The position numbers were made by a program, and so were the translations under genes. Under the pieces are notes generated by a model that saw only the letters and a list, made by a program, of their open reading frames with translations, did not search any database and was not told the DNA's origin. A DNA stretch of 64,000 nt from Cellulomonas aerilata (GTDB taxonomy: Bacteria; Actinomycetota; Actinomycetes; Actinomycetales; Cellulomonadaceae): NCBI RefSeq assembly GCF_007991755.1, contig NZ_BJYY01000013.1:496001-560000 (forward strand). The letters are read 5' to 3'. This document shows, piece by piece, positions 1 to 64,000 of the stretch (the stretch's first letter is position 1; each line of letters opens with the position of its first letter).

Positions 1-489
1 CAGCAGCGGCAGACGAATCGTCAGCAGCGACGGCGTGGCGGAGTGCAAGAACCGCTGCGAGGGCCCGATGGTGTGTCATGGGTACACGCTACACACCTGG
101 GCTCAGCCGGCGACCAAGTTTCGCGCTGCACGAAGCGCGTTCACTCGATCGGGTTGCTCGTTGGCCGGGTTCTCGGACACCCTCGTGCGCGACGCGTCCT
201 CGAGGCGCAGTCCTCGCAGCGATGCTGCTGCTCGAGCCCCTCACATCAGTCGACCCTCATGGCCGCTAAACATGCTTGGTCACCGCACGGACCAATCCGC
301 AAGCGAACGCTCGCCCGCGGCCCCTGATGGTTCGTGCGCGGCGCGCCAGCACAGGGCAATATTCCCGTCGATGTCGCTCCCCGGTTGCCCGCCGACCGAG
401 ACGTGCGGGCGCCAGCGCGCAGTCCTCCTCCTCATGGCGTCGGCGTCCGCGCACGCGGCCGCGGCCTCGTGGTGCGAACCCCGCTGTAC
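1..489. other. No supported gene, left edge
   Basis: I see no convincing gene here. Frames are open on both strands only because of the high GC content; their translations are Arg/Ala/Ser-rich and show no motif. The stretch lies directly outside the IS21-like end that begins at about 490. It is therefore either island DNA flanking an old insertion or the edge of a deleted gene. No tRNA-like sequence and no copy of the ssrA 3' end is visible. Confidence 0.4.
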
Positions 490-650
490 TGCCAACGTCG
501 GCTGAATCTCGACCAGGTGGCGACGGATGAAAACTGACCACCCTGCCCTCAGTCGCCGGTCGCGGGGGTGCGGCCGAGGTCTCGGTTCTTGAGTCGGTAG
601 GAGTCGCCTTTGAGAGCGATGACGTCGGCGTGATGGACGAGCCGGTGGGG
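490..650 (-). mobile_element. IS21-family remnant: istB 3' end plus terminal sequence
   Basis: On the minus strand the last 33 codons before the TGA at 549 read like the C-terminus of actinobacterial IstB, the ATP-binding helper of IS21 transposases (LVHHADVIALKGDSYRL, then KNRDLGR). Beyond the stop, the + strand stretch from 490 (TGCCAACGTCGGCTGAATC onward, to about 540) resembles the terminal sequence of such elements. The rest of istB, all of istA and the other end are absent. The helicase gene upstream runs directly into the istB tail at about 650. This is a scar left by insertion followed by deletion. Recognition is from memory of the family, not from a search. Confidence 0.6.
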
Positions 651-3600
651 CTGCGCGGCTCCCACGAACGCGCAGAGCGTGGAGATGAGCCGCATCTCCT
701 CGACGTCGCGGCCGCGGCTGTCGAGTAGTTGCTCGGTGCAGGCGAGGTAGGCCAGGCATCGGGCCCTGCTGATCGCGACGTTGAGCCGCTGCCGCCAGAA
801 GAGGAACTCAGTGTTGCGGGGCATGTCGGCGGCGCTGGAGGTCGCCATGCTGAAGAAGACGACTGCCGCCTCACGTCCCTGGAACTTGTCCACCGATCCG
901 ACTGCCACGCCTCGCGTGCGTGGGTCCGCGTCGAGGCGCTGGCGGAGCAGGTCCTTCTGGTCGTTGTTCGGCGCAACTACCAGGACGTCCGCTACGCGTA
1001 GCGGCTCCGTGACGCCGTGCTGGTCGACCCAGGGCGCGCCGAGCAGCCGGGTGATCTCGGCGTGCACCAGGTCGGCCTCCTCGGCCGCGTGCGTTGAGCG
1101 GCCGACGTGGTCCGCCCGCAGCCAGCGCAGGCCCGTCCCGAAATCGGTGTCCTGCTGACCGCAGGTGGTATGGCTGCTGAGCCTGCCTTCGTAGATGCGC
1201 TCGGAGATGAATCGGCAGATGTCGGGGTGCATGCGCCGGGTCTCACTGAGGAAGACGCCGCGGTCCTCCGGCATAGTCACCTCGTCGCCGAGGAGGTGCT
1301 CAAGCGCGCTGCGGCCGCTCGTTCCTGGGTGCGCCGCTTGGGCGACCTGCGGTAGCTGTAGTGGGTCGCCGAGCAGAAGGAGGTTGTGCCGGCGACCAGC
1401 GCGAACGTGGGGGCCGCCGCGGCCCTGTTGGCACTCACGTGCGCGACCTCGCCGGATGTCCAGGTCGCCGGGCCGCCCTTCTTGACCGCGTGCAGGTCTT
1501 CGAGCTCGTCGAGGTCGCGGTAGACCTCGACCACTGCTTCGAGCAGGTTGTCGATGGCGTGGTGGCTGAAGGCGGTGATGCCGACCCGCTTGCCTGCCTG
1601 CAGCAGCGCGCGGATCTGTCGGGCTGCGCGGTAGGTCTTGCCTGTGCCCGGTGGTCCCTGGACCGCGACGCAGGTGCCATCCAGCGCGGCGGTCCAGCCG
1701 AGCATCGCGTCGAGGTCGTCCGTGAATATCCCGCCAGCCGGTCCGCGGCCGGGCAGAAAGCGCGGCAGCTCGCCGCGCAGCAGCGCCAGCGCGACGGGGT
1801 TGGCTGCGACGGCTGGGTTCAGCACAGCATCGGCGAGTGCGGACAGGGCGGCCGGCTTGGGCCGCGGTGTGAACCAGCTGTCGTGAGCGACGACCGCTGG
1901 AAATACGCCTTGCTTCTGCAGACCCGTGGACCACACCAGGTCCAGCTCCCCGGCCGCAACATCGAGTCGCGCGATGTCCGCGAATGCAGGCGGCCCGTCC
2001 ACCACCGGGAACAGAACCTTGTCCTCGAGGGCGCACTCCTGTGGTGGGAAGCGGAAGCGCATCAGCGGCCTGATCGGCTTGCCATTCTTGCCCAGCCGCT
2101 CGACCTGGCCTACGAGTTTCAGGTCCGCCAGCACCGTCGGCTCAGCAAGCAGGTCCTCCGTGTCTCCCTCGCACGCCACGAGCCGGGGTGCGAGGTACGC
2201 CTTCCACTCTCGGCGCCAGTACCCGAGCAGGTCGCCGAGCAGGTGCTCCGGCGTCCCGGAGCCGTAGGCATGCAGTGCCTCCACCCTGGCGTCGAGCTCG
2301 GGGAGGTCGTCAGCCGGGTCGAGTACGGCCGGACGCCACGGTAGGTCGGCTGGCCGGTGCTGCACCAGCCAGTCGCGCACAGCACGAGTCGCTCGGACGT
2401 CGTCCTCGTTGTAGGCCGCGATCGCGTCGAGCGCGTCCTGCGCCCCGTCGCACATCCAGCGCTCGTACTCCAGGACCGCGCCGGCGCCGGCGTCCACGTC
2501 GTGGCCGCGCTCGTAGCCCGTCAGTCGTTCGACCGCCTTGAGCCCGTAGGACTCGGCGCCGATCTGCACCGCGTTGCGCACGACCGGGAGCAGGTCGACG
2601 AAGGCGCCAGTCTCGACCAGGGCCGTGAGCGCCACCTGCGCGACTCCGTGGTCCTCCACCAGCGCTTCGAGCGACGACCGCTCGGTGTGGTTGTAATGGT
2701 AGACGTGCATCCCTGGGTGCCGCTGGCGCCGCTCAGCCAGGTGCTCGACCAGTTCAGCCGTCCACTCACCCTCCTCCGCCTCGTGGTGCGCCCACCAGCG
2801 CAGGTACTCCCAAGTGCCGTCCGCGCACTGCTGGATGAGCCCGAACAAGAAGAACAGGCCGCGGTCGGCGCGCCAGAAGGGGTGACCCTCGAAGTCGAGG
2901 AACACGTCGCCGGGGTCGGGTTCGGGAAGTTGCGCGAACCCGTGCCCGAACACGGGGTCCTCGCCCGCCTGCACCAGAGAAAAGGGCGGCGGCAGTGCCT
3001 CGTCCTGCGCGCGCGCCTGGCGCTGCAGCCTCGCCTGGGCAACGAGCCGGCTCTGGCGCTGCTCCGGCACGCCGGGCACCTGGGCAGTGCAGGAGGCGAG
3101 GGCGTCCAGGGTCGCCACACCGGCGTCGTGTAGCACCATGCGGTCCGCGCAGCTCAACCCCGCGACGTAGACCAGCGAGTCCCCGCTACGCCAGCGCGCG
3201 TCGCAGACACCGGCGAAGTCGCAGAACGCGCAGTGTGCACAGGGCTCGGGCACCGCCGCGCTCGTCGAGACCTCAAGTTCCAGCGTGCGAGCGAGCCCGC
3301 TGCACAGTCGCTGCCAGTAGGCGTCGAAATCGGCTACCAACAGCGTCTCCAGATCACCTGACCCGAGCCACAGGTGCATGCGCTCGGGCAGCGTGCCGGT
3401 GGCCGCGGCGATCGCCTCGGCGTAGAAGGAAAGTTGCAGCACGTGCCCAGGTTTCGCTTCCTTGCGGGCGAGCTTGGCGTCGACCGGCTCGACCGTGACG
3501 GCCCCGTGCCCTGCTTCCTGCCGTAGCAGGAAGTCAGCGACACCGCGGATGCCGTTGTGGACCATGGGGAACTGGTACCGGACGTCCCAGTCGGTGGCGT

Positions 3601-3874
3601 GCAGCAGCGGCCCGACTCGCTTCGCCCAGGTGCTGAACGACTCACGGTCCCCGCGCGCCGGGGCCTCAACAACGCGCAGTCCCCGTGCTCGGTACGTCGC
3701 GAGCACTGCGGCTTCGTGCAACAGACCCTTGTCCGTCAGAAGCTGGGCGAACGAGCCTTGGCCCAGAGACGGTGCAGCCTGTATCCCGGCTTCGACCTGG
3801 TGCTTCAGGTCTAGGTAGGCAGCGCAGTCGAGCCAAGCAGTGATCTTGGACGGGGTGAGATGGCGCTCGGCCAT
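549..3874 (-). pseudogene. TM0106-type RecB-like nuclease/SF1 helicase, broken
   Basis: Fusion of an N-terminal RecB-like nuclease (three-cysteine region near CAHCAFCDFAGVC), an RNase H-like domain (DVFLDFEGHPF through AYNEDDVRATR) and a Dna2/SF1-type helicase (Walker A QGPPGTGKT; later LLLGDPLQLPQV, VGSVDKFQGRE and NVAISRAR). The first reading frame runs from the ATG at 3874 through the nuclease and Walker A to VAGTT near 1395. The helicase then resumes in another frame at LLLGDPLQLP. The 60-80 residues that normally carry the Walker B DEAGQ motif are missing. The 3' end is replaced by an istB tail. With an internal deletion, a frameshift and a foreign end, the product cannot be an active helicase. 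An upstream GTG at 4036 is possible, but the extra residues look non-coding. Confidence 0.8.
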
Positions 3875-4036
3875 GCTGGGTGCCCCACAGGTGCTGGTTC
3901 TGGGACTGGGACGGGCTGTGCACGCGCCGGGGGTCAGGTTGGCACACGGACCGTGTCCCGGGCCCGAATCCGTCAACAGCGCGTTGTATGCGCTAGCCGC
4001 CGCGCACGCGGCGGCGAGCACCTTCGCGTCGCGCAC

Positions 4037-7000
4037 CTATCCAGCGACCGCCGACGCCTCCGCGAACAGGCTCGCCGGCATCTCGTGCTGCAGGCGCCAC
4101 GTGAACGCGATGGGTTGCTCACCACGATGGGAGACGTACGTCGCAGGGCCGAGGAACACGTATGGCGCGGTCCCGACGTCGCTGTGCCTCGTCGCCCGCG
4201 AGAACAGCAGCACGTGCGTCCCACGCTCGCGGTGGTGGATATAGCGCTGGCCGGTCGGCGACGCCTCCTTGGTGACCGACTGGCTCTCCCAGTGGAAGAG
4301 CTGCGGGCTGATGGCGTAATCGCGGTAAAGCGTCGTCGGCGAGTAGGCGGTCTCCGTCTTCTGCAGCGTTACGAAGAAGGCGTCGGCCTGCCAGGGCTCC
4401 GAGAACAGCACTCCCTCGCGAAATGAGTTGGGCTTCCGTTCGAGACTGGCGTAGTCGAGGGCCGCGAGAATTTCCTCGCGCTGGTACCGGGCGTGGACCC
4501 GCAGCGGGTTGGTCGCAGAGGTGCCGATGGCCGGCCGGGTGAGGTGCTCGGCGTTGTCGAGCGCGCACCTGATCACCTCGTCGAGCTCATCGCGGGCGGC
4601 GCGCTCCGCCCGTAGTGCATCGAAGCCGTCGTCGTAGGAGGAGAAGGCGCCGCCGTCGGGCCACAGCGAGAAGAAGAGCATCCGCGCCCATGTCTGCTGG
4701 TCGGCGGTGAGGTCGCCGTATGCCGGCGCGTCGTCCGCCAGGAGCGCTCGGTAGCGACGAGCCCGCTCCGGATCGTCAACATGGGCCAATGCCCGCACCC
4801 GTCGGCGCAGGGCGTCGTCGCGCGGCCCCGCGTCGCGTACAGGGAGCCCGGCCTCCCGCCGCAGCCGGGCCCAGCCGCGGTCGCCGCGGCTGGTCGTTGC
4901 CACGACGTCAGCCAGTTCGAGGCCCGACTCGTCAAGGAATCGCGAGAGCGGGACGTCACCGGCCGCGCGCAGCTCCTCGATGACTCGCGCGCGTCGGCTG
5001 CCGATCTGCTGGCGCAGCGCGGCCAGGACCGCCTGCTGCGTGAACCGGTCCAGCACGATGTGCGAGCCGGACGGGAGGAAGGGGAAACCGTCCTGAACGT
5101 CGCGTTCGAGCCGCCCACGCGTCGCACCGGTGAGAGCCCGGAACCGCGCGTCGAGCCGGAACTCCTTGCGCTGATGCCCGACGAAATCCAGCGCGGTGAG
5201 CACAGCCTTGTCGTCGGCATGGCGCAGACCACGACCGAGCTGCTGGAGGAAGACGGTCGCGCTCTCGGTGGGGCGCAGGAACAGCACCGTGTCGACGTCG
5301 GGCAGGTCGACGCCCTCGTTGTAGAGGTCGGCCGTGAAGATGACGTTAATCATCCGGCTCGTCAGGTCGCGCAGCGCCTGTGCCCGCTCCGCGGCGGGTG
5401 TCTGACCGCTCACCGCCCGCGCGGGCAGCCCGGCCTCGGTGAACACGCGCGCCATGTACTCGGCGTGCGCCACGCCGACGCAGAAGCCGAGCGCGCGCAT
5501 GGCGTGGGGGTCTGAGAACTTGTCCCGCACCTCGCGCAGGACGATGCGGGCGCGCGCGTCGTTGCCTGTGTAGAGGTTGGCGAGGCCCGCCTCGTCGTAG
5601 CGACCGCGCTTCCACTCGATCGCGGAGAGATCGGTGCCATCGGAGACGCCGAAGTAGTGGAACGGCACGAGGAGGTCAGCCTCCAGCGCGTCCCAAAGCC
5701 GGAGCTCGGCCGCCGTCCGACCCTCGAAGAGCTGGCGCACGTCAAAGCCGTCGCTGCGCTCGGGCGTCGCGGTGAGGCCGAGCAGCTCCTGCGGTTGGAG
5801 ATGGTCGAGGATGCGGCGGTACGTCGGCGCGTCGGCGTGGTGGAACTCGTCGAAAACGACGACGTCGTAGGCATCTGCAGCGATGGACCGGACGTCGCGC
5901 GCGCTCAGCGCCTGTACTGAGGCGAAGACGTGTGTCCAAGCGCTGGGCACGAGGCCGCCGACCCACAGCTCACCGAAGTTCGCGTCGGCAAGCACCTCTC
6001 GGTAGGTGCGCAGCGCCTGGTCGAGGATTTCCCTGCGGTGGGCGAGGAAGAGCAGCCGCAGAGCACTCGGCGGACGCCCGGCAAGGAGCTGCTTGTAGTC
6101 GAGTGCCGCGACGACGGTCTTGCCTGTTCCCGTCGCGGCTACGAGCAGGTTGCGGTGGCGACCGTGGACCCCACGCTCGACCTGCAGGGCCTCGAGCATC
6201 TCGGCCTGGTGCTGGTACGGGCGCACCTCGAGTCCTGAGAGGGAGACGTTAACCCGGTCGGACGTGGTGCGACCCGACGCCTCAGCGAGCGCGTCGTCGA
6301 GGCGCTGCGCGTCGGTGTCCGGGTCGTACAACTCGTAAGTCGGGTCGTTCCAGTAGGTGTCGAAGACTGCTTCGAACTTCTGAGTGAGCGCCGGCGTCGC
6401 GACGCGCGAGAGGCGCACGTTCCACTCGAGGCCGTCGAGCATGGCCGACCGCGACAGGTTCGAGGACCCGACGTATGCAGTGTCGAAACCGGAGCCGCGC
6501 CGGAACAGCCACGCCTTGGCGTGCAGCCGAGTGCGGCGGATGTCGTACTGCACCTTGACCTCGGCACCGAACTCGCGGACAAGGCGGTCGAGCGCCTCAC
6601 GTTCCGTGGCACCCATGTAGGTGCTGGTGATGACGCGGAGCGGGACGCCGCGCGCTCGCCGAGCCTCGAGCTCCTTCTCGAGCAGGCGCAGGCCGTACCA
6701 CTTCACGAAGGCGCACAGGAGAGAGACGTCATCCGCCGACCCGAGCTCAGCCTTGATCTCAGCGCCGAGTGACGGCTCCTGCGGCGCGTTCGTCATCAGC
6801 GCGACGTCGCCCAGCGGGGTCGACGGGCGCTCCACCGGGTAGGAGTGAACGCCGGGTGCCGCCGCGAGCGAGACCCGCAGGAGTTGCTCGACGGGCGAGT
6901 CGACGAGCTCGTCAGTCTCATCGACCAGAGTCAGGACGTTGTTGGCCAGGTCGAGCCGGCGCTGCGGGTCGCGGGTCTGCACCAGCGCCCGGGTAAGAGC

Positions 7001-7138
7001 GGCCCCGACGTGCCGGGCGAGGACCTGGACCGCGACGGTGTCGTCGAGCCGTTCGGTCGTCACCTCTCGGTCAGCCAGCTCGTCGAGGGCGGCCCGCAGG
7101 CGCGCGGTCACGACGCTCTCGTACAACCCGTCCTGCAT
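4037..7138 (-). CDS. PLD-like nuclease / SF2 helicase / DUF3427 protein
   Basis: A 1033-residue protein with three parts. Residues about 130-230 form a phospholipase D-like nuclease domain (HAK at 206-208, GSSNLS near 225). Residues about 305-620 form a superfamily 2 helicase (ATGTGKT at 335-341, DEFHH at 430-434, LTATPER at 455-461). The C-terminal third resembles DUF3427. Proteins of this architecture occur in defence islands and are presumed to act on foreign DNA; the mechanism here is inferred. The ATG at 7138 is chosen because GGAG precedes it by six bases; an ATG at 7144 is immediately upstream. The gene is intact, unlike the nuclease-helicase pseudogene downstream on the same strand, with which it may once have formed a unit. 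Confidence 0.85.
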   Translation of the reverse strand: MQDGLYESVVTARLRAALDELADREVTTERLDDTVAVQVLARHVGAALTRALVQTRDPQRRLDLANNVLTLVDETDELVDSPVEQLLRVSLAAAPGVHSYPVERPSTPLGDVALMTNAPQEPSLGAEIKAELGSADDVSLLCAFVKWYGLRLLEKELEARRARGVPLRVITSTYMGATEREALDRLVREFGAEVKVQYDIRRTRLHAKAWLFRRGSGFDTAYVGSSNLSRSAMLDGLEWNVRLSRVATPALTQKFEAVFDTYWNDPTYELYDPDTDAQRLDDALAEASGRTTSDRVNVSLSGLEVRPYQHQAEMLEALQVERGVHGRHRNLLVAATGTGKTVVAALDYKQLLAGRPPSALRLLFLAHRREILDQALRTYREVLADANFGELWVGGLVPSAWTHVFASVQALSARDVRSIAADAYDVVVFDEFHHADAPTYRRILDHLQPQELLGLTATPERSDGFDVRQLFEGRTAAELRLWDALEADLLVPFHYFGVSDGTDLSAIEWKRGRYDEAGLANLYTGNDARARIVLREVRDKFSDPHAMRALGFCVGVAHAEYMARVFTEAGLPARAVSGQTPAAERAQALRDLTSRMINVIFTADLYNEGVDLPDVDTVLFLRPTESATVFLQQLGRGLRHADDKAVLTALDFVGHQRKEFRLDARFRALTGATRGRLERDVQDGFPFLPSGSHIVLDRFTQQAVLAALRQQIGSRRARVIEELRAAGDVPLSRFLDESGLELADVVATTSRGDRGWARLRREAGLPVRDAGPRDDALRRRVRALAHVDDPERARRYRALLADDAPAYGDLTADQQTWARMLFFSLWPDGGAFSSYDDGFDALRAERAARDELDEVIRCALDNAEHLTRPAIGTSATNPLRVHARYQREEILAALDYASLERKPNSFREGVLFSEPWQADAFFVTLQKTETAYSPTTLYRDYAISPQLFHWESQSVTKEASPTGQRYIHHRERGTHVLLFSRATRHSDVGTAPYVFLGPATYVSHRGEQPIAFTWRLQHEMPASLFAEASAVAG

Positions 7139-7545
7139 GCCCATCTCCCACCCGTCGACGGCGTCAGCTTGGCACGCCCCGCCGACACAATCTGCCGGCC
7201 ACACTCACTTCACCCGAACGCGAGCGGCTGCCACCTGCAGACATGTCGCCGCGTCGTCGCGGGCGCGCCGTCCACGATGCGCTTCGTGCACCACACGTTT
7301 GGGTAAGTTCCACGCCATGCGATCGGGGACGCTGTTGGTGGGGTTCTTCAGGTCTTGACCGGGGATCCGCTGACGCAGTTGCCGCCGCCCCCTTTATGTC
7401 ACCGATATCGCGGCGACGTCGCGCGCCGTGATACCGGAGCGCGAGAAGTTCATCACGCCGCTGGTTGCGTTGGGCGCAGTCCTGCACGGCGAGTTCACCC
7501 AGTTGGGCCTGAACGGCGCGGACGTCAATGTGCTGGGATCCGGCC
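7139..7545. other. Intergenic region with possible gene remnant
   Basis: This lies between the divergent DUF3427 and CoiA-like genes, so it should hold both promoters. From about 7398 to 7545 one + frame has strong third-position GC bias and a gene-like translation (EKFITPLVALGAVLHGEF, then TQLGLNGADVNVLG). It has no ATG, is closed upstream by a TGA at 7371-7373, and ends at about 7594 inside the next gene. I read it as the 3' remnant of an unidentified gene. No promoter element stands out. Confidence 0.35.
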
Positions 7546-9417
7546 ATGGTGTCCACCGCGACAACGACGGACGCGCCGGTCCTCGACGGGCCTAGCGACG
7601 GCCAGTCGAACCGGCGCCGCGTGCACCCGGATACAACCAGCGCGCAAGTGTTCGCCCGCGACACGCGCCTGCCACTCGGCTCCCCGCTGGTCCACCTCGA
7701 GCGCGGGCAAGCCGACGCCGTTCGCGGCGCGGTGCGCGCCGGGCACCTGGTGTGCCCGATCGCTGGCTGCCCCGACCCGTCGTTCGTCGTGCGCGGTAAG
7801 ACCCGGCGCGACCACTTCGCCCACCGGCCCGGCGCCGTCAGGCACGCCCCAGAGACCATCGCCCACCACACCGCCAAGAACCTGATCGGGGCATGGCTGC
7901 GCACCGAGCTCCCCGGCGCCGTCGTGCACGTCGACGACCAGGACATCGAGAACGGACAACGTCCCGACGTCCTGCTGACCCTTCCCGGCGGACGCCGTTT
8001 CGCCTACGAGGTCCAGTTCGCCCACCTCACGCCCGACGACTGGCAGCACCGCCACGACGGGTACGCCGCCGCCGGCATCCGCGACGTGTGGCTGTTCGGT
8101 GGTCACCGATACGACCACCCCACACGGGCTAAGCACCGCCTGGACGGCGAAGTTCATCTGCACTCGATCTTCGCGTCCGTGCTCGCGACCGGACACCCGA
8201 TGCTCTTGATCAACCCTGCAGAGCAGACCGTCGCTCTGGGCGCCGGCCCCGGAGTCGAGGAGCACCTGGCCGCTCGAGGCGTCGCCCCGCCCACCGGGTG
8301 GCACCACGCGCACGTCCACCAGCGCTGGGTCCTGGACCAGCTACGCGCGCCCGGCGGGGTCATCGACGTCCCCGGCACCCGCCGCCAGCTGGAGCGGGCC
8401 GCCGCAGACCATGCTGACTGGGCCACGCGGGCTGCGGCCCGCCGTGCCGAGCAGGCCGCTGCCGAGCGGGCCTTCGCCGAAGCTCAAGCTCGCCGCGAGC
8501 TCGTGCTCGCCGGTGCTCGCAACCTCGCCGCCCACATGGCGGAACGCGAGCTGCAGTGGGCTGACGAGCGGGCCGCCGCCGAGGCGGCGTACGGCCGACT
8601 GCCAAGCGTGGTCGACGCCACCGGCACAGAAGCCGAACTGACGCTGAGGACCGCGCCGTCCCAGTGGCGATGGCGAGTCCTACACGCGCTGTGCCAGGAG
8701 GGCACCGCGCACACCGACGCCAGCACTCTCGTGCACCTCATGGAGCCCACCAGCGGCACCACACAAGGCACACACGAGCTGCTCACCACGTACCTTCGGA
8801 CGCTGCGTCGCGCCGGGTGGGTGTGGTTCTGGGGTGTGCACACCCCAGACAAAGAACCGGTGCATCCCCTGACCCGCGTTGGCCAGCGACCCGCGGCCGA
8901 ACCCACCGCCAAGGCGCTCCAGCCGCGTGGACGCTCCGGTCGAGTCAAGGGCCCACCACCGCAACGTCACTCCCCCACTCCCGCCCGCGCCAGCGCGAAA
9001 GCGGCATCCGGGACTGGCAGGGGCACCCCGGCGCTGGCGGTGCGCCGGCAAGCCGCGGCCTCCATGCAGGCGCCACCCCGCACGTCCTGGCAGCCGTCCC
9101 TGCTGCCAGGACGAACCCCGCCCGCTCGGCTCCGGCGGCGAGCCGACGTCATCGACCAACACCCCGAGTACGCACAGTGGGCCGCAACCCAGGATTGGGC
9201 CTGGCTCCAGGCGGCCGTCGAACATCACCTGCTCAACGACGCCCGGCTCCTGGTGTACCTCGCATGCCACCTGTCACAGTCCGGGCCCGTGCACACGCTC
9301 CACCTGACCGACGTCAGCGACGACGACTTCCACACACTCCTCGGCGCGCTGCAGCGCGCGGGCTACCTCGACGTCGAGGAGTACGCCGCCGGCCACCGCA
9401 GGTGGCGCGCCCACTGA
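7546..9417 (+). CDS. CoiA-like competence/nuclease family protein
   Basis: A protein of about 623 residues. The N-terminal third resembles the CoiA family: a zinc-ribbon-like C..C pair (LVCPIAGCPDPSF), then DHFAHRPG, HHTAKNLIGAWL, and a nuclease-type stretch RPDVLLTLPGGRRFAYEVQF (D...E-x-Q, a PD-(D/E)xK variant). The middle is an Ala/Arg-rich coiled coil. The C-terminal 280 residues have two winged-helix-like segments joined by a low-complexity linker. CoiA is needed for DNA uptake in streptococci; copies in actinobacterial mobile elements have no proven role. The start could also be the ATG at 7528; the weak GGGAT before 7546 decides for the shorter form. Stop at 9417, followed by about 240 bases to the ParA gene. 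Confidence 0.7.
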   Translation: MVSTATTTDAPVLDGPSDGQSNRRRVHPDTTSAQVFARDTRLPLGSPLVHLERGQADAVRGAVRAGHLVCPIAGCPDPSFVVRGKTRRDHFAHRPGAVRHAPETIAHHTAKNLIGAWLRTELPGAVVHVDDQDIENGQRPDVLLTLPGGRRFAYEVQFAHLTPDDWQHRHDGYAAAGIRDVWLFGGHRYDHPTRAKHRLDGEVHLHSIFASVLATGHPMLLINPAEQTVALGAGPGVEEHLAARGVAPPTGWHHAHVHQRWVLDQLRAPGGVIDVPGTRRQLERAAADHADWATRAAARRAEQAAAERAFAEAQARRELVLAGARNLAAHMAERELQWADERAAAEAAYGRLPSVVDATGTEAELTLRTAPSQWRWRVLHALCQEGTAHTDASTLVHLMEPTSGTTQGTHELLTTYLRTLRRAGWVWFWGVHTPDKEPVHPLTRVGQRPAAEPTAKALQPRGRSGRVKGPPPQRHSPTPARASAKAASGTGRGTPALAVRRQAAASMQAPPRTSWQPSLLPGRTPPARLRRRADVIDQHPEYAQWAATQDWAWLQAAVEHHLLNDARLLVYLACHLSQSGPVHTLHLTDVSDDDFHTLLGALQRAGYLDVEEYAAGHRRWRAH

Positions 9418-9653
9418 GCAGCAGGCAGTTGGCATCCTTCGGTTGTCTCTTCGCTCTAAGCGGGGCGGATCTCGGCACATGACCGCTCAAGAGGTCACAG
9501 CGCTCCGGCTCTTGCAGTCCGTCTGGGTCTGTCGCAGTCGGGCCTGAAGACCGCGGCGGGGCGGCGCCCCTTACCGCCCGCACCCCTTGACGGATGCTGT
9601 GAACGACGTTCACACTGTGCTCAGTCGTCCGGTGTGGATGCCGTTCAAACTAC

Positions 9654-10706
9654 TTGGAGATCGTGGACATCGAGCTGGTTGGGCTTGCCGAGGTCGCAGC
9701 ACTCGCCAACACGAAGACGACCGTCGTCTCGAACTGGCGAAAGCGTGACCGACACTTCCCTGCGCCCGTTAGCGAGCTACGCAGCGGGCCGGTGTTCGAC
9801 CGCGATGCCATCGTCAAGTACTTGCGAAGGAGAGGCCGTCCGATGGCCCATGTCATCTCGACCATCAACCTCAAGGGTGGGGTCGGCAAGACCACCACAA
9901 CCGTCGCCCTGGCCGAGATGCTGTCAGGGGAGTTCGGGAAGCGGGTGCTGGTGGTCGACCTGGACCCGCAGACCAACGCGACCACGGTTCTGATCGGTGA
10001 GCAGAGATGGCGTGATCTGAACGACGCCGGACACACTCTCGCAACACTATTTACGGATGCGCTGGCCGGAGACAGCGAGGCGCCGAAGTTCGACCTGGAG
10101 AAGTCGCTGCAGCGATCGGCCTCGCCGGTCCAAGCCGTGCGCACGGTGGACTTGCTGCCGTCGTCCCTGGATCTGATCGACGTGCAGGACCGGCTGGGAA
10201 CGCTGCCTCCCGGCCGGTTCTTCTCCAACAATCCAACCGACCTGCTACGTCGAGCGATCAGGCCGATACTCGACCAGTACGACTACGTCCTGATCGACTG
10301 CCCACCCAACCTCGGGATTGTCACTCTGAACGGGTTGCGGATCTCCGACGGTTACATCATCCCCACCATCCCAGACGTCCTCTCGACGTACGGGATCCCC
10401 CAGATCCAGTCCCGGGTGAAGGCGTTCGCCGACAGCCTCGCTGAGTCGATCGCCGAGGTCGGCATCGTCATCACCAAGTACCGCAAGGGCACCAACGTCC
10501 ACGAGACCACGATCGACCGCCTCGAAGACGACCCGAACCTCCCGGCCGTCTTCGAAACCCGTATCCCCGAGGGGAACGCGATCGCCGCTTCGGTGGAGCA
10601 CACCGCCATCTCGACCCTCAGGCAGAAGTACGCCTATCAGGGCGGCTTCGAAGCGTTCCGCGACCTGACCGAGGAGTTCATCGACGCCGTGGAGGATCTC
10701 GCGTGA
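9654..10706 (+). CDS. ParA-family ATPase with N-terminal HTH
   Basis: A 350-residue protein. Residues 9-60 look like an excisionase/MerR-type helix-turn-helix (LAEVAALANTKTTVVSNW). From residue 68 it is a ParA/Soj ATPase with the deviant Walker A KGGVGKT (74-80), switch I DLDPQTNAT (102-110) and the Walker B region VLIDCPPN. ParA proteins segregate DNA or position complexes by ATP-driven nucleoid binding. The gene overlaps the next by four bases (GTGA), so the two are translationally coupled. The start is uncertain: TTG at 9654, or GTG at 9663 with GGAG only three bases upstream. It may serve partition of the excised element, or belong with the McrBC-like genes downstream. Confidence 0.85.
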   Translation: MEIVDIELVGLAEVAALANTKTTVVSNWRKRDRHFPAPVSELRSGPVFDRDAIVKYLRRRGRPMAHVISTINLKGGVGKTTTTVALAEMLSGEFGKRVLVVDLDPQTNATTVLIGEQRWRDLNDAGHTLATLFTDALAGDSEAPKFDLEKSLQRSASPVQAVRTVDLLPSSLDLIDVQDRLGTLPPGRFFSNNPTDLLRRAIRPILDQYDYVLIDCPPNLGIVTLNGLRISDGYIIPTIPDVLSTYGIPQIQSRVKAFADSLAESIAEVGIVITKYRKGTNVHETTIDRLEDDPNLPAVFETRIPEGNAIAASVEHTAISTLRQKYAYQGGFEAFRDLTEEFIDAVEDLA

Positions 10707-11164
10707 GCGCGCCCACCGTCTCGGACGTCGGAGCTGCGGCACAGCGACTTGCCGATGCACTACTCGCTCTCGGTGAGAACCGCCCGGAGCTAGCAGTCGG
10801 CCTCGCAGACATCACGACATCCGTGGTCGCAGAAGCTGCACGCACGCCGCGCTTCGCAAACGCCATCCAGACAGCTCTCGCGAGCCCTCCTCCCTCAGTC
10901 CCTTCCTCGACATCCCGGCGCCCCAGACGGCGCGCAACAGGAGCCATCGACCCCTTCGCGGTGTACGCGCAAGGCGGCGAAGCGGGCCTTCGCGACCAGC
11001 TTGACGGGCTCGACTTGGAACAACTGCGCGACATCGTGGCCCAGTACGGAATGGACCACGACCGACTCGCGATGAAGTGGAAGGACGCCGGACGGGTCAT
11101 CGACCGGATCGTGGAGAAGGTCACCACCCGCTCTGCGAAGGGGTCGGCGTTCCGCGACGCCTGA
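10703..11164 (+). CDS. Small ParA-coupled protein, function unknown
   Basis: A 153-residue protein starting with GTG inside the stop of the ParA gene. The N-terminal half is helical and Ala-rich; a short basic linker (RRPRRRA, about residue 73) follows. The C-terminal 70 residues (LEQLRDIVAQYGMDHDRLA, then KWKDAGRVIDRIVEKV) look like a conserved domain I have seen in partition-associated and mobile-element proteins. The coupling and basic linker suggest a DNA-binding ParB-like partner, but there is no ParB nuclease motif and no clear HTH. A 190-base gap separates it from the McrB-like gene. Confidence 0.7.
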   Translation: MSAPTVSDVGAAAQRLADALLALGENRPELAVGLADITTSVVAEAARTPRFANAIQTALASPPPSVPSSTSRRPRRRATGAIDPFAVYAQGGEAGLRDQLDGLDLEQLRDIVAQYGMDHDRLAMKWKDAGRVIDRIVEKVTTRSAKGSAFRDA

Positions 11165-11354
11165 CCGCAGCGCCGGCCAACCGACGAGTCGGGCCGAGAC
11201 TCGAGCTGGACCGACTCGGATGTCAGACGCCGCGGATTCGAAGACTCCCTCGCGCGTGTTCGGGGCGCCGCGCCCGATCCAGTGACCCGACGGCTGGTCT
11301 GGTCCGGGTTAGCCAGAAGGCGGGGAGTTGCTGCGGAGCCTCTAGGGTGACGTC

Positions 11355-13211
11355 GTGCCCCGCGCTAGCACTGTCGCCGTAGAGACCGCCATCCGCCACT
11401 GCCGTGCTCTCCAGTTGCGCACCGAACAGGGGGCGGCGTTCGACGCGCTGCTCGCGGCGTACAGGCTCCGGCGCCGCGGGCTCCCCGCCGAGATCAGCAC
11501 CGCTACGGACGTCGTTGTCGAAATGTTCGGCCTTCTCCCGGATCGGCCTGAGCAGGGGCGTTGCTACCTGTTCAGGGACATGTGGGGGCCGCTCGAGGGC
11601 GCCGGCAGGAGCAGCGCGTGGAACATCGCCACCCGCCAGGAGCGGATGGCGACCAAGCTCTTCAACGAGTTTGACCGGCCGCACGGCGTGCGGGCGAACG
11701 ATTTCCGTGGCGGGCCCCGCGCAGACGCCGCCGTCATCATGGGGAGCTTCCTGCGAGAGGCAAACAGGCCCGACCGTCGCCCCTCGTGGAGTGCGCTCGC
11801 CGCAGTTCTCCTGCGCAACACGTCCGTGGAGGACGAGGCGGCCGCCAGGGACGCGCTGCGCGACTACCTCGGTCGCTTGGACGGGGGCGCGGTGGTTCCC
11901 TTGTCCGAGGCGGAGCTCGACGCGTTTACAACGCGGGAACCGCTCGGCGTGCCGCTGCTTGCAGGCGCCCCCGCCGAGGAGTTCGCCCCGGACAAGTTGC
12001 CGGCGTCGCTGCTCCCAGGCGTTGGCGCGGTACAGCCGATGCAGGTCACCGAGGCAGTGGCCGGGACGTCGTACGACGTCGTTGGCGACGTCGTCGTTGA
12101 CTCGCGCGTGGAGCGCATGCTCGAGACGGCTGTGCGCACCTACCGAGCAGTGCTCTTGGTGGGCCCTCCAGGAAGCGGCAAGAACACCTTGCTCAAGCGG
12201 CTGATCGCCCGAGCGCAGGACAATCCCGGACTTCTGGGGCTGAGCGCACCCCCACGGCTGCCCCTGACGAGGACCCCGGACGAGAGCTGGACCAGCTTCG
12301 AGCTGATCGGCGGCCACGCGCCCACGGCCGACGGGCTTCGCTATGGCTCTGGAGCGGTCCTCGATGCGATCGAAGCTGACCGATGGCTGCTGCTCGATGA
12401 GACCAACCGCGCCGACATGGACAAGATCTTCGGTGCGTTGCTCACGTGGCTCTCGATGGACCCGGTCGAACTCGGGACTCTGGGTCCGGGAAACCCGACG
12501 CGAGTGACTCTGGGATGGAACATCGAATCACAGGCGAGCACTGTCGAGCCGGCGGAAGGCTTGGCGGTCGAAGCGGGCCAGGCCGCGGAGGTGTCCTTCA
12601 ACGCTGGGACCGACTGGCGCCTGCTGGGCACCTACAACCCGCAGGACGCTCAGAGGGTTTTCCGTTTCGGCGTCGCGCTGAGCCGGCGGTTTGCGATCGT
12701 GCCGGTCCCGCCCCTGAATCCGGACCAGTTCGTCACGCTGCTCGAGCGCCAGGAGGACGGCGCCGCGGCGCCGGTGCCGACCGGCCTCTTGCAGCGTGTC
12801 GCGGCTCTGTACCGCGCCCACTTCGAGGACCCCGCGACGCAGTTGGGGCCGGCGGTGTTCCTGCGGATGATCGAGTACGTGCTGTCCTCACACTGGCCCT
12901 CAGCGGCCGTCGGGGAGCGTGAACCGGCTGCTGAGGTAGAGGTGCCGCCGATCGGTGACGAGGCGCTTGACCTGGAGCCGCGTGCGGACGAGCAGGCCGC
13001 CGCATCGGCGCAAACATCGAGCGCGAGTGATGGCCAGCTGCTCGACGAGCTGCTGGCTGAGGCGTACCTCGTGCGGGTCGGCAAGTACCTCTCGACCTAC
13101 GACACCGAGACGATCGAGCTCCTCGGCCAGAAGGTCACGGAGGGCTCCCCGGCGGCGCTGAGCCCGCGACAGTGGGCATGGGTCGTCGAGCACCGTGTCT
13201 ATCTCGGCTGA
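11355..13211 (+). CDS. McrB-like AAA+ ATPase/GTPase
   Basis: A 618-residue protein. Residues 1-240 are an N-terminal region I do not recognise, presumably the target-sensing part. Residues about 250-480 are an AAA+ module of the McrB type: Walker A GPPGSGKN (270-277), Walker B WLLLDETNRADMDKIFG (344-360, close to the McrB signature LDEINRA) and sensor region LLGTYNPQD. The Walker A ends GKN, not GKT or GKS, which is unusual and may lower nucleotide hydrolysis. In McrBC the ring translocates DNA and activates the McrC nuclease; the next gene encodes such a partner and overlaps by 17 bases. GTG start at 11355 with TAGGGT six bases before it, compatible with a leaderless transcript. Confidence 0.8.
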   Translation: MPRASTVAVETAIRHCRALQLRTEQGAAFDALLAAYRLRRRGLPAEISTATDVVVEMFGLLPDRPEQGRCYLFRDMWGPLEGAGRSSAWNIATRQERMATKLFNEFDRPHGVRANDFRGGPRADAAVIMGSFLREANRPDRRPSWSALAAVLLRNTSVEDEAAARDALRDYLGRLDGGAVVPLSEAELDAFTTREPLGVPLLAGAPAEEFAPDKLPASLLPGVGAVQPMQVTEAVAGTSYDVVGDVVVDSRVERMLETAVRTYRAVLLVGPPGSGKNTLLKRLIARAQDNPGLLGLSAPPRLPLTRTPDESWTSFELIGGHAPTADGLRYGSGAVLDAIEADRWLLLDETNRADMDKIFGALLTWLSMDPVELGTLGPGNPTRVTLGWNIESQASTVEPAEGLAVEAGQAAEVSFNAGTDWRLLGTYNPQDAQRVFRFGVALSRRFAIVPVPPLNPDQFVTLLERQEDGAAAPVPTGLLQRVAALYRAHFEDPATQLGPAVFLRMIEYVLSSHWPSAAVGEREPAAEVEVPPIGDEALDLEPRADEQAAASAQTSSASDGQLLDELLAEAYLVRVGKYLSTYDTETIELLGQKVTEGSPAALSPRQWAWVVEHRVYLG

Positions 13212-14448
13212 CCCGTACCCGGTTCCGACCGGTCGCCTTCGCGAGCTGCTCGGTGGCTGGAGCGGCCAGGGTTCGCTCAGTTCCACGCTCTGGGCTGACC
13301 TGGCGGCGGTCGAGGGCGAGGACGACACGCCCCTTGCTGAGCGCCAGTGGAGCGAGCGCGATGTCACCCGCCGAGCGCACCGGGTGCTGCTCGAGCGGCT
13401 GCAGCCACAGCTCGAGCGATGGCCGACACGCTTGCGCGACTGGAGCGAGGCGCTGCCCGCGGTGACGAACTCACAACGTGTGGTCTCCGCGCGGCCGCTA
13501 CGTCCTACGGACTGGGCGCAGACCGCCCGCCGTCACGGGTGGCCACCGTCCACGTTCATCGGCCGGAGGCGAACGTCTCAGGCCGACGAGCTATTGGTGA
13601 GCACACTCCTTTGGACCCTCCCCCAGGTGCTCACCACCGTTCGTCACGCCACCGCGATTCTTCCGGGAGCCGACACAACGATTAAACTTCAGATGGCAGC
13701 GGCCGCGCGCCTACTCGAGGTCTACGTCGGAGACGACGAAGCACCCGAGCCGGCGCCGGCAGACCTTGCTGCCGTTGCTCGTGCGGGAAATCCATGGAAC
13801 TTGCTGGCCCCGGTGAGCTCGACGTACCTGCGCTATCAGCACCACTTGGAGGATCTCGCCCTCGAGGTGATCTACCCCCTGGAAAGTCTGCGGTGGAGGC
13901 TCTTCCACATCGGCGTGCTCGGGGAGGTACTCGGGGCATTGCGGGACGAAGGTGCCGAGCTCCGGTGGCGCGCTCCCCTGTCCGCCACCGGCGGACGCCC
14001 CCAGTACCTCGCTCACTGGCCCGACGGGTCACCGCCTCTCGAGGTCTGGTTCGAAGCGGCCGGGGTATGGAGCCGTCACGCAAGCAGGTCGCCTTATCGA
14101 GATGCCCTTCGAGCGCTTGGGATGCAGCCAGGTGCGATCGGACCCGACATCCTCCTACTCGACGTCGTGGGACGTCGGGCGTTGGTGCTCGAGTGCAAGT
14201 TCGGCGACGCTCGCTACGTCGGCCGCAACGGCTACCTCCAGGCATTGGCCTACGCGAGCGAGCTCCGCGTCGACGTCGCTGACGAAATCTGGACGTACGT
14301 CGTCGGGCCGGACGGCGTCGTCACCGGCTCGAGCGATACGAGCCTTCACGGCCCGCACACCGCGCGGCGGGTCGGCGTCACCTCTCCTACGGCACTGCCC
14401 GACGTGGTGCGGGCGTTCCTCGGTTCCGGCACAGACCCGCGCACGTAG
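13195..14448 (+). CDS. McrC-like PD-(D/E)xK nuclease
   Basis: A 417-residue partner of the preceding AAA+ protein, starting with GTG inside that gene. The N-terminal 230 residues are helical. The C-terminal part carries a restriction-endonuclease fold core: D318 in GPDILL, E333-C-K335 in VLECKF, and Q349 with Y353 in YLQALAY. This matches McrC and related proteins, where the nuclease is silent until the AAA+ ring delivers DNA. All expected catalytic residues are present, so cleavage is plausible. It converges with the methyltransferase gene on the other strand with only 16 bases between stop codons. Confidence 0.75.
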   Translation: MSISADPYPVPTGRLRELLGGWSGQGSLSSTLWADLAAVEGEDDTPLAERQWSERDVTRRAHRVLLERLQPQLERWPTRLRDWSEALPAVTNSQRVVSARPLRPTDWAQTARRHGWPPSTFIGRRRTSQADELLVSTLLWTLPQVLTTVRHATAILPGADTTIKLQMAAAARLLEVYVGDDEAPEPAPADLAAVARAGNPWNLLAPVSSTYLRYQHHLEDLALEVIYPLESLRWRLFHIGVLGEVLGALRDEGAELRWRAPLSATGGRPQYLAHWPDGSPPLEVWFEAAGVWSRHASRSPYRDALRALGMQPGAIGPDILLLDVVGRRALVLECKFGDARYVGRNGYLQALAYASELRVDVADEIWTYVVGPDGVVTGSSDTSLHGPHTARRVGVTSPTALPDVVRAFLGSGTDPRT

Positions 14449-14464
14449 TCGTACGCGACCGTAA

Positions 14465-15763
14465 CTACGCCTTCGCCGCCCGGGTGACCGAGACGTCGTC
14501 GTGGGAGGGCGCGCGGGAAGCGTGGTCTCCGTAGGCGCCGAAAGCGGTCGACTCGACCATGCCGATCAACTCTTCCGCCTGAGCAAGGTACTCCGGCGCG
14601 ACGTCAATCCCCAAGAATCGGCGTCCGAGCGACCGGGCGGCTACGCCGCTCGTACCGCTGCCCACAAAAGGATCGAGGACGACGTCGCCCGCGTTGGTCG
14701 TCAGGCCGATGCACCGCGCGGGCAGCGCCAGCGGGAACTGCGCGCCGTGTCCGCCGCCCTGTGAGGTGGCCAAATGCCAGACGTCCGAAAGCTTGTCGGT
14801 CTCCAGGAGAGTGTTGCGGCCGCCGAGCGTGGGCGGCAGCTGCCGGTAGGCGTCTCGGCTAAACCGGGGCGTGCGGTGCTTGGAAAGGTGGAGGACGTAC
14901 TCCAAGCTTCGGCTCACCCGGGAGTTCTGCGGCTCAGGGGTAGTGTACGGCTTTGCCCAGGTGATGGTGCTCTTTACGTAGTACCCGAGGCGGCTGGCGC
15001 GCGCTGCAATTTGAGCAGGAATTTGGCACTGCTCGCCATCCTTGAGGTAGGCGTGGCCGGCGCTGTAGCGCCGGCTCTCGTGCTCTGCCCACGCTCGCTT
15101 GTCGTGCCCCTGCATCGCTCGCAGCGCCTCGGCGGCGTTGCCCCGGATCTGCGTGCGAGTGTTGAACGTGTCCATAACGTTCCACCAGATGCTGCCGTGG
15201 TCGGCAAGTGCAGGGATGAGCCGGTATAGCAACTCAGTGGTGTGGCGGACGAACCCTTCGGGCGTCTGCTCGTGTCCGTACGGACAAACTTCGCCGTCCG
15301 CCCAGGTGACAAAGTGCGACGCCTTGTAGACGCGCATGGCCCAGTACGGAGTCGAGGTGACGACACAGTCCACGCTCCCTGCGGGAATCCGAGGGATGAG
15401 GTCGAGTGCGTCACCCTCGAGGAGCTCGAAAGCCTCGCCGTCCTCCAGACTGATCGGGTCAGGCGAGGCTTCGACTCGCCCCGCAGCAGTTGCGAACAGG
15501 TAGTCGAGCACCTGGCTCCGCCGGACGAACGTCTCGGCATACGCGTCTTGGTCGAGGAGTTCTATGACTTGGCCAGCAGTGAGGGTGTTCACCGGAGCAC
15601 CGAGCACTCGGCGGATGAACGTCTTCGACATCCCCACCACGCTCGCGACATCCTCGATCGCTACGCGTGTCGAGGAGTCGGCGTAGCGAGTCCGGTCCAG
15701 CCGGGCCACCGGCGTGACCGGCTTCACGTCGGGCAGAGACCTAGGCGGCGTGAGGCGGGTCAC
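14465..15763 (-). CDS. DNA methyltransferase (N4-cytosine/N6-adenine type)
   Basis: A 432-residue protein. Residues 30-75 form a helix-turn-helix (VAIEDVASVVGMSKTFIRRV). The methyltransferase follows: catalytic motif TSTPYW (136-141) where TSPPYW is usual, and the AdoMet-binding motif DPFVGSGTSG at 364-373. The order, catalytic motif first, fits the beta class that includes many N4-cytosine enzymes; the modified base cannot be read from sequence. It faces the McrC-like gene and is coupled (GTGA overlap) to the 102-residue gene upstream. Either it protects DNA against a nuclease in the island, or it marks DNA that the McrBC-like pair recognises. Both readings are inference. Confidence 0.85.
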   Translation of the reverse strand: MTRLTPPRSLPDVKPVTPVARLDRTRYADSSTRVAIEDVASVVGMSKTFIRRVLGAPVNTLTAGQVIELLDQDAYAETFVRRSQVLDYLFATAAGRVEASPDPISLEDGEAFELLEGDALDLIPRIPAGSVDCVVTSTPYWAMRVYKASHFVTWADGEVCPYGHEQTPEGFVRHTTELLYRLIPALADHGSIWWNVMDTFNTRTQIRGNAAEALRAMQGHDKRAWAEHESRRYSAGHAYLKDGEQCQIPAQIAARASRLGYYVKSTITWAKPYTTPEPQNSRVSRSLEYVLHLSKHRTPRFSRDAYRQLPPTLGGRNTLLETDKLSDVWHLATSQGGGHGAQFPLALPARCIGLTTNAGDVVLDPFVGSGTSGVAARSLGRRFLGIDVAPEYLAQAEELIGMVESTAFGAYGDHASRAPSHDDVSVTRAAKA

Positions 15764-16068
15764 CGAGCCTCCCCCGGGCCCAGACGCTCGAGCTCAAGAT
15801 CGTCTGGGACGCCGCTCGCTCCCTCTGTGACGGTGTTATCGGGAGTGGGCGGCATCGTGATCACATCGGTGCTGTCCAGCCAGCGGTACGACCACTCCGA
15901 CCTCACCACGATCCGATCCGCCCAGGGGAAGTGGCTTGGCGCGAGGCTCTGGACCGCAGACTTGAGGGCCACTATCGCGGCGTCGATCCGAGCGCCCCGG
16001 ATGTTCGCCCGGAGGCCCTCGGGCACATGAAGCTCGAACGACAACGTCAGGACGCGGTGGCTAGGCAC
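15760..16068 (-). CDS. Small protein coupled to methyltransferase
   Basis: A 102-residue protein whose TGA overlaps the GTG start of the methyltransferase, so the two are one operon. The first 70 residues alternate hydrophobic and charged positions (VLTLSFELHVPEGLRANI, then DAAIVALKSAVQSLA), consistent with a small alpha/beta fold. No catalytic motif is visible and I do not recognise the family. Its fixed place before the methyltransferase suggests a regulator or specificity partner. Confidence 0.65.
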   Translation of the reverse strand: MPSHRVLTLSFELHVPEGLRANIRGARIDAAIVALKSAVQSLAPSHFPWADRIVVRSEWSYRWLDSTDVITMPPTPDNTVTEGASGVPDDLELERLGPGEAR

Positions 16069-16115
16069 GTCAGAACCCTATCTCGCGGAGATCTCTAGGT
16101 GTCCACGACATGCCG

Positions 16116-16291
16116 CTACGTGTCTGCTAAGTGACCAACAGCTTCCTCGTGGCCGCCCGCGTTGCCGACGATCGCCTTCGCACGTTCGATCGCCTCGGCC
16201 TGCGTGTCGGTGTGCGCGGACGCCCGCGAACCGCCGCCGGTGACCTTCCAGCCGCCGGCCGGGTCCGGGACACGTTCCTATCAGTAGCCAC
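16116..16291 (-). pseudogene. DUF2188 protein, frameshifted
   Basis: The GTG at 16291 opens with VATDRNV. The DUF2188 signature then continues in a different frame as DPAGGWKVTGGGSRASAH and DTQAEAIERAKAIVGNAGG. One missing base explains the switch: the sequence reads GTGTCCCGG where GTGGTCCCGG would keep the frame and give the expected V-V-P-D-P. Downstream of the shift the frame ends at the TAG at 16116, and the usual C-terminal HGRDGRI motif is also lacking. DUF2188 proteins are small, basic and of unknown function. Confidence 0.6.
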
Positions 16292-16648
16292 TGCTCGTGC
16301 CTCTCGCCCCGCGCGAAGCCCGGCCCCCCGCACCATGAGGGTGACAGGCGCCTCCCACATCTCACCTGCAAGTGGTGCGCTCTGGCGCTCACCCGGCCGG
16401 GGCACGTGCTCGCTCGTTCGAGCCGACATACTCGCAGGTAGCCGTGGCGCAACGACCCCACCGCCGAGCTACATCCGAAGTCGCCGCGGACGCCGGCGCG
16501 CAACCTCATCAACGCAGCCTTCACCCAACGTGCGGCCACCCGGGACGACGGCCTTGTCGTGTCGATGCCCCTTTAGGAGGGCGGGCGAGAGCACCGTGGC
16601 CAGAGACTGCGGACATCCGAGTCTGCTGCAGGGACAGCTACACCTGGG
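16292..16648. other. No supported gene
   Basis: About 360 bases between the DUF2188 remnant and the interrupted conserved gene on the minus strand. Open frames are Arg-rich and motif-free on both strands. The stretch probably holds the promoter of the DUF2188 gene and may contain eroded coding sequence. Confidence 0.35.
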
Positions 16649-16903
16649 CTACATGGCGACGGCCGGATCGGTCTCTCTTGGCACTTGGACCGGTTCGGAC
16701 AGGCTCGGTGTGCTGATGCATTGCTTTTCCGCCAAGGTGCCGGAGCGAGCGACGGAGTCCAGTAGTGCCGCCAGCTGCCCTCGTGCGTCGACCAAGTCCA
16801 GGTTCGTGGGCGGTTGGCCCGGCACCCGCTGGAGTGTTCGGGCGTGGCCAAACAGCTCCGAGTAGGTGCGCCCGGCTACCTGTTCGTAGTGTGGGACGGA
16901 CCG
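16649..16903 (-). pseudogene. Downstream part of interrupted gene (after TAA)
   Basis: This 84-codon stretch continues, in the same frame, the gene that stops at the TAA at 16904-16906. Its translation is gene-like (HYEQVAGRTYSELFGHARTL, then DARGQLAALLDSVA) and ends ...DPAVAM at a TAG. There is no start codon or ribosome site near its beginning. The simplest reading is that the upstream gene once ran through and a sense codon such as CAA became TAA. The alternative is a separate short gene starting at an internal GTG. Confidence 0.5.
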
Positions 16904-18082
16904 TTAAACCGCACCGTCCGGCGTTGCCGCCAGGTGGCGCTCGTTGGCGACGAAGTAGCGGTGGTCCTTAATTCCATGCCGCAGTCGCGTACTGAGGGCT
17001 TCATCGATCTCGGCGCACTCGTCGAGGAGTCGTTCGATCTGTTCCGAGGTCGCTGTCTGCGTGCGCGCGAGGCGGCTGAGCGCGATTGTCGCTTCGGCGA
17101 GGGCGTGGTCGCCGCCGCCGAGGTTCCCGCCGATCGAGGTACGCAGGATGGAATTGAGCGCTCCGTAGGACTTAGCGCGCGTGTCAAATACCTGCTTTGC
17201 GGCTGAGGAGCCGACGACCTCGGCGAGGCGTGCCGCGTGAAGGGATGTCAGCCGGCTGAGCCTTGATAGTCCGCGGATCGCGAGTGCTCGAGGAAACTCG
17301 CGCTGGAGATGTACAGCCGTGTTGTGCAGGGCGTCGATCGCGCTGTCGACTGGGTCCGTCGACGTCGACTCGATGAGCTTCGGCCGAGGCCGCCAGCCAA
17401 CCTGGTCAACGACATACGCGTCGTGAGTGATGTGCTCGCTCGCCCACTCCACCGTCATGAAAGCGGTGGAGACGAGACCGGTGGCCTGGTGCCTGTGTCC
17501 GCCGCGTCCCGCGTATTGGGTGTCCGCTGGCCGGCTGCGGTCGCCGAGGAGCCGCCAACCGGGGGCCCACCGGTAGCGACCGTCGAGCCGGATGAGCGCC
17601 AGGCTGAGTTCGGCGGCATCCTCGATGAGCACCAAGCGGTGTGGGCGTTCCAGCTGGCTGCCGAGCGTGACCAGCTCCCGGTCGAGGCCGATCACCGCCG
17701 CTGCGGCGGCGCGCCGCCAGATCTCGACGAGTTCGACCGGCTGGCGTGTGGCGAGCTCGTCGAGGTTGGCTCCCCGCTCTCCAGGTAGGAGCTCGGCTCT
17801 CGGCGCGTTCTCGTCCATGAGGGCGGCCAGGCGCAGGGGCAGATTCCATACGGGCGCGCTCGCGCCGGGTGGGTTGGCGGTCTGGACGACGCGGTGTGCG
17901 TACTTCCACACGACCGCGCGGTAGCGCTGGACGAGGTCGGCGGAGGTCCGGGCTTGCTCGGGACTCCCCCAGGCTGGGGCTGCTCCGTTGCTGGAGGCGC
18001 CGAGGTAGTAGGTGATGCGCCGGTACCCGAACAGGTCGGCGACGGCGGCGCGGACGTCGTTGTTTACCTCGCCGTAGGTCAT
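16904..18082 (-). CDS. Conserved mobile-element protein, unknown function
   Basis: A 392-residue soluble, mostly helical protein starting MTYGEVNNDVRAAVADLF; the ATG at 18082 overlaps the TGA of the upstream gene (ATGA). No catalytic motif is visible. Ala/Leu-rich helices and scattered Arg-Trp pairs dominate. Such proteins, with a small partner upstream, occur in actinobacterial integrative elements; the role is unknown. The frame stays open for 84 codons beyond the TAA at 16904, so the annotated stop is probably a nonsense mutation and the original protein would have been about 477 residues. Confidence 0.7.
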   Translation of the reverse strand: MTYGEVNNDVRAAVADLFGYRRITYYLGASSNGAAPAWGSPEQARTSADLVQRYRAVVWKYAHRVVQTANPPGASAPVWNLPLRLAALMDENAPRAELLPGERGANLDELATRQPVELVEIWRRAAAAAVIGLDRELVTLGSQLERPHRLVLIEDAAELSLALIRLDGRYRWAPGWRLLGDRSRPADTQYAGRGGHRHQATGLVSTAFMTVEWASEHITHDAYVVDQVGWRPRPKLIESTSTDPVDSAIDALHNTAVHLQREFPRALAIRGLSRLSRLTSLHAARLAEVVGSSAAKQVFDTRAKSYGALNSILRTSIGGNLGGGDHALAEATIALSRLARTQTATSEQIERLLDECAEIDEALSTRLRHGIKDHRYFVANERHLAATPDGAV

Positions 18083-18387
18083 CGCTGGCCGCCGGCGTCG
18101 GGCGTGGTGTGGTCGGGGTCGGCCGCCCAGGTGACGTCCAGGATGCTGCGGCACACCCTCAGCACTCCGCGGTCTTTCGCGTAGCGGGTCAGGGCGTCGA
18201 GGCCGCTGCGGGCCTGGTCGTGCAAGCACTGCCTGGAGGGGGCCGGTGGTGGGTCGGCTGCGGGCAGGTCGAAGGGGTCGTAGAGCGCGTCGAGGAGTTC
18301 GACCGCGATGTCGTAGTCCAGGAGGCTGTTCCACGGGACGGTCTCGGCCAGGCCGATGAGAGCGGCGCGGGTAGCCGCGTACACCAC
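18079..18387 (-). CDS. Small partner protein, probably frameshifted at 5' end
   Basis: A 102-residue frame (AALIGLAETVPWNSLLDYDI) overlapping the next gene by four bases (ATGA). GTG at 18387 is the first usable start, but no ribosome site precedes it. In a neighbouring frame, a TTG at 18443 has AGGAG six bases upstream and reads MTNNEAAEPAPARNITN, then loses sense. Adding one C (AACAGCACG to AACCAGCACG) would join the two parts as ITNQHVVYAAT. The native gene is therefore probably 18079-18443 with a one-base deletion near 18390-18395. Function unknown. Confidence 0.55.
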   Translation of the reverse strand: MVYAATRAALIGLAETVPWNSLLDYDIAVELLDALYDPFDLPAADPPPAPSRQCLHDQARSGLDALTRYAKDRGVLRVCRSILDVTWAADPDHTTPDAGGQR

Positions 18388-18568
18388 GTGCTGTTGGTGA
18401 TGTTGCGCGCGGGCGCCGGCTCGGCGGCTTCATTGTTGGTCAACGTGTGCTCCTGAGTGTGCGCGATCGCGACGCGCTTGCTGCCTTGCGGCAGTACGGC
18501 GTCGTTTCATGCTCAGGTGTGCAGGCAGGGCCACCCGGCCGTGTTTGCGACGGGGGCCGGGCCGGCGG

Positions 18569-18934
18569 TCAGTCGTCGTGGGTGCGTTCGCTGCGCCAGG
18601 CGTCGTAGCCGATCTCGGCCGCCCGCGTGGCGTGTCGCAGCCCGCGGTAGGTGCCCATGAATGGCCACACGACGGCGCCGCAGGCGAACTCCAGGGCATC
18701 AAGGCACGCGAACGCGAGCGCGAACTGGAGCCAGCCGCTGGTTTCGGTCGCGGGGACCGAGTGGATCCAGCGAGCGACGCCGTAGTAGGTGAGGTATAGG
18801 CCGACGGACAGCGGCCAGGCGAAGCGCAGGTGACCCGGCTGGCGCATCCAGCGGGCCATTATGTTCGTTGGGAAGTACTTCTGGGAGAAGTTGACGTACA
18901 GTGCCGCGAGAACGAACGAGATCCGGAAGATCAC
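18569..18934 (-). CDS. Small membrane protein of the element
   Basis: A 121-residue protein from the GTG at 18934, chosen because GAGG lies six bases upstream. It has three hydrophobic segments (VIFRISFVLAALYV, WPLSVGLYLTYYGVARWI and LQFALAFACLDALEFACGAV) and a charged C-terminal tail, so it is probably an inner-membrane protein with the tail in the cytosol. No family is recognised. Its place beside the 392-residue conserved gene suggests a transfer or maintenance function of the element. Confidence 0.65.
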   Translation of the reverse strand: MIFRISFVLAALYVNFSQKYFPTNIMARWMRQPGHLRFAWPLSVGLYLTYYGVARWIHSVPATETSGWLQFALAFACLDALEFACGAVVWPFMGTYRGLRHATRAAEIGYDAWRSERTHDD

Positions 18935-19317
18935 GGCTGACCTCTTTCCCGTGTCGCGCCCGCGCGTCCATTGCCCCTGCGACGTGATGCGTAAACCGAA
19001 TTCAGCACGTGTAGGGCATCGCTGAGCCGTTGTCGGCGAGCCCAAGCGGCTGATCGATCGGGCGGGGGTCAGGGCACGCGCTCGCTCATGCCGCAGTGCG
19101 GGCGGCTACGCCCGCACGGATCTGCCGCGAGAGCGCGCGCGACCGTAAGGGTGTCTGCCGGCTCCGTGTCGTCCTGATGCCCGGGCCGGGTCCCCGTCAT
19201 GGGGCGCCCCGCGAGTGCCAACACCCGTTCTCCCGGAGTTTGCTTGGCCGCCTGCTAGTGGGGCCCATCTGCGATCCCGCCGACGATGTGCGTCCGCTTG
19301 TAGCGTGTGGGGGCGAG
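18935..19317. other. Intergenic region with strong hairpin
   Basis: No supported gene. At 19096-19117 lies a perfect nine-base inverted repeat (arms GTGCGGGCG and CGCCCGCAC, loop GCTA) without a T-run. It may terminate the minus-strand 68-residue gene that ends at 19318, or be a protein-binding or recombination site. Confidence 0.45.
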
Positions 19318-19524
19318 CTACTGGTCGATGTACGTGCGGTTCACGTACGTCTCAACCACGCGTTCGCCGAGTGGGCGTACTGCGATGTAGGGACTCTTTG
19401 CGGGCATCCAGATCTCCGACGGGACGTCGGGCGTAAGCGCACGTGCAAGCGCTCGGCTCTCGATCGGGACACCGAGTGCAGCCATTGCGTCGTCAAGCGA
19501 GTCGAAGTTCGTGCGTGCCGGCAT
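19318..19524 (-). CDS. Small protein, function unknown
   Basis: A 68-residue protein, MPARTNFDSLDDAMAALGVP onward, ending VNRTYIDQ. The start at 19524 has GGAGG five bases upstream, which together with balanced composition supports a real gene despite its size. The sequence alternates charged and hydrophobic residues with no Cys and no motif I can name. It stands alone on the minus strand between the element backbone and the glycosylase-like gene. Confidence 0.6.
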   Translation of the reverse strand: MPARTNFDSLDDAMAALGVPIESRALARALTPDVPSEIWMPAKSPYIAVRPLGERVVETYVNRTYIDQ

Positions 19525-20026
19525 CCGGTCCTCCGTCGGGTGTGCTTGCGATCAGTGTGGACCAACCCCTGGACGTCCTGGCCAAGTCCCGCCTGAATCC
19601 CGTCCCTACACCACGAAGGCGACCGACTAGCCCCTCACTCTTGACCAGCACGAAGATCACGCCAAGCGCTACACCACTCCCAGTGGCATCGTTCGGATCC
19701 CATCGGTCGAAACGCGCGCTCAGGTCCGGCGCCCGATGCCTCGTCGCGGAGCGGGTCGCGCGGCCCTCCGCCCTCCCGGTCCTTCCTCACGTCGCCCAGT
19801 CTGGCGGACGCCCCGACGGCGCAATGAGTTTCCGGTCATGCCGCAGGTCACGCGCACCGGGTGACGCGCCAGTCAGCTCTCGCACTTGCCGGCTGGCCGA
19901 GCCTTGAGGTGTGTCCCGTGGTCCTCCTGCCAGGGTCGTTCTTAATCGGCAGGGCACGTCACGCCGCGGCTGCGCAACGTCCGCGGAGCGCGCGTCATAG
20001 CCACCTACGGCTGGCACAGTGACTGC
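19525..20026. other. No supported gene
   Basis: Roughly 500 bases between divergently oriented small genes. Six-frame reading gives only Arg/Pro/Ser-rich open frames without ribosome sites. It should contain the promoter of the gene at 20027. I see no repeat or tRNA-like structure. Confidence 0.4.
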
Positions 20027-20756
20027 ATGACAACTTCGGTTCTCAACAGTCTGCCCACCAGGCAAGAGGTCCTGGCGCACGGCTTCGACTTTTCGTCCCA
20101 CGTGGTGGCAGCCCAGGATGGAAGCGTCATGGGGGGCGTTCCTCGCCGACCTACCAGCCGCAGTCCAGGGGCGCGGTTACCACCACTTCACACGTCACGA
20201 CCTTCTCACCAGCTTCGATTTCACCTCGTCGAACGCGGACGGCAGGCTGCTCCTGGCCTGCAACGTCTGGGGAACTGGAAACGGCGGATGGCTCGCTCCA
20301 AGGCGCGCCCGAGTCTTCCGTGACACCCAGCCGGACGACCTCAACGCACGCCTTGCCTCTGCTCGGCACACCATGGAGAGGGACGGGCCTGTCGCCGCCT
20401 ACGCCGCGTTGCACGATGGCGGCCCGAACCGCGTCAAGCACATGCGCGCTTCGTTCTTCACCAAGTTTCTCTACGCGGCCGCCGCCCCGGGTGACGGCTC
20501 ATGTGGTCGTGCCCTGATCCTCGATCAGTTCGTAGCGATCGCCCTGAACGACCTGCACCGTTGGTCTCTCCCCGAGCAGGCCGGCTGGTCACCCGAGACG
20601 TATGGACGCTGGCTGGACCTCGCCCACGGCATGGCCCGCCAAGAATCCGAGGCGACTGGCGAGCACGTCCGGGCGGACGCGATCGAGATGGCGTACTTCA
20701 CCCATGGGCGTGACCTCTCTCGGAGACGGGTGCGAACAACCACCAAGAACGCGTAG
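20027..20756 (+). pseudogene. OGG-fold DNA glycosylase-like protein, frameshifted
   Basis: The main frame from 20118 resembles the bacterial OGG-like (8-oxoguanine glycosylase fold) family: WGTGNGGWLAPRRA, RASFFTKFLYAAA, ALILDQFVAIAL, then a C-terminal YGRWLDLAHGMA. The true N-terminus appears to start at the ATG at 20027 in another frame (LNSLPTRQEVLAHGFDFSSH, then VVAAQDG). It joins the main frame near 20115 if one G of GATGGAAG is removed. So either the gene carries a +1 insertion, or a shortened 212-residue form starts at 20118. The family is probably nucleic-acid binding; activity is unproven. Confidence 0.55.
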
Positions 20757-21008
20757 CGACGCGTTACGGGTTACACGGCTCCTGGGTTGCGGCTCGGCGT
20801 TGTCGGCCATACCGGGCGCGCTGGGCCACGCGCGGGCCGTCTGCACATGCCGGTCTCACGAGCGACGAGTCGGGACTTGCGCTCAGTCCTCTCGCTCTCC
20901 TAGAACGGCCCCGCGAAACACGGACCACCTGCGGGGGGCTGGCCGCCGGGGCACGGGTCGTGGTCTCGTGGCAAGGTCTCCCTCACAGCACGAACTCCCG
21001 GGAGCAAG

Positions 21009-21851
21009 ATGTCAGTCGCTGAGTGGGCATCACCGGTCCTCTCGTTCGTGGGCGCGGCCGTCGGAGCATGGCTCGTGTACCGCGTCGGTCGCGCGCAAGA
21101 GTGGGGACGCCGCTTCCAAGCGGCCCTAGACATGCTCGGTTCGAGTGATCCTCGACAGCGCGCGCTAGGTCGGGCCCGGATCGTCGAGATCTGCCGGCAC
21201 GGCGCCGCCGACGACAACGGGCGCAATGAGGCACTCGCGGTGCTACGCGAAGACGTGCGCGGGTCATGCCCGGACGATGTTTGGCGCATGCTTTCCGATG
21301 CGGCCGTCGAGTCGCCGCCGCGGTTATGGATTGCCACCGACGGGCGTACCCGAATCGAAGGCGATGAGATCCACGTCGATAGAACTGTAGTGGAGTCCGC
21401 CGTGGCCTACGTCGACATTGCCGGTGGTGGTGACGCGGCTCAGGATCAGGTTGTGGCGCTCATCGCGGAGGCCGCCGTGACTTCTGTTCGCGGCGCCAGT
21501 CCACTCGTACGGGGCGCATCGAGTCCCGGCGCGGCTCGCTCCTTGCCGGACGATCAACGATTGATCCTTGTAAAACTCAACCCAGACGCGGCGGGTTTGG
21601 ACGACACGACCCTCCGCGAACGGGCTCGGAAGTCATGGCGCCTCTCGATCGAGCGAGTGCGGTCCGAGCCTCCCGTAGGAGTCGCAGCTGTGGTGCAGCA
21701 ACGGGTCGTAGGTGCGTGGGAGTACCTCGGCGTCGAGCCCAGTGCTGAACGCCCAGGGCGGGTCGAGTTCGGACTCGGGAGGCCGCTGCCAGACCTGGTC
21801 GGCTCCCAGTACGGCGACACTGGCCAGAACCCCGTGCGGTATTGGCCATAG
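21009..21851 (+). CDS. Membrane-anchored protein of unknown function
   Basis: A 280-residue protein starting at the ATG at 21009 (GGAG four bases upstream). Residues 6-27 form one transmembrane segment (WASPVLSFVGAAVGAWLVY); the rest is soluble. Residues 30-110 are helical. The C-terminal 120 residues contain LILVKLNPDA, a W-R-L stretch, a VVGAWEYLGVEPS strand and the ending DTGQNPVRYWP. This is a pattern I associate with a small C-terminal domain in restriction-linked proteins; I cannot name it with confidence. Between a glycosylase-like gene and a DUF262 gene, a defence role is plausible. Confidence 0.65.
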   Translation: MSVAEWASPVLSFVGAAVGAWLVYRVGRAQEWGRRFQAALDMLGSSDPRQRALGRARIVEICRHGAADDNGRNEALAVLREDVRGSCPDDVWRMLSDAAVESPPRLWIATDGRTRIEGDEIHVDRTVVESAVAYVDIAGGGDAAQDQVVALIAEAAVTSVRGASPLVRGASSPGAARSLPDDQRLILVKLNPDAAGLDDTTLRERARKSWRLSIERVRSEPPVGVAAVVQQRVVGAWEYLGVEPSAERPGRVEFGLGRPLPDLVGSQYGDTGQNPVRYWP

Positions 21852-22049
21852 GTTTCCCTGGCCTGTCGCTTATGGCGCGTTCACGACGCCGCGCTTCCCG
21901 CTTCCAGCACCTGTCACCTGCGCCCAGACCGACTCGATCGACGCGCACGGACATGCCGCTGGGCAGGAGGGGCGCCATAGTGCTCTACTCATGTCGCCTG
22001 GCGGTCACAGGCCTGCAGGGCGAGGTTGTCCGCCGCGGCGCGCTGCCCT

Positions 22050-24575
22050 TCAGGGTGCACTGCGGACTGCCGTCGCCGTACCGCGGAACCAGGCCAGCGC
22101 CTCGAGCAGGCGCTCCTGTGACCGCCCCTCGGCGAGCAGCGTCACCTCGAACCCAGGCCGCATTGCGAGTTTGACGGCCGGCAGGTTGACGCCTGGCACG
22201 GCGTTGAGCCGCTGCCGCAATGCCTCGCGTAGCGCTACGTCGTCGAAGGGCGGCCGGTACTGCATCCACTGGAAGACCACCTCGAATTTGCCCGAGGGGT
22301 AGATGGCCGCCGGCCAAACTCCACCGTGTCGGATGTCGCGCTCGTCGACCATGAGGAAGGCCGTCGTCTCGTCCGCCGAGCCGTACGCGAGCACGCCGCC
22401 CATGTCCTGCCAGGCGGCCAACACGGATAGCACCGCCTTGGCCACGGGCGGCTCGTGGGCCGAATAGAGCTGCTCCTGGAAGCGGCTCGCAGCCTCGTCC
22501 TCCTCGCCCAGGTCCGGCACGGCGTCGGGGAGCTCGGCCGGGTCGAGACCAACTAGAACGGCCAGTTCATCGACGCGCATGCGGCGCGACTGGTCAGCGC
22601 GGCCTTGCTCGTCGACAGGAACGCCTTCCTGGCGAAGCATCTCCGTGGGGTCGTCGTCTCGGTCTGGGTCGTTCCAGCGGAACCCGGGCGGGACCGCGCC
22701 CGAGCTTTTGCGGACGCGGTGAGCGTTTGGCATCTCGTGATTGGCCACGCGCTGTCCCACCGGCACTTGGTGGCTGCCGATTAGCGCCGCTAGGTCGAGG
22801 TAGGAAGTCCACGACCCGGCCGGCAGCGCCGCGACCGCCGCCTCCAGCACGTCCCATGCCGGCTCACCAGCCGAGCGGACGCCAGCGAGCGGTGCGGGCC
22901 AGTAGGCGCAGATGCGGTCGGCGAGCCGGTCGGCGCGGGCAAGGATCTCGGGTCGACCCCACCGCTCCTGCGAGGCGATGTCCCTTGTCATGGCCACACC
23001 GCTGGTCTGCAGCGTCGTGCGCTTGACCGCGAAGGGCTTGTTACCGAGCGGCGAGTTATAGCCGGTCAGCGTGAGGTTGCCGAGGGTGTGCAGTAGCTCT
23101 CGGTGCAGATCCTCCGGCTCCTCGTTCTCGCCGGCGTCCTCGGACAGCACCTCAAGCCACGATTCGGTGAGGGTCTGCGGTAGAACGTGCTCGATCGTAA
23201 GCCGATCGCCCTGCACCGGCTCGCGGTTGTGGTATGTCTCCTCGACCCAGCGGAGAAGCAGCGCGCGCTGGGGCGCCCGGCCGTTGAGGTAGAACGGCAC
23301 TGTCTGCAGCGCGGCGCGCACGTCGTCGTCGCGGGCGAAGTACTTGCGGCCAGACGACAGGTAACGGTGTACCGCCTCGTCGACGGGCAGATTCTCGTCC
23401 AGCGACGGAACGACGTCGAGCAGCACGCGGTTGATGTTCGCCGTAGCCCGGCCGATGAGCAGTCGCCGCACGAGAAAGCTTTCGACCACTAGCAGCGCCT
23501 GCGCTACAGCGGCACTGTCGGTCTGTCCGCGTTCACGCAGGTCCAGCAGGTGCAGCGCCAACGGGTAGACCGTCGTCGTTCCCCAGTCCTTCAGTCGCTG
23601 GAGGCGCCGTCGAACGCTGGGGTCATGCTCCTGCTCCGGGTCGAGTACCGAGCGCAGGAGTCGGCCGAGACGGGCGAAGCGCGCCACCTCCGCTTCAATC
23701 TCGGTCTCCATGGTCAGCCGCTCGAGCCGGCGCTGCTGCTGCTCGTAGATTTCGGTCTGCTTGATGCGGCTGTCCTTGCGCACCAGGTCGAGCCAGAACA
23801 GCAGTTCCAGGTCGTCCGAGCTCAACGCCTGCTGCAGCGGCAGCCAAACGCCGTTGTAGACACGCTCGCCGGCCGTGGGCAGTCGCATGAAGAGGTAGTT
23901 GCGCAGAAGGTCGCCCTGCTTGAGCGCAAGGCCGGTGTTGTTGAGCGACTCGAAGATTCGGTAGGCGTTGTCGCCGGGCTGCGCCGTGACGGACACAAGC
24001 GACAGCCCGCGGATGACGGCGCCCTCGATACGGTCGACATCCAACGGGTCGTCGGCATCGTCGACACGGACCAACTGACTGCGGAAGTAGCGGTACGCGG
24101 CACCCACCCGATCTGGCCCGCCCGCCTGCGGCGTCGCATCCAGGACGGCCTCGTACGCCGGGCGGTCCGCCTGTGTCGGCACGACCTTCGGGCGCTCTGC
24201 GGCGGGCCTGTACTTGTTCGTGAGGAACAGTTCGTCAAGGCGCTGCCGGTGGTCTCCACCTTCCGTCGCCTGACGGTGGTCTCGGATGGCGCACAGCAGC
24301 AGCGTGAGCGTCGTCAAACGCTGCTGGCCGTCGACGACGAGGTACTCCTGCACCCCGACGGGGCCGAGGCCAGGGCTAGGGGCGAGGACGACAGAGCCGA
24401 TGAAGTGCGTGGCCGTCTGATCGTGCTGGCGGTCGTCGGCGAGCTTCTCCACGTCGTCCCACAGGCGCTTGAGTTGTGCCTCTCCCCAGGAGTAGGTGCG
24501 CTGGTAGAGGGGCACGCGGTACTGCTTCGAGCCCTCGAGCAGCTCCTGCAGCGTCGTCTCCTTGGCAATGACCAC
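22050..24575 (-). CDS. DUF262-DUF1524 (GmrSD-like) protein with ATL domain
   Basis: An 841-residue fusion. Residues 21-90 carry the DUF262 motifs VPLYQRTYSW and DGQQRLTT, a ParB-like NTPase fold as in GmrS and BrxU. Residues 455-520 are DUF1524, an HNH-type nuclease (H463 in IEHVLPQ, LGNLTL, N508). Residues about 575-635 match an alkyltransferase-like DNA-binding fold without the reactive cysteine (SWTSYLDLAALIG, RVANHEMPNAHRVRKSSG). The last 125 residues are an unrecognised domain. GmrSD enzymes cut modified phage DNA in an NTP-dependent way; the ATL part could sense modified bases. GTG start at 24575 without a clear ribosome site. The gene appears intact. Confidence 0.85.
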   Translation of the reverse strand: MVIAKETTLQELLEGSKQYRVPLYQRTYSWGEAQLKRLWDDVEKLADDRQHDQTATHFIGSVVLAPSPGLGPVGVQEYLVVDGQQRLTTLTLLLCAIRDHRQATEGGDHRQRLDELFLTNKYRPAAERPKVVPTQADRPAYEAVLDATPQAGGPDRVGAAYRYFRSQLVRVDDADDPLDVDRIEGAVIRGLSLVSVTAQPGDNAYRIFESLNNTGLALKQGDLLRNYLFMRLPTAGERVYNGVWLPLQQALSSDDLELLFWLDLVRKDSRIKQTEIYEQQQRRLERLTMETEIEAEVARFARLGRLLRSVLDPEQEHDPSVRRRLQRLKDWGTTTVYPLALHLLDLRERGQTDSAAVAQALLVVESFLVRRLLIGRATANINRVLLDVVPSLDENLPVDEAVHRYLSSGRKYFARDDDVRAALQTVPFYLNGRAPQRALLLRWVEETYHNREPVQGDRLTIEHVLPQTLTESWLEVLSEDAGENEEPEDLHRELLHTLGNLTLTGYNSPLGNKPFAVKRTTLQTSGVAMTRDIASQERWGRPEILARADRLADRICAYWPAPLAGVRSAGEPAWDVLEAAVAALPAGSWTSYLDLAALIGSHQVPVGQRVANHEMPNAHRVRKSSGAVPPGFRWNDPDRDDDPTEMLRQEGVPVDEQGRADQSRRMRVDELAVLVGLDPAELPDAVPDLGEEDEAASRFQEQLYSAHEPPVAKAVLSVLAAWQDMGGVLAYGSADETTAFLMVDERDIRHGGVWPAAIYPSGKFEVVFQWMQYRPPFDDVALREALRQRLNAVPGVNLPAVKLAMRPGFEVTLLAEGRSQERLLEALAWFRGTATAVRSAP

Positions 24576-25029
24576 GGGATGACTCTGGCATAGAGCGGGT
24601 GCCTGCGCGTCGTCCGCTGCCCCTGATGTCTCAGGCCTCTTCGCCGCGTTCCCTCAGAGAGATCCGCGTACATAGGAAGCGTGCTCGCCCGACGCACCGG
24701 GGCTGATCCGGGCCGCGTTCAGCGCTGCTAGGCCGGCGCGTTAGGGCGCGTTAGGGCGCGTTAGGGCGCGGTCCGCGGAGGGCGCGAAGCACCCGCATCG
24801 CGGGGCCCCATGGCGGGGCCTCGGCCTCCCCGTCAAGGCGCCCGGGCGGCTCGTCGTTGAGCTAGTACGGGAGTCCTTCCCATTCGGCACGGTGGACGTC
24901 GGCGGGCTCGCAATCCCGCGTCGCTACACTGCGAGGCATCATCCGACTCTGCCGCGAAGTGTGCGCGGCCGTGCCGCGTGCGCGCTCAGACGCTCCCTCG
25001 CCGCCAAGGTATGTAAAGCTCAGTCGCGA
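24576..25029. other. Intergenic region with short tandem repeat
   Basis: No gene supported. It contains the three-copy TTAGGGCGCG repeat at 24741-24770, described separately, and GC-rich sequence. The promoter of the DUF262 gene should lie near 24580-24700. Confidence 0.4.
24736..24770. repeat. Tandem repeat TTAGGGCGCG x3
   Basis: Three perfect copies of the ten-base unit TTAGGGCGCG at 24741-24770, preceded by a partial unit GCGCG. It sits about 160 bases upstream of the DUF262 gene start. It could be an iteron-like protein-binding site or a replication-slippage product; nothing nearby decides. Confidence 0.8.
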
Positions 25030-25388
25030 CTACGACCAGCGCAGGTGGTCGAACACCAACTCACGTTCAGCACTTGCGTCACCGTCGAAGTCTGCGCCAA
25101 CCTCACCAGTCGAAGCATTGACAACGATGCTGGCGAGCGAGGGCTCGTTGCGCCGGAAGCAGTCCTCCGAGAGGAGGTCCAGCAGCCGGCCCATACCATG
25201 CACGAGGTACGGCAAGTTGAGCTCCCCCGCAACTCGCCGTACGTCACCGTCTCTCGTGCCACAGCTGCCTCAATCAACCTATCGCGCACTCGTGGCAAGC
25301 TCCCGAACGCGGTGTCCGTCACCGTAATCGTCCGGCCCTTCATCGAGACCTTCTCGCCCTTACGCAACATGAGACCCATACGGAACAT
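25030..25388 (-). pseudogene. Small unknown protein, frameshifted
   Basis: One frame from 25388 reads MFRMGLMLRKGEKVSMKGRT, then VRDRLIEAAVARETVTYGEL, and then turns to nonsense. Another frame continues sensibly from ELNLPYLVHGMGRLLDLL through DFDGDASAERELVFDHLRW to the TGA at 25030. Changing GAGTTGCGGGGGAG to GAGTTGGCGGGGGAG joins them as YGELAGELNLPYL. The restored protein of about 120 residues resembles a winged-helix or alkyltransferase-like DNA-binding fold (YGEL, then GRLL). A one-base deletion near 25233 breaks it. Confidence 0.55.
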
Positions 25389-26028
25389 CTTGGCAGCGCC
25401 AGTAGTCAGGTCGACAACGTCGCGCTGCTGACACCGCGTGGTGACCCGCGTACACGCTCATGCCGCAGTGAGAGTGCGATGAGCACTCCGCTGGACCAGG
25501 CGGGCGACACGCCGGCACCCGGTAGCCATGCACTGCACGGGCTGACGATCCGTCAACGACCTCCGCTGAGCTCCGGCGAACGTCCTTCGGACTCGCTGAC
25601 GGGGTCCAGACCCTGCCCACAAGCGAGCGAAGCTGGGGCTCGCTGGCCAGCACCCGACCAAGGTAGAGGCTGCACGCGAGGCGCATAGGGCCGGGAGCCG
25701 GGCCGGCCCAGTGTGATCGCGCGGCCGGACTTCCCGCGGTATCGCACCTTGCGCGAGGACACCGGCACGTCCCCCGCTGCCGCGTGTACCGAGGTGTGGT
25801 GGGTCGACGCCCACGGCACCGTCTCGGCCCAATGACTCGTCGGCAACGCCCGGCAGATCGGCCGCGGTACGAGCTGTCGTCAGCGTCATGCGGAAGGGGT
25901 TCTGCTCGGCTTGAGGCTCCCCTTGCCTGACGCGCTCGGACCTTGCCCCCAGCGCCGGCGTGTCGCCCTAGACTCCGCCGTGAATGCCCGCGACGTTTCG
26001 CCACGGGCGCTATTACCCGAGGAGCGAC
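25389..26028. other. Long gap without supported gene
   Basis: About 640 bases. Several frames are open, but none has balanced composition, motifs or a ribosome site. A + strand stretch at about 25730-25830 reads somewhat gene-like (DFPRYRTLREDTGTS, then TEVWWVDAHGTVSAQ) and may be a remnant. The promoter of the 26029 gene is expected near its end. Confidence 0.4.
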
Positions 26029-27744
26029 ATGGACGACCTCACCAACGCACCGCGCGATGTCGAAGAGGATGACGCGCAGGTTGCGCCTGACGGCGACCTC
26101 GCCCGGGATCAGCCGCCCGCCGCGCCTGGAGAAGGGCCCTCGGCCGCCCTAGTCGAAGTACTGCCGGGCGTCGTGATCGCCTTCGGGGACGTCCCCGCTG
26201 GCCTAGGTCTGGACCTGGTGGACTTCGGGTTCGTCCCCGCAGCGGACCGCAAGCAACTCGCCACGGCTCTCGGTTCGTTGATCGGCAACACCGCCACCGT
26301 GGGCGGCAACATCGCCAACGCGGTGTCGAGTACGCAGGGGCTGTACCAAGTCAGTTCCGCCACTCAAGCCTTGCTCAACAATGGGGCCGTCCTCGCCGTC
26401 AAGGACGGTGCGAACCTTGGTTCCGTCTGGATGAATGGCGACCTGGTGGCGCAGGCGCGCTTCATCCCGGTCAGCGCCGCCAGCGCTGCTTCGGTCGCTG
26501 CGGCGATCGGCCCAGCGGTTGCGATGGTCGCCATTCAGATGCAGCTGAACGAGATCACTGGTCTGGTCCGCACAAACATTGCCCTGACGACGCAGGTGCT
26601 TGGCGCCCTTCGCAGCGAGCAGTGGGCCGAGCTGAGCGGACATGTCGCCGCGATCGACCGGGCTCTGGCGCAGGCACGTGAGATCGAGTCGATTCCGAAA
26701 TCACTCTGGGAGACGATCGCCGGGGACGAGGCCGCTCTGCGCAAGCAGGTCGACCTCTACCGTCGTCATGTTGGCGGCCATCTCAGAGGGATCGACCAAC
26801 CCAACACACGTGCCCGTCGGGAGTATCTCGACGCCAACGCCGAGGCGATCGTCTTCGACTCCCACGCCCTGATGTCCTCGCTGAAGGCGTGGACCGGATA
26901 CAAGGCCCTTCAGGCCGGTAGGGCTCGAAGCGCAGGGGACGGCGACGCCTACGAGGCACGGCTCGTCGACGTCATCATCCGGGATACCCGCACCGAGCTA
27001 GAGGCAGCCCTCGCCGACGCGACGCAGCTCGTCGACGCCGTTACCCGCGAGCTACGACTGGTTGCCGAACCCGCCGGACCCATGACGATCCCCCTGACCC
27101 GCAAGCGCCGTGACCATCGCGCCGCCCGCGTGACCAGCAACGACCTACTCAGGGCGATCGAACCCCTCGCCGACGCACTGCGGCCCACTCCGCCGCCGGT
27201 TAGTGCCCCAACGATTGTCTGCTCGTTCGAGGACGTGGACCTGGACCCGTACCTCCGAGTCCTGCGGTGGACCATCGACGCAGACGAGACACTGCGCTGC
27301 ATCGCCTTCTGCTACGACCGTGACGAGTTAGACGTCGTCGCCCTCGGCCAGAATGTGCTCAGTCGCATCGAACCGGAGAAGTGGGCCACGCTCGTTGCCG
27401 TCACAGACCGGCGAGTCATCACGTCGCGGGCGAGCGAGTTCCGCCGAGAAGGTCGGATCGGCCGACAGATACCCCTCGACGACGTGCGATACGTGCGGGC
27501 GAGGAGCGCCCTCGGGGCAGATCGACGGCCCGAAGTGGACCTCATCTCGCGCGAGGTCGACTTCAGGTGGGGCTTCCATGCCGACACGGACCCCTCGCAG
27601 GTCGCCGCGCTCGCCGCGGTTCTAGCCGATTCGATGATGCTGCCCGACGCCGAAAGGAAAGCACTCATACAGACGCCAGGTGGCCAGATCGAGGCCGGGG
27701 GCACGCCGGAGGGGCGTGCTGCACGGACAACTGATGGCGAGTAG
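26029..27744 (+). CDS. Unknown protein with C-terminal PH-like domain
   Basis: A 571-residue protein. ATG at 26029 is chosen for the AGGAG five bases upstream. The first 40 residues are acidic and disordered. Residues about 70-170 include Ala/Val-rich hydrophobic stretches (ASAASVAAAIGPAVAMVAI) that might insert into a membrane or form a hydrophobic helix. Residues 180-390 are helical, probably coiled coil. Residues about 445-550 look like a bacterial PH-type domain (TLVAVTDRRVITSRAS, IPLDDVRYVRARS, REVDFRWGFH). It stands alone between defence-type genes. I do not recognise the family. Confidence 0.7.
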   Translation: MDDLTNAPRDVEEDDAQVAPDGDLARDQPPAAPGEGPSAALVEVLPGVVIAFGDVPAGLGLDLVDFGFVPAADRKQLATALGSLIGNTATVGGNIANAVSSTQGLYQVSSATQALLNNGAVLAVKDGANLGSVWMNGDLVAQARFIPVSAASAASVAAAIGPAVAMVAIQMQLNEITGLVRTNIALTTQVLGALRSEQWAELSGHVAAIDRALAQAREIESIPKSLWETIAGDEAALRKQVDLYRRHVGGHLRGIDQPNTRARREYLDANAEAIVFDSHALMSSLKAWTGYKALQAGRARSAGDGDAYEARLVDVIIRDTRTELEAALADATQLVDAVTRELRLVAEPAGPMTIPLTRKRRDHRAARVTSNDLLRAIEPLADALRPTPPPVSAPTIVCSFEDVDLDPYLRVLRWTIDADETLRCIAFCYDRDELDVVALGQNVLSRIEPEKWATLVAVTDRRVITSRASEFRREGRIGRQIPLDDVRYVRARSALGADRRPEVDLISREVDFRWGFHADTDPSQVAALAAVLADSMMLPDAERKALIQTPGGQIEAGGTPEGRAARTTDGE

Positions 27745-28019
27745 TCACGCGGCTTGGGTGGCCGGTGCGGGCGAGATGTCCTTGTGCTTCGAGGGGCTCA
27801 CCAGCCCAGACGGCCTTGCAGGTGAAGTCGGGTCGCCGAGCTCCACGAGCGGCGTCCTCCACCGCGCCTCAACCTGATCACCAACACCGAGCCCAGAAAG
27901 ACCGACCCGCCATTGGCCCTCACCGCCTGAGAGCAACGGATCACACCGAAGCGCGCCACACCACGTCCACGGACTTGACCCGACGGCTCGTGGGCGAGCG
28001 CCCCGCCTCCATTCACGGC

Positions 28020-28376
28020 CTACTCGTCCTCTGACCTGTCGATCAGTTCAACCAACGCCTCGGGCGGAGTGCTGGGCTTTGTCACCAGGCGCTTTCCACC
28101 TCCCGGATTGGGATCGCCGGCGAGGGCCGCGAGAACGTCAGAGGGCGTTGCCGTGTTCGCGGCAACCGCCTCACGCACCTTGCTCGAGCCTTTCCCTGCG
28201 GCCGCGCGGAGGAGCCTTGAGTCGATGGTTGTTCTCCCCGCAAGGTCGAGAAACGCGAGCTCTGGGAAGGAAGGATTGCTCACGGCGATCGCGCGGTTGC
28301 CGTCGGCGTAGGCGTATTGGGCGAACCGAGCCAGCACATCTGCGGGCGTTTGAGGGTTCGCCGCCAGAGCCATCAT
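28020..28376 (-). CDS. Leucine-rich-repeat-variant (LRV)-like protein
   Basis: A helical repeat protein of about 118 residues. Two units share the pattern A-x-A-A-N-x-x-T-P-x-D-V-L (LAANPQTPADVLARFA and VAANTATPSDVLAALAGDP), with a degenerate copy between and a TPPEALVEL unit at the end. This spacing is that of LRV repeats. The frame is open further upstream (to 28514), but those codons lie antisense to another coding remnant and read as noise, so I start at the ATG at 28376. It may be a full short protein or the 3' part of a larger one cut at a rearrangement near 28400. Confidence 0.5.
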   Translation of the reverse strand: MMALAANPQTPADVLARFAQYAYADGNRAIAVSNPSFPELAFLDLAGRTTIDSRLLRAAAGKGSSKVREAVAANTATPSDVLAALAGDPNPGGGKRLVTKPSTPPEALVELIDRSEDE

Positions 28377-28401
28377 CAGATCCGTGCCGATCGGTCGATA
28401 G

Positions 28402-28584
28402 TCCCCGCCTCGGCAGCGGACCGTGGGCCGAGTGGGCGACCGGTCGGCGCGCGAACCGGTCCCGGTGGCCGAGTGCACGACGGCCTTGGCACACCTGGAG
28501 GCAACAGCGTTCACCGGCGCGGTGCCGCGTGGCGTGCAGGAGGCCCGTGATGTCGATCCCGACCAGGCAGTGCATCGTCGGTGA
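28402..28584 (+). pseudogene. 3' remnant of an element backbone gene
   Basis: A + strand frame, open from 28402 to the TGA at 28582, translates to a protein-like tail (REPVPVAECTTALAHLEATA, then FTGAVPRGVQEARDVDPDQ). It has high third-position GC and overlaps the SSB start by 35 bases, as genes in an operon do. There is no start codon or upstream body; the sequence before it belongs to the oppositely oriented LRV-like gene. It looks like the end of the gene that originally preceded ssb, lost by insertion or deletion. Confidence 0.45.
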
Positions 28585-29019
28585 GATCGCCTCCCAGCCG
28601 GAGTGGTCGAAGACGAGCGATGGCACGGTGCGGTTGTTCGCCCGCATTAAGATCGGGGCCCGTCGCCCGCGAGAGGACGGCACCTACGGGGAGCCGGTGG
28701 AGTCTTTCCACAATCTCGTCGCGTACGGGCGCGCCGCCGAGCGTGGCCGCAGCCGGGTGCGCCAGGGGGACGTCATCGTCGCCGCCGGCTATGTCCGCAC
28801 CTACTCGCATGACCAGGGCGCCGAGCCGCGGACCGGTGAGGAGTTCGTCATGCGGTGGTTCGGGCACGAGGCCTGGCGTACCGAGTACACGGTGGCTCGG
28901 TCCGCGCCGGTCGCGGGGCCGCCGTCGCGGCGTCGTGCCCCCAGGCGGTCCTCGGTCGCGGCGTTCGTCACGCCGGTCCCGGCGCCCGATCCGGCACGGT
29001 ACGACCGGTGGTCGCCATG
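28550..29019 (+). CDS. ssb: Single-stranded DNA-binding protein (SSB)
   Basis: ATG at 28550 has AGGAGG six bases upstream. The OB-fold part is clear: SIPTRQCIVGEIASQPEWS, RLFARIKIGARRP, ESFHNLVAYGRAAERG, VRQGDVIVAAGYVRTYSH. Mobile-element SSBs coat transferred single strands. The 3' boundary is uncertain: this frame has no stop until 29740, while coding character passes to the +1 frame around 29020. I end the gene where sense is lost; a small indel near 29000 may have removed its stop. Confidence 0.7.
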
Positions 29020-29592
29020 GTGGACCCGGACATGGGTGGGCCGTCGCGAGCGGGGCGCCCCCCGGCGCCGCAGCTCGGGGTCTTCGCGGGTGAGGAGGAG
29101 GAGCCCGTCGGGCCGGTCAACTGGAACACCCTGCCGGCGGCGGAGGCGGCCGCGCGCTGGGTGGCGCTGGAGGCGTGGGTGTCCTGGCTGCGCACCGCCT
29201 ACGGGCTGTCGGTGCTGGAGATCCCGCCGTTATGGCACCGCCATGACGAGCTGGTGTGGGAGCTCTCGGCCCTGCATCAGCACTGGCTGGCCTGCTACGG
29301 CGAGGGTGCGTCGGGCTCGGCGCCGTTGCAGTGGCACCGGGACTTCGACGACGCCCGCCACCGCCTGCGCCGCTGGGTCGCTGCCTGCGGCACCCAGGGC
29401 GGTGCCGACCGGCCCACCTTGGTGGCGTCCTGGCCCGGACAGCCCCCGCGCGACGTGGAGCCCGCCCGGGCGATCACCGACCGGGACGCGGACTTCCAGG
29501 ACATGGTCCGCGCCGACGTCCAGGAACGGCTTGACGCCGCGGAGGCGATGGCCACCGCGCTGTCGTCGCCCGGCCGGTCCGGGGGTGCGTGA
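29017..29592 (+). CDS. DUF4913-like element protein
   Basis: About 191 residues. The core pattern is W-x-x-L-P-A-x-E-A-A-x-x-W, then WVSWLRTAYGLSVLEIPP, HDELVWELSALHQHWLACY and RLRRWVAACG. It resembles the DUF4913-type proteins common in actinobacterial conjugative elements; function unknown. An acidic stretch (GEEEEP) precedes the core and could belong to the tail of an SSB fused by frameshift. The start at 29017 is a guess, since the frame is open upstream to 28855. The stop overlaps the next start (TGATG). Confidence 0.6.
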   Translation: MVDPDMGGPSRAGRPPAPQLGVFAGEEEEPVGPVNWNTLPAAEAAARWVALEAWVSWLRTAYGLSVLEIPPLWHRHDELVWELSALHQHWLACYGEGASGSAPLQWHRDFDDARHRLRRWVAACGTQGGADRPTLVASWPGQPPRDVEPARAITDRDADFQDMVRADVQERLDAAEAMATALSSPGRSGGA

Positions 29593-30611
29593 TGCACCGG
29601 ATGCCCGGCGCCCTGGAGCGCGAGCTGGCCGACCTGGCCGCGCTGACCGATCACGCCTCGACCGGCGCCCACGACGCCTACGCCCGGCTCCGCGGCCCGC
29701 TGTGGGCGACCCTGCACACGCTGGGGTTCGACGGTGGTGAGGTCCTGGTCCTCGGTGACGGCGCCCCGACCCTGTTAGGCATGCCCGGCGGCCAGGAGCG
29801 GTCCGTGGACTTCGTGGCTGCCCGGCTCGTGCCCCTGGGCGGGTCCGCCTCCGCGGCCGTGACTCCTGGCGCCAGCAGCGATGTGGGCTGCTTCGACGTG
29901 GTGGTCGCCTCTTTGCCGTGGGCCGATGTACAGCTACGCGACCCTGCCAGGTGGGCGCAGCGGGTGGTGCGTCAGGCGCAGATGACGATCGGCGCGGCGA
30001 CCCTGGCCCGGCCCGGCGGGCTGATTGCCGTGCTGGCCACGCACGACCTGATGGACGCCCCCGACCCCGGGGAGCGCCGGGCGATCATGCAGCACGCGGC
30101 GTTCCTCGGTGCGGTCCGGCTGCCCGCCGGGGTGCTGCGGCCGGCGGCGGGTACCGACAACGTCGTGGATCTCATGGTGTTCACGGCCGCGGGCCCGCCG
30201 CACGCGACCGGGACCCGGGCGTTCGAGACGACGGTCCAGATCTCGCTGCCCGGCGGGGACGTCGTGTTGAACCGGTACTTCGACGACCACCCCGAGCAGG
30301 TGCTGGGATCCGTCGAGGTGGAGGCGAGCGTCTGGGGCCGCCCGTCCCTGACGGTCGTCGGTGACGGCGCGACCTTCGACCGGGAGGTGAGCCTGGCGCT
30401 CGGGAGCCTGGCGGCCGGTGCGGTGCGCGATGGCCTGACCGCCGCAGCACCGGGCGATCCCGGGGTGGCGGGCAGCGCCGGCGGGTGGGTCATCGAGGGC
30501 GCCCGGCGGTACCTGCCCTCCCAGCTCCAGGGCGGCCAGATCCATGGCGCGTGGCGCACGTCCCACGGGTGGCCGACCACCCGTCCACCAGAGCCAGACG
30601 TCGACCTGTGA
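29592..30611 (+). CDS. N6-adenine methylase-like element protein
   Basis: A 339-residue protein resembling the methylase-like part of mobile-element helicase/methylase proteins: LARPGGLIAVLATHDLMD, a helical linker, FLGAVRLPAGVL and AGTDNVVDLMVF. Where an NPPY catalytic motif should stand it has SLPW, so it is probably not an active adenine methylase. An AdoMet-like glycine stretch (VLVLGDG) is present. It may be a structural or antirestriction factor. It is coupled to its neighbours at both ends (TGATG upstream, GTGA downstream). Confidence 0.6.
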   Translation: MHRMPGALERELADLAALTDHASTGAHDAYARLRGPLWATLHTLGFDGGEVLVLGDGAPTLLGMPGGQERSVDFVAARLVPLGGSASAAVTPGASSDVGCFDVVVASLPWADVQLRDPARWAQRVVRQAQMTIGAATLARPGGLIAVLATHDLMDAPDPGERRAIMQHAAFLGAVRLPAGVLRPAAGTDNVVDLMVFTAAGPPHATGTRAFETTVQISLPGGDVVLNRYFDDHPEQVLGSVEVEASVWGRPSLTVVGDGATFDREVSLALGSLAAGAVRDGLTAAAPGDPGVAGSAGGWVIEGARRYLPSQLQGGQIHGAWRTSHGWPTTRPPEPDVDL

Positions 30612-30712
30612 CCACTGTGAGCGAGACGGAGGCAGCCACGCTTGAACTCCGGACCGGGTCTCTTGCGGTCCTTCGTGGACCTGCAGGTGAAGACGAAGGA
30701 GAGGACACGTGA
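30608..30712 (+). CDS. 34-codon linking ORF before excisionase
   Basis: A short frame starting with GTG inside the previous stop (GTGA) and ending in a TGA that overlaps the next GTG. It reads VTTVSETEAATLELRTGSLA, then an acidic tail. Its end holds the AAGGAGAGG ribosome site of the excisionase gene. Exact coupling at both ends argues for real translation, perhaps as a leader tying xis expression to the operon; it could also be chance. Confidence 0.4.
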   Translation: MTTVSETEAATLELRTGSLAVLRGPAGEDEGEDT

Positions 30713-31014
30713 CCAGCTACGTGACGCTGACCCCGGAGGATGTCGCTAGGACGCTCGGCACCTCGCCGTGGTGGGTCAGGGAGCAGGCTCGCCGTGGACG
30801 TATTCCGCACCTGCGAGTTGGCAGGGGCCAGATCCGGTTTCTGCCCGAGCACGTCGACGCTCTCTTCAGGCTCATCACAGTCGATTGCGTCGCTGAAGAT
30901 GCCAAGCCGGCCGTGACCACCTCGAGTGACCTCAGCGCGCTCGGCCCGACCGTCAAGTCCCTCGCGGCACATCGGCGTCGTCCACACGTGGCCGGCGATC
31001 GCCAACTGTCTTGA
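30709..31014 (+). CDS. Excisionase-like HTH protein
   Basis: A 101-residue protein with an N-terminal helix-turn-helix of the MerR/excisionase type (LTPEDVARTLGTSPWWVREQ, RIPHLRVGRGQIRF). GTG start with AGGAGAGG upstream. Proteins of this kind beside a tyrosine integrase bend the attachment site and direct recombination to excision. It converges with the integrase gene, 269 bases apart. Its C-terminal 45 residues are unstructured. It could also act as a transcription regulator. Confidence 0.75.
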   Translation: MTSYVTLTPEDVARTLGTSPWWVREQARRGRIPHLRVGRGQIRFLPEHVDALFRLITVDCVAEDAKPAVTTSSDLSALGPTVKSLAAHRRRPHVAGDRQLS

Positions 31015-31283
31015 GCCACGCGGTTCGCCCCGCGAGGTGCGACTGCCGACCACAGCGAGAGCCCCTTTCGGTCAACTCGCCGGCGGGCGACTCCGCCGAT
31101 AGCGGACCGGTCAATCACGCAGACAGTGGTGCCGCACCTCTACTCACCAACGTGGCGACAGTCTTCGGCTGGCATGACGACTTCCGGCGAGCTGGACGAC
31201 GCGATGACGCAGCAGGTGCACCGCCCCCTGGCGTCCGCCTTCCCGTCCGCCTGACCGTCGATCAGTCGCTGGGCGCCCTCGCC

Positions 31284-32468
31284 CTACCGTCCACCCGTTG
31301 GGTGAAGGCGCAGCCCGGCCATGGCACGGGAGGCGGCGTCCGCGGCGGCTCGCTGCTGGTCGGGGAGGAGGTGCGCGTAGGTCTCGGTCGTTGTCGTGAT
31401 CGACTCGTGCCCGAGGCGGCGCTGCAGCACGAACAGGTCCGTTCCCGCGGCGATCATCCACGACGCGTGCGTGTGCCTCAGGTCGTGCACGCGCGGCCGC
31501 TTGGTCAGTCGGGGGGCATCGGGGTCGGGCGATCCGTCGGACCGTCGGGGGTTGCGGGCGGCGTCGAGCGCCGGCGTCCACGTGGTCGTCCAGAACCGCG
31601 GCGACTGCAAATGCGCGCCGACGGTGTTGGTGAACAGGAGCTCGCCGGGCGCCTTGCCGGCGACGAGCGGGGAGAGCACGTCGACCAGGTCGTCCCGCAG
31701 CGACACGGTGCGCCACGCGCGCTTGGTCTTCGGCGGGCCGACGTACCAGTGCCGATCCTGATCCCGCTTCCATGCCTTGGTCACCTTGATCGTCGCCGGG
31801 CGGGACACGAGGTCGACGTCGCCCGTGGTGAGCGCGGTGGCCTCACCCCAGCGCAGCCCGGTGGCGACGAGGGTCAGCACGAGCGGCTGGTAGTGCGGCG
31901 GGATCTTGGACAGCAGGAGCATGAACTCGTCGGGGGTGAGCACCGTCATGTCGTCGCGGGTGGACTGCGACTTGGGCAGCAGGACGCCGGCGCACGGGTT
32001 GTCAGGTCGGTACCCGAGCCGCACCGCGGTCGCCATCGACGCGGAGAAGAGCCCGTGGACGTTGGCGATGGTCTTGGGCGCCAGGCCCTTCTTCGACATG
32101 TCCGCGACCCAGCCGGCCACCTGCCGGTAGGTCAGCGCGGAGACCGGGAAGGCACCGAGCGTCGGGACGATATGGGCCGCCATCTGCTGGCAATAATGGG
32201 CGCGGGTGTCAGTGCCGACCGCGGTCAGGAGGTCGATGTGCTCGGCGACGACCTGGGCGACGGTGGGTCCGAACTTGCGGATGGCGTCAGCAACTCGCGC
32301 CGCCTCGGCGGCGTATCCGCCGGCCGCCTCGATCAGCTTCTTGGCGACGATCGCCTCGCGTTCGTCGTCGTACGTCAGGGACGTCTGGCGTCCCGTCTCG
32401 GGGTCACGCCAGAGCACCGCGAACGCCCGCGTCCCGTCCGCGCGACGCCGCTCCCGCAGAGAGGCCAT
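31284..32468 (-). CDS. Tyrosine recombinase / element integrase
   Basis: A 394-residue phage-type integrase from the ATG at 32468. It has an N-terminal arm-binding region (SLRERRRADGTRAFAVLW), a SAM-like core-binding domain (KFGPTVAQVVAEHIDLL onward) and a catalytic domain with Arg in ATGLRWGE, HDLRHTHASW, LGHESI and the nucleophile Tyr in TETYAHL. All catalytic residues are present. The gene ends towards the excisionase and begins 78 bases from the 3' end of ssrA, the usual arrangement for an integrase that uses tmRNA as target. A perfect palindrome (32476-32509) lies just upstream; no ribosome site is visible, so translation may start on a leaderless or near-leaderless mRNA. Confidence 0.93.
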   Translation of the reverse strand: MASLRERRRADGTRAFAVLWRDPETGRQTSLTYDDEREAIVAKKLIEAAGGYAAEAARVADAIRKFGPTVAQVVAEHIDLLTAVGTDTRAHYCQQMAAHIVPTLGAFPVSALTYRQVAGWVADMSKKGLAPKTIANVHGLFSASMATAVRLGYRPDNPCAGVLLPKSQSTRDDMTVLTPDEFMLLLSKIPPHYQPLVLTLVATGLRWGEATALTTGDVDLVSRPATIKVTKAWKRDQDRHWYVGPPKTKRAWRTVSLRDDLVDVLSPLVAGKAPGELLFTNTVGAHLQSPRFWTTTWTPALDAARNPRRSDGSPDPDAPRLTKRPRVHDLRHTHASWMIAAGTDLFVLQRRLGHESITTTTETYAHLLPDQQRAAADAASRAMAGLRLHPTGGR

Positions 32469-32475
32469 ACAGGAA

Positions 32476-32509
32476 AAGGTAGCCAATCGTGTCAACGATT
32501 GGCTACCTT
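32476..32509. promoter_or_regulatory. Perfect 15-base inverted repeat at integrase promoter
   Basis: Arms AAGGTAGCCAATCGT (32476-32490) and its exact complement (32495-32509) flank a GTCA loop. Reading towards the integrase, TTGACA lies inside it, followed 17 bases later by CTGTAT, so the repeat covers the likely -35 region. It could be an operator for the integrase or excisionase, or an arm-type recombinase site; a hairpin in the transcript is also possible. Confidence 0.6.
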
Positions 32510-32545
32510 CCTGTCAACATGGCCAGCGTTTCCGCAGGTCTTCAG

Positions 32546-32912
32546 GGGTGGAGGTGGCGGGAATCGAACCCGCGTCCGATGACTGTGAACCAGGACTTCT
32601 CCGTGCGCAGTCTGCTGCGATTTTCTCGGCCCCCATGATCTAGCAGACATGTCATGGACGGGCCCAGTCGGCTAAGAGTCCCCCCAGCATCACCGACGAA
32701 TGCTGGGAGCAGTGGCTCTCTAGATGACGCCAGCTACTGAGACGAGAGCGAGCTCAGGCTGACGGACTTCGGTACTCGCTCAGGCGGCGAGAGCGAAGTC
32801 GGCGCGATTGGTATCGGCACCTATTGGTTTGCAAGGATCGTTTACGAGATAACCCTGCGTCCTCGGCACGCTTCTCCTGGATCGACGATCACCGTCGAAA
32901 CCGATCACCCCC
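32546..32912 (-). ncRNA. ssrA: tmRNA (transfer-messenger RNA)
   Basis: Both ends match tmRNA: the 5' end GGGGGTGATCGGTTTCGACGG and the T-arm GGGTTCGATTCCCGCC with acceptor strand CACCTCC. They pair over seven bases. The tag frame at 32780-32818 encodes ADTNRADFALAA and a TGA. The CCA is not fully encoded (CCC). tmRNA rescues stalled ribosomes and tags the nascent protein for proteolysis; smpB, its partner, lies about 2.1 kb away. The integrase sits at its 3' end, so the island used this gene as attachment site and restored the 3' end on entry. Confidence 0.95.
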
Positions 32913-33085
32913 TGTGCAGTTGTCAACCACTCCGCCGTCCCCTGCCGCGAGCGGCCGGGTCGGGTGGAGCAGGTCAAGCATAGTCGTCAACCCCGCCGGC
33001 GGCACGACCATTCCCGCCCGGACGCGGGGGCCCGAGCCGGCACGCGTGACCAGCGCCGGGCACGCTTCGCCAGCCCCCACCACGC

Positions 33086-35026
33086 TCACCAGCCCCCGCC
33101 ACCACCGCCGCCCACTCCGCCGCCGGCGAACCCGCGGCCGCCGGAGCCGCTGGACCCGGACGACGCCGGCGTCGCGGCGGAGATGGACTGGGTCGTGACG
33201 GCGGTGAAGCTCTCGACGCTCTGCCCGAACCCGCCGACGCCCCAGACCCCGTACGGCACCCCCACGCCCCGGTACCAGGTCGGCTCCGGCACCGACTCCC
33301 CCCGGGACGCCAGCGCCTCGAACCCGCCGGACCACCGGTCGGTCACGCCGAACGCGATGGCGTACGGCAGGTACCGGCTGAACAGGTCCTCCCCGTGCAC
33401 CAGCCGCAGCGCGTCGGGGTCCGCCGTCTCCAGGTAGCGCTTGAACGCCACGGCCTGCGCCAGCACCTCAGTCCCTGCGGCGGTGCGGGCCGGCGCGGCC
33501 CCGGCGCACACCAGCACCACCACACCGACCACCACCAGCGCGACGCCGACCAGCGCGAGCCCGTCGACCAGCGCGGCGATCGCCACCCCGACCCCGGCGA
33601 TCCCGAGCACCAGCAGCGCGACGGCCACGGTGTACCACCGGTGCCGGACGGTCCGCGGGTTCGCGGTGAACCACCCGCGCTCGGTCACGTGCGCGTAGAG
33701 CAGCTCCTGGACGGCGGCCATGGACGACGCGAACGTCGTCCTCACCCGGGACATCCGCACCGTGTCCCGCTTCCTGAACAGGTCCGCCAGCAGCCGCGAC
33801 TCGAACGCCGTCAGAGTCGACCGGTCCCGGGAGACCTCGACCAGCTCCCAGTCGCCCGGCACGTCCCGCGGCGGCCCCGGCACCTCCCGGATCTCCAGGT
33901 ACCCGCGGACCGCGAGGTCGACGATCGTCGCGGTGACGTCGCGCGGGTCGGCGACCTCGTCCAGCAGCGTGCCGAGCTCGCCGGGCAGCACGCCGTCGGG
34001 CGGCGTGGACTGCACGGCGACCGGCGGGCGGTGCTCGCGGAACGCTCCCCCGCCGCCCGGGGCGCCGGCGACCATGCCGGTCGGCAGGCCGAGCGCCGCG
34101 CGGTCGCGTCCGCCGCGGCGCGCGCGGGCCACCGCCAGGGCCGACCCGACGCCGGCGATCAGCAGCGCCGTGCCGCCGGTCGTCCGGGTCGGGACCCACG
34201 GGTCGGTGTAGTCGACGGCGTCCCCGACGATCGGCCTGACGCCGGGGAACGTCCCGGCCGGCCAGACGACCACGATGGTGAACGGCTCCCCCGGGCGCAG
34301 CGCGGCCACCGAGGACGTCGCGGTGTCGCCGTCGACGTCGGTGCCCTGCGTGCACGGCCGGCCGACGTCGCCCCCCGCGAAGCACAGCACCTCGTCCACC
34401 GGCGCCGGACCGTTGACGGTCACGCCGACGTCGGACAGCGGGATCTCCCACGCGCCGCCGATCACATCCAGGTACAGCTCGTCGCCGGTCGGCGGGACGA
34501 CACGGGGGTCGTCGGTCAGCCGCGTCCCGGCGGGGTTGACCCATCCCTCGACCCGGTAGGTCACCACGTACACGTGCGACCCCGAGACGTCGTCGACGTC
34601 CTCGTCGCCGATCCGCAGCATCAGTCCTTGGCGGGTCCTCTCGACGTCGAGGTCGTCCGGCGCGGTGTCGCTGGACGCGCGCACGTCGGTGATGCGGAAC
34701 AGCCGGTCCCGCTCGGGGTCGCCGGCGATCGCCTGCCGGGTCGGCAAGGTGACGAACGGGCCGTGCCCGGGCTCATCCCCGAAGTCGAACGTGAGCTCGA
34801 GCCGCACGTCCGCGACGCCGTCGGCCCTCACCGCGACGTTCGCCGAGTAGCGGGTGATCTCCTGGCCCTCGGTCTGCGCCGAGGCCCGGTCCGCCCGCAC
34901 GACCAGGGCGAGGACCATGGTGATCCCGGCGAGCGCCCACGCCACCACGCGGAGCCAGAACAGCGTGTCGCGTCTCGGCGGCCGCCCGGAGCCGGCGCGG
35001 TCAGGCCTCCGACGACGCTCCCCCAT
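33086..35026 (-). CDS. DUF2207 membrane protein
   Basis: A 646-residue predicted membrane protein. A basic N-terminus and a signal/transmembrane segment (VVAWALAGITMVLALVV) precede an extracellular beta-rich DUF2207 domain (ITRYSANVAVRADGVADVRL, FVTLPTRQAI). Another transmembrane helix lies near residue 285 (ALLIAGVGSALAVA) and two more near residue 480. The C-terminus is a Gly/Ser run ending GGVGGGGGGGW, typical of the family. Function unknown, presumably at the cell envelope. It starts 16 bases after the smpB stop and probably shares its transcript. Confidence 0.85.
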   Translation of the reverse strand: MGERRRRPDRAGSGRPPRRDTLFWLRVVAWALAGITMVLALVVRADRASAQTEGQEITRYSANVAVRADGVADVRLELTFDFGDEPGHGPFVTLPTRQAIAGDPERDRLFRITDVRASSDTAPDDLDVERTRQGLMLRIGDEDVDDVSGSHVYVVTYRVEGWVNPAGTRLTDDPRVVPPTGDELYLDVIGGAWEIPLSDVGVTVNGPAPVDEVLCFAGGDVGRPCTQGTDVDGDTATSSVAALRPGEPFTIVVVWPAGTFPGVRPIVGDAVDYTDPWVPTRTTGGTALLIAGVGSALAVARARRGGRDRAALGLPTGMVAGAPGGGGAFREHRPPVAVQSTPPDGVLPGELGTLLDEVADPRDVTATIVDLAVRGYLEIREVPGPPRDVPGDWELVEVSRDRSTLTAFESRLLADLFRKRDTVRMSRVRTTFASSMAAVQELLYAHVTERGWFTANPRTVRHRWYTVAVALLVLGIAGVGVAIAALVDGLALVGVALVVVGVVVLVCAGAAPARTAAGTEVLAQAVAFKRYLETADPDALRLVHGEDLFSRYLPYAIAFGVTDRWSGGFEALASRGESVPEPTWYRGVGVPYGVWGVGGFGQSVESFTAVTTQSISAATPASSGSSGSGGRGFAGGGVGGGGGGGW

Positions 35027-35041
35027 CGCCGCCGCCCTGCC

Positions 35042-35512
35042 TCAGCGGTCGCGCTTGGCGCGCATCGCGCGCACGGCCTCGAGGTTGTCCTGCCGTTCGC
35101 GCAACGTCTGGCGCTTGTCGTACTCGCGCTTGCCTCGGGCGAGGGCGATCTCGACCTTCGCGCGCCCGTCCAGGAAGTACAGGGACAGCGGGACGATCGT
35201 CTGCCCCTTCTCCTTGGTCTTCGACTCGAGCCGGTCGATCTCGGTGCGGTGCAGCAGCAGCTTGCGCTTGCGCCGGGGCGCGTGGTTGGTCCAGGTGCCC
35301 TGCGTGTACTCCGGGATGTGCACGCCCTCGAGCCACGCCTCGCCGCGCTCGATGGTGCACCAGCCGTCGACGAGGGACGCGCGGCCGGCGCGCAGCGCCT
35401 TGACCTCGGTCCCGGACAGCACGAGGCCTGCCTCGAACACGTCCTCGATCGTGAAGTCGTGCCGGGCCTTCTTGTTGTTGGCCACGAGCTTGCGCCCGGT
35501 GTCCTTGCCCAT
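35042..35512 (-). CDS. smpB: SsrA-binding protein SmpB
   Basis: A 156-residue protein, the normal family length. It has the N-terminal NNKKARHDF, the core [34 protein letters not shown] and a basic C-terminal tail ([18 protein letters not shown]) that folds into the decoding centre. SmpB carries tmRNA to stalled ribosomes; ssrA is encoded just downstream on the same strand. The start at 35512 fits the conserved [11 protein letters not shown]. It follows the M23 peptidase gene by 117 bases. Confidence 0.97.
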
Positions 35513-35628
35513 CGCGTGCGCACCGTCCCTCGTCCACCAGCACTGCGTCCCGTGCACGACGTCGTCGTGCAGCCGGTCCAGGCTAGTGGGGCGCGCGGCC
35601 GGGGGGCGGCCGGACGGCGCGAGGTTCG

Positions 35629-37059
35629 CTAGAGGCCGAGCAGCGGCCGTGGGTCGGTGGTGGCGCCGTTGACGTAGACCTCGAAGTGCAGGTGGCAGGC
35701 CGCCGACGTCCCGGTGTTGCCGGAGTACCCGAGCAGCGTCCCGCGGTCCACCGACTGCCCCGCCCGCACCACGAACCGCGTCATGTGGTTGTAGCTGGAC
35801 ATCAGCGAGTTCCCGTCCACGTACCCGTGGTCGAGCATGACCTGGTTGCCGAAGCCGCTGCGGGACTTCGCCCACTGCACCGTGCCCGCCTTGGCGGCGT
35901 AGAGCGGGGTGCTGCAGTACGTGCGCAGGTCGATCCCGGCGTGCAGACGCGTGTAGTGCAGCGTCGGGTGGAAGCGCATGCCGTAGTCCGAGGTGACGTA
36001 GATCGGGTTGATCGACGTCGGGTTGCCGAACAGGGCACCCCGCACCGTGCCCGACGGCGGCTCGGCGGCACCACTGGGCGCGGGGGGCGCCGCGGGGGCG
36101 GGCGGGGCGGCGGCTCCGGCGCTGGACCTGGCGCGCTCGGCGGCCCGGGCGGCCGCCTCCTCGGCCGCCTTCGCGGCGGCGGCCTCGGCGGCGGCGCGCT
36201 GGGCGGCGATGATGCCCTGCAGCTCGTTCTCGATGGCGGCGCGCTGGGCCTCCGCCTCGGCAGCCTGCGCCTCGGCGTCGGCCTTCATGCCCTCGATCGC
36301 AGCCTGCTGCGCGGCCTGCTGGGCGATGAGACTCTCGATCTCGGCCGTGCGGTCCGCCGCGGCCTCCCGGGCCGCGTCGGCCTGGACGACCTTCGCGTCC
36401 GCCTCGACCTTGAGCTCGGCGACCCGCTCGCGGACGGCGGTCAGCCGGGCCTTGCTGTTGCGGTTGGTCGCCTCGAGCTGCTGCAGCTCGTCCAGCGCCT
36501 GGCTCTGCGTCCGCATGGCGGTGGAGACCATGCCGTACTGGTCGACGAAGTCCTCCGTGGACTCCGCGCCCATGACGACGCTCAGCCCGCTGGTGGACGA
36601 CTCGCCCTTGTAGGCCTGCCGGGCCATCTGCCCGACGGCGGTGCGGATCTTCTGACCGCGCTCGTCGTCGGCGGCGATGGACTCGGTAATCGTCGCCTCC
36701 TGGTCCTGCGCGTCCTGGAGGCGGGCGGCGATGAGGTCGGCCTCGCGCTGGGAGCGCTCGAGCTCGTCCTGCGCGGCGGCGAGCTCGGCCTGCGCGGCGG
36801 GCAGGCGGGACTGGGTGGCCTGCAGGTCCAGGACCGCCTGGCCGAGCTGGGCGGACAGTCCCTCGATCGACGCCTCGAGCTCCTCGACCTGGCGGTCGGC
36901 AGCGGCCGAGCGGGCCTCCGCGGCGGCGCGCTGGTCGTCGAGCTCGTCGGCGACCGCGGGCGCGCCGACCGCCGCCAGGACCGCGAGCGCACCGGCGACG
37001 GTCGCGGCGACCACGCGGCGGGGCTGCCGGCGGCGCGACTGCGGACGCAAGGACCTCAT
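35629..37059 (-). CDS. M23 peptidase with coiled coils (FtsEX-linked)
   Basis: A 476-residue secreted cell-wall hydrolase candidate. After a twin-Arg-rich N-terminus comes a signal segment ([22 protein letters not shown]). Residues 38-290 are long coiled coils rich in Ala, Glu and Gln, followed by an Ala/Pro linker. Residues 350-476 are a LytM/M23 domain ([26 protein letters not shown]), with the metal-binding H-x(n)-D and H-x-H pattern. It starts five bases after ftsX ends. The layout matches EnvC of Gram-negatives and RipC of mycobacteria, which FtsEX activates at the septum. Confidence 0.9.
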
Positions 37060-37063
37060 GACC

Positions 37064-37978
37064 TCAGACCTTCGTGTAGCGACTCAGGGTGACCACCGAC
37101 GAGATCGCGGCGAGCACGATGGCGATGGCGGCGAGGAACGGGGCGATCGCGAGCACGTCGGCGGCGTCGACGTAGTCGATCCACTGCACCTGCGTCCCCA
37201 GCCAGTCCGTCACGAGGTACCTCACCCCGAGCCAGAGCGCGCCGACGGCGATCGCGGCCCCTACGGTCGCCGCGATCGCGCCCTCCAGCATGAACGGCAG
37301 CTGGATGAACAGGTTCGACGCACCGACCAGGCGCATGATCCCCGTCTCGCGGCGCCGGCTCATCGCCGACAGCCGGATGGTCGTCGTGATGAGCAGCACC
37401 GCGGCGAGCAGCATGACGCCCGCGATGCCGATCGACACCAGCGTCGCCCGGTTGAGGACGAGGAAGAGGGAGTCGAATAGCCGGCGCTGGTCGAGGACCT
37501 CCTCGACCCCCTGCCGGCCGGTCAGGACGTCCGCGACCACCTGGTACTTCTCGGGGTCGGCGAGCTTGATCCGGTACGACGACGGCATGTCCTCCGCGGT
37601 GACCTCGGCGGCCCACCACTGGTCGGACATCTTCTCCTGGAACGAGGCGAACGCCTGCTCCTTGGTCTCGAAGTAGACCGTCTGCACGAACGGCTCGATC
37701 TCCGGCGCCTCGAGCTGCGCCTGGATCGCCGCCTTCTGCTCCTCGGTCACCTCGCCGGCCGCGCAGGTCGGCTCCTCCGAGCCCTGCGCGCACAGGAAGA
37801 CCGACACCTCGACCTTGTCGTACCAGTCGTCCTTCATCTGGGTGATCTGCTGCTGCAGCAGCGCCGCCGCCCCGACGAAGGTCAGCGACACGAACGTCAC
37901 CAGGATGACCGACACCGCCATCGACAGGTTCCGGCGCAGGCCGATGCCGATCTCGGACAGGATGAACTGGAGTCTCAC
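37064..37978 (-). CDS. ftsX: Cell division protein FtsX
   Basis: A 304-residue membrane protein with the FtsX layout: a cytosolic N-terminus (MRLQFILSEIGIGLRRNLSM), a first transmembrane helix (VSVILVTFVSLTFVGAAAL), a 130-residue extracellular loop containing two cysteines, then three helices in the C-terminal permease domain. FtsX transmits FtsE ATPase activity to a periplasmic or extracellular hydrolase, here probably the M23 protein encoded next. GTG start at 37978, 19 bases after the ftsE stop. Confidence 0.95.
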   Translation of the reverse strand: MRLQFILSEIGIGLRRNLSMAVSVILVTFVSLTFVGAAALLQQQITQMKDDWYDKVEVSVFLCAQGSEEPTCAAGEVTEEQKAAIQAQLEAPEIEPFVQTVYFETKEQAFASFQEKMSDQWWAAEVTAEDMPSSYRIKLADPEKYQVVADVLTGRQGVEEVLDQRRLFDSLFLVLNRATLVSIGIAGVMLLAAVLLITTTIRLSAMSRRRETGIMRLVGASNLFIQLPFMLEGAIAATVGAAIAVGALWLGVRYLVTDWLGTQVQWIDYVDAADVLAIAPFLAAIAIVLAAISSVVTLSRYTKV

Positions 37979-37997
37979 GTGGGGCCCTTCACCGTGC

Positions 37998-38687
37998 TCA
38001 ACGTGCCGAGCCGTACACGCCGCGGGACTGGTCGCGGACCATCTCCCCGCCGACGAGCTCGATCACGCGCTTGCGCATCTGGTCGACGATCTCGTCGTCA
38101 TGGGTGGCCATCACCACGGTGGTGCCGGTCCGGTTGATCCGGTCCAGCAGCCGCATGATGCCGAGGGACGTGGTGGGGTCGAGGTTCCCGGTCGGCTCGT
38201 CGGCGAGCAGGATCGACGGGCGGTTGACGAACGCGCGCGCGATCGCCACGCGCTGCTGCTCACCGCCGGACAGCTCGTGCGGGCGACGCTTCTCCTTGCC
38301 GCCCAGACCGACCATCTCCAGGGTGTCCGGGACGGTCGTCATGATGTGGTGGCGCGGCTTGCCGATCACCTGCAGCGCGAACGCCACGTTCTCGAACACC
38401 GTCTTGTTGGGCAGGAGGCGGAAGTCCTGGAACACCGCGCCGATCTGGCGGCGCAGGTGCGGCACCTTCCAGGTCGACAGGGTCGACAGATCCCGTCCGG
38501 CGACGAACACCTTGCCGGCGGTCGGTCGCTCCTCGCGCAGCACCAGGCGCAGGAACGTCGACTTGCCGGACCCGGAGGCGCCGACGAGGAAGACGAACTC
38601 CCCGCGCTCGACCTCCAGGGACACCTGGTCGAGGGCGGGCCGCGCGCCGCGCGCGTAGACCTTGCTGACGTTCTCGAGACGGATCAC
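37998..38687 (-). CDS. ftsE: Cell division ATP-binding protein FtsE
   Basis: A 229-residue ABC ATPase of normal FtsE length. Walker [11 protein letters not shown]-loop [16 protein letters not shown], signature LSGGEQQR, Walker [14 protein letters not shown] and the H-loop TTVVMATHD are all present. Directly upstream of ftsX on the same strand. In most actinobacteria prfB precedes ftsE closely; here an MntA/HepT pair on the other strand intervenes. Confidence 0.96.
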
Positions 38688-39011
38688 AGCTGCCGTGGTC
38701 AGAGGAGGGGACAGGAGGGTGCGGAGCGCTGACCGTCACCGAGGTTAGGCAGATCGCTCACCCGAACAGCCGCAGACACGCCGCGTACGGTCGCCCTCAC
38801 AGGGTGGACGGGTCCGGGTACGGCAGGATGCGACCTTTGCCCCGTCCGCGCCGCCACGGCGGTCCTGTCGGCCGACGACGACGTCGCGTGAGCGGTCCCG
38901 CGGGGTGCATCTCCGCATCCGGCTGCTCGCTCCCGACGCAATGGCGCAGTGGCGGCCAGCGGACCGACCCGGGTCTGTCCCAGGCCATACCTGTAGCGGT
39001 ATGGTGCCGTG
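38688..39011. other. Divergent promoter region ftsE / mntA
   Basis: About 320 bases between two divergent genes, with no supported gene of its own. The ftsE promoter must lie here. Near the right end is the mntA operator palindrome with its overlapping TATGGT. Confidence 0.5.
38985..39004 (+). promoter_or_regulatory. Operator-like palindrome and leaderless promoter of mntA
   Basis: Arms CCATACC and GGTATGG flank TGTAGC. The right arm contains TATGGT, ending six bases before the GTGATG start region. This spacing suits a -10 box of a leaderless transcript. The antitoxin downstream carries its own HTH, so autorepression at this site is a natural inference. Confidence 0.6.
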
Positions 39012-39521
39012 ATGGACGCGGCCGAGCTTCTGCGCTCCGTGCGTGAGGCGGCAGGGCTGAGTCAAGGTGCCCTGGCGGCGCGTGCGGGAACGTCGCAGCC
39101 GGCCGTCTCCCGCTACGAGTCCGGGGCCAGCTCCCCGTCGGTGGAGACGCTCGACCGCCTTCTCGCCGTGATGGGTGAGCGTCTCGAGCTGAGCACCGTG
39201 ACCGCCCAGCGGCGACTGGACGTGCGCACACCACGGATGGCGAAGCTGCGCGCCCACCGGGACCGCATCCGTCGGACGGCCCAACGCCATGGCGCCTCCA
39301 ACGTCCGGGTCTTCGGGTCGGTCGCGCGAGGCGAGGACGGTCCGGACTCCGACATCGACCTGCTCGTCGACCTCGACGTGCGGACCGCCGGCCTGCTGCC
39401 GCTCGGAGCGATCGCCGACGAGCTCTCGGCACTGCTCGGCGAGCGCGTCGACGTCGCGCCGACCGGGGCGCTCGCTCCGGAGGTCGCCGAGTCGGCTCTT
39501 GCGGAAGCCGTCCCGCTGTGA
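39012..39521 (+). CDS. mntA: HTH-MNT nucleotidyltransferase antitoxin
   Basis: A 169-residue fusion. Residues 5-55 are an Xre-type helix-turn-helix (AGLSQGALAARAGTSQPAVS). Residues 75-169 are a minimal nucleotidyltransferase with GSVARG (102-107) and catalytic D114 and D116 (SDIDLLVD). MntA proteins silence the HepT RNase by attaching AMP to its active-site tyrosine; the catalytic residues needed are present. It overlaps hepT by four bases. The added HTH points to autoregulation. Confidence 0.9.
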   Translation: MDAAELLRSVREAAGLSQGALAARAGTSQPAVSRYESGASSPSVETLDRLLAVMGERLELSTVTAQRRLDVRTPRMAKLRAHRDRIRRTAQRHGASNVRVFGSVARGEDGPDSDIDLLVDLDVRTAGLLPLGAIADELSALLGERVDVAPTGALAPEVAESALAEAVPL

Positions 39522-39886
39522 GCAGGACGAGCGCCCAGCGGCTGCAGGACATCCTGGCGGCCATCGGCGCCATCGACCGCGCGGACGCGGTGGGGCAGCG
39601 TCACCCGCACGACGCCGACCTGCCCGACGTCGTCCTGGCCGCAGTGCAGTTCCACGTCTTCACGATCGGGGAGGCCGTCAAGGCGCTGCCCCGGGACCTC
39701 ACCGGCAGCCGGCCGGACGTCCCGTGGTCGGACGTGGCGCGGATGCGAGACCTCATCGGTCACCACTACTACCGCCTGGACGCGCAGATCGTCCGGGCCA
39801 CGATCACCGAGCCGATCGACCGCCTCCGCGTCGCATGCGAGGCACTGCTCCGCGAGGGGACCGACCAGCCGGCCCAGCCGACCTGA
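39518..39886 (+). CDS. hepT: HepT-family RNase toxin
   Basis: A 122-residue helical HEPN protein with the R-x4-H-x-Y motif (MRDLIGHHYYRLD near residue 85), the active site and AMP-acceptor tyrosine of HepT toxins. GTG start overlapping the mntA stop. Together the two form a toxin-antitoxin pair that may guard against phage or stabilise DNA. It ends 111 bases before the convergent prfB stop. Confidence 0.92.
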   Translation: MSRTSAQRLQDILAAIGAIDRADAVGQRHPHDADLPDVVLAAVQFHVFTIGEAVKALPRDLTGSRPDVPWSDVARMRDLIGHHYYRLDAQIVRATITEPIDRLRVACEALLREGTDQPAQPT

Positions 39887-39996
39887 CCGGCACCGCTACC
39901 CTCGGGCCCGCTCGCCATCCGGTCCGAGAGCGCACGGGCCATCTGCCCACGAGGGGCCCGAGCCGACGACGCGTCCAGCCGTCGCCGGACCCGCGG

Positions 39997-41121
39997 TCAG
40001 GACGCCTCGGGCTCGGCCTGCTGCGCCATCCGCCAGCGGATGCCCGCCTCCATGAAGCCGTCGATGTCGCCGTCGAACACCGCGGAGGTGTTGCCGACCT
40101 CGTACTCCGTGCGCAGGTCCTTGACCATCTGGTACGGGTGCAGCACGTAGGAGCGCATCTGGTCGCCCCAGCTCGCCTTGATGTCGCCCGCCATCGCCTT
40201 CTTGGCGGCCGACTCCTCGGCCTGGCGCTGCAGCAGCAGCCGGGACTGCAGGACGCGCAGCGCGGCGGCGCGGTTCTGGATCTGCGACTTCTCGTTCTGC
40301 ATCGACACGACGATGCCGGTCGGGATGTGCGTCATCCGGACCGCGGAGTCCGTCGTGTTGACCGACTGCCCGCCGGGGCCGGACGAGCGGAACACGTCGA
40401 CCTTGATCTCGCTCTCGGGGATCTCGATGGAGTCCGTCTGCTCGATGAGCGGGATGACCTCGACCGCGGCGAACGACGTCTGCCGGCGGCCCTGGTTGTC
40501 GTACGGGGAGATCCGCACCAGGCGGTGCGTGCCGGCCTCGACGGACAGGTTCCCGAACGCGTACGGCACCTTGACCTCGAACGTCGCGGACTTCAGGCCC
40601 GCCTCCTCCGCGTAGGAGGTGTCCAGCACCGACGTCGGGTAGCCGTGGCGCTCGGCCCAGCGCAGGTACATGCGCATGAGCATCTCGGCGAAGTCCGCGG
40701 CGTCGACCCCGCCCGCGCCGGCACGGATGGTGACGACGGCCTCGCGGATGTCGTACTCCCCCGACAGCAGCGTGCGGACCTCGAGCTCGCCGAGGTCCTT
40801 GGCGATGGTCCTGAGCTCGGCCTCCGCCTCGGCCAGGGTGTCGGCGTCGCCGCCGTCCTCCGTCGCCATCTCGACCAGGGTCTCCAGGTCGTCGATCCGC
40901 CCGCGCAGGTTCTGCACCCGGTCCAGCTCGGCCTGGCTCGCCGACAGCGCGGAGGTGATCTTCTGCGCCGCGTCGGGGTCGTCCCACAGGTCCGGCTGCG
41001 ACGCCTTCTCGGAGAGGTCGGCGATCTTCGCCCGCAGCGCCGTCGGGTCGCTCACCGCGCTGATCGTCTCGAGCGTGCTGCGGAGGTTGCGGATCTCGAC
41101 CGCGAAGTCAGTGGCTGCCAC
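39997..41121 (-). CDS. prfB: Peptide chain release factor 2
   Basis: A 374-residue class I release factor recognising UGA and UAA. GGQ motif in [18 protein letters not shown]. The codon-reading tripeptide, SPF in the Escherichia coli protein, reads SPY here ([16 protein letters not shown]). There is no in-frame UGA near codon 25, so the autoregulatory frameshift of many prfB genes is absent. GTG start at 41121 fits the usual N-terminus AATDFAVEI. Followed convergently by hepT and then ftsE. Confidence 0.96.
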
Positions 41122-41296
41122 GGTGTTCCAGGCTACCCGAGGCTCGCCACGCGACCGGGCCCCGGCGGGCCCCTGCGGGGTCAGGCGCACGTGACGGGCA
41201 GCACCCCGGTGGCCGACGGCGCCCCCTCCCGGCAGGGTGGGAGGGCGCAACGGCCGCACATCGCCCGCCCGCCCTTCCCACCCGAGAGGACCACCG

Positions 41297-41641
41297 ATGA
41301 GCCCGAGCACCGACCCCGCCGTCGCCGAGGTCTGGGACGAGTGGTCCGAGGCGGTCACCATGACGCCGTCGCAGCTGGACGCGTGGCTGGAGACCGACGA
41401 GTCCCGGTCCGTCGGGGACACCGGCGGCGACGGGGAGTCCACCGGGCACGCGTCCGGCCGGCGCATCGCGCAGATCCTGCGCACGAACAAGTCCGACCTG
41501 ACCGCCGACGACGCCGCGCACATGCGCAAGGTGGTCGGCTACGTCCACCGCCACCTGGCCCAGCGACCGGACGGCGACGTGACCGAGACCAGGTGGCGGT
41601 ACTCGCTGATGAACTGGGGCCACGACCCGGCCGCCGACTGA
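41297..41641 (+). CDS. DUF3140 protein
   Basis: A 114-residue protein. The conserved C-terminal half of the family is clear: [52 protein letters not shown]. Function unknown; possibly DNA-associated, as small basic-acidic proteins of this type often are. ATG at 41297 with AGAGGA upstream. Stands alone between prfB and a convergent flavoprotein gene. Confidence 0.85.
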
Positions 41642-41696
41642 GCCCGCTGCGCCCCGCCCCTGGGCGCCCCGCCGAGGACGTCGTCGGCGGATCGCC

Positions 41697-43418
41697 TCAG
41701 TGGCCCGCGAGGTACTGGTGGAGCAGGTGCACCGCGAGCGCGCCCTCCCCCACTGCCGAGGCGACGCGCTTGACCGAGCTGCGGCGGACGTCGCCCACCG
41801 CGAAGACGCCCGGGACGCTCGTCTCCAGGAGGGCGGGTGGGCGCGTGAGCGGCCAGCGCGGGGCGACGCCGTCGGCGTCCAGCTCCGCGCCGGTGATGAT
41901 GGAGCCCGAGCGGTCGCGCGCCACCACGCCCTCGAGCCAGTCGGTCTTGGGCGAGGCGCCGATGAGCACGAACAGGAACCCGGAGACCGAGGTCTCCTCA
42001 CCGGTGTCCAGGTCGCGCAGGCGGATGGACTCCAGGAACTCGCTGCCCGTCCCGCCGACGATGCCGGTCCGGTACAGCACGTCGATGCTGGGGTCGGACT
42101 CGATCTGCCGGATGAGGTAGTCGGACATCGTCTCGGCGAGGGTCGAGCGGCGCACGATGATCGTCACCCGCTGCGCGTACCGGGCGAGGTGGATCGCGGC
42201 CTGCCCGGCCGAGTTGGCGCCCCCGGCGACGAACACGTGCCGGCCGCGCATCGCCGGCGCCTCGGTGACGGCGGCGCCGTAGAACACCCCGCGACCCTGC
42301 AGGCGCTCGAGCTCGGGCACCCCGAGCCGCCGGTAGCTCGCGCCGGTGGCGACGATGACGGCTCGCGAGGTGACCGTCGTGCCGTCGGACAGCTCGAGGA
42401 CCCGCTCGTCCCCGTCGACCCGTAGCCGCTGCACGGATCGGGCGAAGTGGAAGTAGGCGCCGAACGTCCACGCCTGCCGGTACGCGTTCTCGGCGAGCCG
42501 GTTGCCGCTGATCCCGGTCGGGAAGCCGAGGTAGTTGCGGATGAGCGAGCTGGTCCCGGCCTGCCCGCCGACGGCGAGCTCCTCGAGGACGACGGTGCGC
42601 AGGCCCTCGGACGCCGCGTACACCGCCGCGCCGAGCCCGGACGGTCCTGCACCGACGATCGCGACGTCGAACCGGGCGTCCGCGGGCAGCGGTGTGGTCA
42701 GCCCGAACGCCTCCGCGATCTGGACCGGCGTCGGGTTCTCCAGGACGAGGTGGTCGGGCCGGAACCGCAGGACCACGACCGGCAGCTCGGGGGCGTGGTC
42801 CAGGTGCAGCGCTGCCACCGCCCGCTGCCCGTCGGGGGTGTCGACGTCGTGGAAGCCCGTGGGGACGCGGTTGCGGCCGAACATGTCCCGCAGGGCCTGC
42901 GAGCGCGGGTCCCACGCCTGCCCGATGAGCCGCACCGCCTCGAAGCCGCCGCCGGTGCTGGCGGTCCACTCCTCCAGCGCCTCGGTGACGGCGCGGTGGA
43001 AGTCCTCGTCCGGGCGCGACTCGGGCCGGTACGTCCAGCGGTCGAGCCGCCCGACGGTCAGCGCCTGGAAGATCGGCGCGGCGGTGGTGAAGTCCCCCCA
43101 CCGCACGACCGCGAACCGCAGCGACCCCGGTGCGAGGTAGCACAGCGAGGTGAGGACCTCCAGGCCGTCGGCGTCCTGGCCGCCGAACCCGCCCATGAAC
43201 AGGGCCACCGGCGTCCCGGCCTCCTGCAGGCTCGCCAGCAGCGGGTCCGCCTCCTGGGGCGGGACGGCGGCGACCGCGTAGTCCCCGGTGTACCGGTGCT
43301 CGAGCTCGTCGAGGACCTGGGCGCGGACCTCCGGGTCGCGGGAGACGACCACGATCGCGGCGCGCGGCCGCTCGAGGCGCGGGGGGACGGTCGACGGCGT
43401 GGGCGCCTGCACAGGCAT
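41697..43418 (-). CDS. Response-regulator-like / thioredoxin-reductase-like flavoprotein
   Basis: A 573-residue fusion. Residues 20-130 resemble a degenerate receiver domain (AAIVVVSRDPEVRAQVLDEL). Residues about 240-570 are a thioredoxin-reductase-type flavoprotein with FAD motif VGAGPSGLGAA, NADPH motif FVAGGANSAGQAA and closing GVFAVGDVR. Where thioredoxin reductases have the redox C-x-x-C, this protein reads GVFYGAAVTEAPA, so it cannot reduce thioredoxin by the usual route. Such fusions are common in actinobacteria; the substrate is unknown. ATG at 43418; the frame is open further upstream, but that part is antisense to the SRPBCC gene. Confidence 0.85.
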   Translation of the reverse strand: MPVQAPTPSTVPPRLERPRAAIVVVSRDPEVRAQVLDELEHRYTGDYAVAAVPPQEADPLLASLQEAGTPVALFMGGFGGQDADGLEVLTSLCYLAPGSLRFAVVRWGDFTTAAPIFQALTVGRLDRWTYRPESRPDEDFHRAVTEALEEWTASTGGGFEAVRLIGQAWDPRSQALRDMFGRNRVPTGFHDVDTPDGQRAVAALHLDHAPELPVVVLRFRPDHLVLENPTPVQIAEAFGLTTPLPADARFDVAIVGAGPSGLGAAVYAASEGLRTVVLEELAVGGQAGTSSLIRNYLGFPTGISGNRLAENAYRQAWTFGAYFHFARSVQRLRVDGDERVLELSDGTTVTSRAVIVATGASYRRLGVPELERLQGRGVFYGAAVTEAPAMRGRHVFVAGGANSAGQAAIHLARYAQRVTIIVRRSTLAETMSDYLIRQIESDPSIDVLYRTGIVGGTGSEFLESIRLRDLDTGEETSVSGFLFVLIGASPKTDWLEGVVARDRSGSIITGAELDADGVAPRWPLTRPPALLETSVPGVFAVGDVRRSSVKRVASAVGEGALAVHLLHQYLAGH

Positions 43419-43553
43419 GGAACCTCTGTGTACGCGCGGCCGGAGGGGGCGGTCAAGGGCTTTCCGGCCGTCCGGCGCCGGTGCTGCAATGGTGCTCGGC
43501 CGGCCCTTCGGGCCACCCACCTCGACCACCTGCCCGACCGACTGGAGCGTGCG

Positions 43554-44024
43554 GTGCCGACCTACCGGTTCCTGTCGTCCTGGCACGTGCCGGGTACGGC
43601 GCAGGCGGCGTGGGACGCCGTCGTCCACCGGCCGCAGGAGTGGCCGTCGTGGTGGCCCGCCGTCACCCGGACGGAGATCACCGAGCCGGGCGGACGTGAC
43701 GGGGTGGGGCAGCGCGTGTCGTACTGGCTGCGCGCGCCGCTCGGATACCGGCTGGCGGTGCGGACGCGGATCACCGAAGCCGTGGCCCCGCGGGTCGTGG
43801 TGGTGGAGGTGATCGGCCAGCTCGCCGGGTCCGGCAGGTGGGAGTTCGTCCCCGAGCCGGGCGGGGTGCGGGTGGACCAGCTGTGGGAGGTCACCGCGAC
43901 CCGGTGGTGGATGCGCCTGCTCGCGCCGGTCGCGGCGCCGGCGTTCCGGTGGAGCCACGACCGGGCTGCTCGGCGCGGCGGGCAGGGGCTGGCCGCGTGG
44001 CTGGCCCGGGGCTCGGCGCGCTGA
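43554..44024 (+). CDS. SRPBCC-family protein
   Basis: A 156-residue START/Bet v 1-type protein. It opens TYRFLSSWHVPGTAQAAWDA, has WPSWWPAV, alternating beta strands, and the C-terminal helix with WSHDRAARRGGQGLAAWLA. These proteins bind hydrophobic ligands in a deep pocket; the ligand is unknown. GTG at 43554, preceded by GGAG at eight bases. Divergent from the flavoprotein gene. Confidence 0.8.
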   Translation: MPTYRFLSSWHVPGTAQAAWDAVVHRPQEWPSWWPAVTRTEITEPGGRDGVGQRVSYWLRAPLGYRLAVRTRITEAVAPRVVVVEVIGQLAGSGRWEFVPEPGGVRVDQLWEVTATRWWMRLLAPVAAPAFRWSHDRAARRGGQGLAAWLARGSAR

Positions 44025-44126
44025 GGGTCCCGGGTGGGGCTCAGCCGCCCGGCGGAGGTGTGTTCAGGCGCCGGCGGCGGCGGCTGAGGTGAGAGAGGCC
44101 TGCCGTTCGACGGGAGTGGTCAGGCG

Positions 44127-44999
44127 TCAGCCTTGGCGGCCGTAGATGAGTGCGCGTGAGCCCCGGCGGGACAGCGCCCACCCGACCGCGCCCGTGGCGA
44201 TGATCGCCACCAGCATCGCGACCAGCACCCGCGCGGGCAGCCCTGACCACTGCACCTCGTCGCGGAACCGCAGCAGCGTGACGACCTGGAACACCCCGAA
44301 CGCGGTGTAGGCGACGGTCGCGATGCGCAGGCGCAGCAGGTCGCCGTCGGCCACGGACAGCCCGACGGCGACCGCGAACGCCAGCAGCCACGCCGCCACG
44401 ACGCGTGCGGTCAGCGGCGTCAGCGTCCACGGCCACAGCCGCTCGCTCAGCGTGGGGGCGACGAACAGCGCCACCCCGACCACGAGCAGGACGACGCCCT
44501 GGAGCGCGAGCACCGCCGCGAGCGCACGCGGGATCGGCACGTCCGGCGCCCGGCCGCGCTCCGGGCGCTCCTGCCGGACGAGCAGCACCGCCATGCCGAC
44601 CGGGATCACGACGTAGACGACCAGCCACAGCCAGGCGGCCGGGACGGCGACCGGTCCGGTCCCGGGGGTGTTCACGTGCATGCGGTCCAGGTGCACGAAC
44701 GTCGCCGCCGCCGTGAACCAGGTGAACACCAGCACGGTGACGTACGGGACGCGCACGGCCGGCCAGTCGTCCGACCGCAGCGCCAACGCGCTCAGCACCA
44801 GCCCGGCCGCGTACCCGGAGCCGAGGAACGCGGCGGTGACCGGCGGCTGGATGGTCCAGGCGAAGGTCTGCTCCGTCCGGTCCGCCAGCACGACCAGAGA
44901 GACGACGGCGGCCGCCGTCAGGCAGCAGAACGCGACCAGGAGGAGCCGGACCCCTCGGGTGGGGCGACGCACGGGACGGTCCTCGGCGACGGCGACCAT
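44127..44999 (-). CDS. Multi-pass membrane protein, unknown function
   Basis: A 290-residue protein with about seven to eight hydrophobic segments (LLLVAFCCLTAAAVVSLVVL, VTVLVFTWFTAAATFV, LWLVVYVVIPVGMAVLLV, LALQGVVLLVVGVALFVAP and others). No conserved charged motif suggests a transporter type. ATG at 44999 is chosen for GGGAG five bases upstream; in-frame starts at 45065 and 45080 have no such site. Between an SRPBCC gene and the Tad operon, but not obviously part of either. Confidence 0.7.
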   Translation of the reverse strand: MVAVAEDRPVRRPTRGVRLLLVAFCCLTAAAVVSLVVLADRTEQTFAWTIQPPVTAAFLGSGYAAGLVLSALALRSDDWPAVRVPYVTVLVFTWFTAAATFVHLDRMHVNTPGTGPVAVPAAWLWLVVYVVIPVGMAVLLVRQERPERGRAPDVPIPRALAAVLALQGVVLLVVGVALFVAPTLSERLWPWTLTPLTARVVAAWLLAFAVAVGLSVADGDLLRLRIATVAYTAFGVFQVVTLLRFRDEVQWSGLPARVLVAMLVAIIATGAVGWALSRRGSRALIYGRQG

Positions 45000-45255
45000 G
45001 GCGGCTCCCGGGTGGCGGCGGGTGCGAGCAGACGCCGGCACGACGGCGGCTTCTGCGTCCGCCATTCCACCACCGGGCACGTCCCGTCGGGAAGCAGGTG
45101 TCCGCGGCAGCGCTGCGCGGGTGGCGCGCCGACCGGGTGAGTCGTCGGTGCGGCGCCGGTCCCGGGCTCACGTGATCGGCTCGCGCGCCGATGGGCCGGG
45201 GGTCGCCACACGGGCGTCGGCGAAGCCGGCCGCCCGGTGGCCCGCGTGGAGCCTG

Positions 45256-45753
45256 TCACCAGGCCCGGGCGCTCGACGTCGCGCTGAGCGCGATCCCGTC
45301 CGACCACGGGGCGGTGACCCAGCTGACCAGCGGCGGACGCGCGAGCGCGGCGACGCTGACGCGAGCCGTCCGGCCGTCGTCCGACACGGCCTCGGTGACG
45401 GTCAGCCGCTCGTGCCGGGCCGCCACCGACGGGTGCGCGGAGAGGTACTCCTCCACCGCCCGCCGCACGTCGGCGTCGGTGAGCGGGATGACGCCGTCCG
45501 CCGTCGGCCGGCGCGCCTCGCCGCGGTAGAACGACGCCTCGTCCACGGCGTCGGCCGCCTCCAGGGCGAGCTCGTCGGCGAGGACCAGCAGGCGCTTGCG
45601 CTCGAGGTGGATGCCGGTCGCCGACACCACGGCGGTGAGCAGGAGGAGCGCGAGCGCGGCGAACGCGATGGACAGCAGCGTGATGTGCCCGGCCTCGCGG
45701 TCGCCGAGGCGGCGGGTGAGCCGGCCGCTGCCCGTGCGGGGCGCCTGGGTCAT
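45256..45753 (-). CDS. TadG-like pilus assembly protein
   Basis: A 165-residue protein. A basic N-terminus with DREAGHITLLSIAFAALALL forms a single transmembrane helix preceded by the G-x-[IV] processing-like region of Tad minor pilins. The rest is an extracellular domain. It is the last gene of the Tad operon and its ATG overlaps the previous stop (ATGA). Confidence 0.75.
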   Translation of the reverse strand: MTQAPRTGSGRLTRRLGDREAGHITLLSIAFAALALLLLTAVVSATGIHLERKRLLVLADELALEAADAVDEASFYRGEARRPTADGVIPLTDADVRRAVEEYLSAHPSVAARHERLTVTEAVSDDGRTARVSVAALARPPLVSWVTAPWSDGIALSATSSARAW

Positions 45754-46328
45754 GGCGTCACCAGGAACGAGTCGACCGGGGCGACATGCTCGGCGGTGAC
45801 CGGGACGGCTAGGGGGACGACGCCCTGCACGAACGCGGGGACCGCCGGCAGCCGGACCTCGAAGGCCACCTGGACCAGCACGTCGCTGCCGGGCTGCAGG
45901 CACGGCGTCGTGGAGCAGGTGACCGCGAGCGCGGAGCCGGCGTCCACGTCGGTGAAGCCCTGGTCGTCCAGCGCGATGCGCACCGAGGCGGTGGCACGCG
46001 GCAGCGCCTCGGCGACCGTCGGCGACGTCGTGAAGGACCGTCCGGCCTCACGGGCGGCGCCCTCCGCGGCGAACGTCGCGGCCTGCAGCCGGCCGAGCAC
46101 CACGACGAGGTACAGCACGGGCAGGAGCAGCAGCAGCGCGGCGGCGAGGAACTCCACCACGGCGCTCCCCCGGTCGTCGCCGTGAGCCTCGCCGGTGGGC
46201 GGGCGTCGGGCGGTGCCGGCGCTGTGACGCGGTCCGGCATGGGCGCGGGCGCGCAGGCGCGCACCGGCACGGGCACCGGCACAGGCACCGGCACGTAGCC
46301 GCGCTGGGAGACGAGCGGCGATCCTCAT
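45750..46328 (-). CDS. TadE-like minor pilin
   Basis: A 192-residue protein. The TadE signature is DDRGSAVVEFLAAALLLLLP followed by one transmembrane helix; the extracellular part has a Cys pair (VTCSTTPCL). The first 45 residues are an Ala/Arg/Gly run encoded by a 12-base repeat (46262-46294), so the true start may be downstream. It overlaps both neighbours by four bases. Confidence 0.8.
   Translation of the reverse strand: MRIAARLPARLRAGACAGARAGARLRARAHAGPRHSAGTARRPPTGEAHGDDRGSAVVEFLAAALLLLLPVLYLVVVLGRLQAATFAAEGAAREAGRSFTTSPTVAEALPRATASVRIALDDQGFTDVDAGSALAVTCSTTPCLQPGSDVLVQVAFEVRLPAVPAFVQGVVPLAVPVTAEHVAPVDSFLVTP
46262..46294. repeat. 12-base tandem repeat CACCGGCACxGG
   Basis: Nearly three copies of CACCGGCAC(G/A)GG inside the 5' end of the TadE-like gene, encoding an Ala-Gly-Arg-rich stretch. 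Copy number could vary by slippage, but 12 bases keep the frame. Confidence 0.75.
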
Positions 46329-46786
46329 GCGCCCGGCTCCCGGAGCGCGTGGCCGGACACCGACAGCACCCCGCCCGGGCCGACGAGCCCCGCGATCGGC
46401 AGCGGCGCGGAGACCCTCACCTCCACCACGGGCAGCCCGTGCAGCTCGGTGTCCGTCGCGGTGACGTCGTCGGCGAATCCTGGCGCCAGCGACGCCGCGA
46501 TGAGCGCCCGCGCCCGGTCGGCGCCGTCCTGCGGTGTGCGGTCGGCCAGCGCCGCGTAGCGCGCGCCCTCGGCGGCGCAGTCGACGAGCGTGTTGCGCAC
46601 GTGCACGGCGAGGGTGACCTGCACGACGGCGGCGAACAGCAGGGCCACCAGCCCGGAGACCAGGGCGAAGTCCACGACCGCGGAGCCCCGCTCGGGGTCG
46701 CCGACCCGGCCACGCCGCACCGGCCGGCCGGGGCCCGGGATGGCGACGTCCTCCGGGCGCGCGGGCGCGTCAGCCGCCGATCGCAC
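46325..46786 (-). CDS. TadE-family pilus protein
   Basis: A 153-residue protein with ERGSAVVDFALVSGLVALLF, the Glu-containing prepilin-type motif and single transmembrane helix of TadE/TadF, then an extracellular domain. It starts 17 bases inside the end of the pilin-like gene and overlaps the next gene by four, consistent with one translationally coupled operon. Confidence 0.8.
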   Translation of the reverse strand: MRSAADAPARPEDVAIPGPGRPVRRGRVGDPERGSAVVDFALVSGLVALLFAAVVQVTLAVHVRNTLVDCAAEGARYAALADRTPQDGADRARALIAASLAPGFADDVTATDTELHGLPVVEVRVSAPLPIAGLVGPGGVLSVSGHALREPGA

Positions 46787-47069
46787 CCGTCACTCGCGCG
46801 ATCGAGTCGGAGAAGACGGCGGTCAGCGCTGGACCGGCGAGCGCCCACAGCGCGAGCACGAGCCCGGCGGTCATGAGCGTGACGAGCACCCAGCCGGGCA
46901 CGTCGCCGCGCTCGCCGTCAGCGGCCGCCCCGACCGTGCGGGCGCCCACCCTCGCCGCCGCCCATCGCGCGGTCCGCAGCCGGAACCGACCGTGCACGTG
47001 GTTGCGGGCACGCTCGCGGGCATGCTCGTGGGACGTGAGCGGGGAGCGGGCGGCGGGCGTACCGGGCAT
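46770..47069 (-). CDS. Small Flp pilin-like membrane protein
   Basis: A 99-residue protein from the ATG at 47069 (GAGGAGAG upstream). Residues 1-52 are basic. ERGDVPGWVLVTLMTAGLVL then starts a hydrophobic helix to the end, in the manner of Flp pilins and DUF4244 proteins in actinobacterial Tad loci, where the Glu next to Gly/Val marks a processing site. Probably the major pilus subunit. Confidence 0.7.
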   Translation of the reverse strand: MPGTPAARSPLTSHEHARERARNHVHGRFRLRTARWAAARVGARTVGAAADGERGDVPGWVLVTLMTAGLVLALWALAGPALTAVFSDSIARVTGAIGG

Positions 47070-47113
47070 GGGACTCTCCTCGTCGGTTCGGGATCTGTCG
47101 AGCCTGCGGGCCG

Positions 47114-48046
47114 TCACGGCGCGAGCCGCAGGACGGCGATGCTGGGGAAGACGGCGAACGCCACGGTGACGGGCAGGATGAGGAACACGACCGGCACCAT
47201 CATCAGGACCTCCTTCCTGCCGCCCTGCTCCATCAGCGCGCGGCGTCCGGACTCGCGGACGTCCTGGGCCTGCGCGCGCAGCACGTCGGCCAGCGGGGTG
47301 CCGCGCTCGATGGCGACCGCGACCCCCTCGGCGAAGCGGGTCAGGGGCGCCAGTCCGGTGCGGTCGGCGAGCCCCTCGAGCGCCTGCACCAGCGGCCGCC
47401 CGGCCCGGGCGTCGGCGAGGGTCTGACCGAGCTCGTCCGCCAGGGCACCGCGCGTGGACCGCACCACCCGCTCCAGCGCCCCGACGGGACCCTCCCCCGC
47501 GACCACCGACAGCGCGAGCAGCTCGGCGACGGTGGGCAGCTCGGCGAGGAGCCGTTGCTCGCGCTGGCGCACCTGACGGGAGAGCAGCTGGTCCCGCGCG
47601 ACGACGCCGCTCAGCCCGCACACCAGCACCAGCACCGCGAGGACGACCGGGGACGACCCGCGGGACGAGGCCAGCAGCAGCGCCAGCACGAGCCCACCGA
47701 GCAACCCGATCACGCCCCACAGGACCTGCGCGGCGCGGACCTGCTCCACCGTCTCCCGGCGGCCGGCGCGCACGGTCCGCCGGCGCAGGTCGGCGGTCGG
47801 GGACCCGAGCCGCTCGACGAGGCGCACGGCGTCGGCCATCACCGGGGCGAGCAGCCGCGCCAGGGTGGGGAACGGCGTGCTGGGCGCCGGCTCCCGCAGC
47901 AGCGCCGACGTCGGCCGCTGCACCCGCAGGTACGGCGCGAGGCGGTCGTCGAGCGTGACCCGCCGCGCCCGCAGGCGCCAGGCCACCACGACGAGGCCCG
48001 CACCGCCGAGCGCCCCGATGAGGGCGCCGGTCGCCGCGCCGTTCAC
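47114..48046 (-). CDS. tadC: TadC-like type II/IV secretion membrane protein
   Basis: A 310-residue protein of the T2SSF family. An N-terminal transmembrane helix, a long cytosolic region, two central helices (LWGVIGLLGGLVLALLLA and VVLAVLVLVCGLSGVVA), the conserved cytosolic F-domain (LPTVAELLALSVVAGEGPVG) and a final helix (VPVVFLILPVTVAFAVFP). It builds the inner-membrane platform of the Tad pilus machine with TadB. GTG start overlapping the tadB stop. Confidence 0.85.
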   Translation of the reverse strand: MNGAATGALIGALGGAGLVVVAWRLRARRVTLDDRLAPYLRVQRPTSALLREPAPSTPFPTLARLLAPVMADAVRLVERLGSPTADLRRRTVRAGRRETVEQVRAAQVLWGVIGLLGGLVLALLLASSRGSSPVVLAVLVLVCGLSGVVARDQLLSRQVRQREQRLLAELPTVAELLALSVVAGEGPVGALERVVRSTRGALADELGQTLADARAGRPLVQALEGLADRTGLAPLTRFAEGVAVAIERGTPLADVLRAQAQDVRESGRRALMEQGGRKEVLMMVPVVFLILPVTVAFAVFPSIAVLRLAP

Positions 48047-48903
48047 CGCAGCACCCGCGCCTCGTCGGGCAGCCGTCCGACGCGCAGCATGAGCTGGTAG
48101 GCCACGATCGAGCACCCGGCGCCGGCGAGCAGCACGACCGTCCCCGCGACCGAGTTGAACGCCTCGGCGGCCTCCGGCCGGGTGGCCAGTAGTGCCAGCA
48201 CGATCCACGGCGCGGCGACGGCGAGCCGGGCGGCGTTGACCGTCCAGCTCTGCCGCGCCTCGAGCTCACCGCGGGTCCGCGCGTCCTCGCGCAGGAAGGC
48301 GGACAGGGTGCGCAGCAGCCGCCCGAGGTCCGTGCCGCCGACGTCGCGGGTGATCCGCAGCGCCTCGATGATCCGGTCCGCGACCGGGTCCGCCAGGCGC
48401 TCCTTGAGGGCGTCGAGGCACGGCCCGAACCGCCCGGTCGCGCGGTAGTCCTCGCCGAACGCGCGGAACGCGTCACGCAGCTCGACCGGTCCGCGCTCGC
48501 CGAGCTGCGCCACGGCCTCGGGCAGCGACAGCCCGGCACGCACACCCGAGGCCAGGTGGTCGACGACCTCGGGCCAGACGTCGCGCAGCGCCGTGCGGCG
48601 TCGTCGTGCGCGGGCGCGCACCAGGGCACCGGGGGCGGCTGCGGCGATCGCGGCGAAGCAGGCGGCGACGGCCGGCGCCCGGGTGAGCGCCGAGGCGCCC
48701 GCGGCGACGACCAGGCCGGTCACCACGCTCGCGCCGACCAACGCGGACGGGGTGACGGTGGGAGCGCCCGCCTGGACGAGCAGGTCCTGGACGCGCGCGG
48801 CCCACCCGCCGGTGGTCCGCGGCCGGGCCGGTGCGGGCGGCCAGAACGACCACCAGATGCAGAACAGCCCCGCACCGAGGACCAGCCCCACGACGACGCC
48901 CAC
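48043..48903 (-). CDS. tadB: TadB-like secretion platform protein
   Basis: A 286-residue T2SSF-type membrane protein. Hydrophobic helices lie near the N-terminus (VGVVVGLVLGAGLFCIWWSF), in the middle and at the C-terminus. The F-domain reads WPEVVDHLASGVRAGLSLPE. GTG at 48903 has GAGGGG six bases upstream and follows the tadA stop by ten bases. Partner of TadC. Confidence 0.83.
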   Translation of the reverse strand: MGVVVGLVLGAGLFCIWWSFWPPAPARPRTTGGWAARVQDLLVQAGAPTVTPSALVGASVVTGLVVAAGASALTRAPAVAACFAAIAAAAPGALVRARARRRRTALRDVWPEVVDHLASGVRAGLSLPEAVAQLGERGPVELRDAFRAFGEDYRATGRFGPCLDALKERLADPVADRIIEALRITRDVGGTDLGRLLRTLSAFLREDARTRGELEARQSWTVNAARLAVAAPWIVLALLATRPEAAEAFNSVAGTVVLLAGAGCSIVAYQLMLRVGRLPDEARVLR

Positions 48904-48913
48904 CGCGCGCCCC

Positions 48914-50137
48914 TCAGTGCCCGCGCAGGAGGGCGGGCAGGTCGAACCCCGCAGCGGCGAACCGGTCCTGGTGCGGCGGGTAGCCCTCGCCACGGACCAG
49001 CTCGTCGTCACGCAGGTGGAACAGGTCGGCGGTCTCCACGACCCCGGCCTCGACCCGGCCCGGGACGCCGACGACCTCTCGCAGCCGGCGCCGTCCGTGC
49101 CGGTCGACACCCAGGTGCAGGACCAGGTCGATCGCGGCGGCCACGGTCGGCACGACGAACCGGTCGGAGATGTTCTCCCCGGCCAGCAGCGGCAGCGTGC
49201 AGATCTTGGTCAGCGCCTCACGGCCGCTGTTGGCGTGCAGGGTCGACATCCCGGGGATGCCGGCGTTGAGCGCGACGAGCATGTCCAGGCTCTCCGCCTC
49301 CCGGACCTCGCCGACGATGATCCGGTCGGGGCGCATCCGCAGCGCCTCCTTGACCAGGCGTCGCAGCGCGATCTCGCCGGTGCCCTCCAGGCTCGGCTGG
49401 CGGCACTGCAGCGCGACGACGTCGCGGTGGTCGATGCGGAGCTCGAACACCTCCTCGCAGGTGACGATCCGCTGCCGCGGCGGGATGGACCCCGCCAGGG
49501 CGTTGAGCATCGTGGTCTTGCCGGCCTGCGTCGCGCCGGCGACGAGGACGTTCAGCCCCACGGCGACCGCGGCGTCGAGGAACGCGGCGGCGTGCGGCGT
49601 CAGCGACCCGAGCGCGACGAGGTCCCCCAGCCGGCGCGCCCGGACCACGTGCTTGCGGATGTTCACCGCCCAGTGGCGGCGTGTGACGTCGGGGATGACG
49701 ACGTGCAGGCGCTCGCCGCCCGGCAGCGAGGCGTCGACGAACGGGCTGGACAAGTCGAGGCGACGCCCGGACGCCTTGAGCATCTGCTCGACCAGGTCAC
49801 GCACCGCGTGCTCGGTGAGGATCGTCGAGGTCAGCTCGGGACGTCCGTGCCGAGCGACGAAGACCTGGGCCGGTGCGTTGATCCAGATCTCCTCCACGTC
49901 GTCGTCGTCGAGGTAGCGCTGGAGCGGCCCCAGCCCCGCGACCGCGTCGACCACGGCCTTGGAGGCGGCGGTCGGGTCGGCCAACGGGGGGACGGCCCCG
50001 AGCAGCGACCGCTCGTCGTAGTCCGCGACCACGGCGGAGACCAGGTCCCGCACGCCCTGGTGGTCACGGACCGGGTCCAGGCCGCGCCGACGGATCAGCT
50101 CACGCACCTCGGACTCGAGGATGGCGACACCGTCCAC
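48914..50137 (-). CDS. tadA: TadA/CpaF secretion ATPase
   Basis: A 407-residue hexameric ATPase that powers Tad pilus assembly. Walker A GATQAGKTT, the Asp box (TCEEVFELRI), Walker B (RMRPDRIIVGEVRE) and the His box (GIPGMSTLHANS) are present. It opens the operon. GTG at 50137 fits the conserved start of the family (DGVAILESEVRELI); the frame is open upstream, so a longer form cannot be excluded. The operon promoter should lie between here and the divergent GH16-like gene. Confidence 0.9.
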   Translation of the reverse strand: MDGVAILESEVRELIRRRGLDPVRDHQGVRDLVSAVVADYDERSLLGAVPPLADPTAASKAVVDAVAGLGPLQRYLDDDDVEEIWINAPAQVFVARHGRPELTSTILTEHAVRDLVEQMLKASGRRLDLSSPFVDASLPGGERLHVVIPDVTRRHWAVNIRKHVVRARRLGDLVALGSLTPHAAAFLDAAVAVGLNVLVAGATQAGKTTMLNALAGSIPPRQRIVTCEEVFELRIDHRDVVALQCRQPSLEGTGEIALRRLVKEALRMRPDRIIVGEVREAESLDMLVALNAGIPGMSTLHANSGREALTKICTLPLLAGENISDRFVVPTVAAAIDLVLHLGVDRHGRRRLREVVGVPGRVEAGVVETADLFHLRDDELVRGEGYPPHQDRFAAAGFDLPALLRGH

Positions 50138-50352
50138 ACGGCCCCCCCACGTCGGCACCTGCGCCACGAAGATGCCGACAGTAGGGGACGAGCCATCACC
50201 CGTGGGGGTGAATGTGGACAACCGCGCGCCCCCCCGACGACCGCCGACGACGCCCACCGCCGCTCGCCCGCACGGGCTCACGAGCCGGCGTCCGCTGTCG
50301 GTGGGTCGTGCCATCGTGTCCACCGCTCCTGCCACCCGGCGAAGGGACCGAC

Positions 50353-51144
50353 GTGAACGACTCGCAGCTGCTCGACCGCAGCGCGTTCGACCTCGTCCTC
50401 GACGACGACTTCTCCGGTCCGCGGCTGGACGAGTCGCGGTGGCTCGCGCACTACCTGCCGCACTGGACGACGCCGGACCGGTCCGCCGCCCGCTACACGC
50501 TCGGCGCCGACGGTCTGGAGCTGCGGATCGACGCGGACCAGCCGCCGTGGCACCCCGAGGACGGGGCGCTGCGGGTGTCGAACCTGCAGACGGGGTCGTT
50601 CTCCGGGCCGGTGGGCTCCCCGGTCGGGCAGCACCGTCACCGCCCGGACCTGCGGGTGCGGACCGCCCAGCCGACACGCCGCCTGTGGACGCCCACTGCC
50701 GGGCTGGTCGAGGCCACCCTGCGTGCCACCGCCGACCCGGCGACCCTGCTCGCGTTCTGGCTGGTGGGCCTCGAGGAGGAGTCCCCGGAGGCGTCCGGGG
50801 AGATCTGCGTCGCGGAGCTGTTCGGTCACGCCGTCGGCCCGCGCGGCTCGCAGGTCCGGCTCGGGGTCAAGGCGCACCACGACCCTGCGCTGACGACGGA
50901 CATGGTGGACCTGGCGCTCGACCTGGACGCGACCGAGCTCCACACCTACGCCGCGGAGTGGGATGCCCGGCGGGTGCGGTTCTACGTCGACGACCAACTC
51001 GTGCACACGGTGGAGCAGGGGCTCGGCTACCCGCTGCAGGTCATGGTCGACCTCTTCGAGCTGCCCACGCAGGACGGGCCCGAGCCGGCCGGCTACCCGA
51101 AGAGGGCCCAGGTGCGGTCCGTCCGGGGCTACGTCGCGCGGTGA
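50353..51144 (+). CDS. GH16-like glycoside hydrolase family protein
   Basis: A 263-residue protein with a concanavalin-like GH16 pattern: LVLDDDFSGPRLDESRWLAH at the start, LLAFWLVGLEEES, GEICVAELFGHAVG, and a closing FYVDDQLVHTVEQ. The GH16 catalytic motif E-x-D-x-(x)-E reads E-I-C-V-A-E here, so the middle Asp is Cys. No signal peptide is present, so it would be cytosolic. It may be inactive or act on a different bond. Confidence 0.7.
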   Translation: MNDSQLLDRSAFDLVLDDDFSGPRLDESRWLAHYLPHWTTPDRSAARYTLGADGLELRIDADQPPWHPEDGALRVSNLQTGSFSGPVGSPVGQHRHRPDLRVRTAQPTRRLWTPTAGLVEATLRATADPATLLAFWLVGLEEESPEASGEICVAELFGHAVGPRGSQVRLGVKAHHDPALTTDMVDLALDLDATELHTYAAEWDARRVRFYVDDQLVHTVEQGLGYPLQVMVDLFELPTQDGPEPAGYPKRAQVRSVRGYVAR

Positions 51145-51242
51145 CGGCGGGTCCCGGGCCGTGGGCGGTGGGCCCCGGCGCGGACGCCGAGCGGGTCCGG
51201 TCGCGGGTCACCCGGCCCCGACGGGTAGGGCACCCTGGTCCC

Positions 51243-51713
51243 ATGAGCACCATGGAGCGACTGACCGCCGACCTCACCGCCTCGATGAAGGCGCGCGACA
51301 CCGCCCGCACCGGCACGCTGCGCCAGGCGATCGCCGCGGTCCGCGTCGCGGAGAAGGCGGGACCGGCCGTCCGGGAGCTCACCGACGAGCAGGTCCAGGC
51401 CGTGCTCGCGTCGGAGGTCAAGAAGCGCCGGGAGTCGGCGGAGATCTATAGCGGGGCGGGTGCGGCGGACCGGGCCGCGACGGAGACCGCCGAGGCCGAC
51501 GTGATCGAGGCGTACCTGCCCGCGGCGGTGAGCGAGGAGCAGCTGGACGCGCTGGTCGCCGAGGCTGTGACGTCCACCGGCGCCACCAGCATGCGCGACA
51601 TGGGCACCGTCATGAAGGCCGCCACCGCTGCGGCGGCCGAGCTCGGGCGCGTGGATGGCAAGGCGCTGTCGCAGCGGGTCCGGCAGGCGCTGAGCGGCCC
51701 CGCCGCCGGTTGA
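51243..51713 (+). CDS. GatB/YqeY domain protein
   Basis: A 156-residue protein with the YqeY pattern: ERLTADLTASMKARDTARTG, TLRQAIAAVRVAEK, YLPAAVSEEQLDALV, DMGTVMKAATAAAAELG. The fold is shared with the tail of the GatB amidotransferase subunit and is thought to bind tRNA; standalone copies have no proven role. ATG at 51243; followed by a repeat-rich gap and a convergent gene. Confidence 0.9.
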   Translation: MSTMERLTADLTASMKARDTARTGTLRQAIAAVRVAEKAGPAVRELTDEQVQAVLASEVKKRRESAEIYSGAGAADRAATETAEADVIEAYLPAAVSEEQLDALVAEAVTSTGATSMRDMGTVMKAATAAAAELGRVDGKALSQRVRQALSGPAAG

Positions 51714-51730
51714 GCCGTGCGGCGCGCTCG

Positions 51731-51809
51731 GACCGCCGCCGGTCGAGCCCCGCGGCGCTCGAGCCGCCGCCGGTCGAGCCCCGCGGCGCGGCCGGGCTCG
51801 GCGGCGGTC
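51731..51809. terminator. Convergent terminator-like inverted repeat with 31-base direct repeat
   Basis: GACCGCCGCC at 51731-51740 is complementary to GGCGGCGGTC at 51800-51809. Between them CCGCCGCCGGTCGAGCCCCG and five more bases occur twice, 31 bases apart (51733-51757 and 51764-51788). It lies between two convergent stops, so it probably ends both transcripts, although no T-run follows. Confidence 0.5.
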
Positions 51810-51813
51810 CGGG

Positions 51814-52092
51814 TCAGAACTTGAACGGGATCGGGATCGGACCGCAGCAGCAGACCCCGCGCACGTCCGACGCCATGAGCAGGCTCGCCGCCTGGTAGCA
51901 GGCGACGAACCGCAGCACCGTCGGTCGTGCGCCCCGCAGCACCCCGCGGCGCCGGACGATGTCCCGGACCGCCGTCGAGCACGAGGGCCCGCCGTGCGCG
52001 ACGCGGTGCGCGCAGCTCCAGCCCTTCCGCGGCGACAGGCGCTGCTGGTACTGCCGGATGAGGGCGTCCGCGGCGCGGCTGACAGGGCTCAT
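51814..52092 (-). CDS. YidD-like membrane protein insertion factor
   Basis: A 92-residue protein resembling YidD: an N-terminal amphipathic helix (ADALIRQYQQRLSPRKGW), C-x(n)-PSCS-x-A-x-R-D-I and a tail with CCC (GVCCCGPIPIPFKF). YidD assists YidC-dependent membrane insertion and is usually encoded beside rnpA and yidC; this copy lies elsewhere and may be a divergent paralogue. Confidence 0.7.
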   Translation of the reverse strand: MSPVSRAADALIRQYQQRLSPRKGWSCAHRVAHGGPSCSTAVRDIVRRRGVLRGARPTVLRFVACYQAASLLMASDVRGVCCCGPIPIPFKF

Positions 52093-52244
52093 CCGGACAC
52101 CGTAGGTGCGTGGGCGCCGGGACGCTCGGCGCGCGCCCACGCGCGGCCGACGCGCGGCCGAAAGCGGAGCGGCGGCGTGCACCGTGCGCGCGGTCGGTGG
52201 GCACCGTCCGGGCGCACGTCGGACCCCGCGACTACCGTGACGGC

Positions 52245-53171
52245 GTGACCACGACAGTGCCGAGCAAGGCCGCGCCGACCGGCGTCCAGTACCGCATCCG
52301 CCACGACGACCACGCCGCGACCGTGACGGAGGTCGGCGCGACCCTCCGCGAGTACGCCGTCGGCGGCCGCGACGTCGTCCACCCCTTCCCGGAGGACGCC
52401 CTGCCGCCGGCCGGCAACGGCGCGGTCCTGGTCCCGTGGCCCAACCGCCTGCGGGACGGGAGGTACACGTACGAGGGCGTGGACTACCAGCTGCCGATCA
52501 ACGAGCCGGACCGCATGACGTCCCTGCACGGGCTGGGCAACTGGCAGCGCTGGACGGCGACCGAGCACACCCACACCTCGGTGACGCTCGAGCTGGCGCT
52601 CGTCCCCACGCCGGGCTACCCGTTCCCGGTGCGGTTGACGATCACGTACGCGCTGTCCGACGACGGCCTGCGCGTGGACCTGGTCGCGACGAACGAGGGC
52701 GACCGGACCGCGCCCTACGGCACCGGCTTCCACCCGTGGCTGTCCCCGAACGGCGCGGACCTGGACGACTGCACGCTGCGGCTGGACGCGGCGACGAAGG
52801 TGACGGTGGACGACCGCCTGCTGCCGACCGGGACGGAGCCGGCCGCCAGGAAGTTCGACTTCCGGACCCCCTCGACCCTGCGGGACGTGGCGCTCGACGA
52901 CGCCTACGTCGACGTCGTCCGCGACGAGCAGGGTCTGGCGTGGATCCAGCTCGCCGCCCCGGACGGGCGCACGGCCGCCGTGTGGATGGACGGGTCCATG
53001 GACACCTTCCAGGTGTGCACCGGCGACGAGCTCATCCCGGTCGCCAACCGCACCGGGGTCGCCGCGGAGCCGATGAGCTGCATCGCGGACGCGTTCCGCA
53101 CCGGGGAGCGGCTCGTGCACCTGGCGCCCGGGCAGAGCCACACCGTCACGTGGGGCGCCACGCTGCTGTGA
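52245..53171 (+). CDS. Aldose 1-epimerase family protein
   Basis: A 308-residue protein with the galactose-mutarotase pattern: VTEVGATLREYAVGGRDVVH, PWPNRLRDGRYTYEG, SLHGLGNW (first catalytic His region), GTGFHPWL (second His) and a C-terminal Glu region AVWMDGSMDTFQVCTGDE. These enzymes interconvert sugar anomers in the cytosol. GTG start at 52245. A strong terminator follows at 53223-53260. Confidence 0.9.
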   Translation: MTTTVPSKAAPTGVQYRIRHDDHAATVTEVGATLREYAVGGRDVVHPFPEDALPPAGNGAVLVPWPNRLRDGRYTYEGVDYQLPINEPDRMTSLHGLGNWQRWTATEHTHTSVTLELALVPTPGYPFPVRLTITYALSDDGLRVDLVATNEGDRTAPYGTGFHPWLSPNGADLDDCTLRLDAATKVTVDDRLLPTGTEPAARKFDFRTPSTLRDVALDDAYVDVVRDEQGLAWIQLAAPDGRTAAVWMDGSMDTFQVCTGDELIPVANRTGVAAEPMSCIADAFRTGERLVHLAPGQSHTVTWGATLL

Positions 53172-53222
53172 TCGCGGGCGTGGCCGCCCCACGGCCACCC
53201 CGGGCACGGGACGCCGGGGACG

Positions 53223-53260
53223 ACGAAGGGGGCACCACCGGCCGGTGGTGCCCCCTTCGT
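53223..53260. terminator. Bidirectional hairpin terminator
   Basis: Perfect 17-base inverted repeat (arms ACGAAGGGGGCACCACC and its complement, loop GGCC) between the convergent epimerase and carboxypeptidase genes. No T-run, as is common in high-GC genomes. Confidence 0.85.
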
Positions 53261-53291
53261 GCCGGCGGTGCGCTCGTGCGCCCGGCGATGC

Positions 53292-54101
53292 TCAGGAGCT
53301 GTAGTACTCGCCGTCCTCCTGGACGCCGCGGGTGTACTCCCAGTGCCACGGCTCGAACGGACCGCTGCCCGAGCTCAGCGCCCAGGCCGGGTTCTCCCAG
53401 CCGTAGACGGCGCCGTTCTCCTTGATCCAGTCGAAGACCTCGCCGCGGGTGTCCGTCGAGCACAGGTCGATCGCCAGCCCCCAGCCGTGGTTGCTGCGGC
53501 CCGGGACGGCAGCCATGCCGCCCTTCTGGCGCTTGAGGACGCGCTGCTCGGACAGCGTCCGGTAGGCGTCGGTGATGCACAGGTCGCGACCGAACTTGGC
53601 CCGGAAGGCGAGGTTCATCTCGGCCATGGACGACGCGGCGTCGGCCCGCAACTGCATCGAGCCGTCCCACAGGGTGCACAGGTCCTCCGTGGCGAGCTGG
53701 CCGTTCGCGCCGGACGGACGCGTGGTGCCGTCGCAACCGGGCAGCGGGCTGCGCTCGAAGGACCGGCTCGCGGCGAACGAGGACCGGTCGACCGGACCCG
53801 TGCTCGCGGCGATCGACGCCGGCGGAGCGGTGTCGACCGGCCGGGACGTCAGCGCCTCGACGGTGTTCGGCAGGCCCGCCTCGGCGGCCTGTGCGGTCGC
53901 GACCAGGGATCCGGTGCCGGGGTCGGCACCCTGCGTGAGGGGCAGCACGACGGTGATGCCGGCCAGGGCAGCCAGGACGCCGCCACGGGCGAGCCACCGG
54001 CCGGGCAGCGGGCGGGACGGCTTGCGGGAGCGCAGCTCCGCCTCGCGGCGAGCTCGCCGGGACTCCGGGGGGACCTGTGCAACCGCGCGCTGGGACCCCA
54101 C
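53292..54101 (-). CDS. VanY-type D-Ala-D-Ala carboxypeptidase
   Basis: A 269-residue envelope protein. A cytosolic Arg-rich start precedes a transmembrane or signal segment (LARGGVLAALAGITVVLPLT), a linker, and an M15/VanY metallopeptidase domain with DAYRTLSEQ, SNHGWGLAIDL (zinc H and D) and EPWHWEY (zinc H and catalytic E). These enzymes trim stem-peptide D-Ala outside the membrane. GTG at 54101 is chosen for GGGAGG four bases upstream; an ATG at 54146 is possible. Confidence 0.88.
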   Translation of the reverse strand: MGSQRAVAQVPPESRRARREAELRSRKPSRPLPGRWLARGGVLAALAGITVVLPLTQGADPGTGSLVATAQAAEAGLPNTVEALTSRPVDTAPPASIAASTGPVDRSSFAASRSFERSPLPGCDGTTRPSGANGQLATEDLCTLWDGSMQLRADAASSMAEMNLAFRAKFGRDLCITDAYRTLSEQRVLKRQKGGMAAVPGRSNHGWGLAIDLCSTDTRGEVFDWIKENGAVYGWENPAWALSSGSGPFEPWHWEYTRGVQEDGEYYSS

Positions 54102-54328
54102 GACACCTCCGGGACGGCTCACCTGTGGACTTGCGAGAAAGGGCACCGCCGGCTCCGGCGTCCGGACATGGTCCAGGGACGCTCAGCGCGGGCGGTCACG
54201 AAACCATAACGGAACGGCTGTCCCGCTCAAAGGCCGGTTGCGTCACACCGGGACGGCCCGCCGTCCGGGACGACCGGGGGTCGCACCGACGCGGCAGCCC
54301 CGGCCGGGCGTGGGCCGGCGCGCCTCCG

Positions 54329-54360
54329 GAGCCCGACGCCGCACGTCCGGCGTCGGGCTC
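54329..54360 (-). terminator. Hairpin terminator after CBS-protein gene
   Basis: Arms GAGCCCGACGCCG and its exact complement around CACGTC, ten bases beyond the stop of the minus-strand CorC-like gene. Confidence 0.75.
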
Positions 54361-54370
54361 GAGAGCAGTC

Positions 54371-55459
54371 TCAGCGCGAGCCGGCGTCCCGTCCGGAGTG
54401 CGCCGGGTCGCGCTGCATGACGTCCCGGACCTCCCCGACCAGCTCCTCGAGGATGTCCTCGAGGAACACGACGCCGACGCAGCGGCCACCGTCGTCGACG
54501 CGCGCGAGGTGGACCCCGCTGCGCTGCATCGTGGCCAGCGCCTCCTCCACCTCGACGCCCGGCGCCACAGACGCCAGGGCGCGCACGCGCCACCGCGGGA
54601 CCGGGTGCGCCCGCTCGTCCCCGGTCGCGTACAGCACGTCCTTCAGGTGCAGGTAGCCGGCGACGTCGGTCACCGGGGCGCCGTCCGCCGTGAGGTGCGC
54701 CGCGACCGGGAAGCGGCTGTACCCGGTACGCGCGACGAGCCGCTCGACGTCCTCCGGCGTGGCGTCCGGCGGCAGGGTCAGCAGCTGCTCGATCGGCACC
54801 ATGACGTCACCCGCGGTGCGGTCGGAGAACTCGAGCGCACCGGACAGCAGCCCCTGGGCGTCGTCCAGCAGCCCCTCCGCCTGCGACGCCTCGACGATGG
54901 ACTGCACCTCCTGCGCGGTGAACGCGGAGGCGACCTCGTCCTTGGGCTCGACCCCGAACGAGCGCAGGACGTGGTTGGCGATCCAGTTCAGCGCGGTGAT
55001 GAGCGGGGACAGGACGCGGCCCAGCCACACCAGCGGCGGTCCGAACCACATCACCGCGCGGTCCGGACCGGCCACGGCGAGGTTCTTGGGGACCATCTCC
55101 CCCAGGACGACGTGCAGGTACACGACGATCGACAGCGCCACCACGAAGGCGATGGGGTGGGTCAGGCTGGAGCTGACGCCGAGCGCGTGCAGGGGCTCCT
55201 CGATCAGGTGGGCGACGGCCGGCTCCGCCACCAGGCCGAGGGTGGTCGAGCACACGGTCACGCCGAGCTGCGCGCAGGCCAGCATGAGCGAGACGTGCTC
55301 CATCGCCCACAGCACCGTGCGTGCGCGCCGGTCGCCGGCCTCGGCCAGCGGCTCGATCGAGCTGCGCCGGGCGGACAGGATCGCGAACTCGGCACCGACG
55401 AAGAAGGCGTTGCCGGCCAGCAGCGCGACGCCGATCAGGAGCGCGGTGGTGCTGCTCAT
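54371..55459 (-). CDS. CorC/HlyC-type CBS membrane protein (second of pair)
   Basis: A 362-residue protein. An N-terminal DUF21/CNNM transmembrane domain (ALLIGVALLAGNAFFVGAEF, IVVYLHVVLGEMVPKNLAVA) is followed by a CBS pair (DVMVPIEQLLTLPPDATPED, GVVFLEDILEELVGEVRD). Such proteins are linked to magnesium or cobalt transport or its regulation. It is the second of two adjacent homologues; its ATG overlaps the first gene's stop (ATGA) and has GGAGGAG upstream. It lacks the C-terminal CorC_HlyC domain of the first. Confidence 0.88.
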   Translation of the reverse strand: MSSTTALLIGVALLAGNAFFVGAEFAILSARRSSIEPLAEAGDRRARTVLWAMEHVSLMLACAQLGVTVCSTTLGLVAEPAVAHLIEEPLHALGVSSSLTHPIAFVVALSIVVYLHVVLGEMVPKNLAVAGPDRAVMWFGPPLVWLGRVLSPLITALNWIANHVLRSFGVEPKDEVASAFTAQEVQSIVEASQAEGLLDDAQGLLSGALEFSDRTAGDVMVPIEQLLTLPPDATPEDVERLVARTGYSRFPVAAHLTADGAPVTDVAGYLHLKDVLYATGDERAHPVPRWRVRALASVAPGVEVEEALATMQRSGVHLARVDDGGRCVGVVFLEDILEELVGEVRDVMQRDPAHSGRDAGSR

Positions 55460-56772
55460 GCGTGCTCCTCCGCCCGGTCCATCGCGGTGACCCGGACGCG
55501 CTCGACACGACGTCCGGCCATCTGGTCCACGCGGATCCGCACGCCGGGGACCTCCACCTCGTCGCCGACCGCGGGGATCCGGCCCAGCTCGGCCATGATC
55601 AGCCCGCCGATCGTCTCGTAGGGACCGTCCTCCGGGACGGACAGGGCCGTGACCTCCTCGACCTCGTCCGGGCGCAGCCCGCCGGGCAGGCTCCACGAGC
55701 CGTCGACGAGGCGCGCGGTGCCGGCCCGGCGGCGGTCGTGCTCGTCGGACACCTCGCCGACGATCTCCTCGACGACGTCCTCGAAGGTCACCACGCCGGA
55801 CGTGCCGCCGTACTCGTCGACGACGACGGCCATCTGCAGGCCCAGCCCGCGCAGCTCGACCAGCAGCGGGCCGAGCCGGACGGTCTCGGGGACGCGCGGC
55901 GCCTCGACCATGAGCGCGGCCGCGGGGACCTCCGCGCGACGCTCGAAGGGCACCGCGATTGCGCGGCGCAGGTTGACCAGGCCGACGATGTCGTCGCGCG
56001 ACTCGTCGATCACGGGGAACCGGGAGTGACCGGTCTGGCGGGCCCGGTCCACGACGTCGGCCGCGGTGTCCTCGCGCCGCACGACGACCATCCGCATGCG
56101 GTCGGTCATGACGTCGACCGCGGTGAGGTCGTCGAGCTGGATCGTGTTCGTCAGCAGCGCCGCGGTGCCCTCGTCGAGCGTCCCCACCTCGGCGGAGCGC
56201 CGGACGAGGGAGGCGAGCTCCTGCGCGGAGCGACCGCCGGACAGCTCCTCGCGCGGCTCGACCCCCACGCGGCGCAGCAGCGCGTTCGCGCTGCCGTTGA
56301 AGAAGGAGATCACCGGGCGCAGCGCCTTGGTGAAGGCGCGCTGGAGCGGCGCGACGGTGCGCGCGGTGCCCAGCGGGCGGCTGAGGGCGAAGTTCTTCGG
56401 GACGAGCTCGCCGAACAGCATGGAGAAGCCGTTCACCAGGACGAGCGCCAGCGCGACCGCGACCGCGCCCCCGACGGCCTCGCCCAGCGGTGACGCCTTG
56501 AGCGGCCCGCCGAGCAGCTCCAGGACCGCCGGCTGGGTGGTGTACCCGAGCAGGATCGTGGTGACCGTGATCCCGACCTGGGCCCCGGACAGCTCGGTGG
56601 ACAGGTGGCGCAGCGCCTTGACCACCGAGCCGCCACGCCGGTCACCTGGAGCGGTGCTCTTCTCGACGATCGCCAGGTCGAGCGTCACCAGGGCGAACTC
56701 GCTCGCGACGAACACGGCCGTCCCGGCGGTGAGCACCACGCCGAGGGCGACGAGCAGCCAGAGCTCGATCAT
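55456..56772 (-). CDS. CorC/HlyC-type CBS membrane protein (first of pair)
   Basis: A 438-residue protein with a DUF21 membrane domain (LWLLVALGVVLTAGTAVFVA, SEFALVTLDLAIVEK, MLFGELVPKNFAL), two CBS motifs (VDVMTDRMRMVVVRREDTA, TFEDVVEEIVGEVSDEHD) and a complete C-terminal transporter-associated CorC_HlyC domain (LPGGLRPDEVEE, ETIGGLIMAELGRIP). It forms a translationally coupled pair with the next gene; the two probably form a heteromer. Confidence 0.9.
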   Translation of the reverse strand: MIELWLLVALGVVLTAGTAVFVASEFALVTLDLAIVEKSTAPGDRRGGSVVKALRHLSTELSGAQVGITVTTILLGYTTQPAVLELLGGPLKASPLGEAVGGAVAVALALVLVNGFSMLFGELVPKNFALSRPLGTARTVAPLQRAFTKALRPVISFFNGSANALLRRVGVEPREELSGGRSAQELASLVRRSAEVGTLDEGTAALLTNTIQLDDLTAVDVMTDRMRMVVVRREDTAADVVDRARQTGHSRFPVIDESRDDIVGLVNLRRAIAVPFERRAEVPAAALMVEAPRVPETVRLGPLLVELRGLGLQMAVVVDEYGGTSGVVTFEDVVEEIVGEVSDEHDRRRAGTARLVDGSWSLPGGLRPDEVEEVTALSVPEDGPYETIGGLIMAELGRIPAVGDEVEVPGVRIRVDQMAGRRVERVRVTAMDRAEEHA

Positions 56773-56960
56773 CGTCGACCACGGGCGGCGACCCCGAGAG
56801 GACGGGCGCTGCCGGGACGGCCGGCGGCACGGGTACGGGTGACAGGGGAAGGGCCGGCACTGCACACCCGCAGGGCGTGCCGCCGGCCGCTACTTGAGCT
56901 GCTCATGGTGCGTCCGATGATACGCGGGACCGTGTCAGGGGCATGTGCCAGGCTGGCGGC

Positions 56961-57719
56961 ATGGCCGTGACCTCCGCCTCCTCCGTCGTCGTGCTGGTCG
57001 TCGAGGACGAGCCGGCCATCGCCACCGCCGTGGCCAACCGGCTCTCCGCGGAGGGGTGGGCCGTGCACGTCGCCGGGGACGGGCACGCCGGGGTCGAGGC
57101 GGCCACGAGGCTGCGGCCGGGGCTGGTCGTGCTGGACGTCATGCTGCCCGGGATCGACGGCCTGGAGGTGTGCCGCCGCATCCAGGCGGAGCGCGCGGTG
57201 CCCGTGCTCATGCTCACCGCACGGGACGACGAGACCGACATGCTGATCGGCCTGGGCGTCGGTGCGGACGACTACATGACCAAGCCCTTCTCCATGCGCG
57301 AGCTGGTCGCGCGCTGCAAGGCGCTGCTGCGGCGCACCGAGCGCGCCGTGCTGGCCGCCCGGACCGTGGGCACCGAGCAGGCGGAGCCGCCGATCACCTT
57401 CGGGGACGTGCTCATCGACCGGGCGCAGCGCCGGGTCTCGCGCGGCGACCAGCCGGTGCACCTGACCCCGACCGAGTTCGACCTCCTCGTCACCCTGGCC
57501 ACCAGCCCCCGCACGGTGCTCACCCGCGAGCGGCTGCTCGCCGAGGTCTGGGACTGGGCCGACGCGTCTGGCACGCGGACCGTCGACTCCCACGTCAAGG
57601 CACTGCGTCGCAAGCTCGGCGCGGACCTCGTGCGGACCGTGCACGGGGTCGGCTACGCCTTCGAGCCGCCCACCGAGGCGGCCGCCGGGACCTCCTCGGC
57701 CGTCCCGGGCGGAGCCTGA
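56961..57719 (+). CDS. OmpR-family response regulator
   Basis: A 252-residue protein. The receiver domain has acidic DE near residue 16, phospho-Asp in VVLDVMLPGIDG and Lys in TKPFS; the winged-helix DNA-binding domain has LTPTEFDLLVTLATSPRTVL and DSHVKALRRKLG. Four genes follow as one operon: kinase, ABC ATPase and permease. It probably regulates the exporter in response to an envelope signal. Confidence 0.93.
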   Translation: MAVTSASSVVVLVVEDEPAIATAVANRLSAEGWAVHVAGDGHAGVEAATRLRPGLVVLDVMLPGIDGLEVCRRIQAERAVPVLMLTARDDETDMLIGLGVGADDYMTKPFSMRELVARCKALLRRTERAVLAARTVGTEQAEPPITFGDVLIDRAQRRVSRGDQPVHLTPTEFDLLVTLATSPRTVLTRERLLAEVWDWADASGTRTVDSHVKALRRKLGADLVRTVHGVGYAFEPPTEAAAGTSSAVPGGA

Positions 57720-57722
57720 CCC

Positions 57723-58831
57723 GTGCCCACCCCTCGGCACGCGCGCGGGCACCGCGGACGGCTGCCGGACGTCCGGCCGCTGGACCGCTTCCGCACGATC
57801 AAGATCAAGCTCGGGGTGCTCGTCGCGGCCACGGTGTCCATGGCAGCCTTCCTCACCTGGGCAGGCCTGCACTACCACCTGGGCCCGACCCGGACGCTGC
57901 CGCTCGCGATCGTCCTGTCGCTGCTGCTGACCCAGGTCCTCGCCCGCGGCATGACGTCGCCGCTGCGCGAGATGACCACCGCGGCACGGGCCATGGCCGG
58001 TGGGGACTACAACCAGCGCGTCCGCTCCACCAGCAGGGACGAGGTGGGGCAGCTGGCCCACGCCTTCAACACGATGGCCGAGGACCTCGCGTCCACGGAC
58101 CTGCTGCGCCGGGAGATGGTCGCGAACGTGTCGCACGAGCTGCGCACCCCGGTGACCGCGCTGCAGGCGCAGCTGGAGAACATCGTCGACGGCGTCAGCG
58201 AGCCGGACCCGGCCACGATGCAGGCCGCGCTGGCGCAGACCGAGCGTCTGGGCCGCCTCGTCACCTACCTGCTCGACCTGTCCCGGGTTGAGGCCGGCGC
58301 CGTCGGGCTGGACGTCCAGGACCTGCCGCTGGCGCGGTTCCTGCAGGAGGCCGCCGACGCCGCCGCGCTGGTCGGCGCCGACAAGCACCTGCGCTTCCCG
58401 GTCGTGGTCCGTCCGGCGGACCTCACGGTGCCCGCCGACGCCGAGCGGCTGCACCAGGTCGTCGCCAACCTGCTGCACAACGCCGTCCGGCACTCGCCGC
58501 CCGGCGAGGAGGTGCGGCTGGAGGCCACCCGCCGCGGGGACCGCGTGGTCATCGACGTCGTGGACCACGGTCCCGGCATCGCCCGTGAGCAGCGCGACCG
58601 CGTGTTCGAGCGCTTCGCCCGGGGCAACAGCCCGGCGCAGACGGGGCAGATCCCCACCGGCGGCACCGGCATCGGCCTGGCCATCGTGCGGTGGGCGATC
58701 GGCCTGCACGGCGGCTCGGTCGAGGTCGCCGACACCCCGACCGGCTGCACCATGCGCCTGACGCTGCCGGCCCAGCGGCCCACCGCGGAACCGGGCGGGC
58801 ACGACGTCCGCCGACGCGAGGAGGTCGCCAC

Positions 58832-58835
<4 letters not shown>
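57723..58835 (+). CDS. Sensor histidine kinase
   Basis: A 370-residue membrane kinase with two transmembrane helices close together (IKLGVLVAATVSMAAFLTWA and LPLAIVLSLLLTQVLA), so almost no extracellular sensor; it likely senses within the membrane or through the exporter. HAMP domain, H-box VSHELRTP, N-box NLLHNAVRHS, G-boxes DHGPGIA and GGTGIGLAIV. GTG start three bases after the regulator stop; stop overlaps the next start. Confidence 0.92.
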
Positions 58836-60012
<1,177 letters not shown>

Positions 60013-60016
<4 letters not shown>

Positions 60017-60834
60017 CGGCGCTGCTCACCGAGTACCGCAAGCTCGTCACCACGCGGCTGTGGTGGGTGCTTCTGCTGGCCATGGCGGGCTACATGGCCG
60101 TCCTCGCCGCAGCCATGTCCTACGTGCTGACCCGGGTCCCGAGCGCGGGTGCGAACCCGTTCGCCGACCCCAGCGCCCAGCCCGAGCCGCTGAGCGCGGA
60201 GCAGATCGCGCAGACCGTCTACACGCTGGCCACGTCGCTGGGGTACGTGTTCCCGGTGATCGTGGGCGCCCTGGCGATGACGGGCGAGTTCCGCCACCAG
60301 ACCATCACCCCGACGCTGCTCGCAGAGCCGCGGCGGACGGTCGTGCTCGCCGCCAAGATGGTGTCCAGCGTCGTGGTCGGGCTGCTGTTCGGCCTCGTCG
60401 GCACGCTCGCCACGGTCGGCGCGGGAGCCGGGATTCTCGCCCTGCTCGGGGAGGACCCGCAGCTCACCGAGCCCATCGTCCTGCGCAGTGCGGCCCTGTC
60501 GGTGCTCGCGCTGACGGTGTGGACGGTCGTCGGGGTCGGCTTCGGCACGCTCCTGACCAACCAGGTCGCGGTCATCGTCGTGCTGCTCGCGTTCACGCAG
60601 TTCGTCGAGCCGATCCTGCGGCTGGTCCTCGGGCAGCTGGAGTGGTCCGAGGGCATCGCGAAGTACCTGCCCGGCGCGGCCGGGGACGCCATCACCGGGG
60701 CGTCGTTCTACACCGGCAGCGGCATCGGCCCCGAGCTGCTGTCGTCCGCCGGCGGCCTGGCGGTGCTGCTCGGGTACGCGCTGCTGTTCGCCGTGCTGGG
60801 CCGGATGCTGTCTCTGCGCCGCGACATCACCTGA
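60013..60834 (+). CDS. ABC transporter permease
   Basis: A 273-residue membrane protein of the ABC-2 type with six hydrophobic segments ([99 protein letters not shown]). ATG overlapping the ATPase stop. With the ATPase it forms an exporter under the two-component system; the substrate is unknown, antimicrobial peptides being the usual case. Confidence 0.9.
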
Positions 60835-61142
60835 CCGGCTGCGGGCATCGGCGGACCGGCTCGAGCCCCGGCTCTACGCCGGAGCCGACCGCCACCGACC
60901 CGCCGTCGACCGCCACCGCCAATCCACCGCGACCCCCTGCGGACCCTCCGTTGGGGCGCGCCGGGCCCGGGGATTGCCTGGCCTTGACACCCGCGCCCGG
61001 CCGGGCCCACTTCACCCGGACGGCCCAGCCGACACCCCGGCGGCACGGTCGTCCCGGCACGGGTGAGGGCATAGGGTTGGACGAATCCTCTGATCTCCAA
61101 CGAAGCGGTCTCCGCACCGCGGCGGAAGTGGGCGAACTTCGC
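60835..61142. other. Intergenic region upstream of kgd
   Basis: About 308 bases with no supported gene. The kgd promoter lies here. A TTGGACGAATCCTCTGATC stretch at about 61077 is the least GC-rich part and the likely promoter region, but I cannot assign -35 and -10 boxes. Confidence 0.5.
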
Positions 61143-64000
61143 GTGTCCCAGAAGGCTGAGCCAGACTCGATCCGTGCCGCGTTCGGCGCCAACGAATGGC
61201 TTGTCGACGAGCTGTACGAGCAGTACCTCAAGGACAAGAACGCGGTGGACCCCGCGTGGTGGGAGTTCTTCGAGGACTACACCCCCACGGACACGGGGAG
61301 CGGCTCCGAGACCGAGGTGAACGGGCAGCCGGTCTCCACCGGCACGTCGGTCGGCCCGGCCGCCGACTTCGCCCCGGGGACCGTCCCGGCCGAGGCCGTC
61401 GAGCAGTCCGTCCCCGCCCCGCAGAAGCCGGCGCTGCCGCCCACCGAGGCGGTCCCCGCGCCCGCACCGACCCCGCAGGCCACCGCGCCGAAGCCGGTGC
61501 CCGCCCCGCGCGGCACGACGCCCACCGCGTCGCCGGTCGCCAGGCCCGCCTCCGCCCCGCAGCCGGCCGGGCAGGGCGGCACTCCCGCGGACGCGCCGCA
61601 GGCGGACGGCACGCAGGCGCAGACCGAGGCTCCCCCGGTCGCCACCGCGCAGCCCGCCACCGCGCCGTACGCCGAGCAGGTCCCCATCGCCGCCCGCGCC
61701 GTCGGTGCCGACGACGGTGAGGACGAGGTCCAGCGGCTGCGCGGCCCCGCCGCCCGCGTCGTGACCAACATGGAGGCGAGCCTCGAGGTCCCGACGGCGA
61801 CGTCGGTCCGCGCGGTCGCGGCCAAGCTGATGGTCGACAACCGCATCGTCATCAACAACCACCTGACCCGCAGCCGCGGCGGGAAGGTGTCCTTCACCCA
61901 CCTCATCGGCTTCGCGGTCGTCGAGGCGCTGGGCGACATGCCCGCCATGAACGGCGGCTACACGCTCGAGGACGGCAAGCCTGCCGTGGTCACCCCCGCC
62001 CACGTGAACCTGGGTCTGGCGATCGACCTGGCCAAGCCGGACGGCACCCGGCAGCTGCTCGTGCCCAGCATCAAGGGCGCGGACCAGATGGACTTCGCCC
62101 AGTTCTGGGCGGCCTACGAGGACGTCGTCCGACGGGCCCGCAACAACAAGCTCACCGTCGCCGACTTCGCCGGCACGACGATCTCGCTGACCAACCCCGG
62201 CACCATCGGGACCGTGCACTCCGTGCCGCGCCTCATGGCCGGCCAGGGCACGATCGTCGGCGTCGGCGCGATGGACTACCCGGCGGAGTTCGCGGGCACC
62301 TCCGAGAAGCAGCTCAACAGCATGGGCATCTCCAAGGTGCTCACCCTGACGTCGACCTACGACCACCGGATCATCCAGGGCGCGCAGTCCGGGGACTTCC
62401 TGCGGATCGTCGCGAACAAGCTGCTCGGCCAGGACGGGTTCTACGACCGCGTCTTCGCCTCGCTGCGGGTGCCCTACGAGCCCGTCCGGTGGGTCCGGGA
62501 CCCGTCCGACCCGTCGGACGACGAGGACAAGCCCGGCCGCATCGCCGAGCTCATCCACTCCTACCGCTCCCGCGGGCACCTGCTGGCCGACACCGACCCG
62601 TTGTCCTACCGCCAGCGCAAGCACCCCGACCTGGACGTGCAGACCCACGGGCTGACCCTGTGGGACCTGGACCGGACGTTCCCCACCGGCGGGTTCGGCG
62701 GCAAGCCGCGGATGGCGCTGCGCGACATCCTCGGGCTGCTGCGTGACTCCTACTGCCGCAGCATCGGCGTGGAGTACATGCACCTGTCGGACCGCAGGCA
62801 GCGTGCCTGGCTGCAGGACCGGCTCGAGCACGGCTACGCCCGCACCCCGCGCGAGGACCAGCTGCGCGTGCTGCGGCGCCTGAACGCGGCCGAGGCGTTC
62901 GAGAACTTCCTGCAGACGAAGTACGTCGGCCAGAAGCGCTTCTCGCTCGAGGGCGGCGAGTCGGTCATCCCGCTGCTGGACGCCGTGCTGTCCAAGGCCG
63001 CGAACAACGGCCTGGACGAGGTCGGCATCGGCATGGCGCACCGCGGGCGGCTCAACGTCCTGGCGAACATCGCCGGCAAGAGCTACGGCCAGATCTTCAG
63101 CGAGTTCGAGGGCAACCAGGACCCCAAGTCCGTCCAGGGCTCCGGCGACGTGAAGTACCACCTCGGCACCGAGGGCAAGTTCACCGCCGAGTCCGGCGCG
63201 ACCACGAAGGTCTACCTGGCGGCGAACCCGTCGCACCTGGAGGCCGTCGACCCGGTCCTCGAGGGCATCGTCCGCGCCAAGCAGGACCGCATCGACCTGG
63301 GCGGGGACGGCTTCTCCGTGCTGCCGATCCTCATCCACGGGGACGCCGCGTTCGCCGGCCAGGGCGTCGTGACCGAGACGCTCAACCTGTCGCAGCTGCG
63401 CGGGTACCGCACCGGCGGCACGATCCACGTGATCATCAACAACCAGGTCGGGTTTACCACCGGGCCGAGCTCGTCACGCTCGACGCTGTACCCCACCGAC
63501 GTCGCCAAGGGTCTGCAGGTACCGATCTTCCACGTCAACGGGGACGACCCCGAGGCGTGCGTCCGGGTGGCCGAGCTCGCGTTCGACTACCGCGAGCAGT
63601 TCGACCGCGACGTCATCATCGACATGGTCTGCTACCGCCGCCGGGGTCACAACGAGGGCGACGACCCGTCGATGACCCAGCCGCTGATGTACAACCTCAT
63701 CGAGGCCAAGCGCTCGGTGCGCAAGCTGTACACCGAGGCGCTCGTGGCCCGCGGCGACATCACGCTCGACGAGGCCGAGCAGGTGCTGCAGGACTACCAG
63801 GCCCAGCTCGAGCGCGTCTTCACCGAGACCCGCGAGGGCGGCTACACGGCGTCGGCCGACTCCGAGCCGGTCGCCGGCCTGGAGCGCCCGGAGGCCCAGC
63901 GGGAGGACGCCGGGGCGATGATCGGCTGGCGGACCGCGGTCGACCAGGCGGTCCTGGACCGCATCGGCCGCGCCCACACCCGCGCCCCGGAGGGCTTCAC
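61143..64000 (+). CDS. kgd: 2-oxoglutarate decarboxylase/dehydrogenase E1 (partial)
   Basis: The first 952 codons of the large actinobacterial protein that combines an E2-like succinyltransferase domain with the thiamine-dependent E1 part; the 3' end lies outside the window. Order: [20 protein letters not shown] (E1 N-terminal helix), an Ala/Pro linker of about 130 residues, the E2-type catalytic domain (ending [15 protein letters not shown] with the catalytic His), then E1 with [24 protein letters not shown] and [12 protein letters not shown]. It oxidises 2-oxoglutarate in the citric acid cycle. GTG at 61143 fits the known start [14 protein letters not shown]. Dihydrolipoamide partners are encoded elsewhere. 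Confidence 0.96.

Follow-up and report, generated by a model that had tools for sequence, protein, structure and literature searches.

The question raised by this locus is whether six compact, adjacent genes of Cellulomonas aerilata act together as one new defence unit, as the initial annotation had proposed, or whether a smaller functional system is embedded among unrelated neighbours. The window analysed here is a stretch of 64,000 nucleotides (contig NZ_BJYY01000013.1, positions 496,001 to 560,000), in which all six ORFs are found in the order and with the overlaps first described:

9654-10706, + strand: ParA-like ATPase with an HTH N-terminus (350 aa, TTG start; AAA_31, 4.6e-40)
10703-11164, + strand: 153 aa protein (4-base overlap with the ParA gene)
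11355-13211, + strand: McrB-like subunit (618 aa), with residues 1-245 a proposed target-recognition domain (from homology of the N-domain), followed by an AAA+ motor (AAA_5, 2.5e-10)
13195-14448, + strand: McrC-like subunit, a PD-(D/E)xK nuclease (417 aa; D318, E333, K335, motif invariant in an alignment of six; 17-base overlap with the McrB-like gene)
14465-15763, - strand: DNA methyltransferase (MT; 432 aa; PF01555, 6.4e-38; N6/N4 type)
15760-16068, - strand: 102 aa protein (4-base overlap with the MT gene)

The six ORFs have a GC content of 0.73-0.84 at third codon positions versus 0.43-0.55 at second positions, as expected for real genes in this DNA. No promoter or terminator consensus was found in 9300-16900, and for the 153, 102 and 417 aa proteins no Pfam match passes the curated threshold. 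The unit is best read as three genes rather than six. With a probability of roughly 0.85, the MT, McrB-like and McrC-like proteins constitute a self-contained restriction-modification (R-M) system of the LlaJI/PcaI type, with the ParA-153 pair and the 102 aa protein as independent passengers of a candidate genomic island. In such a system, the MT would mark a single site in host chromosomal DNA and residues 1-245 of the McrB-like protein would read the same site when unmarked; the AAA+ part may then assemble with the McrC-like nuclease, move along DNA and cut.

The recurrent association of the MT with a neighbouring AAA/nuclease pair carries this reading. Relatives of the MT (52-63% identical) are present on at least 15 genome contigs from several phyla, some of them short; this count is a lower bound because the genome-contig scan relied on two short peptide patterns. 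The relatives share the N-terminal segment of the window MT, and motif IV reads TSTPYW in 16 of 17 alignment rows and TSSPYW in the remaining one. At 12 of the 15 loci the MT adjoins an AAA gene together with another gene interpreted as the nuclease partner, though as these loci were found via the MT, the frequency of McrBC-like pairs lacking an MT is not to be read from them. Eleven of these 12 pairs stand tail to tail with the MT, their stop codons lying -53 to +11 bases apart (16 in the window), and a thirteenth pair adjoins an MT of 60% identity on a plasmid of Rhodococcus fascians. The exceptions comprise an MT without partner (L044), a nuclease fragment only (L046) and a contig that ends just past the MT (L045). 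Classification of the partner genes drew on alignment, on tblastn queries taken from the window or from R. fascians and, for a part of them, on Pfam. The earlier supposition that the McrB-like and McrC-like genes go with the MT is thus borne out across phyla. Further matches occur on mobile elements: 74 plasmid records reached E <= 1e-20 with the MT, and in one of these the match spans 80% or more of its length; phage records contained four distant MTs at E <= 1e-30, and a viral-contig scan with the MT pair yielded two distant relatives of 23% identity.

The McrB-like protein has intact Walker motifs (GPPGSGK and LLLDETNRAD, read in the sequence) and matches McrB chains in the PDB at 2.7e-5, only over residues 222-367. 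Its N-terminal 240 residues had been described as no recognised sensor, which holds with respect to Pfam (no match at E <= 0.1, so no McrB-type methyl-DNA-binding N-domain was found) and to the PDB, where the predicted fold (mean pLDDT 74) has no match. However, the domain is homologous to one encoded beside the MTs of Rhodococcus and Nocardioides, and it thereby occurs with the same MT family. Searches with the McrB-like protein matched 19 genomes of the class besides its own, of 394. Among the best four of these 19 (G488, G278, G263 and G277), G488 (L033) contains a McrB-like piece only, with no McrC or MT, and G277 (L036) has no match to the query set. The plasmid search matched 43 records, of which one was examined (H4).

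The assignment of the McrC-like protein, originally made by eye, is upheld by the invariant D318 and E333-C-K335 and by fold comparison. The four best Foldseek matches of its model in the PDB are chains of McrBC complexes (6hz4_M, 7vsr_M, 6hz4_N and 6ut6_G; E 3e-3 to 2e-2), with no match at E <= 0.001 and a model of moderate quality (pLDDT 69, pTM 0.58). Across 295 further genomes of the class, a McrC profile detected no additional copy, and a viral-contig scan with the window McrC found no relatives. Weak matches in G499 (6.5e-5) and G576 (4.9e-4), both in ribosomal-protein regions, were rejected as chance; that in G499 is partly antisense to a gene reading as rpoA.

Comparison of the partner pairs across loci shows that homology of the N-domains and homology of the cutting parts come apart in both directions. 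The N-domains of the window type (A) and of the type found in R. fascians and Nocardioides (C) are clearly homologous (hhalign E 2.4e-28, against a minimum of 0.029 in 50 column-shuffled controls), whereas their AAA parts (4.9e-4, over 30 columns at the P-loop) and nucleases (0.26) are not convincingly related. The one type C nuclease scanned (L008) matched no family, its PD..DxK motif being read by eye only. When the N-domain of L048 was compared with 72,556 plasmid records, the single match (E 5e-4) was the R. fascians record, adjoining the MT. The opposite combination is seen at L010 and L034, which have AAA parts (5.6e-30 and 6.4e-31) and nucleases (4.4e-9) related to those of the window type but unrelated N-domains (0.79 and 0.085). 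Type B accounts for six of the 12 partner pairs (L040, L041, L042, L051, L052 and L053). These have the same MT family, the same tail-to-tail layout and a related AAA part (E 2.3e-12) as the window, but differ in their nuclease, which is not detectably related (0.15), and in their N-domain. In the two type B loci scanned (L041 and L051), AAA_5 was found and the nuclease belongs to the Pfam McrBC family PF10117. The type B N-domain has no detectable homology to that of the window (E 0.017, probability 2.7), so homology does not carry a shared specificity across the types.

These combinations fit a site-reading domain that may be matched to the MT and joined to an exchangeable cutting engine. 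If this is true, one MT family is paired with at least three cutting engines (A, B and C) across distant bacterial phyla; A and B share related AAA parts, while the nucleases of the three are not detectably related. Between A and C, the site-reading domain would stay with the MT as motor and nuclease are replaced. In the MT tree, the three labels require four changes where two is the least possible, but with eight of 14 inner branches open, the number and direction of exchanges are not settled by it. The arrangement makes testable how McrBC-type motors that cut modified DNA may be converted to cut unmodified DNA instead, and through which residues the site would be read.

The best-surviving rival is that the McrBC-like pair is a modification-dependent type IV system with the MT as an unrelated neighbour. 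McrBC itself is established to cut modified DNA, McrC provides the closest solved nuclease fold, and at one locus (L035) a related McrB/McrC pair occurs with no MT seen within 18.8 kb. However, type IV systems have no partner MT, whereas an MT adjoins the pair in the window and its relatives (the 12 of 15 loci above); the N-domain is common to another MT-linked type; and a host that carried both a mark on its DNA and an enzyme cutting at that mark would be killed. This reading is improbable. Less probable still, and rejected on distribution, is a single six-gene unit where the nuclease is regulated or helped by ParA and the small proteins: adjacency, short overlaps inside each pair and the frequent location of ParA-153 relatives near other defence genes speak for it, but none of 28 ParA loci contains the window McrC, McrB N-domain or MT, none of the 15 MT loci contains a relative of the 153 or 102 aa proteins (at L053 alone ParA finds a match, of 27% identity), and the single-cluster reading is weakened by the 190 bases lying between the genes for the 153 aa and McrB-like proteins and by the opposite strand of the MT and 102 aa pair. 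A co-occurrence check named beforehand, performed as an HMM scan of these 28 loci, found ParA and its partner regularly without the McrBC-like genes of the window, and the proposal that all six genes act together falls with it. The R-M reading thus retains three genes.

All six genes lie on a candidate island, the right end of which would be marked by a putative integrase and a tmRNA gene:

31284-32495, - strand: integrase-like gene (ORF, named integrase by reading)
32547-32912, - strand: tmRNA gene (ARAGORN), beside the integrase-like gene

The tmRNA 3' end recurs as a direct repeat (22 of 23 bases matching) at about 476950 of G000:C13, where the GC content falls; a second match (17 bases, 16 matching) is at position 12507 of L067. 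The 102 aa protein probably falls outside the R-M unit. It matches nothing at the 15 MT loci or in 285 other genomes of the class, and its relatives occur in eight Streptomyces plasmid records, two of which were inspected and list no MT nearby.

The ParA-153 pair is a separate travelling cassette outside the R-M unit. A relative of the 153 aa protein is encoded beside ParA at 22 of 28 loci (E <= 1e-3), namely L002, L003, L011, L065 and L066 and, downstream of ParA, 17 of the 23 viral-contig loci, which include near-identical contigs (L071, L072 and L060; L073 and L074 are also alike). The six loci without it have the most distant ParAs. The conserved part of the 153 aa protein is C-terminal; a further weak match is found in G303 (6.4e-4), and a viral-contig scan with the window protein itself returned no relatives. 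Phage records contain no ParA at E <= 1e-20. A likeness to HORMA domains (best 0.013, in eight of 20 related members; PDB 0.027 over 30 positions) was rejected because the matches are too weak and short. Copies of the pair are located near phage genes, lying between terminase and portal genes (L082) or near capsid genes (L060, L074 and L077), and near defence genes, including DISARM genes (L065), parts of a type I R-M locus on either side (L075), IetS (L081), ShosA (L061), and a PLD helicase with a DUF1156 MTase (L003). This survey covered 29 hand-picked proteins on 14 contigs, leaving out L066, L079, L085 and others; within it, L080 5098-7782 (also L062) has no PADLOC match and a 1249 aa protein of L083 has no Pfam match. 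Unrelated methyltransferases are seen near some ParA copies (L078, L080 and L086).

Taken alone, the pair more probably than not serves the island in partition or maintenance. The window ParA matches the ParA-like partition protein phrog_164 (7.6e-50) and contains the deviant Walker A motif KGGVGKTT (read in the alignment). Relatives of ParA occur on plasmids, and a PF00589 integrase is encoded somewhere in seven of the 17 records that contain one. The HTH of ParA, noted from the outset, agrees with a PHROG excisionase/regulator match at residues 3-64 (E 0.0007). Against partition, neither the 153 aa protein nor any of 19 relatives matches a ParB-like or known centromere-binding Pfam family, although a partner of a new type is possible, and several copies neighbour defence genes or sit among phage head genes. 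Phage head-gene clusters and defence islands are the usual sites of small defence systems, and a more doubtful reading is that the pair, rather than serving partition, works by itself as a two-gene cassette for defence or phage exclusion, moving as a unit between such sites.

Among known systems, PcaI and LlaJI most resemble the three-gene unit. In PcaI, an MT is paired with McrB-like and McrC-like proteins, and the N-domain is unrelated to that of McrB (PMC8989522). The window likewise combines one MT, a McrB-like AAA+ protein with an N-domain unlike McrB's and a McrC-like PD-(D/E)xK protein. PcaI acts on unmethylated DNA, as the window unit would. Compared by description, the two differ in the MT, a Dcm homologue in PcaI and of the PF01555 N6/N4 type in the window, and the window N-domain and McrC-like protein match no family above cut-off in any library used. 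In LlaJI, site binding is a property of R1 and the PD..D/ExK motif one of R2, with no GTPase activity reported for R1 and no in vitro cleavage for R1 and R2 together (PMC1459862). Compared by description, LlaJI and the window have in common a McrB-like protein (R1 in LlaJI, which binds a specific site), a McrC-like PD..D/ExK protein and MT partnership, but LlaJI has two MTs and an asymmetric site where the window has one MT. It was correctly noted at first that classical McrBC lacks a cognate MT. This does not mark a new kind of unit, however, since the pairing of McrBC-like nucleases with MTs is published for LlaJI and PcaI; the kind is a known one, though it has received little study. Titles and abstracts among the literature matches listed name neither the MT/N-domain family nor the ParA-153 pair, with subscription papers and REBASE outside the scope of that search. 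Escherichia coli McrBC (type IV) has in common with the window the AAA+ part of McrB and the nuclease fold of McrC, but it lacks an MT and recognises methylated DNA (PMC1459862), and its N-domain is not common to the window. CoCoNuTs are likewise McrBC relatives, but they are defined by coiled coils and predicted RNA targeting (PMC11090510).

The methyltransferase, McrB-like and McrC-like genes of this region most probably constitute a restriction-modification system of a known but little-studied kind, in which the family of the McrB-like N-terminal domain is new. All six reading frames proposed in the initial annotation are present in the source genome (a 4.06 Mb assembly), with codon-position GC as in real genes:

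9654-10706 (+), ParA-like protein
10703-11164 (+), 153-residue protein
11355-13211 (+), McrB-like protein
13195-14448 (+), McrC-like protein, 417 residues
14465-15763 (-), DNA methyltransferase
15760-16068 (-), 102-residue protein

Three of the six proteins have a Pfam family: the ParA-like protein is a ParA-type ATPase, the McrB-like protein falls in AAA_5, and the methyltransferase is of the N6/N4 type. The 153-, 102- and 417-residue proteins matched no Pfam family above the cut-off.

Genome contigs were searched with an alignment of the methyltransferase and a 60% identical enzyme from a Rhodococcus fascians plasmid. At least 15 loci carry a relative, 52-63% identical, and the phyla represented include Actinomycetota, Pseudomonadota, Planctomycetota and Acidobacteriota. 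Motif IV, usually (D/N/S)PP(Y/F/W), has a variant form here: 16 of 17 relatives read TSTPYW and the other reads TSSPYW. The mark made would be either N4-methylcytosine or N6-methyladenine. An AAA gene and a presumed nuclease gene directly adjoin the methyltransferase in 12 of the 15 loci; the other three retain a nuclease fragment (L046), lack a partner (L044) or end just past the methyltransferase (L045). The partner pairs sort into three types:

Type A, the window's type: L043, L048, L049, L050 and the diverged L039
Type B: L040, L041, L042, L051, L052, L053; different N-terminal domain, AAA part related to the window's (2.3e-12)
Type C: L047 plus the pair on the R. fascians plasmid; divergent from the methyltransferase, with a different AAA part and a different presumed nuclease

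L039 matches type A in its AAA part (E 1e-43), nuclease (8.8e-19) and N-terminal domain (5.2e-5). In types A and B, the methyltransferase and partner units converge, their stop codons lying -53 to +16 bases apart. The type B nuclease belongs to the Pfam McrBC family in both members scanned, and the type C presumed nuclease matched no Pfam family in the one member scanned. Residues D318, E333, C334, K335 and Q349 of the window's McrC-like protein are invariant among six aligned type A proteins, including L039. The four best PDB fold matches of its predicted model (pLDDT 69, better in the C-terminal part) are McrBC complex chains (E 3e-3 to 1.9e-2, none at or below 0.001).

The N-terminal domain of the McrB-like protein (residues ~1-245) had been described as unrecognisable, which holds for Pfam, for PDB by sequence and for PDB by fold (predicted model, pLDDT 74), none of which gave a match; it is, however, homologous to the type C N-terminal domain (hhalign E 2.4e-28, against 0.029 for the best of 50 column-shuffled controls). 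The AAA parts of types A and C have only the P-loop stretch in common (4.9e-4, 30 columns), and their nucleases show no detectable relation (0.26). No homology was detectable between the type B and window N-terminal domains (0.017). A Paenarthrobacter plasmid (L010) and an actinobacterial pair (L034) encode homologues of the window-type AAA part and nuclease, with N-terminal domains unrelated to the window's. Because types A and C share this domain over different engines, and L010 and L034 share the engine under different domains, the N-terminal domain stays with the methyltransferase and the motor with the nuclease between these types, a clear case of an exchanged cutting engine. With only the domain as query, a search of plasmid records gave a single hit (E 5e-4), on the R. 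fascians plasmid, where the domain neighbours the methyltransferase. Judged from sequence, this distribution is as would be expected of a site-reading domain matched to the methyltransferase.

On Paenarthrobacter ureafaciens plasmid pB (L010, 3938-10138), McrB-like and McrC-like genes lie beside two methyltransferases on the opposite strand, a probable further system like LlaJI, with an unrelated N-terminal domain. One McrB/McrC-like pair (689 and 406 residues) occurs near putative transposase genes in two genomes (L034, L035), with no methyltransferase seen in the 7.5 and 18.8 kb of sequence covered.

Contrary to the six-gene unit proposed in the initial annotation, the ParA-like and 153-residue proteins very probably do not belong to this unit, since an HMM scan of 28 ParA loci found the window's McrC-like protein, N-terminal domain or methyltransferase in none. 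A relative of the 153-residue protein directly follows ParA in 17 of 23 viral-contig relatives, where the ParA match starts at query residue 3-8 (43-60% identical); in the six without it, the match runs only from residue 61-67 onward. The pair also occurs in three plasmid records (including L011) and two genomes. Neighbours in a hand-chosen set were phage head/packaging genes or defence genes, among them:

L065: DrmA/DrmB and MzaC, near the pair
L003: PLD helicase and DUF1156 methyltransferase, near the pair
L061: ShosA, near the pair
L075: type I restriction-modification genes on either side of the pair
L080: type III-like methyltransferase, near ParA
L081: IetS, near the pair
L078, L086: lone methyltransferases, near ParA

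A PF00589 integrase lies somewhere in 7 of the 17 records with a ParA relative. This recurrent pairing without the window's restriction-modification genes, together with varied neighbours and integrases, marks the pair as a travelling cassette. Its simplest reading is a partition or maintenance module (probability roughly 0.6); a stand-alone defence cassette is unlikely. The two-gene cassette (window 9654-11164) recurs among phage head genes (flanked by terminase and portal genes in L082, close to capsid genes in L060, L074 and L077) and in the neighbourhood of known defence systems (L065, L075, L080, L081, L003 and L061).

The 102-residue protein is probably a passenger: neither the 15 methyltransferase loci nor a further 285 genomes from the class contained a match, and its relatives lie in eight Streptomyces plasmid records, with no methyltransferase listed nearby in the two inspected.

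An island seems to carry all six genes. Measured in 2-kb steps, G+C runs at 0.66-0.71 as far as ~28 kb into the window, at 0.68-0.73 between 28 and 33 kb, and mostly at 0.70-0.78 thereafter. Two features adjoin each other:

31284-32495, putative tyrosine integrase gene, read from sequence
32547-32912, tmRNA gene

A 23-base stretch from the 3' end of the tmRNA has a second copy (22 matching, same direction) at ~476950 of the same contig (G000:C13), where G+C drops and no tRNA was predicted; a shorter match of 17 bases lies farther inside (L067, 12507). If the copy at ~476950 is the other end, the island spans ~52 kb. A 34-base inverted repeat (30/34 matching) occupies 32476-32509, between the integrase-like gene and the tmRNA. 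A second restriction-type gene of the island (4037-7204, -) encodes a 1055-residue PLD-helicase-DUF3427 protein (PADLOC type IV mREase model, 1170.9 bits), and directly ahead of ParA lies a gene (7528-9417, +) whose 629-residue product contains a domain resembling the CoiA nuclease (PF06054, 5.3e-11). The start of an 841-residue protein (22050-24575, -) presumably resembles DUF262/GmrSD restriction proteins.

By analogy with the published systems LlaJI and PcaI, the methyltransferase would mark a host DNA site, and the McrB-McrC complex would load at unmarked copies of that site, translocate and then cut. In LlaJI, R1 is reported to bind the site and R2 to carry the proposed catalytic motif, while R1 showed no GTPase activity and cleavage in vitro was not observed (PMC1459862). 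PcaI is reported to be an McrBC-like enzyme with its own N-terminal domain, paired with a methyltransferase (PMC8989522). The window's unit resembles both in combining a methyltransferase with an McrBC-like pair, and PcaI likewise has an N-terminal domain of its own.
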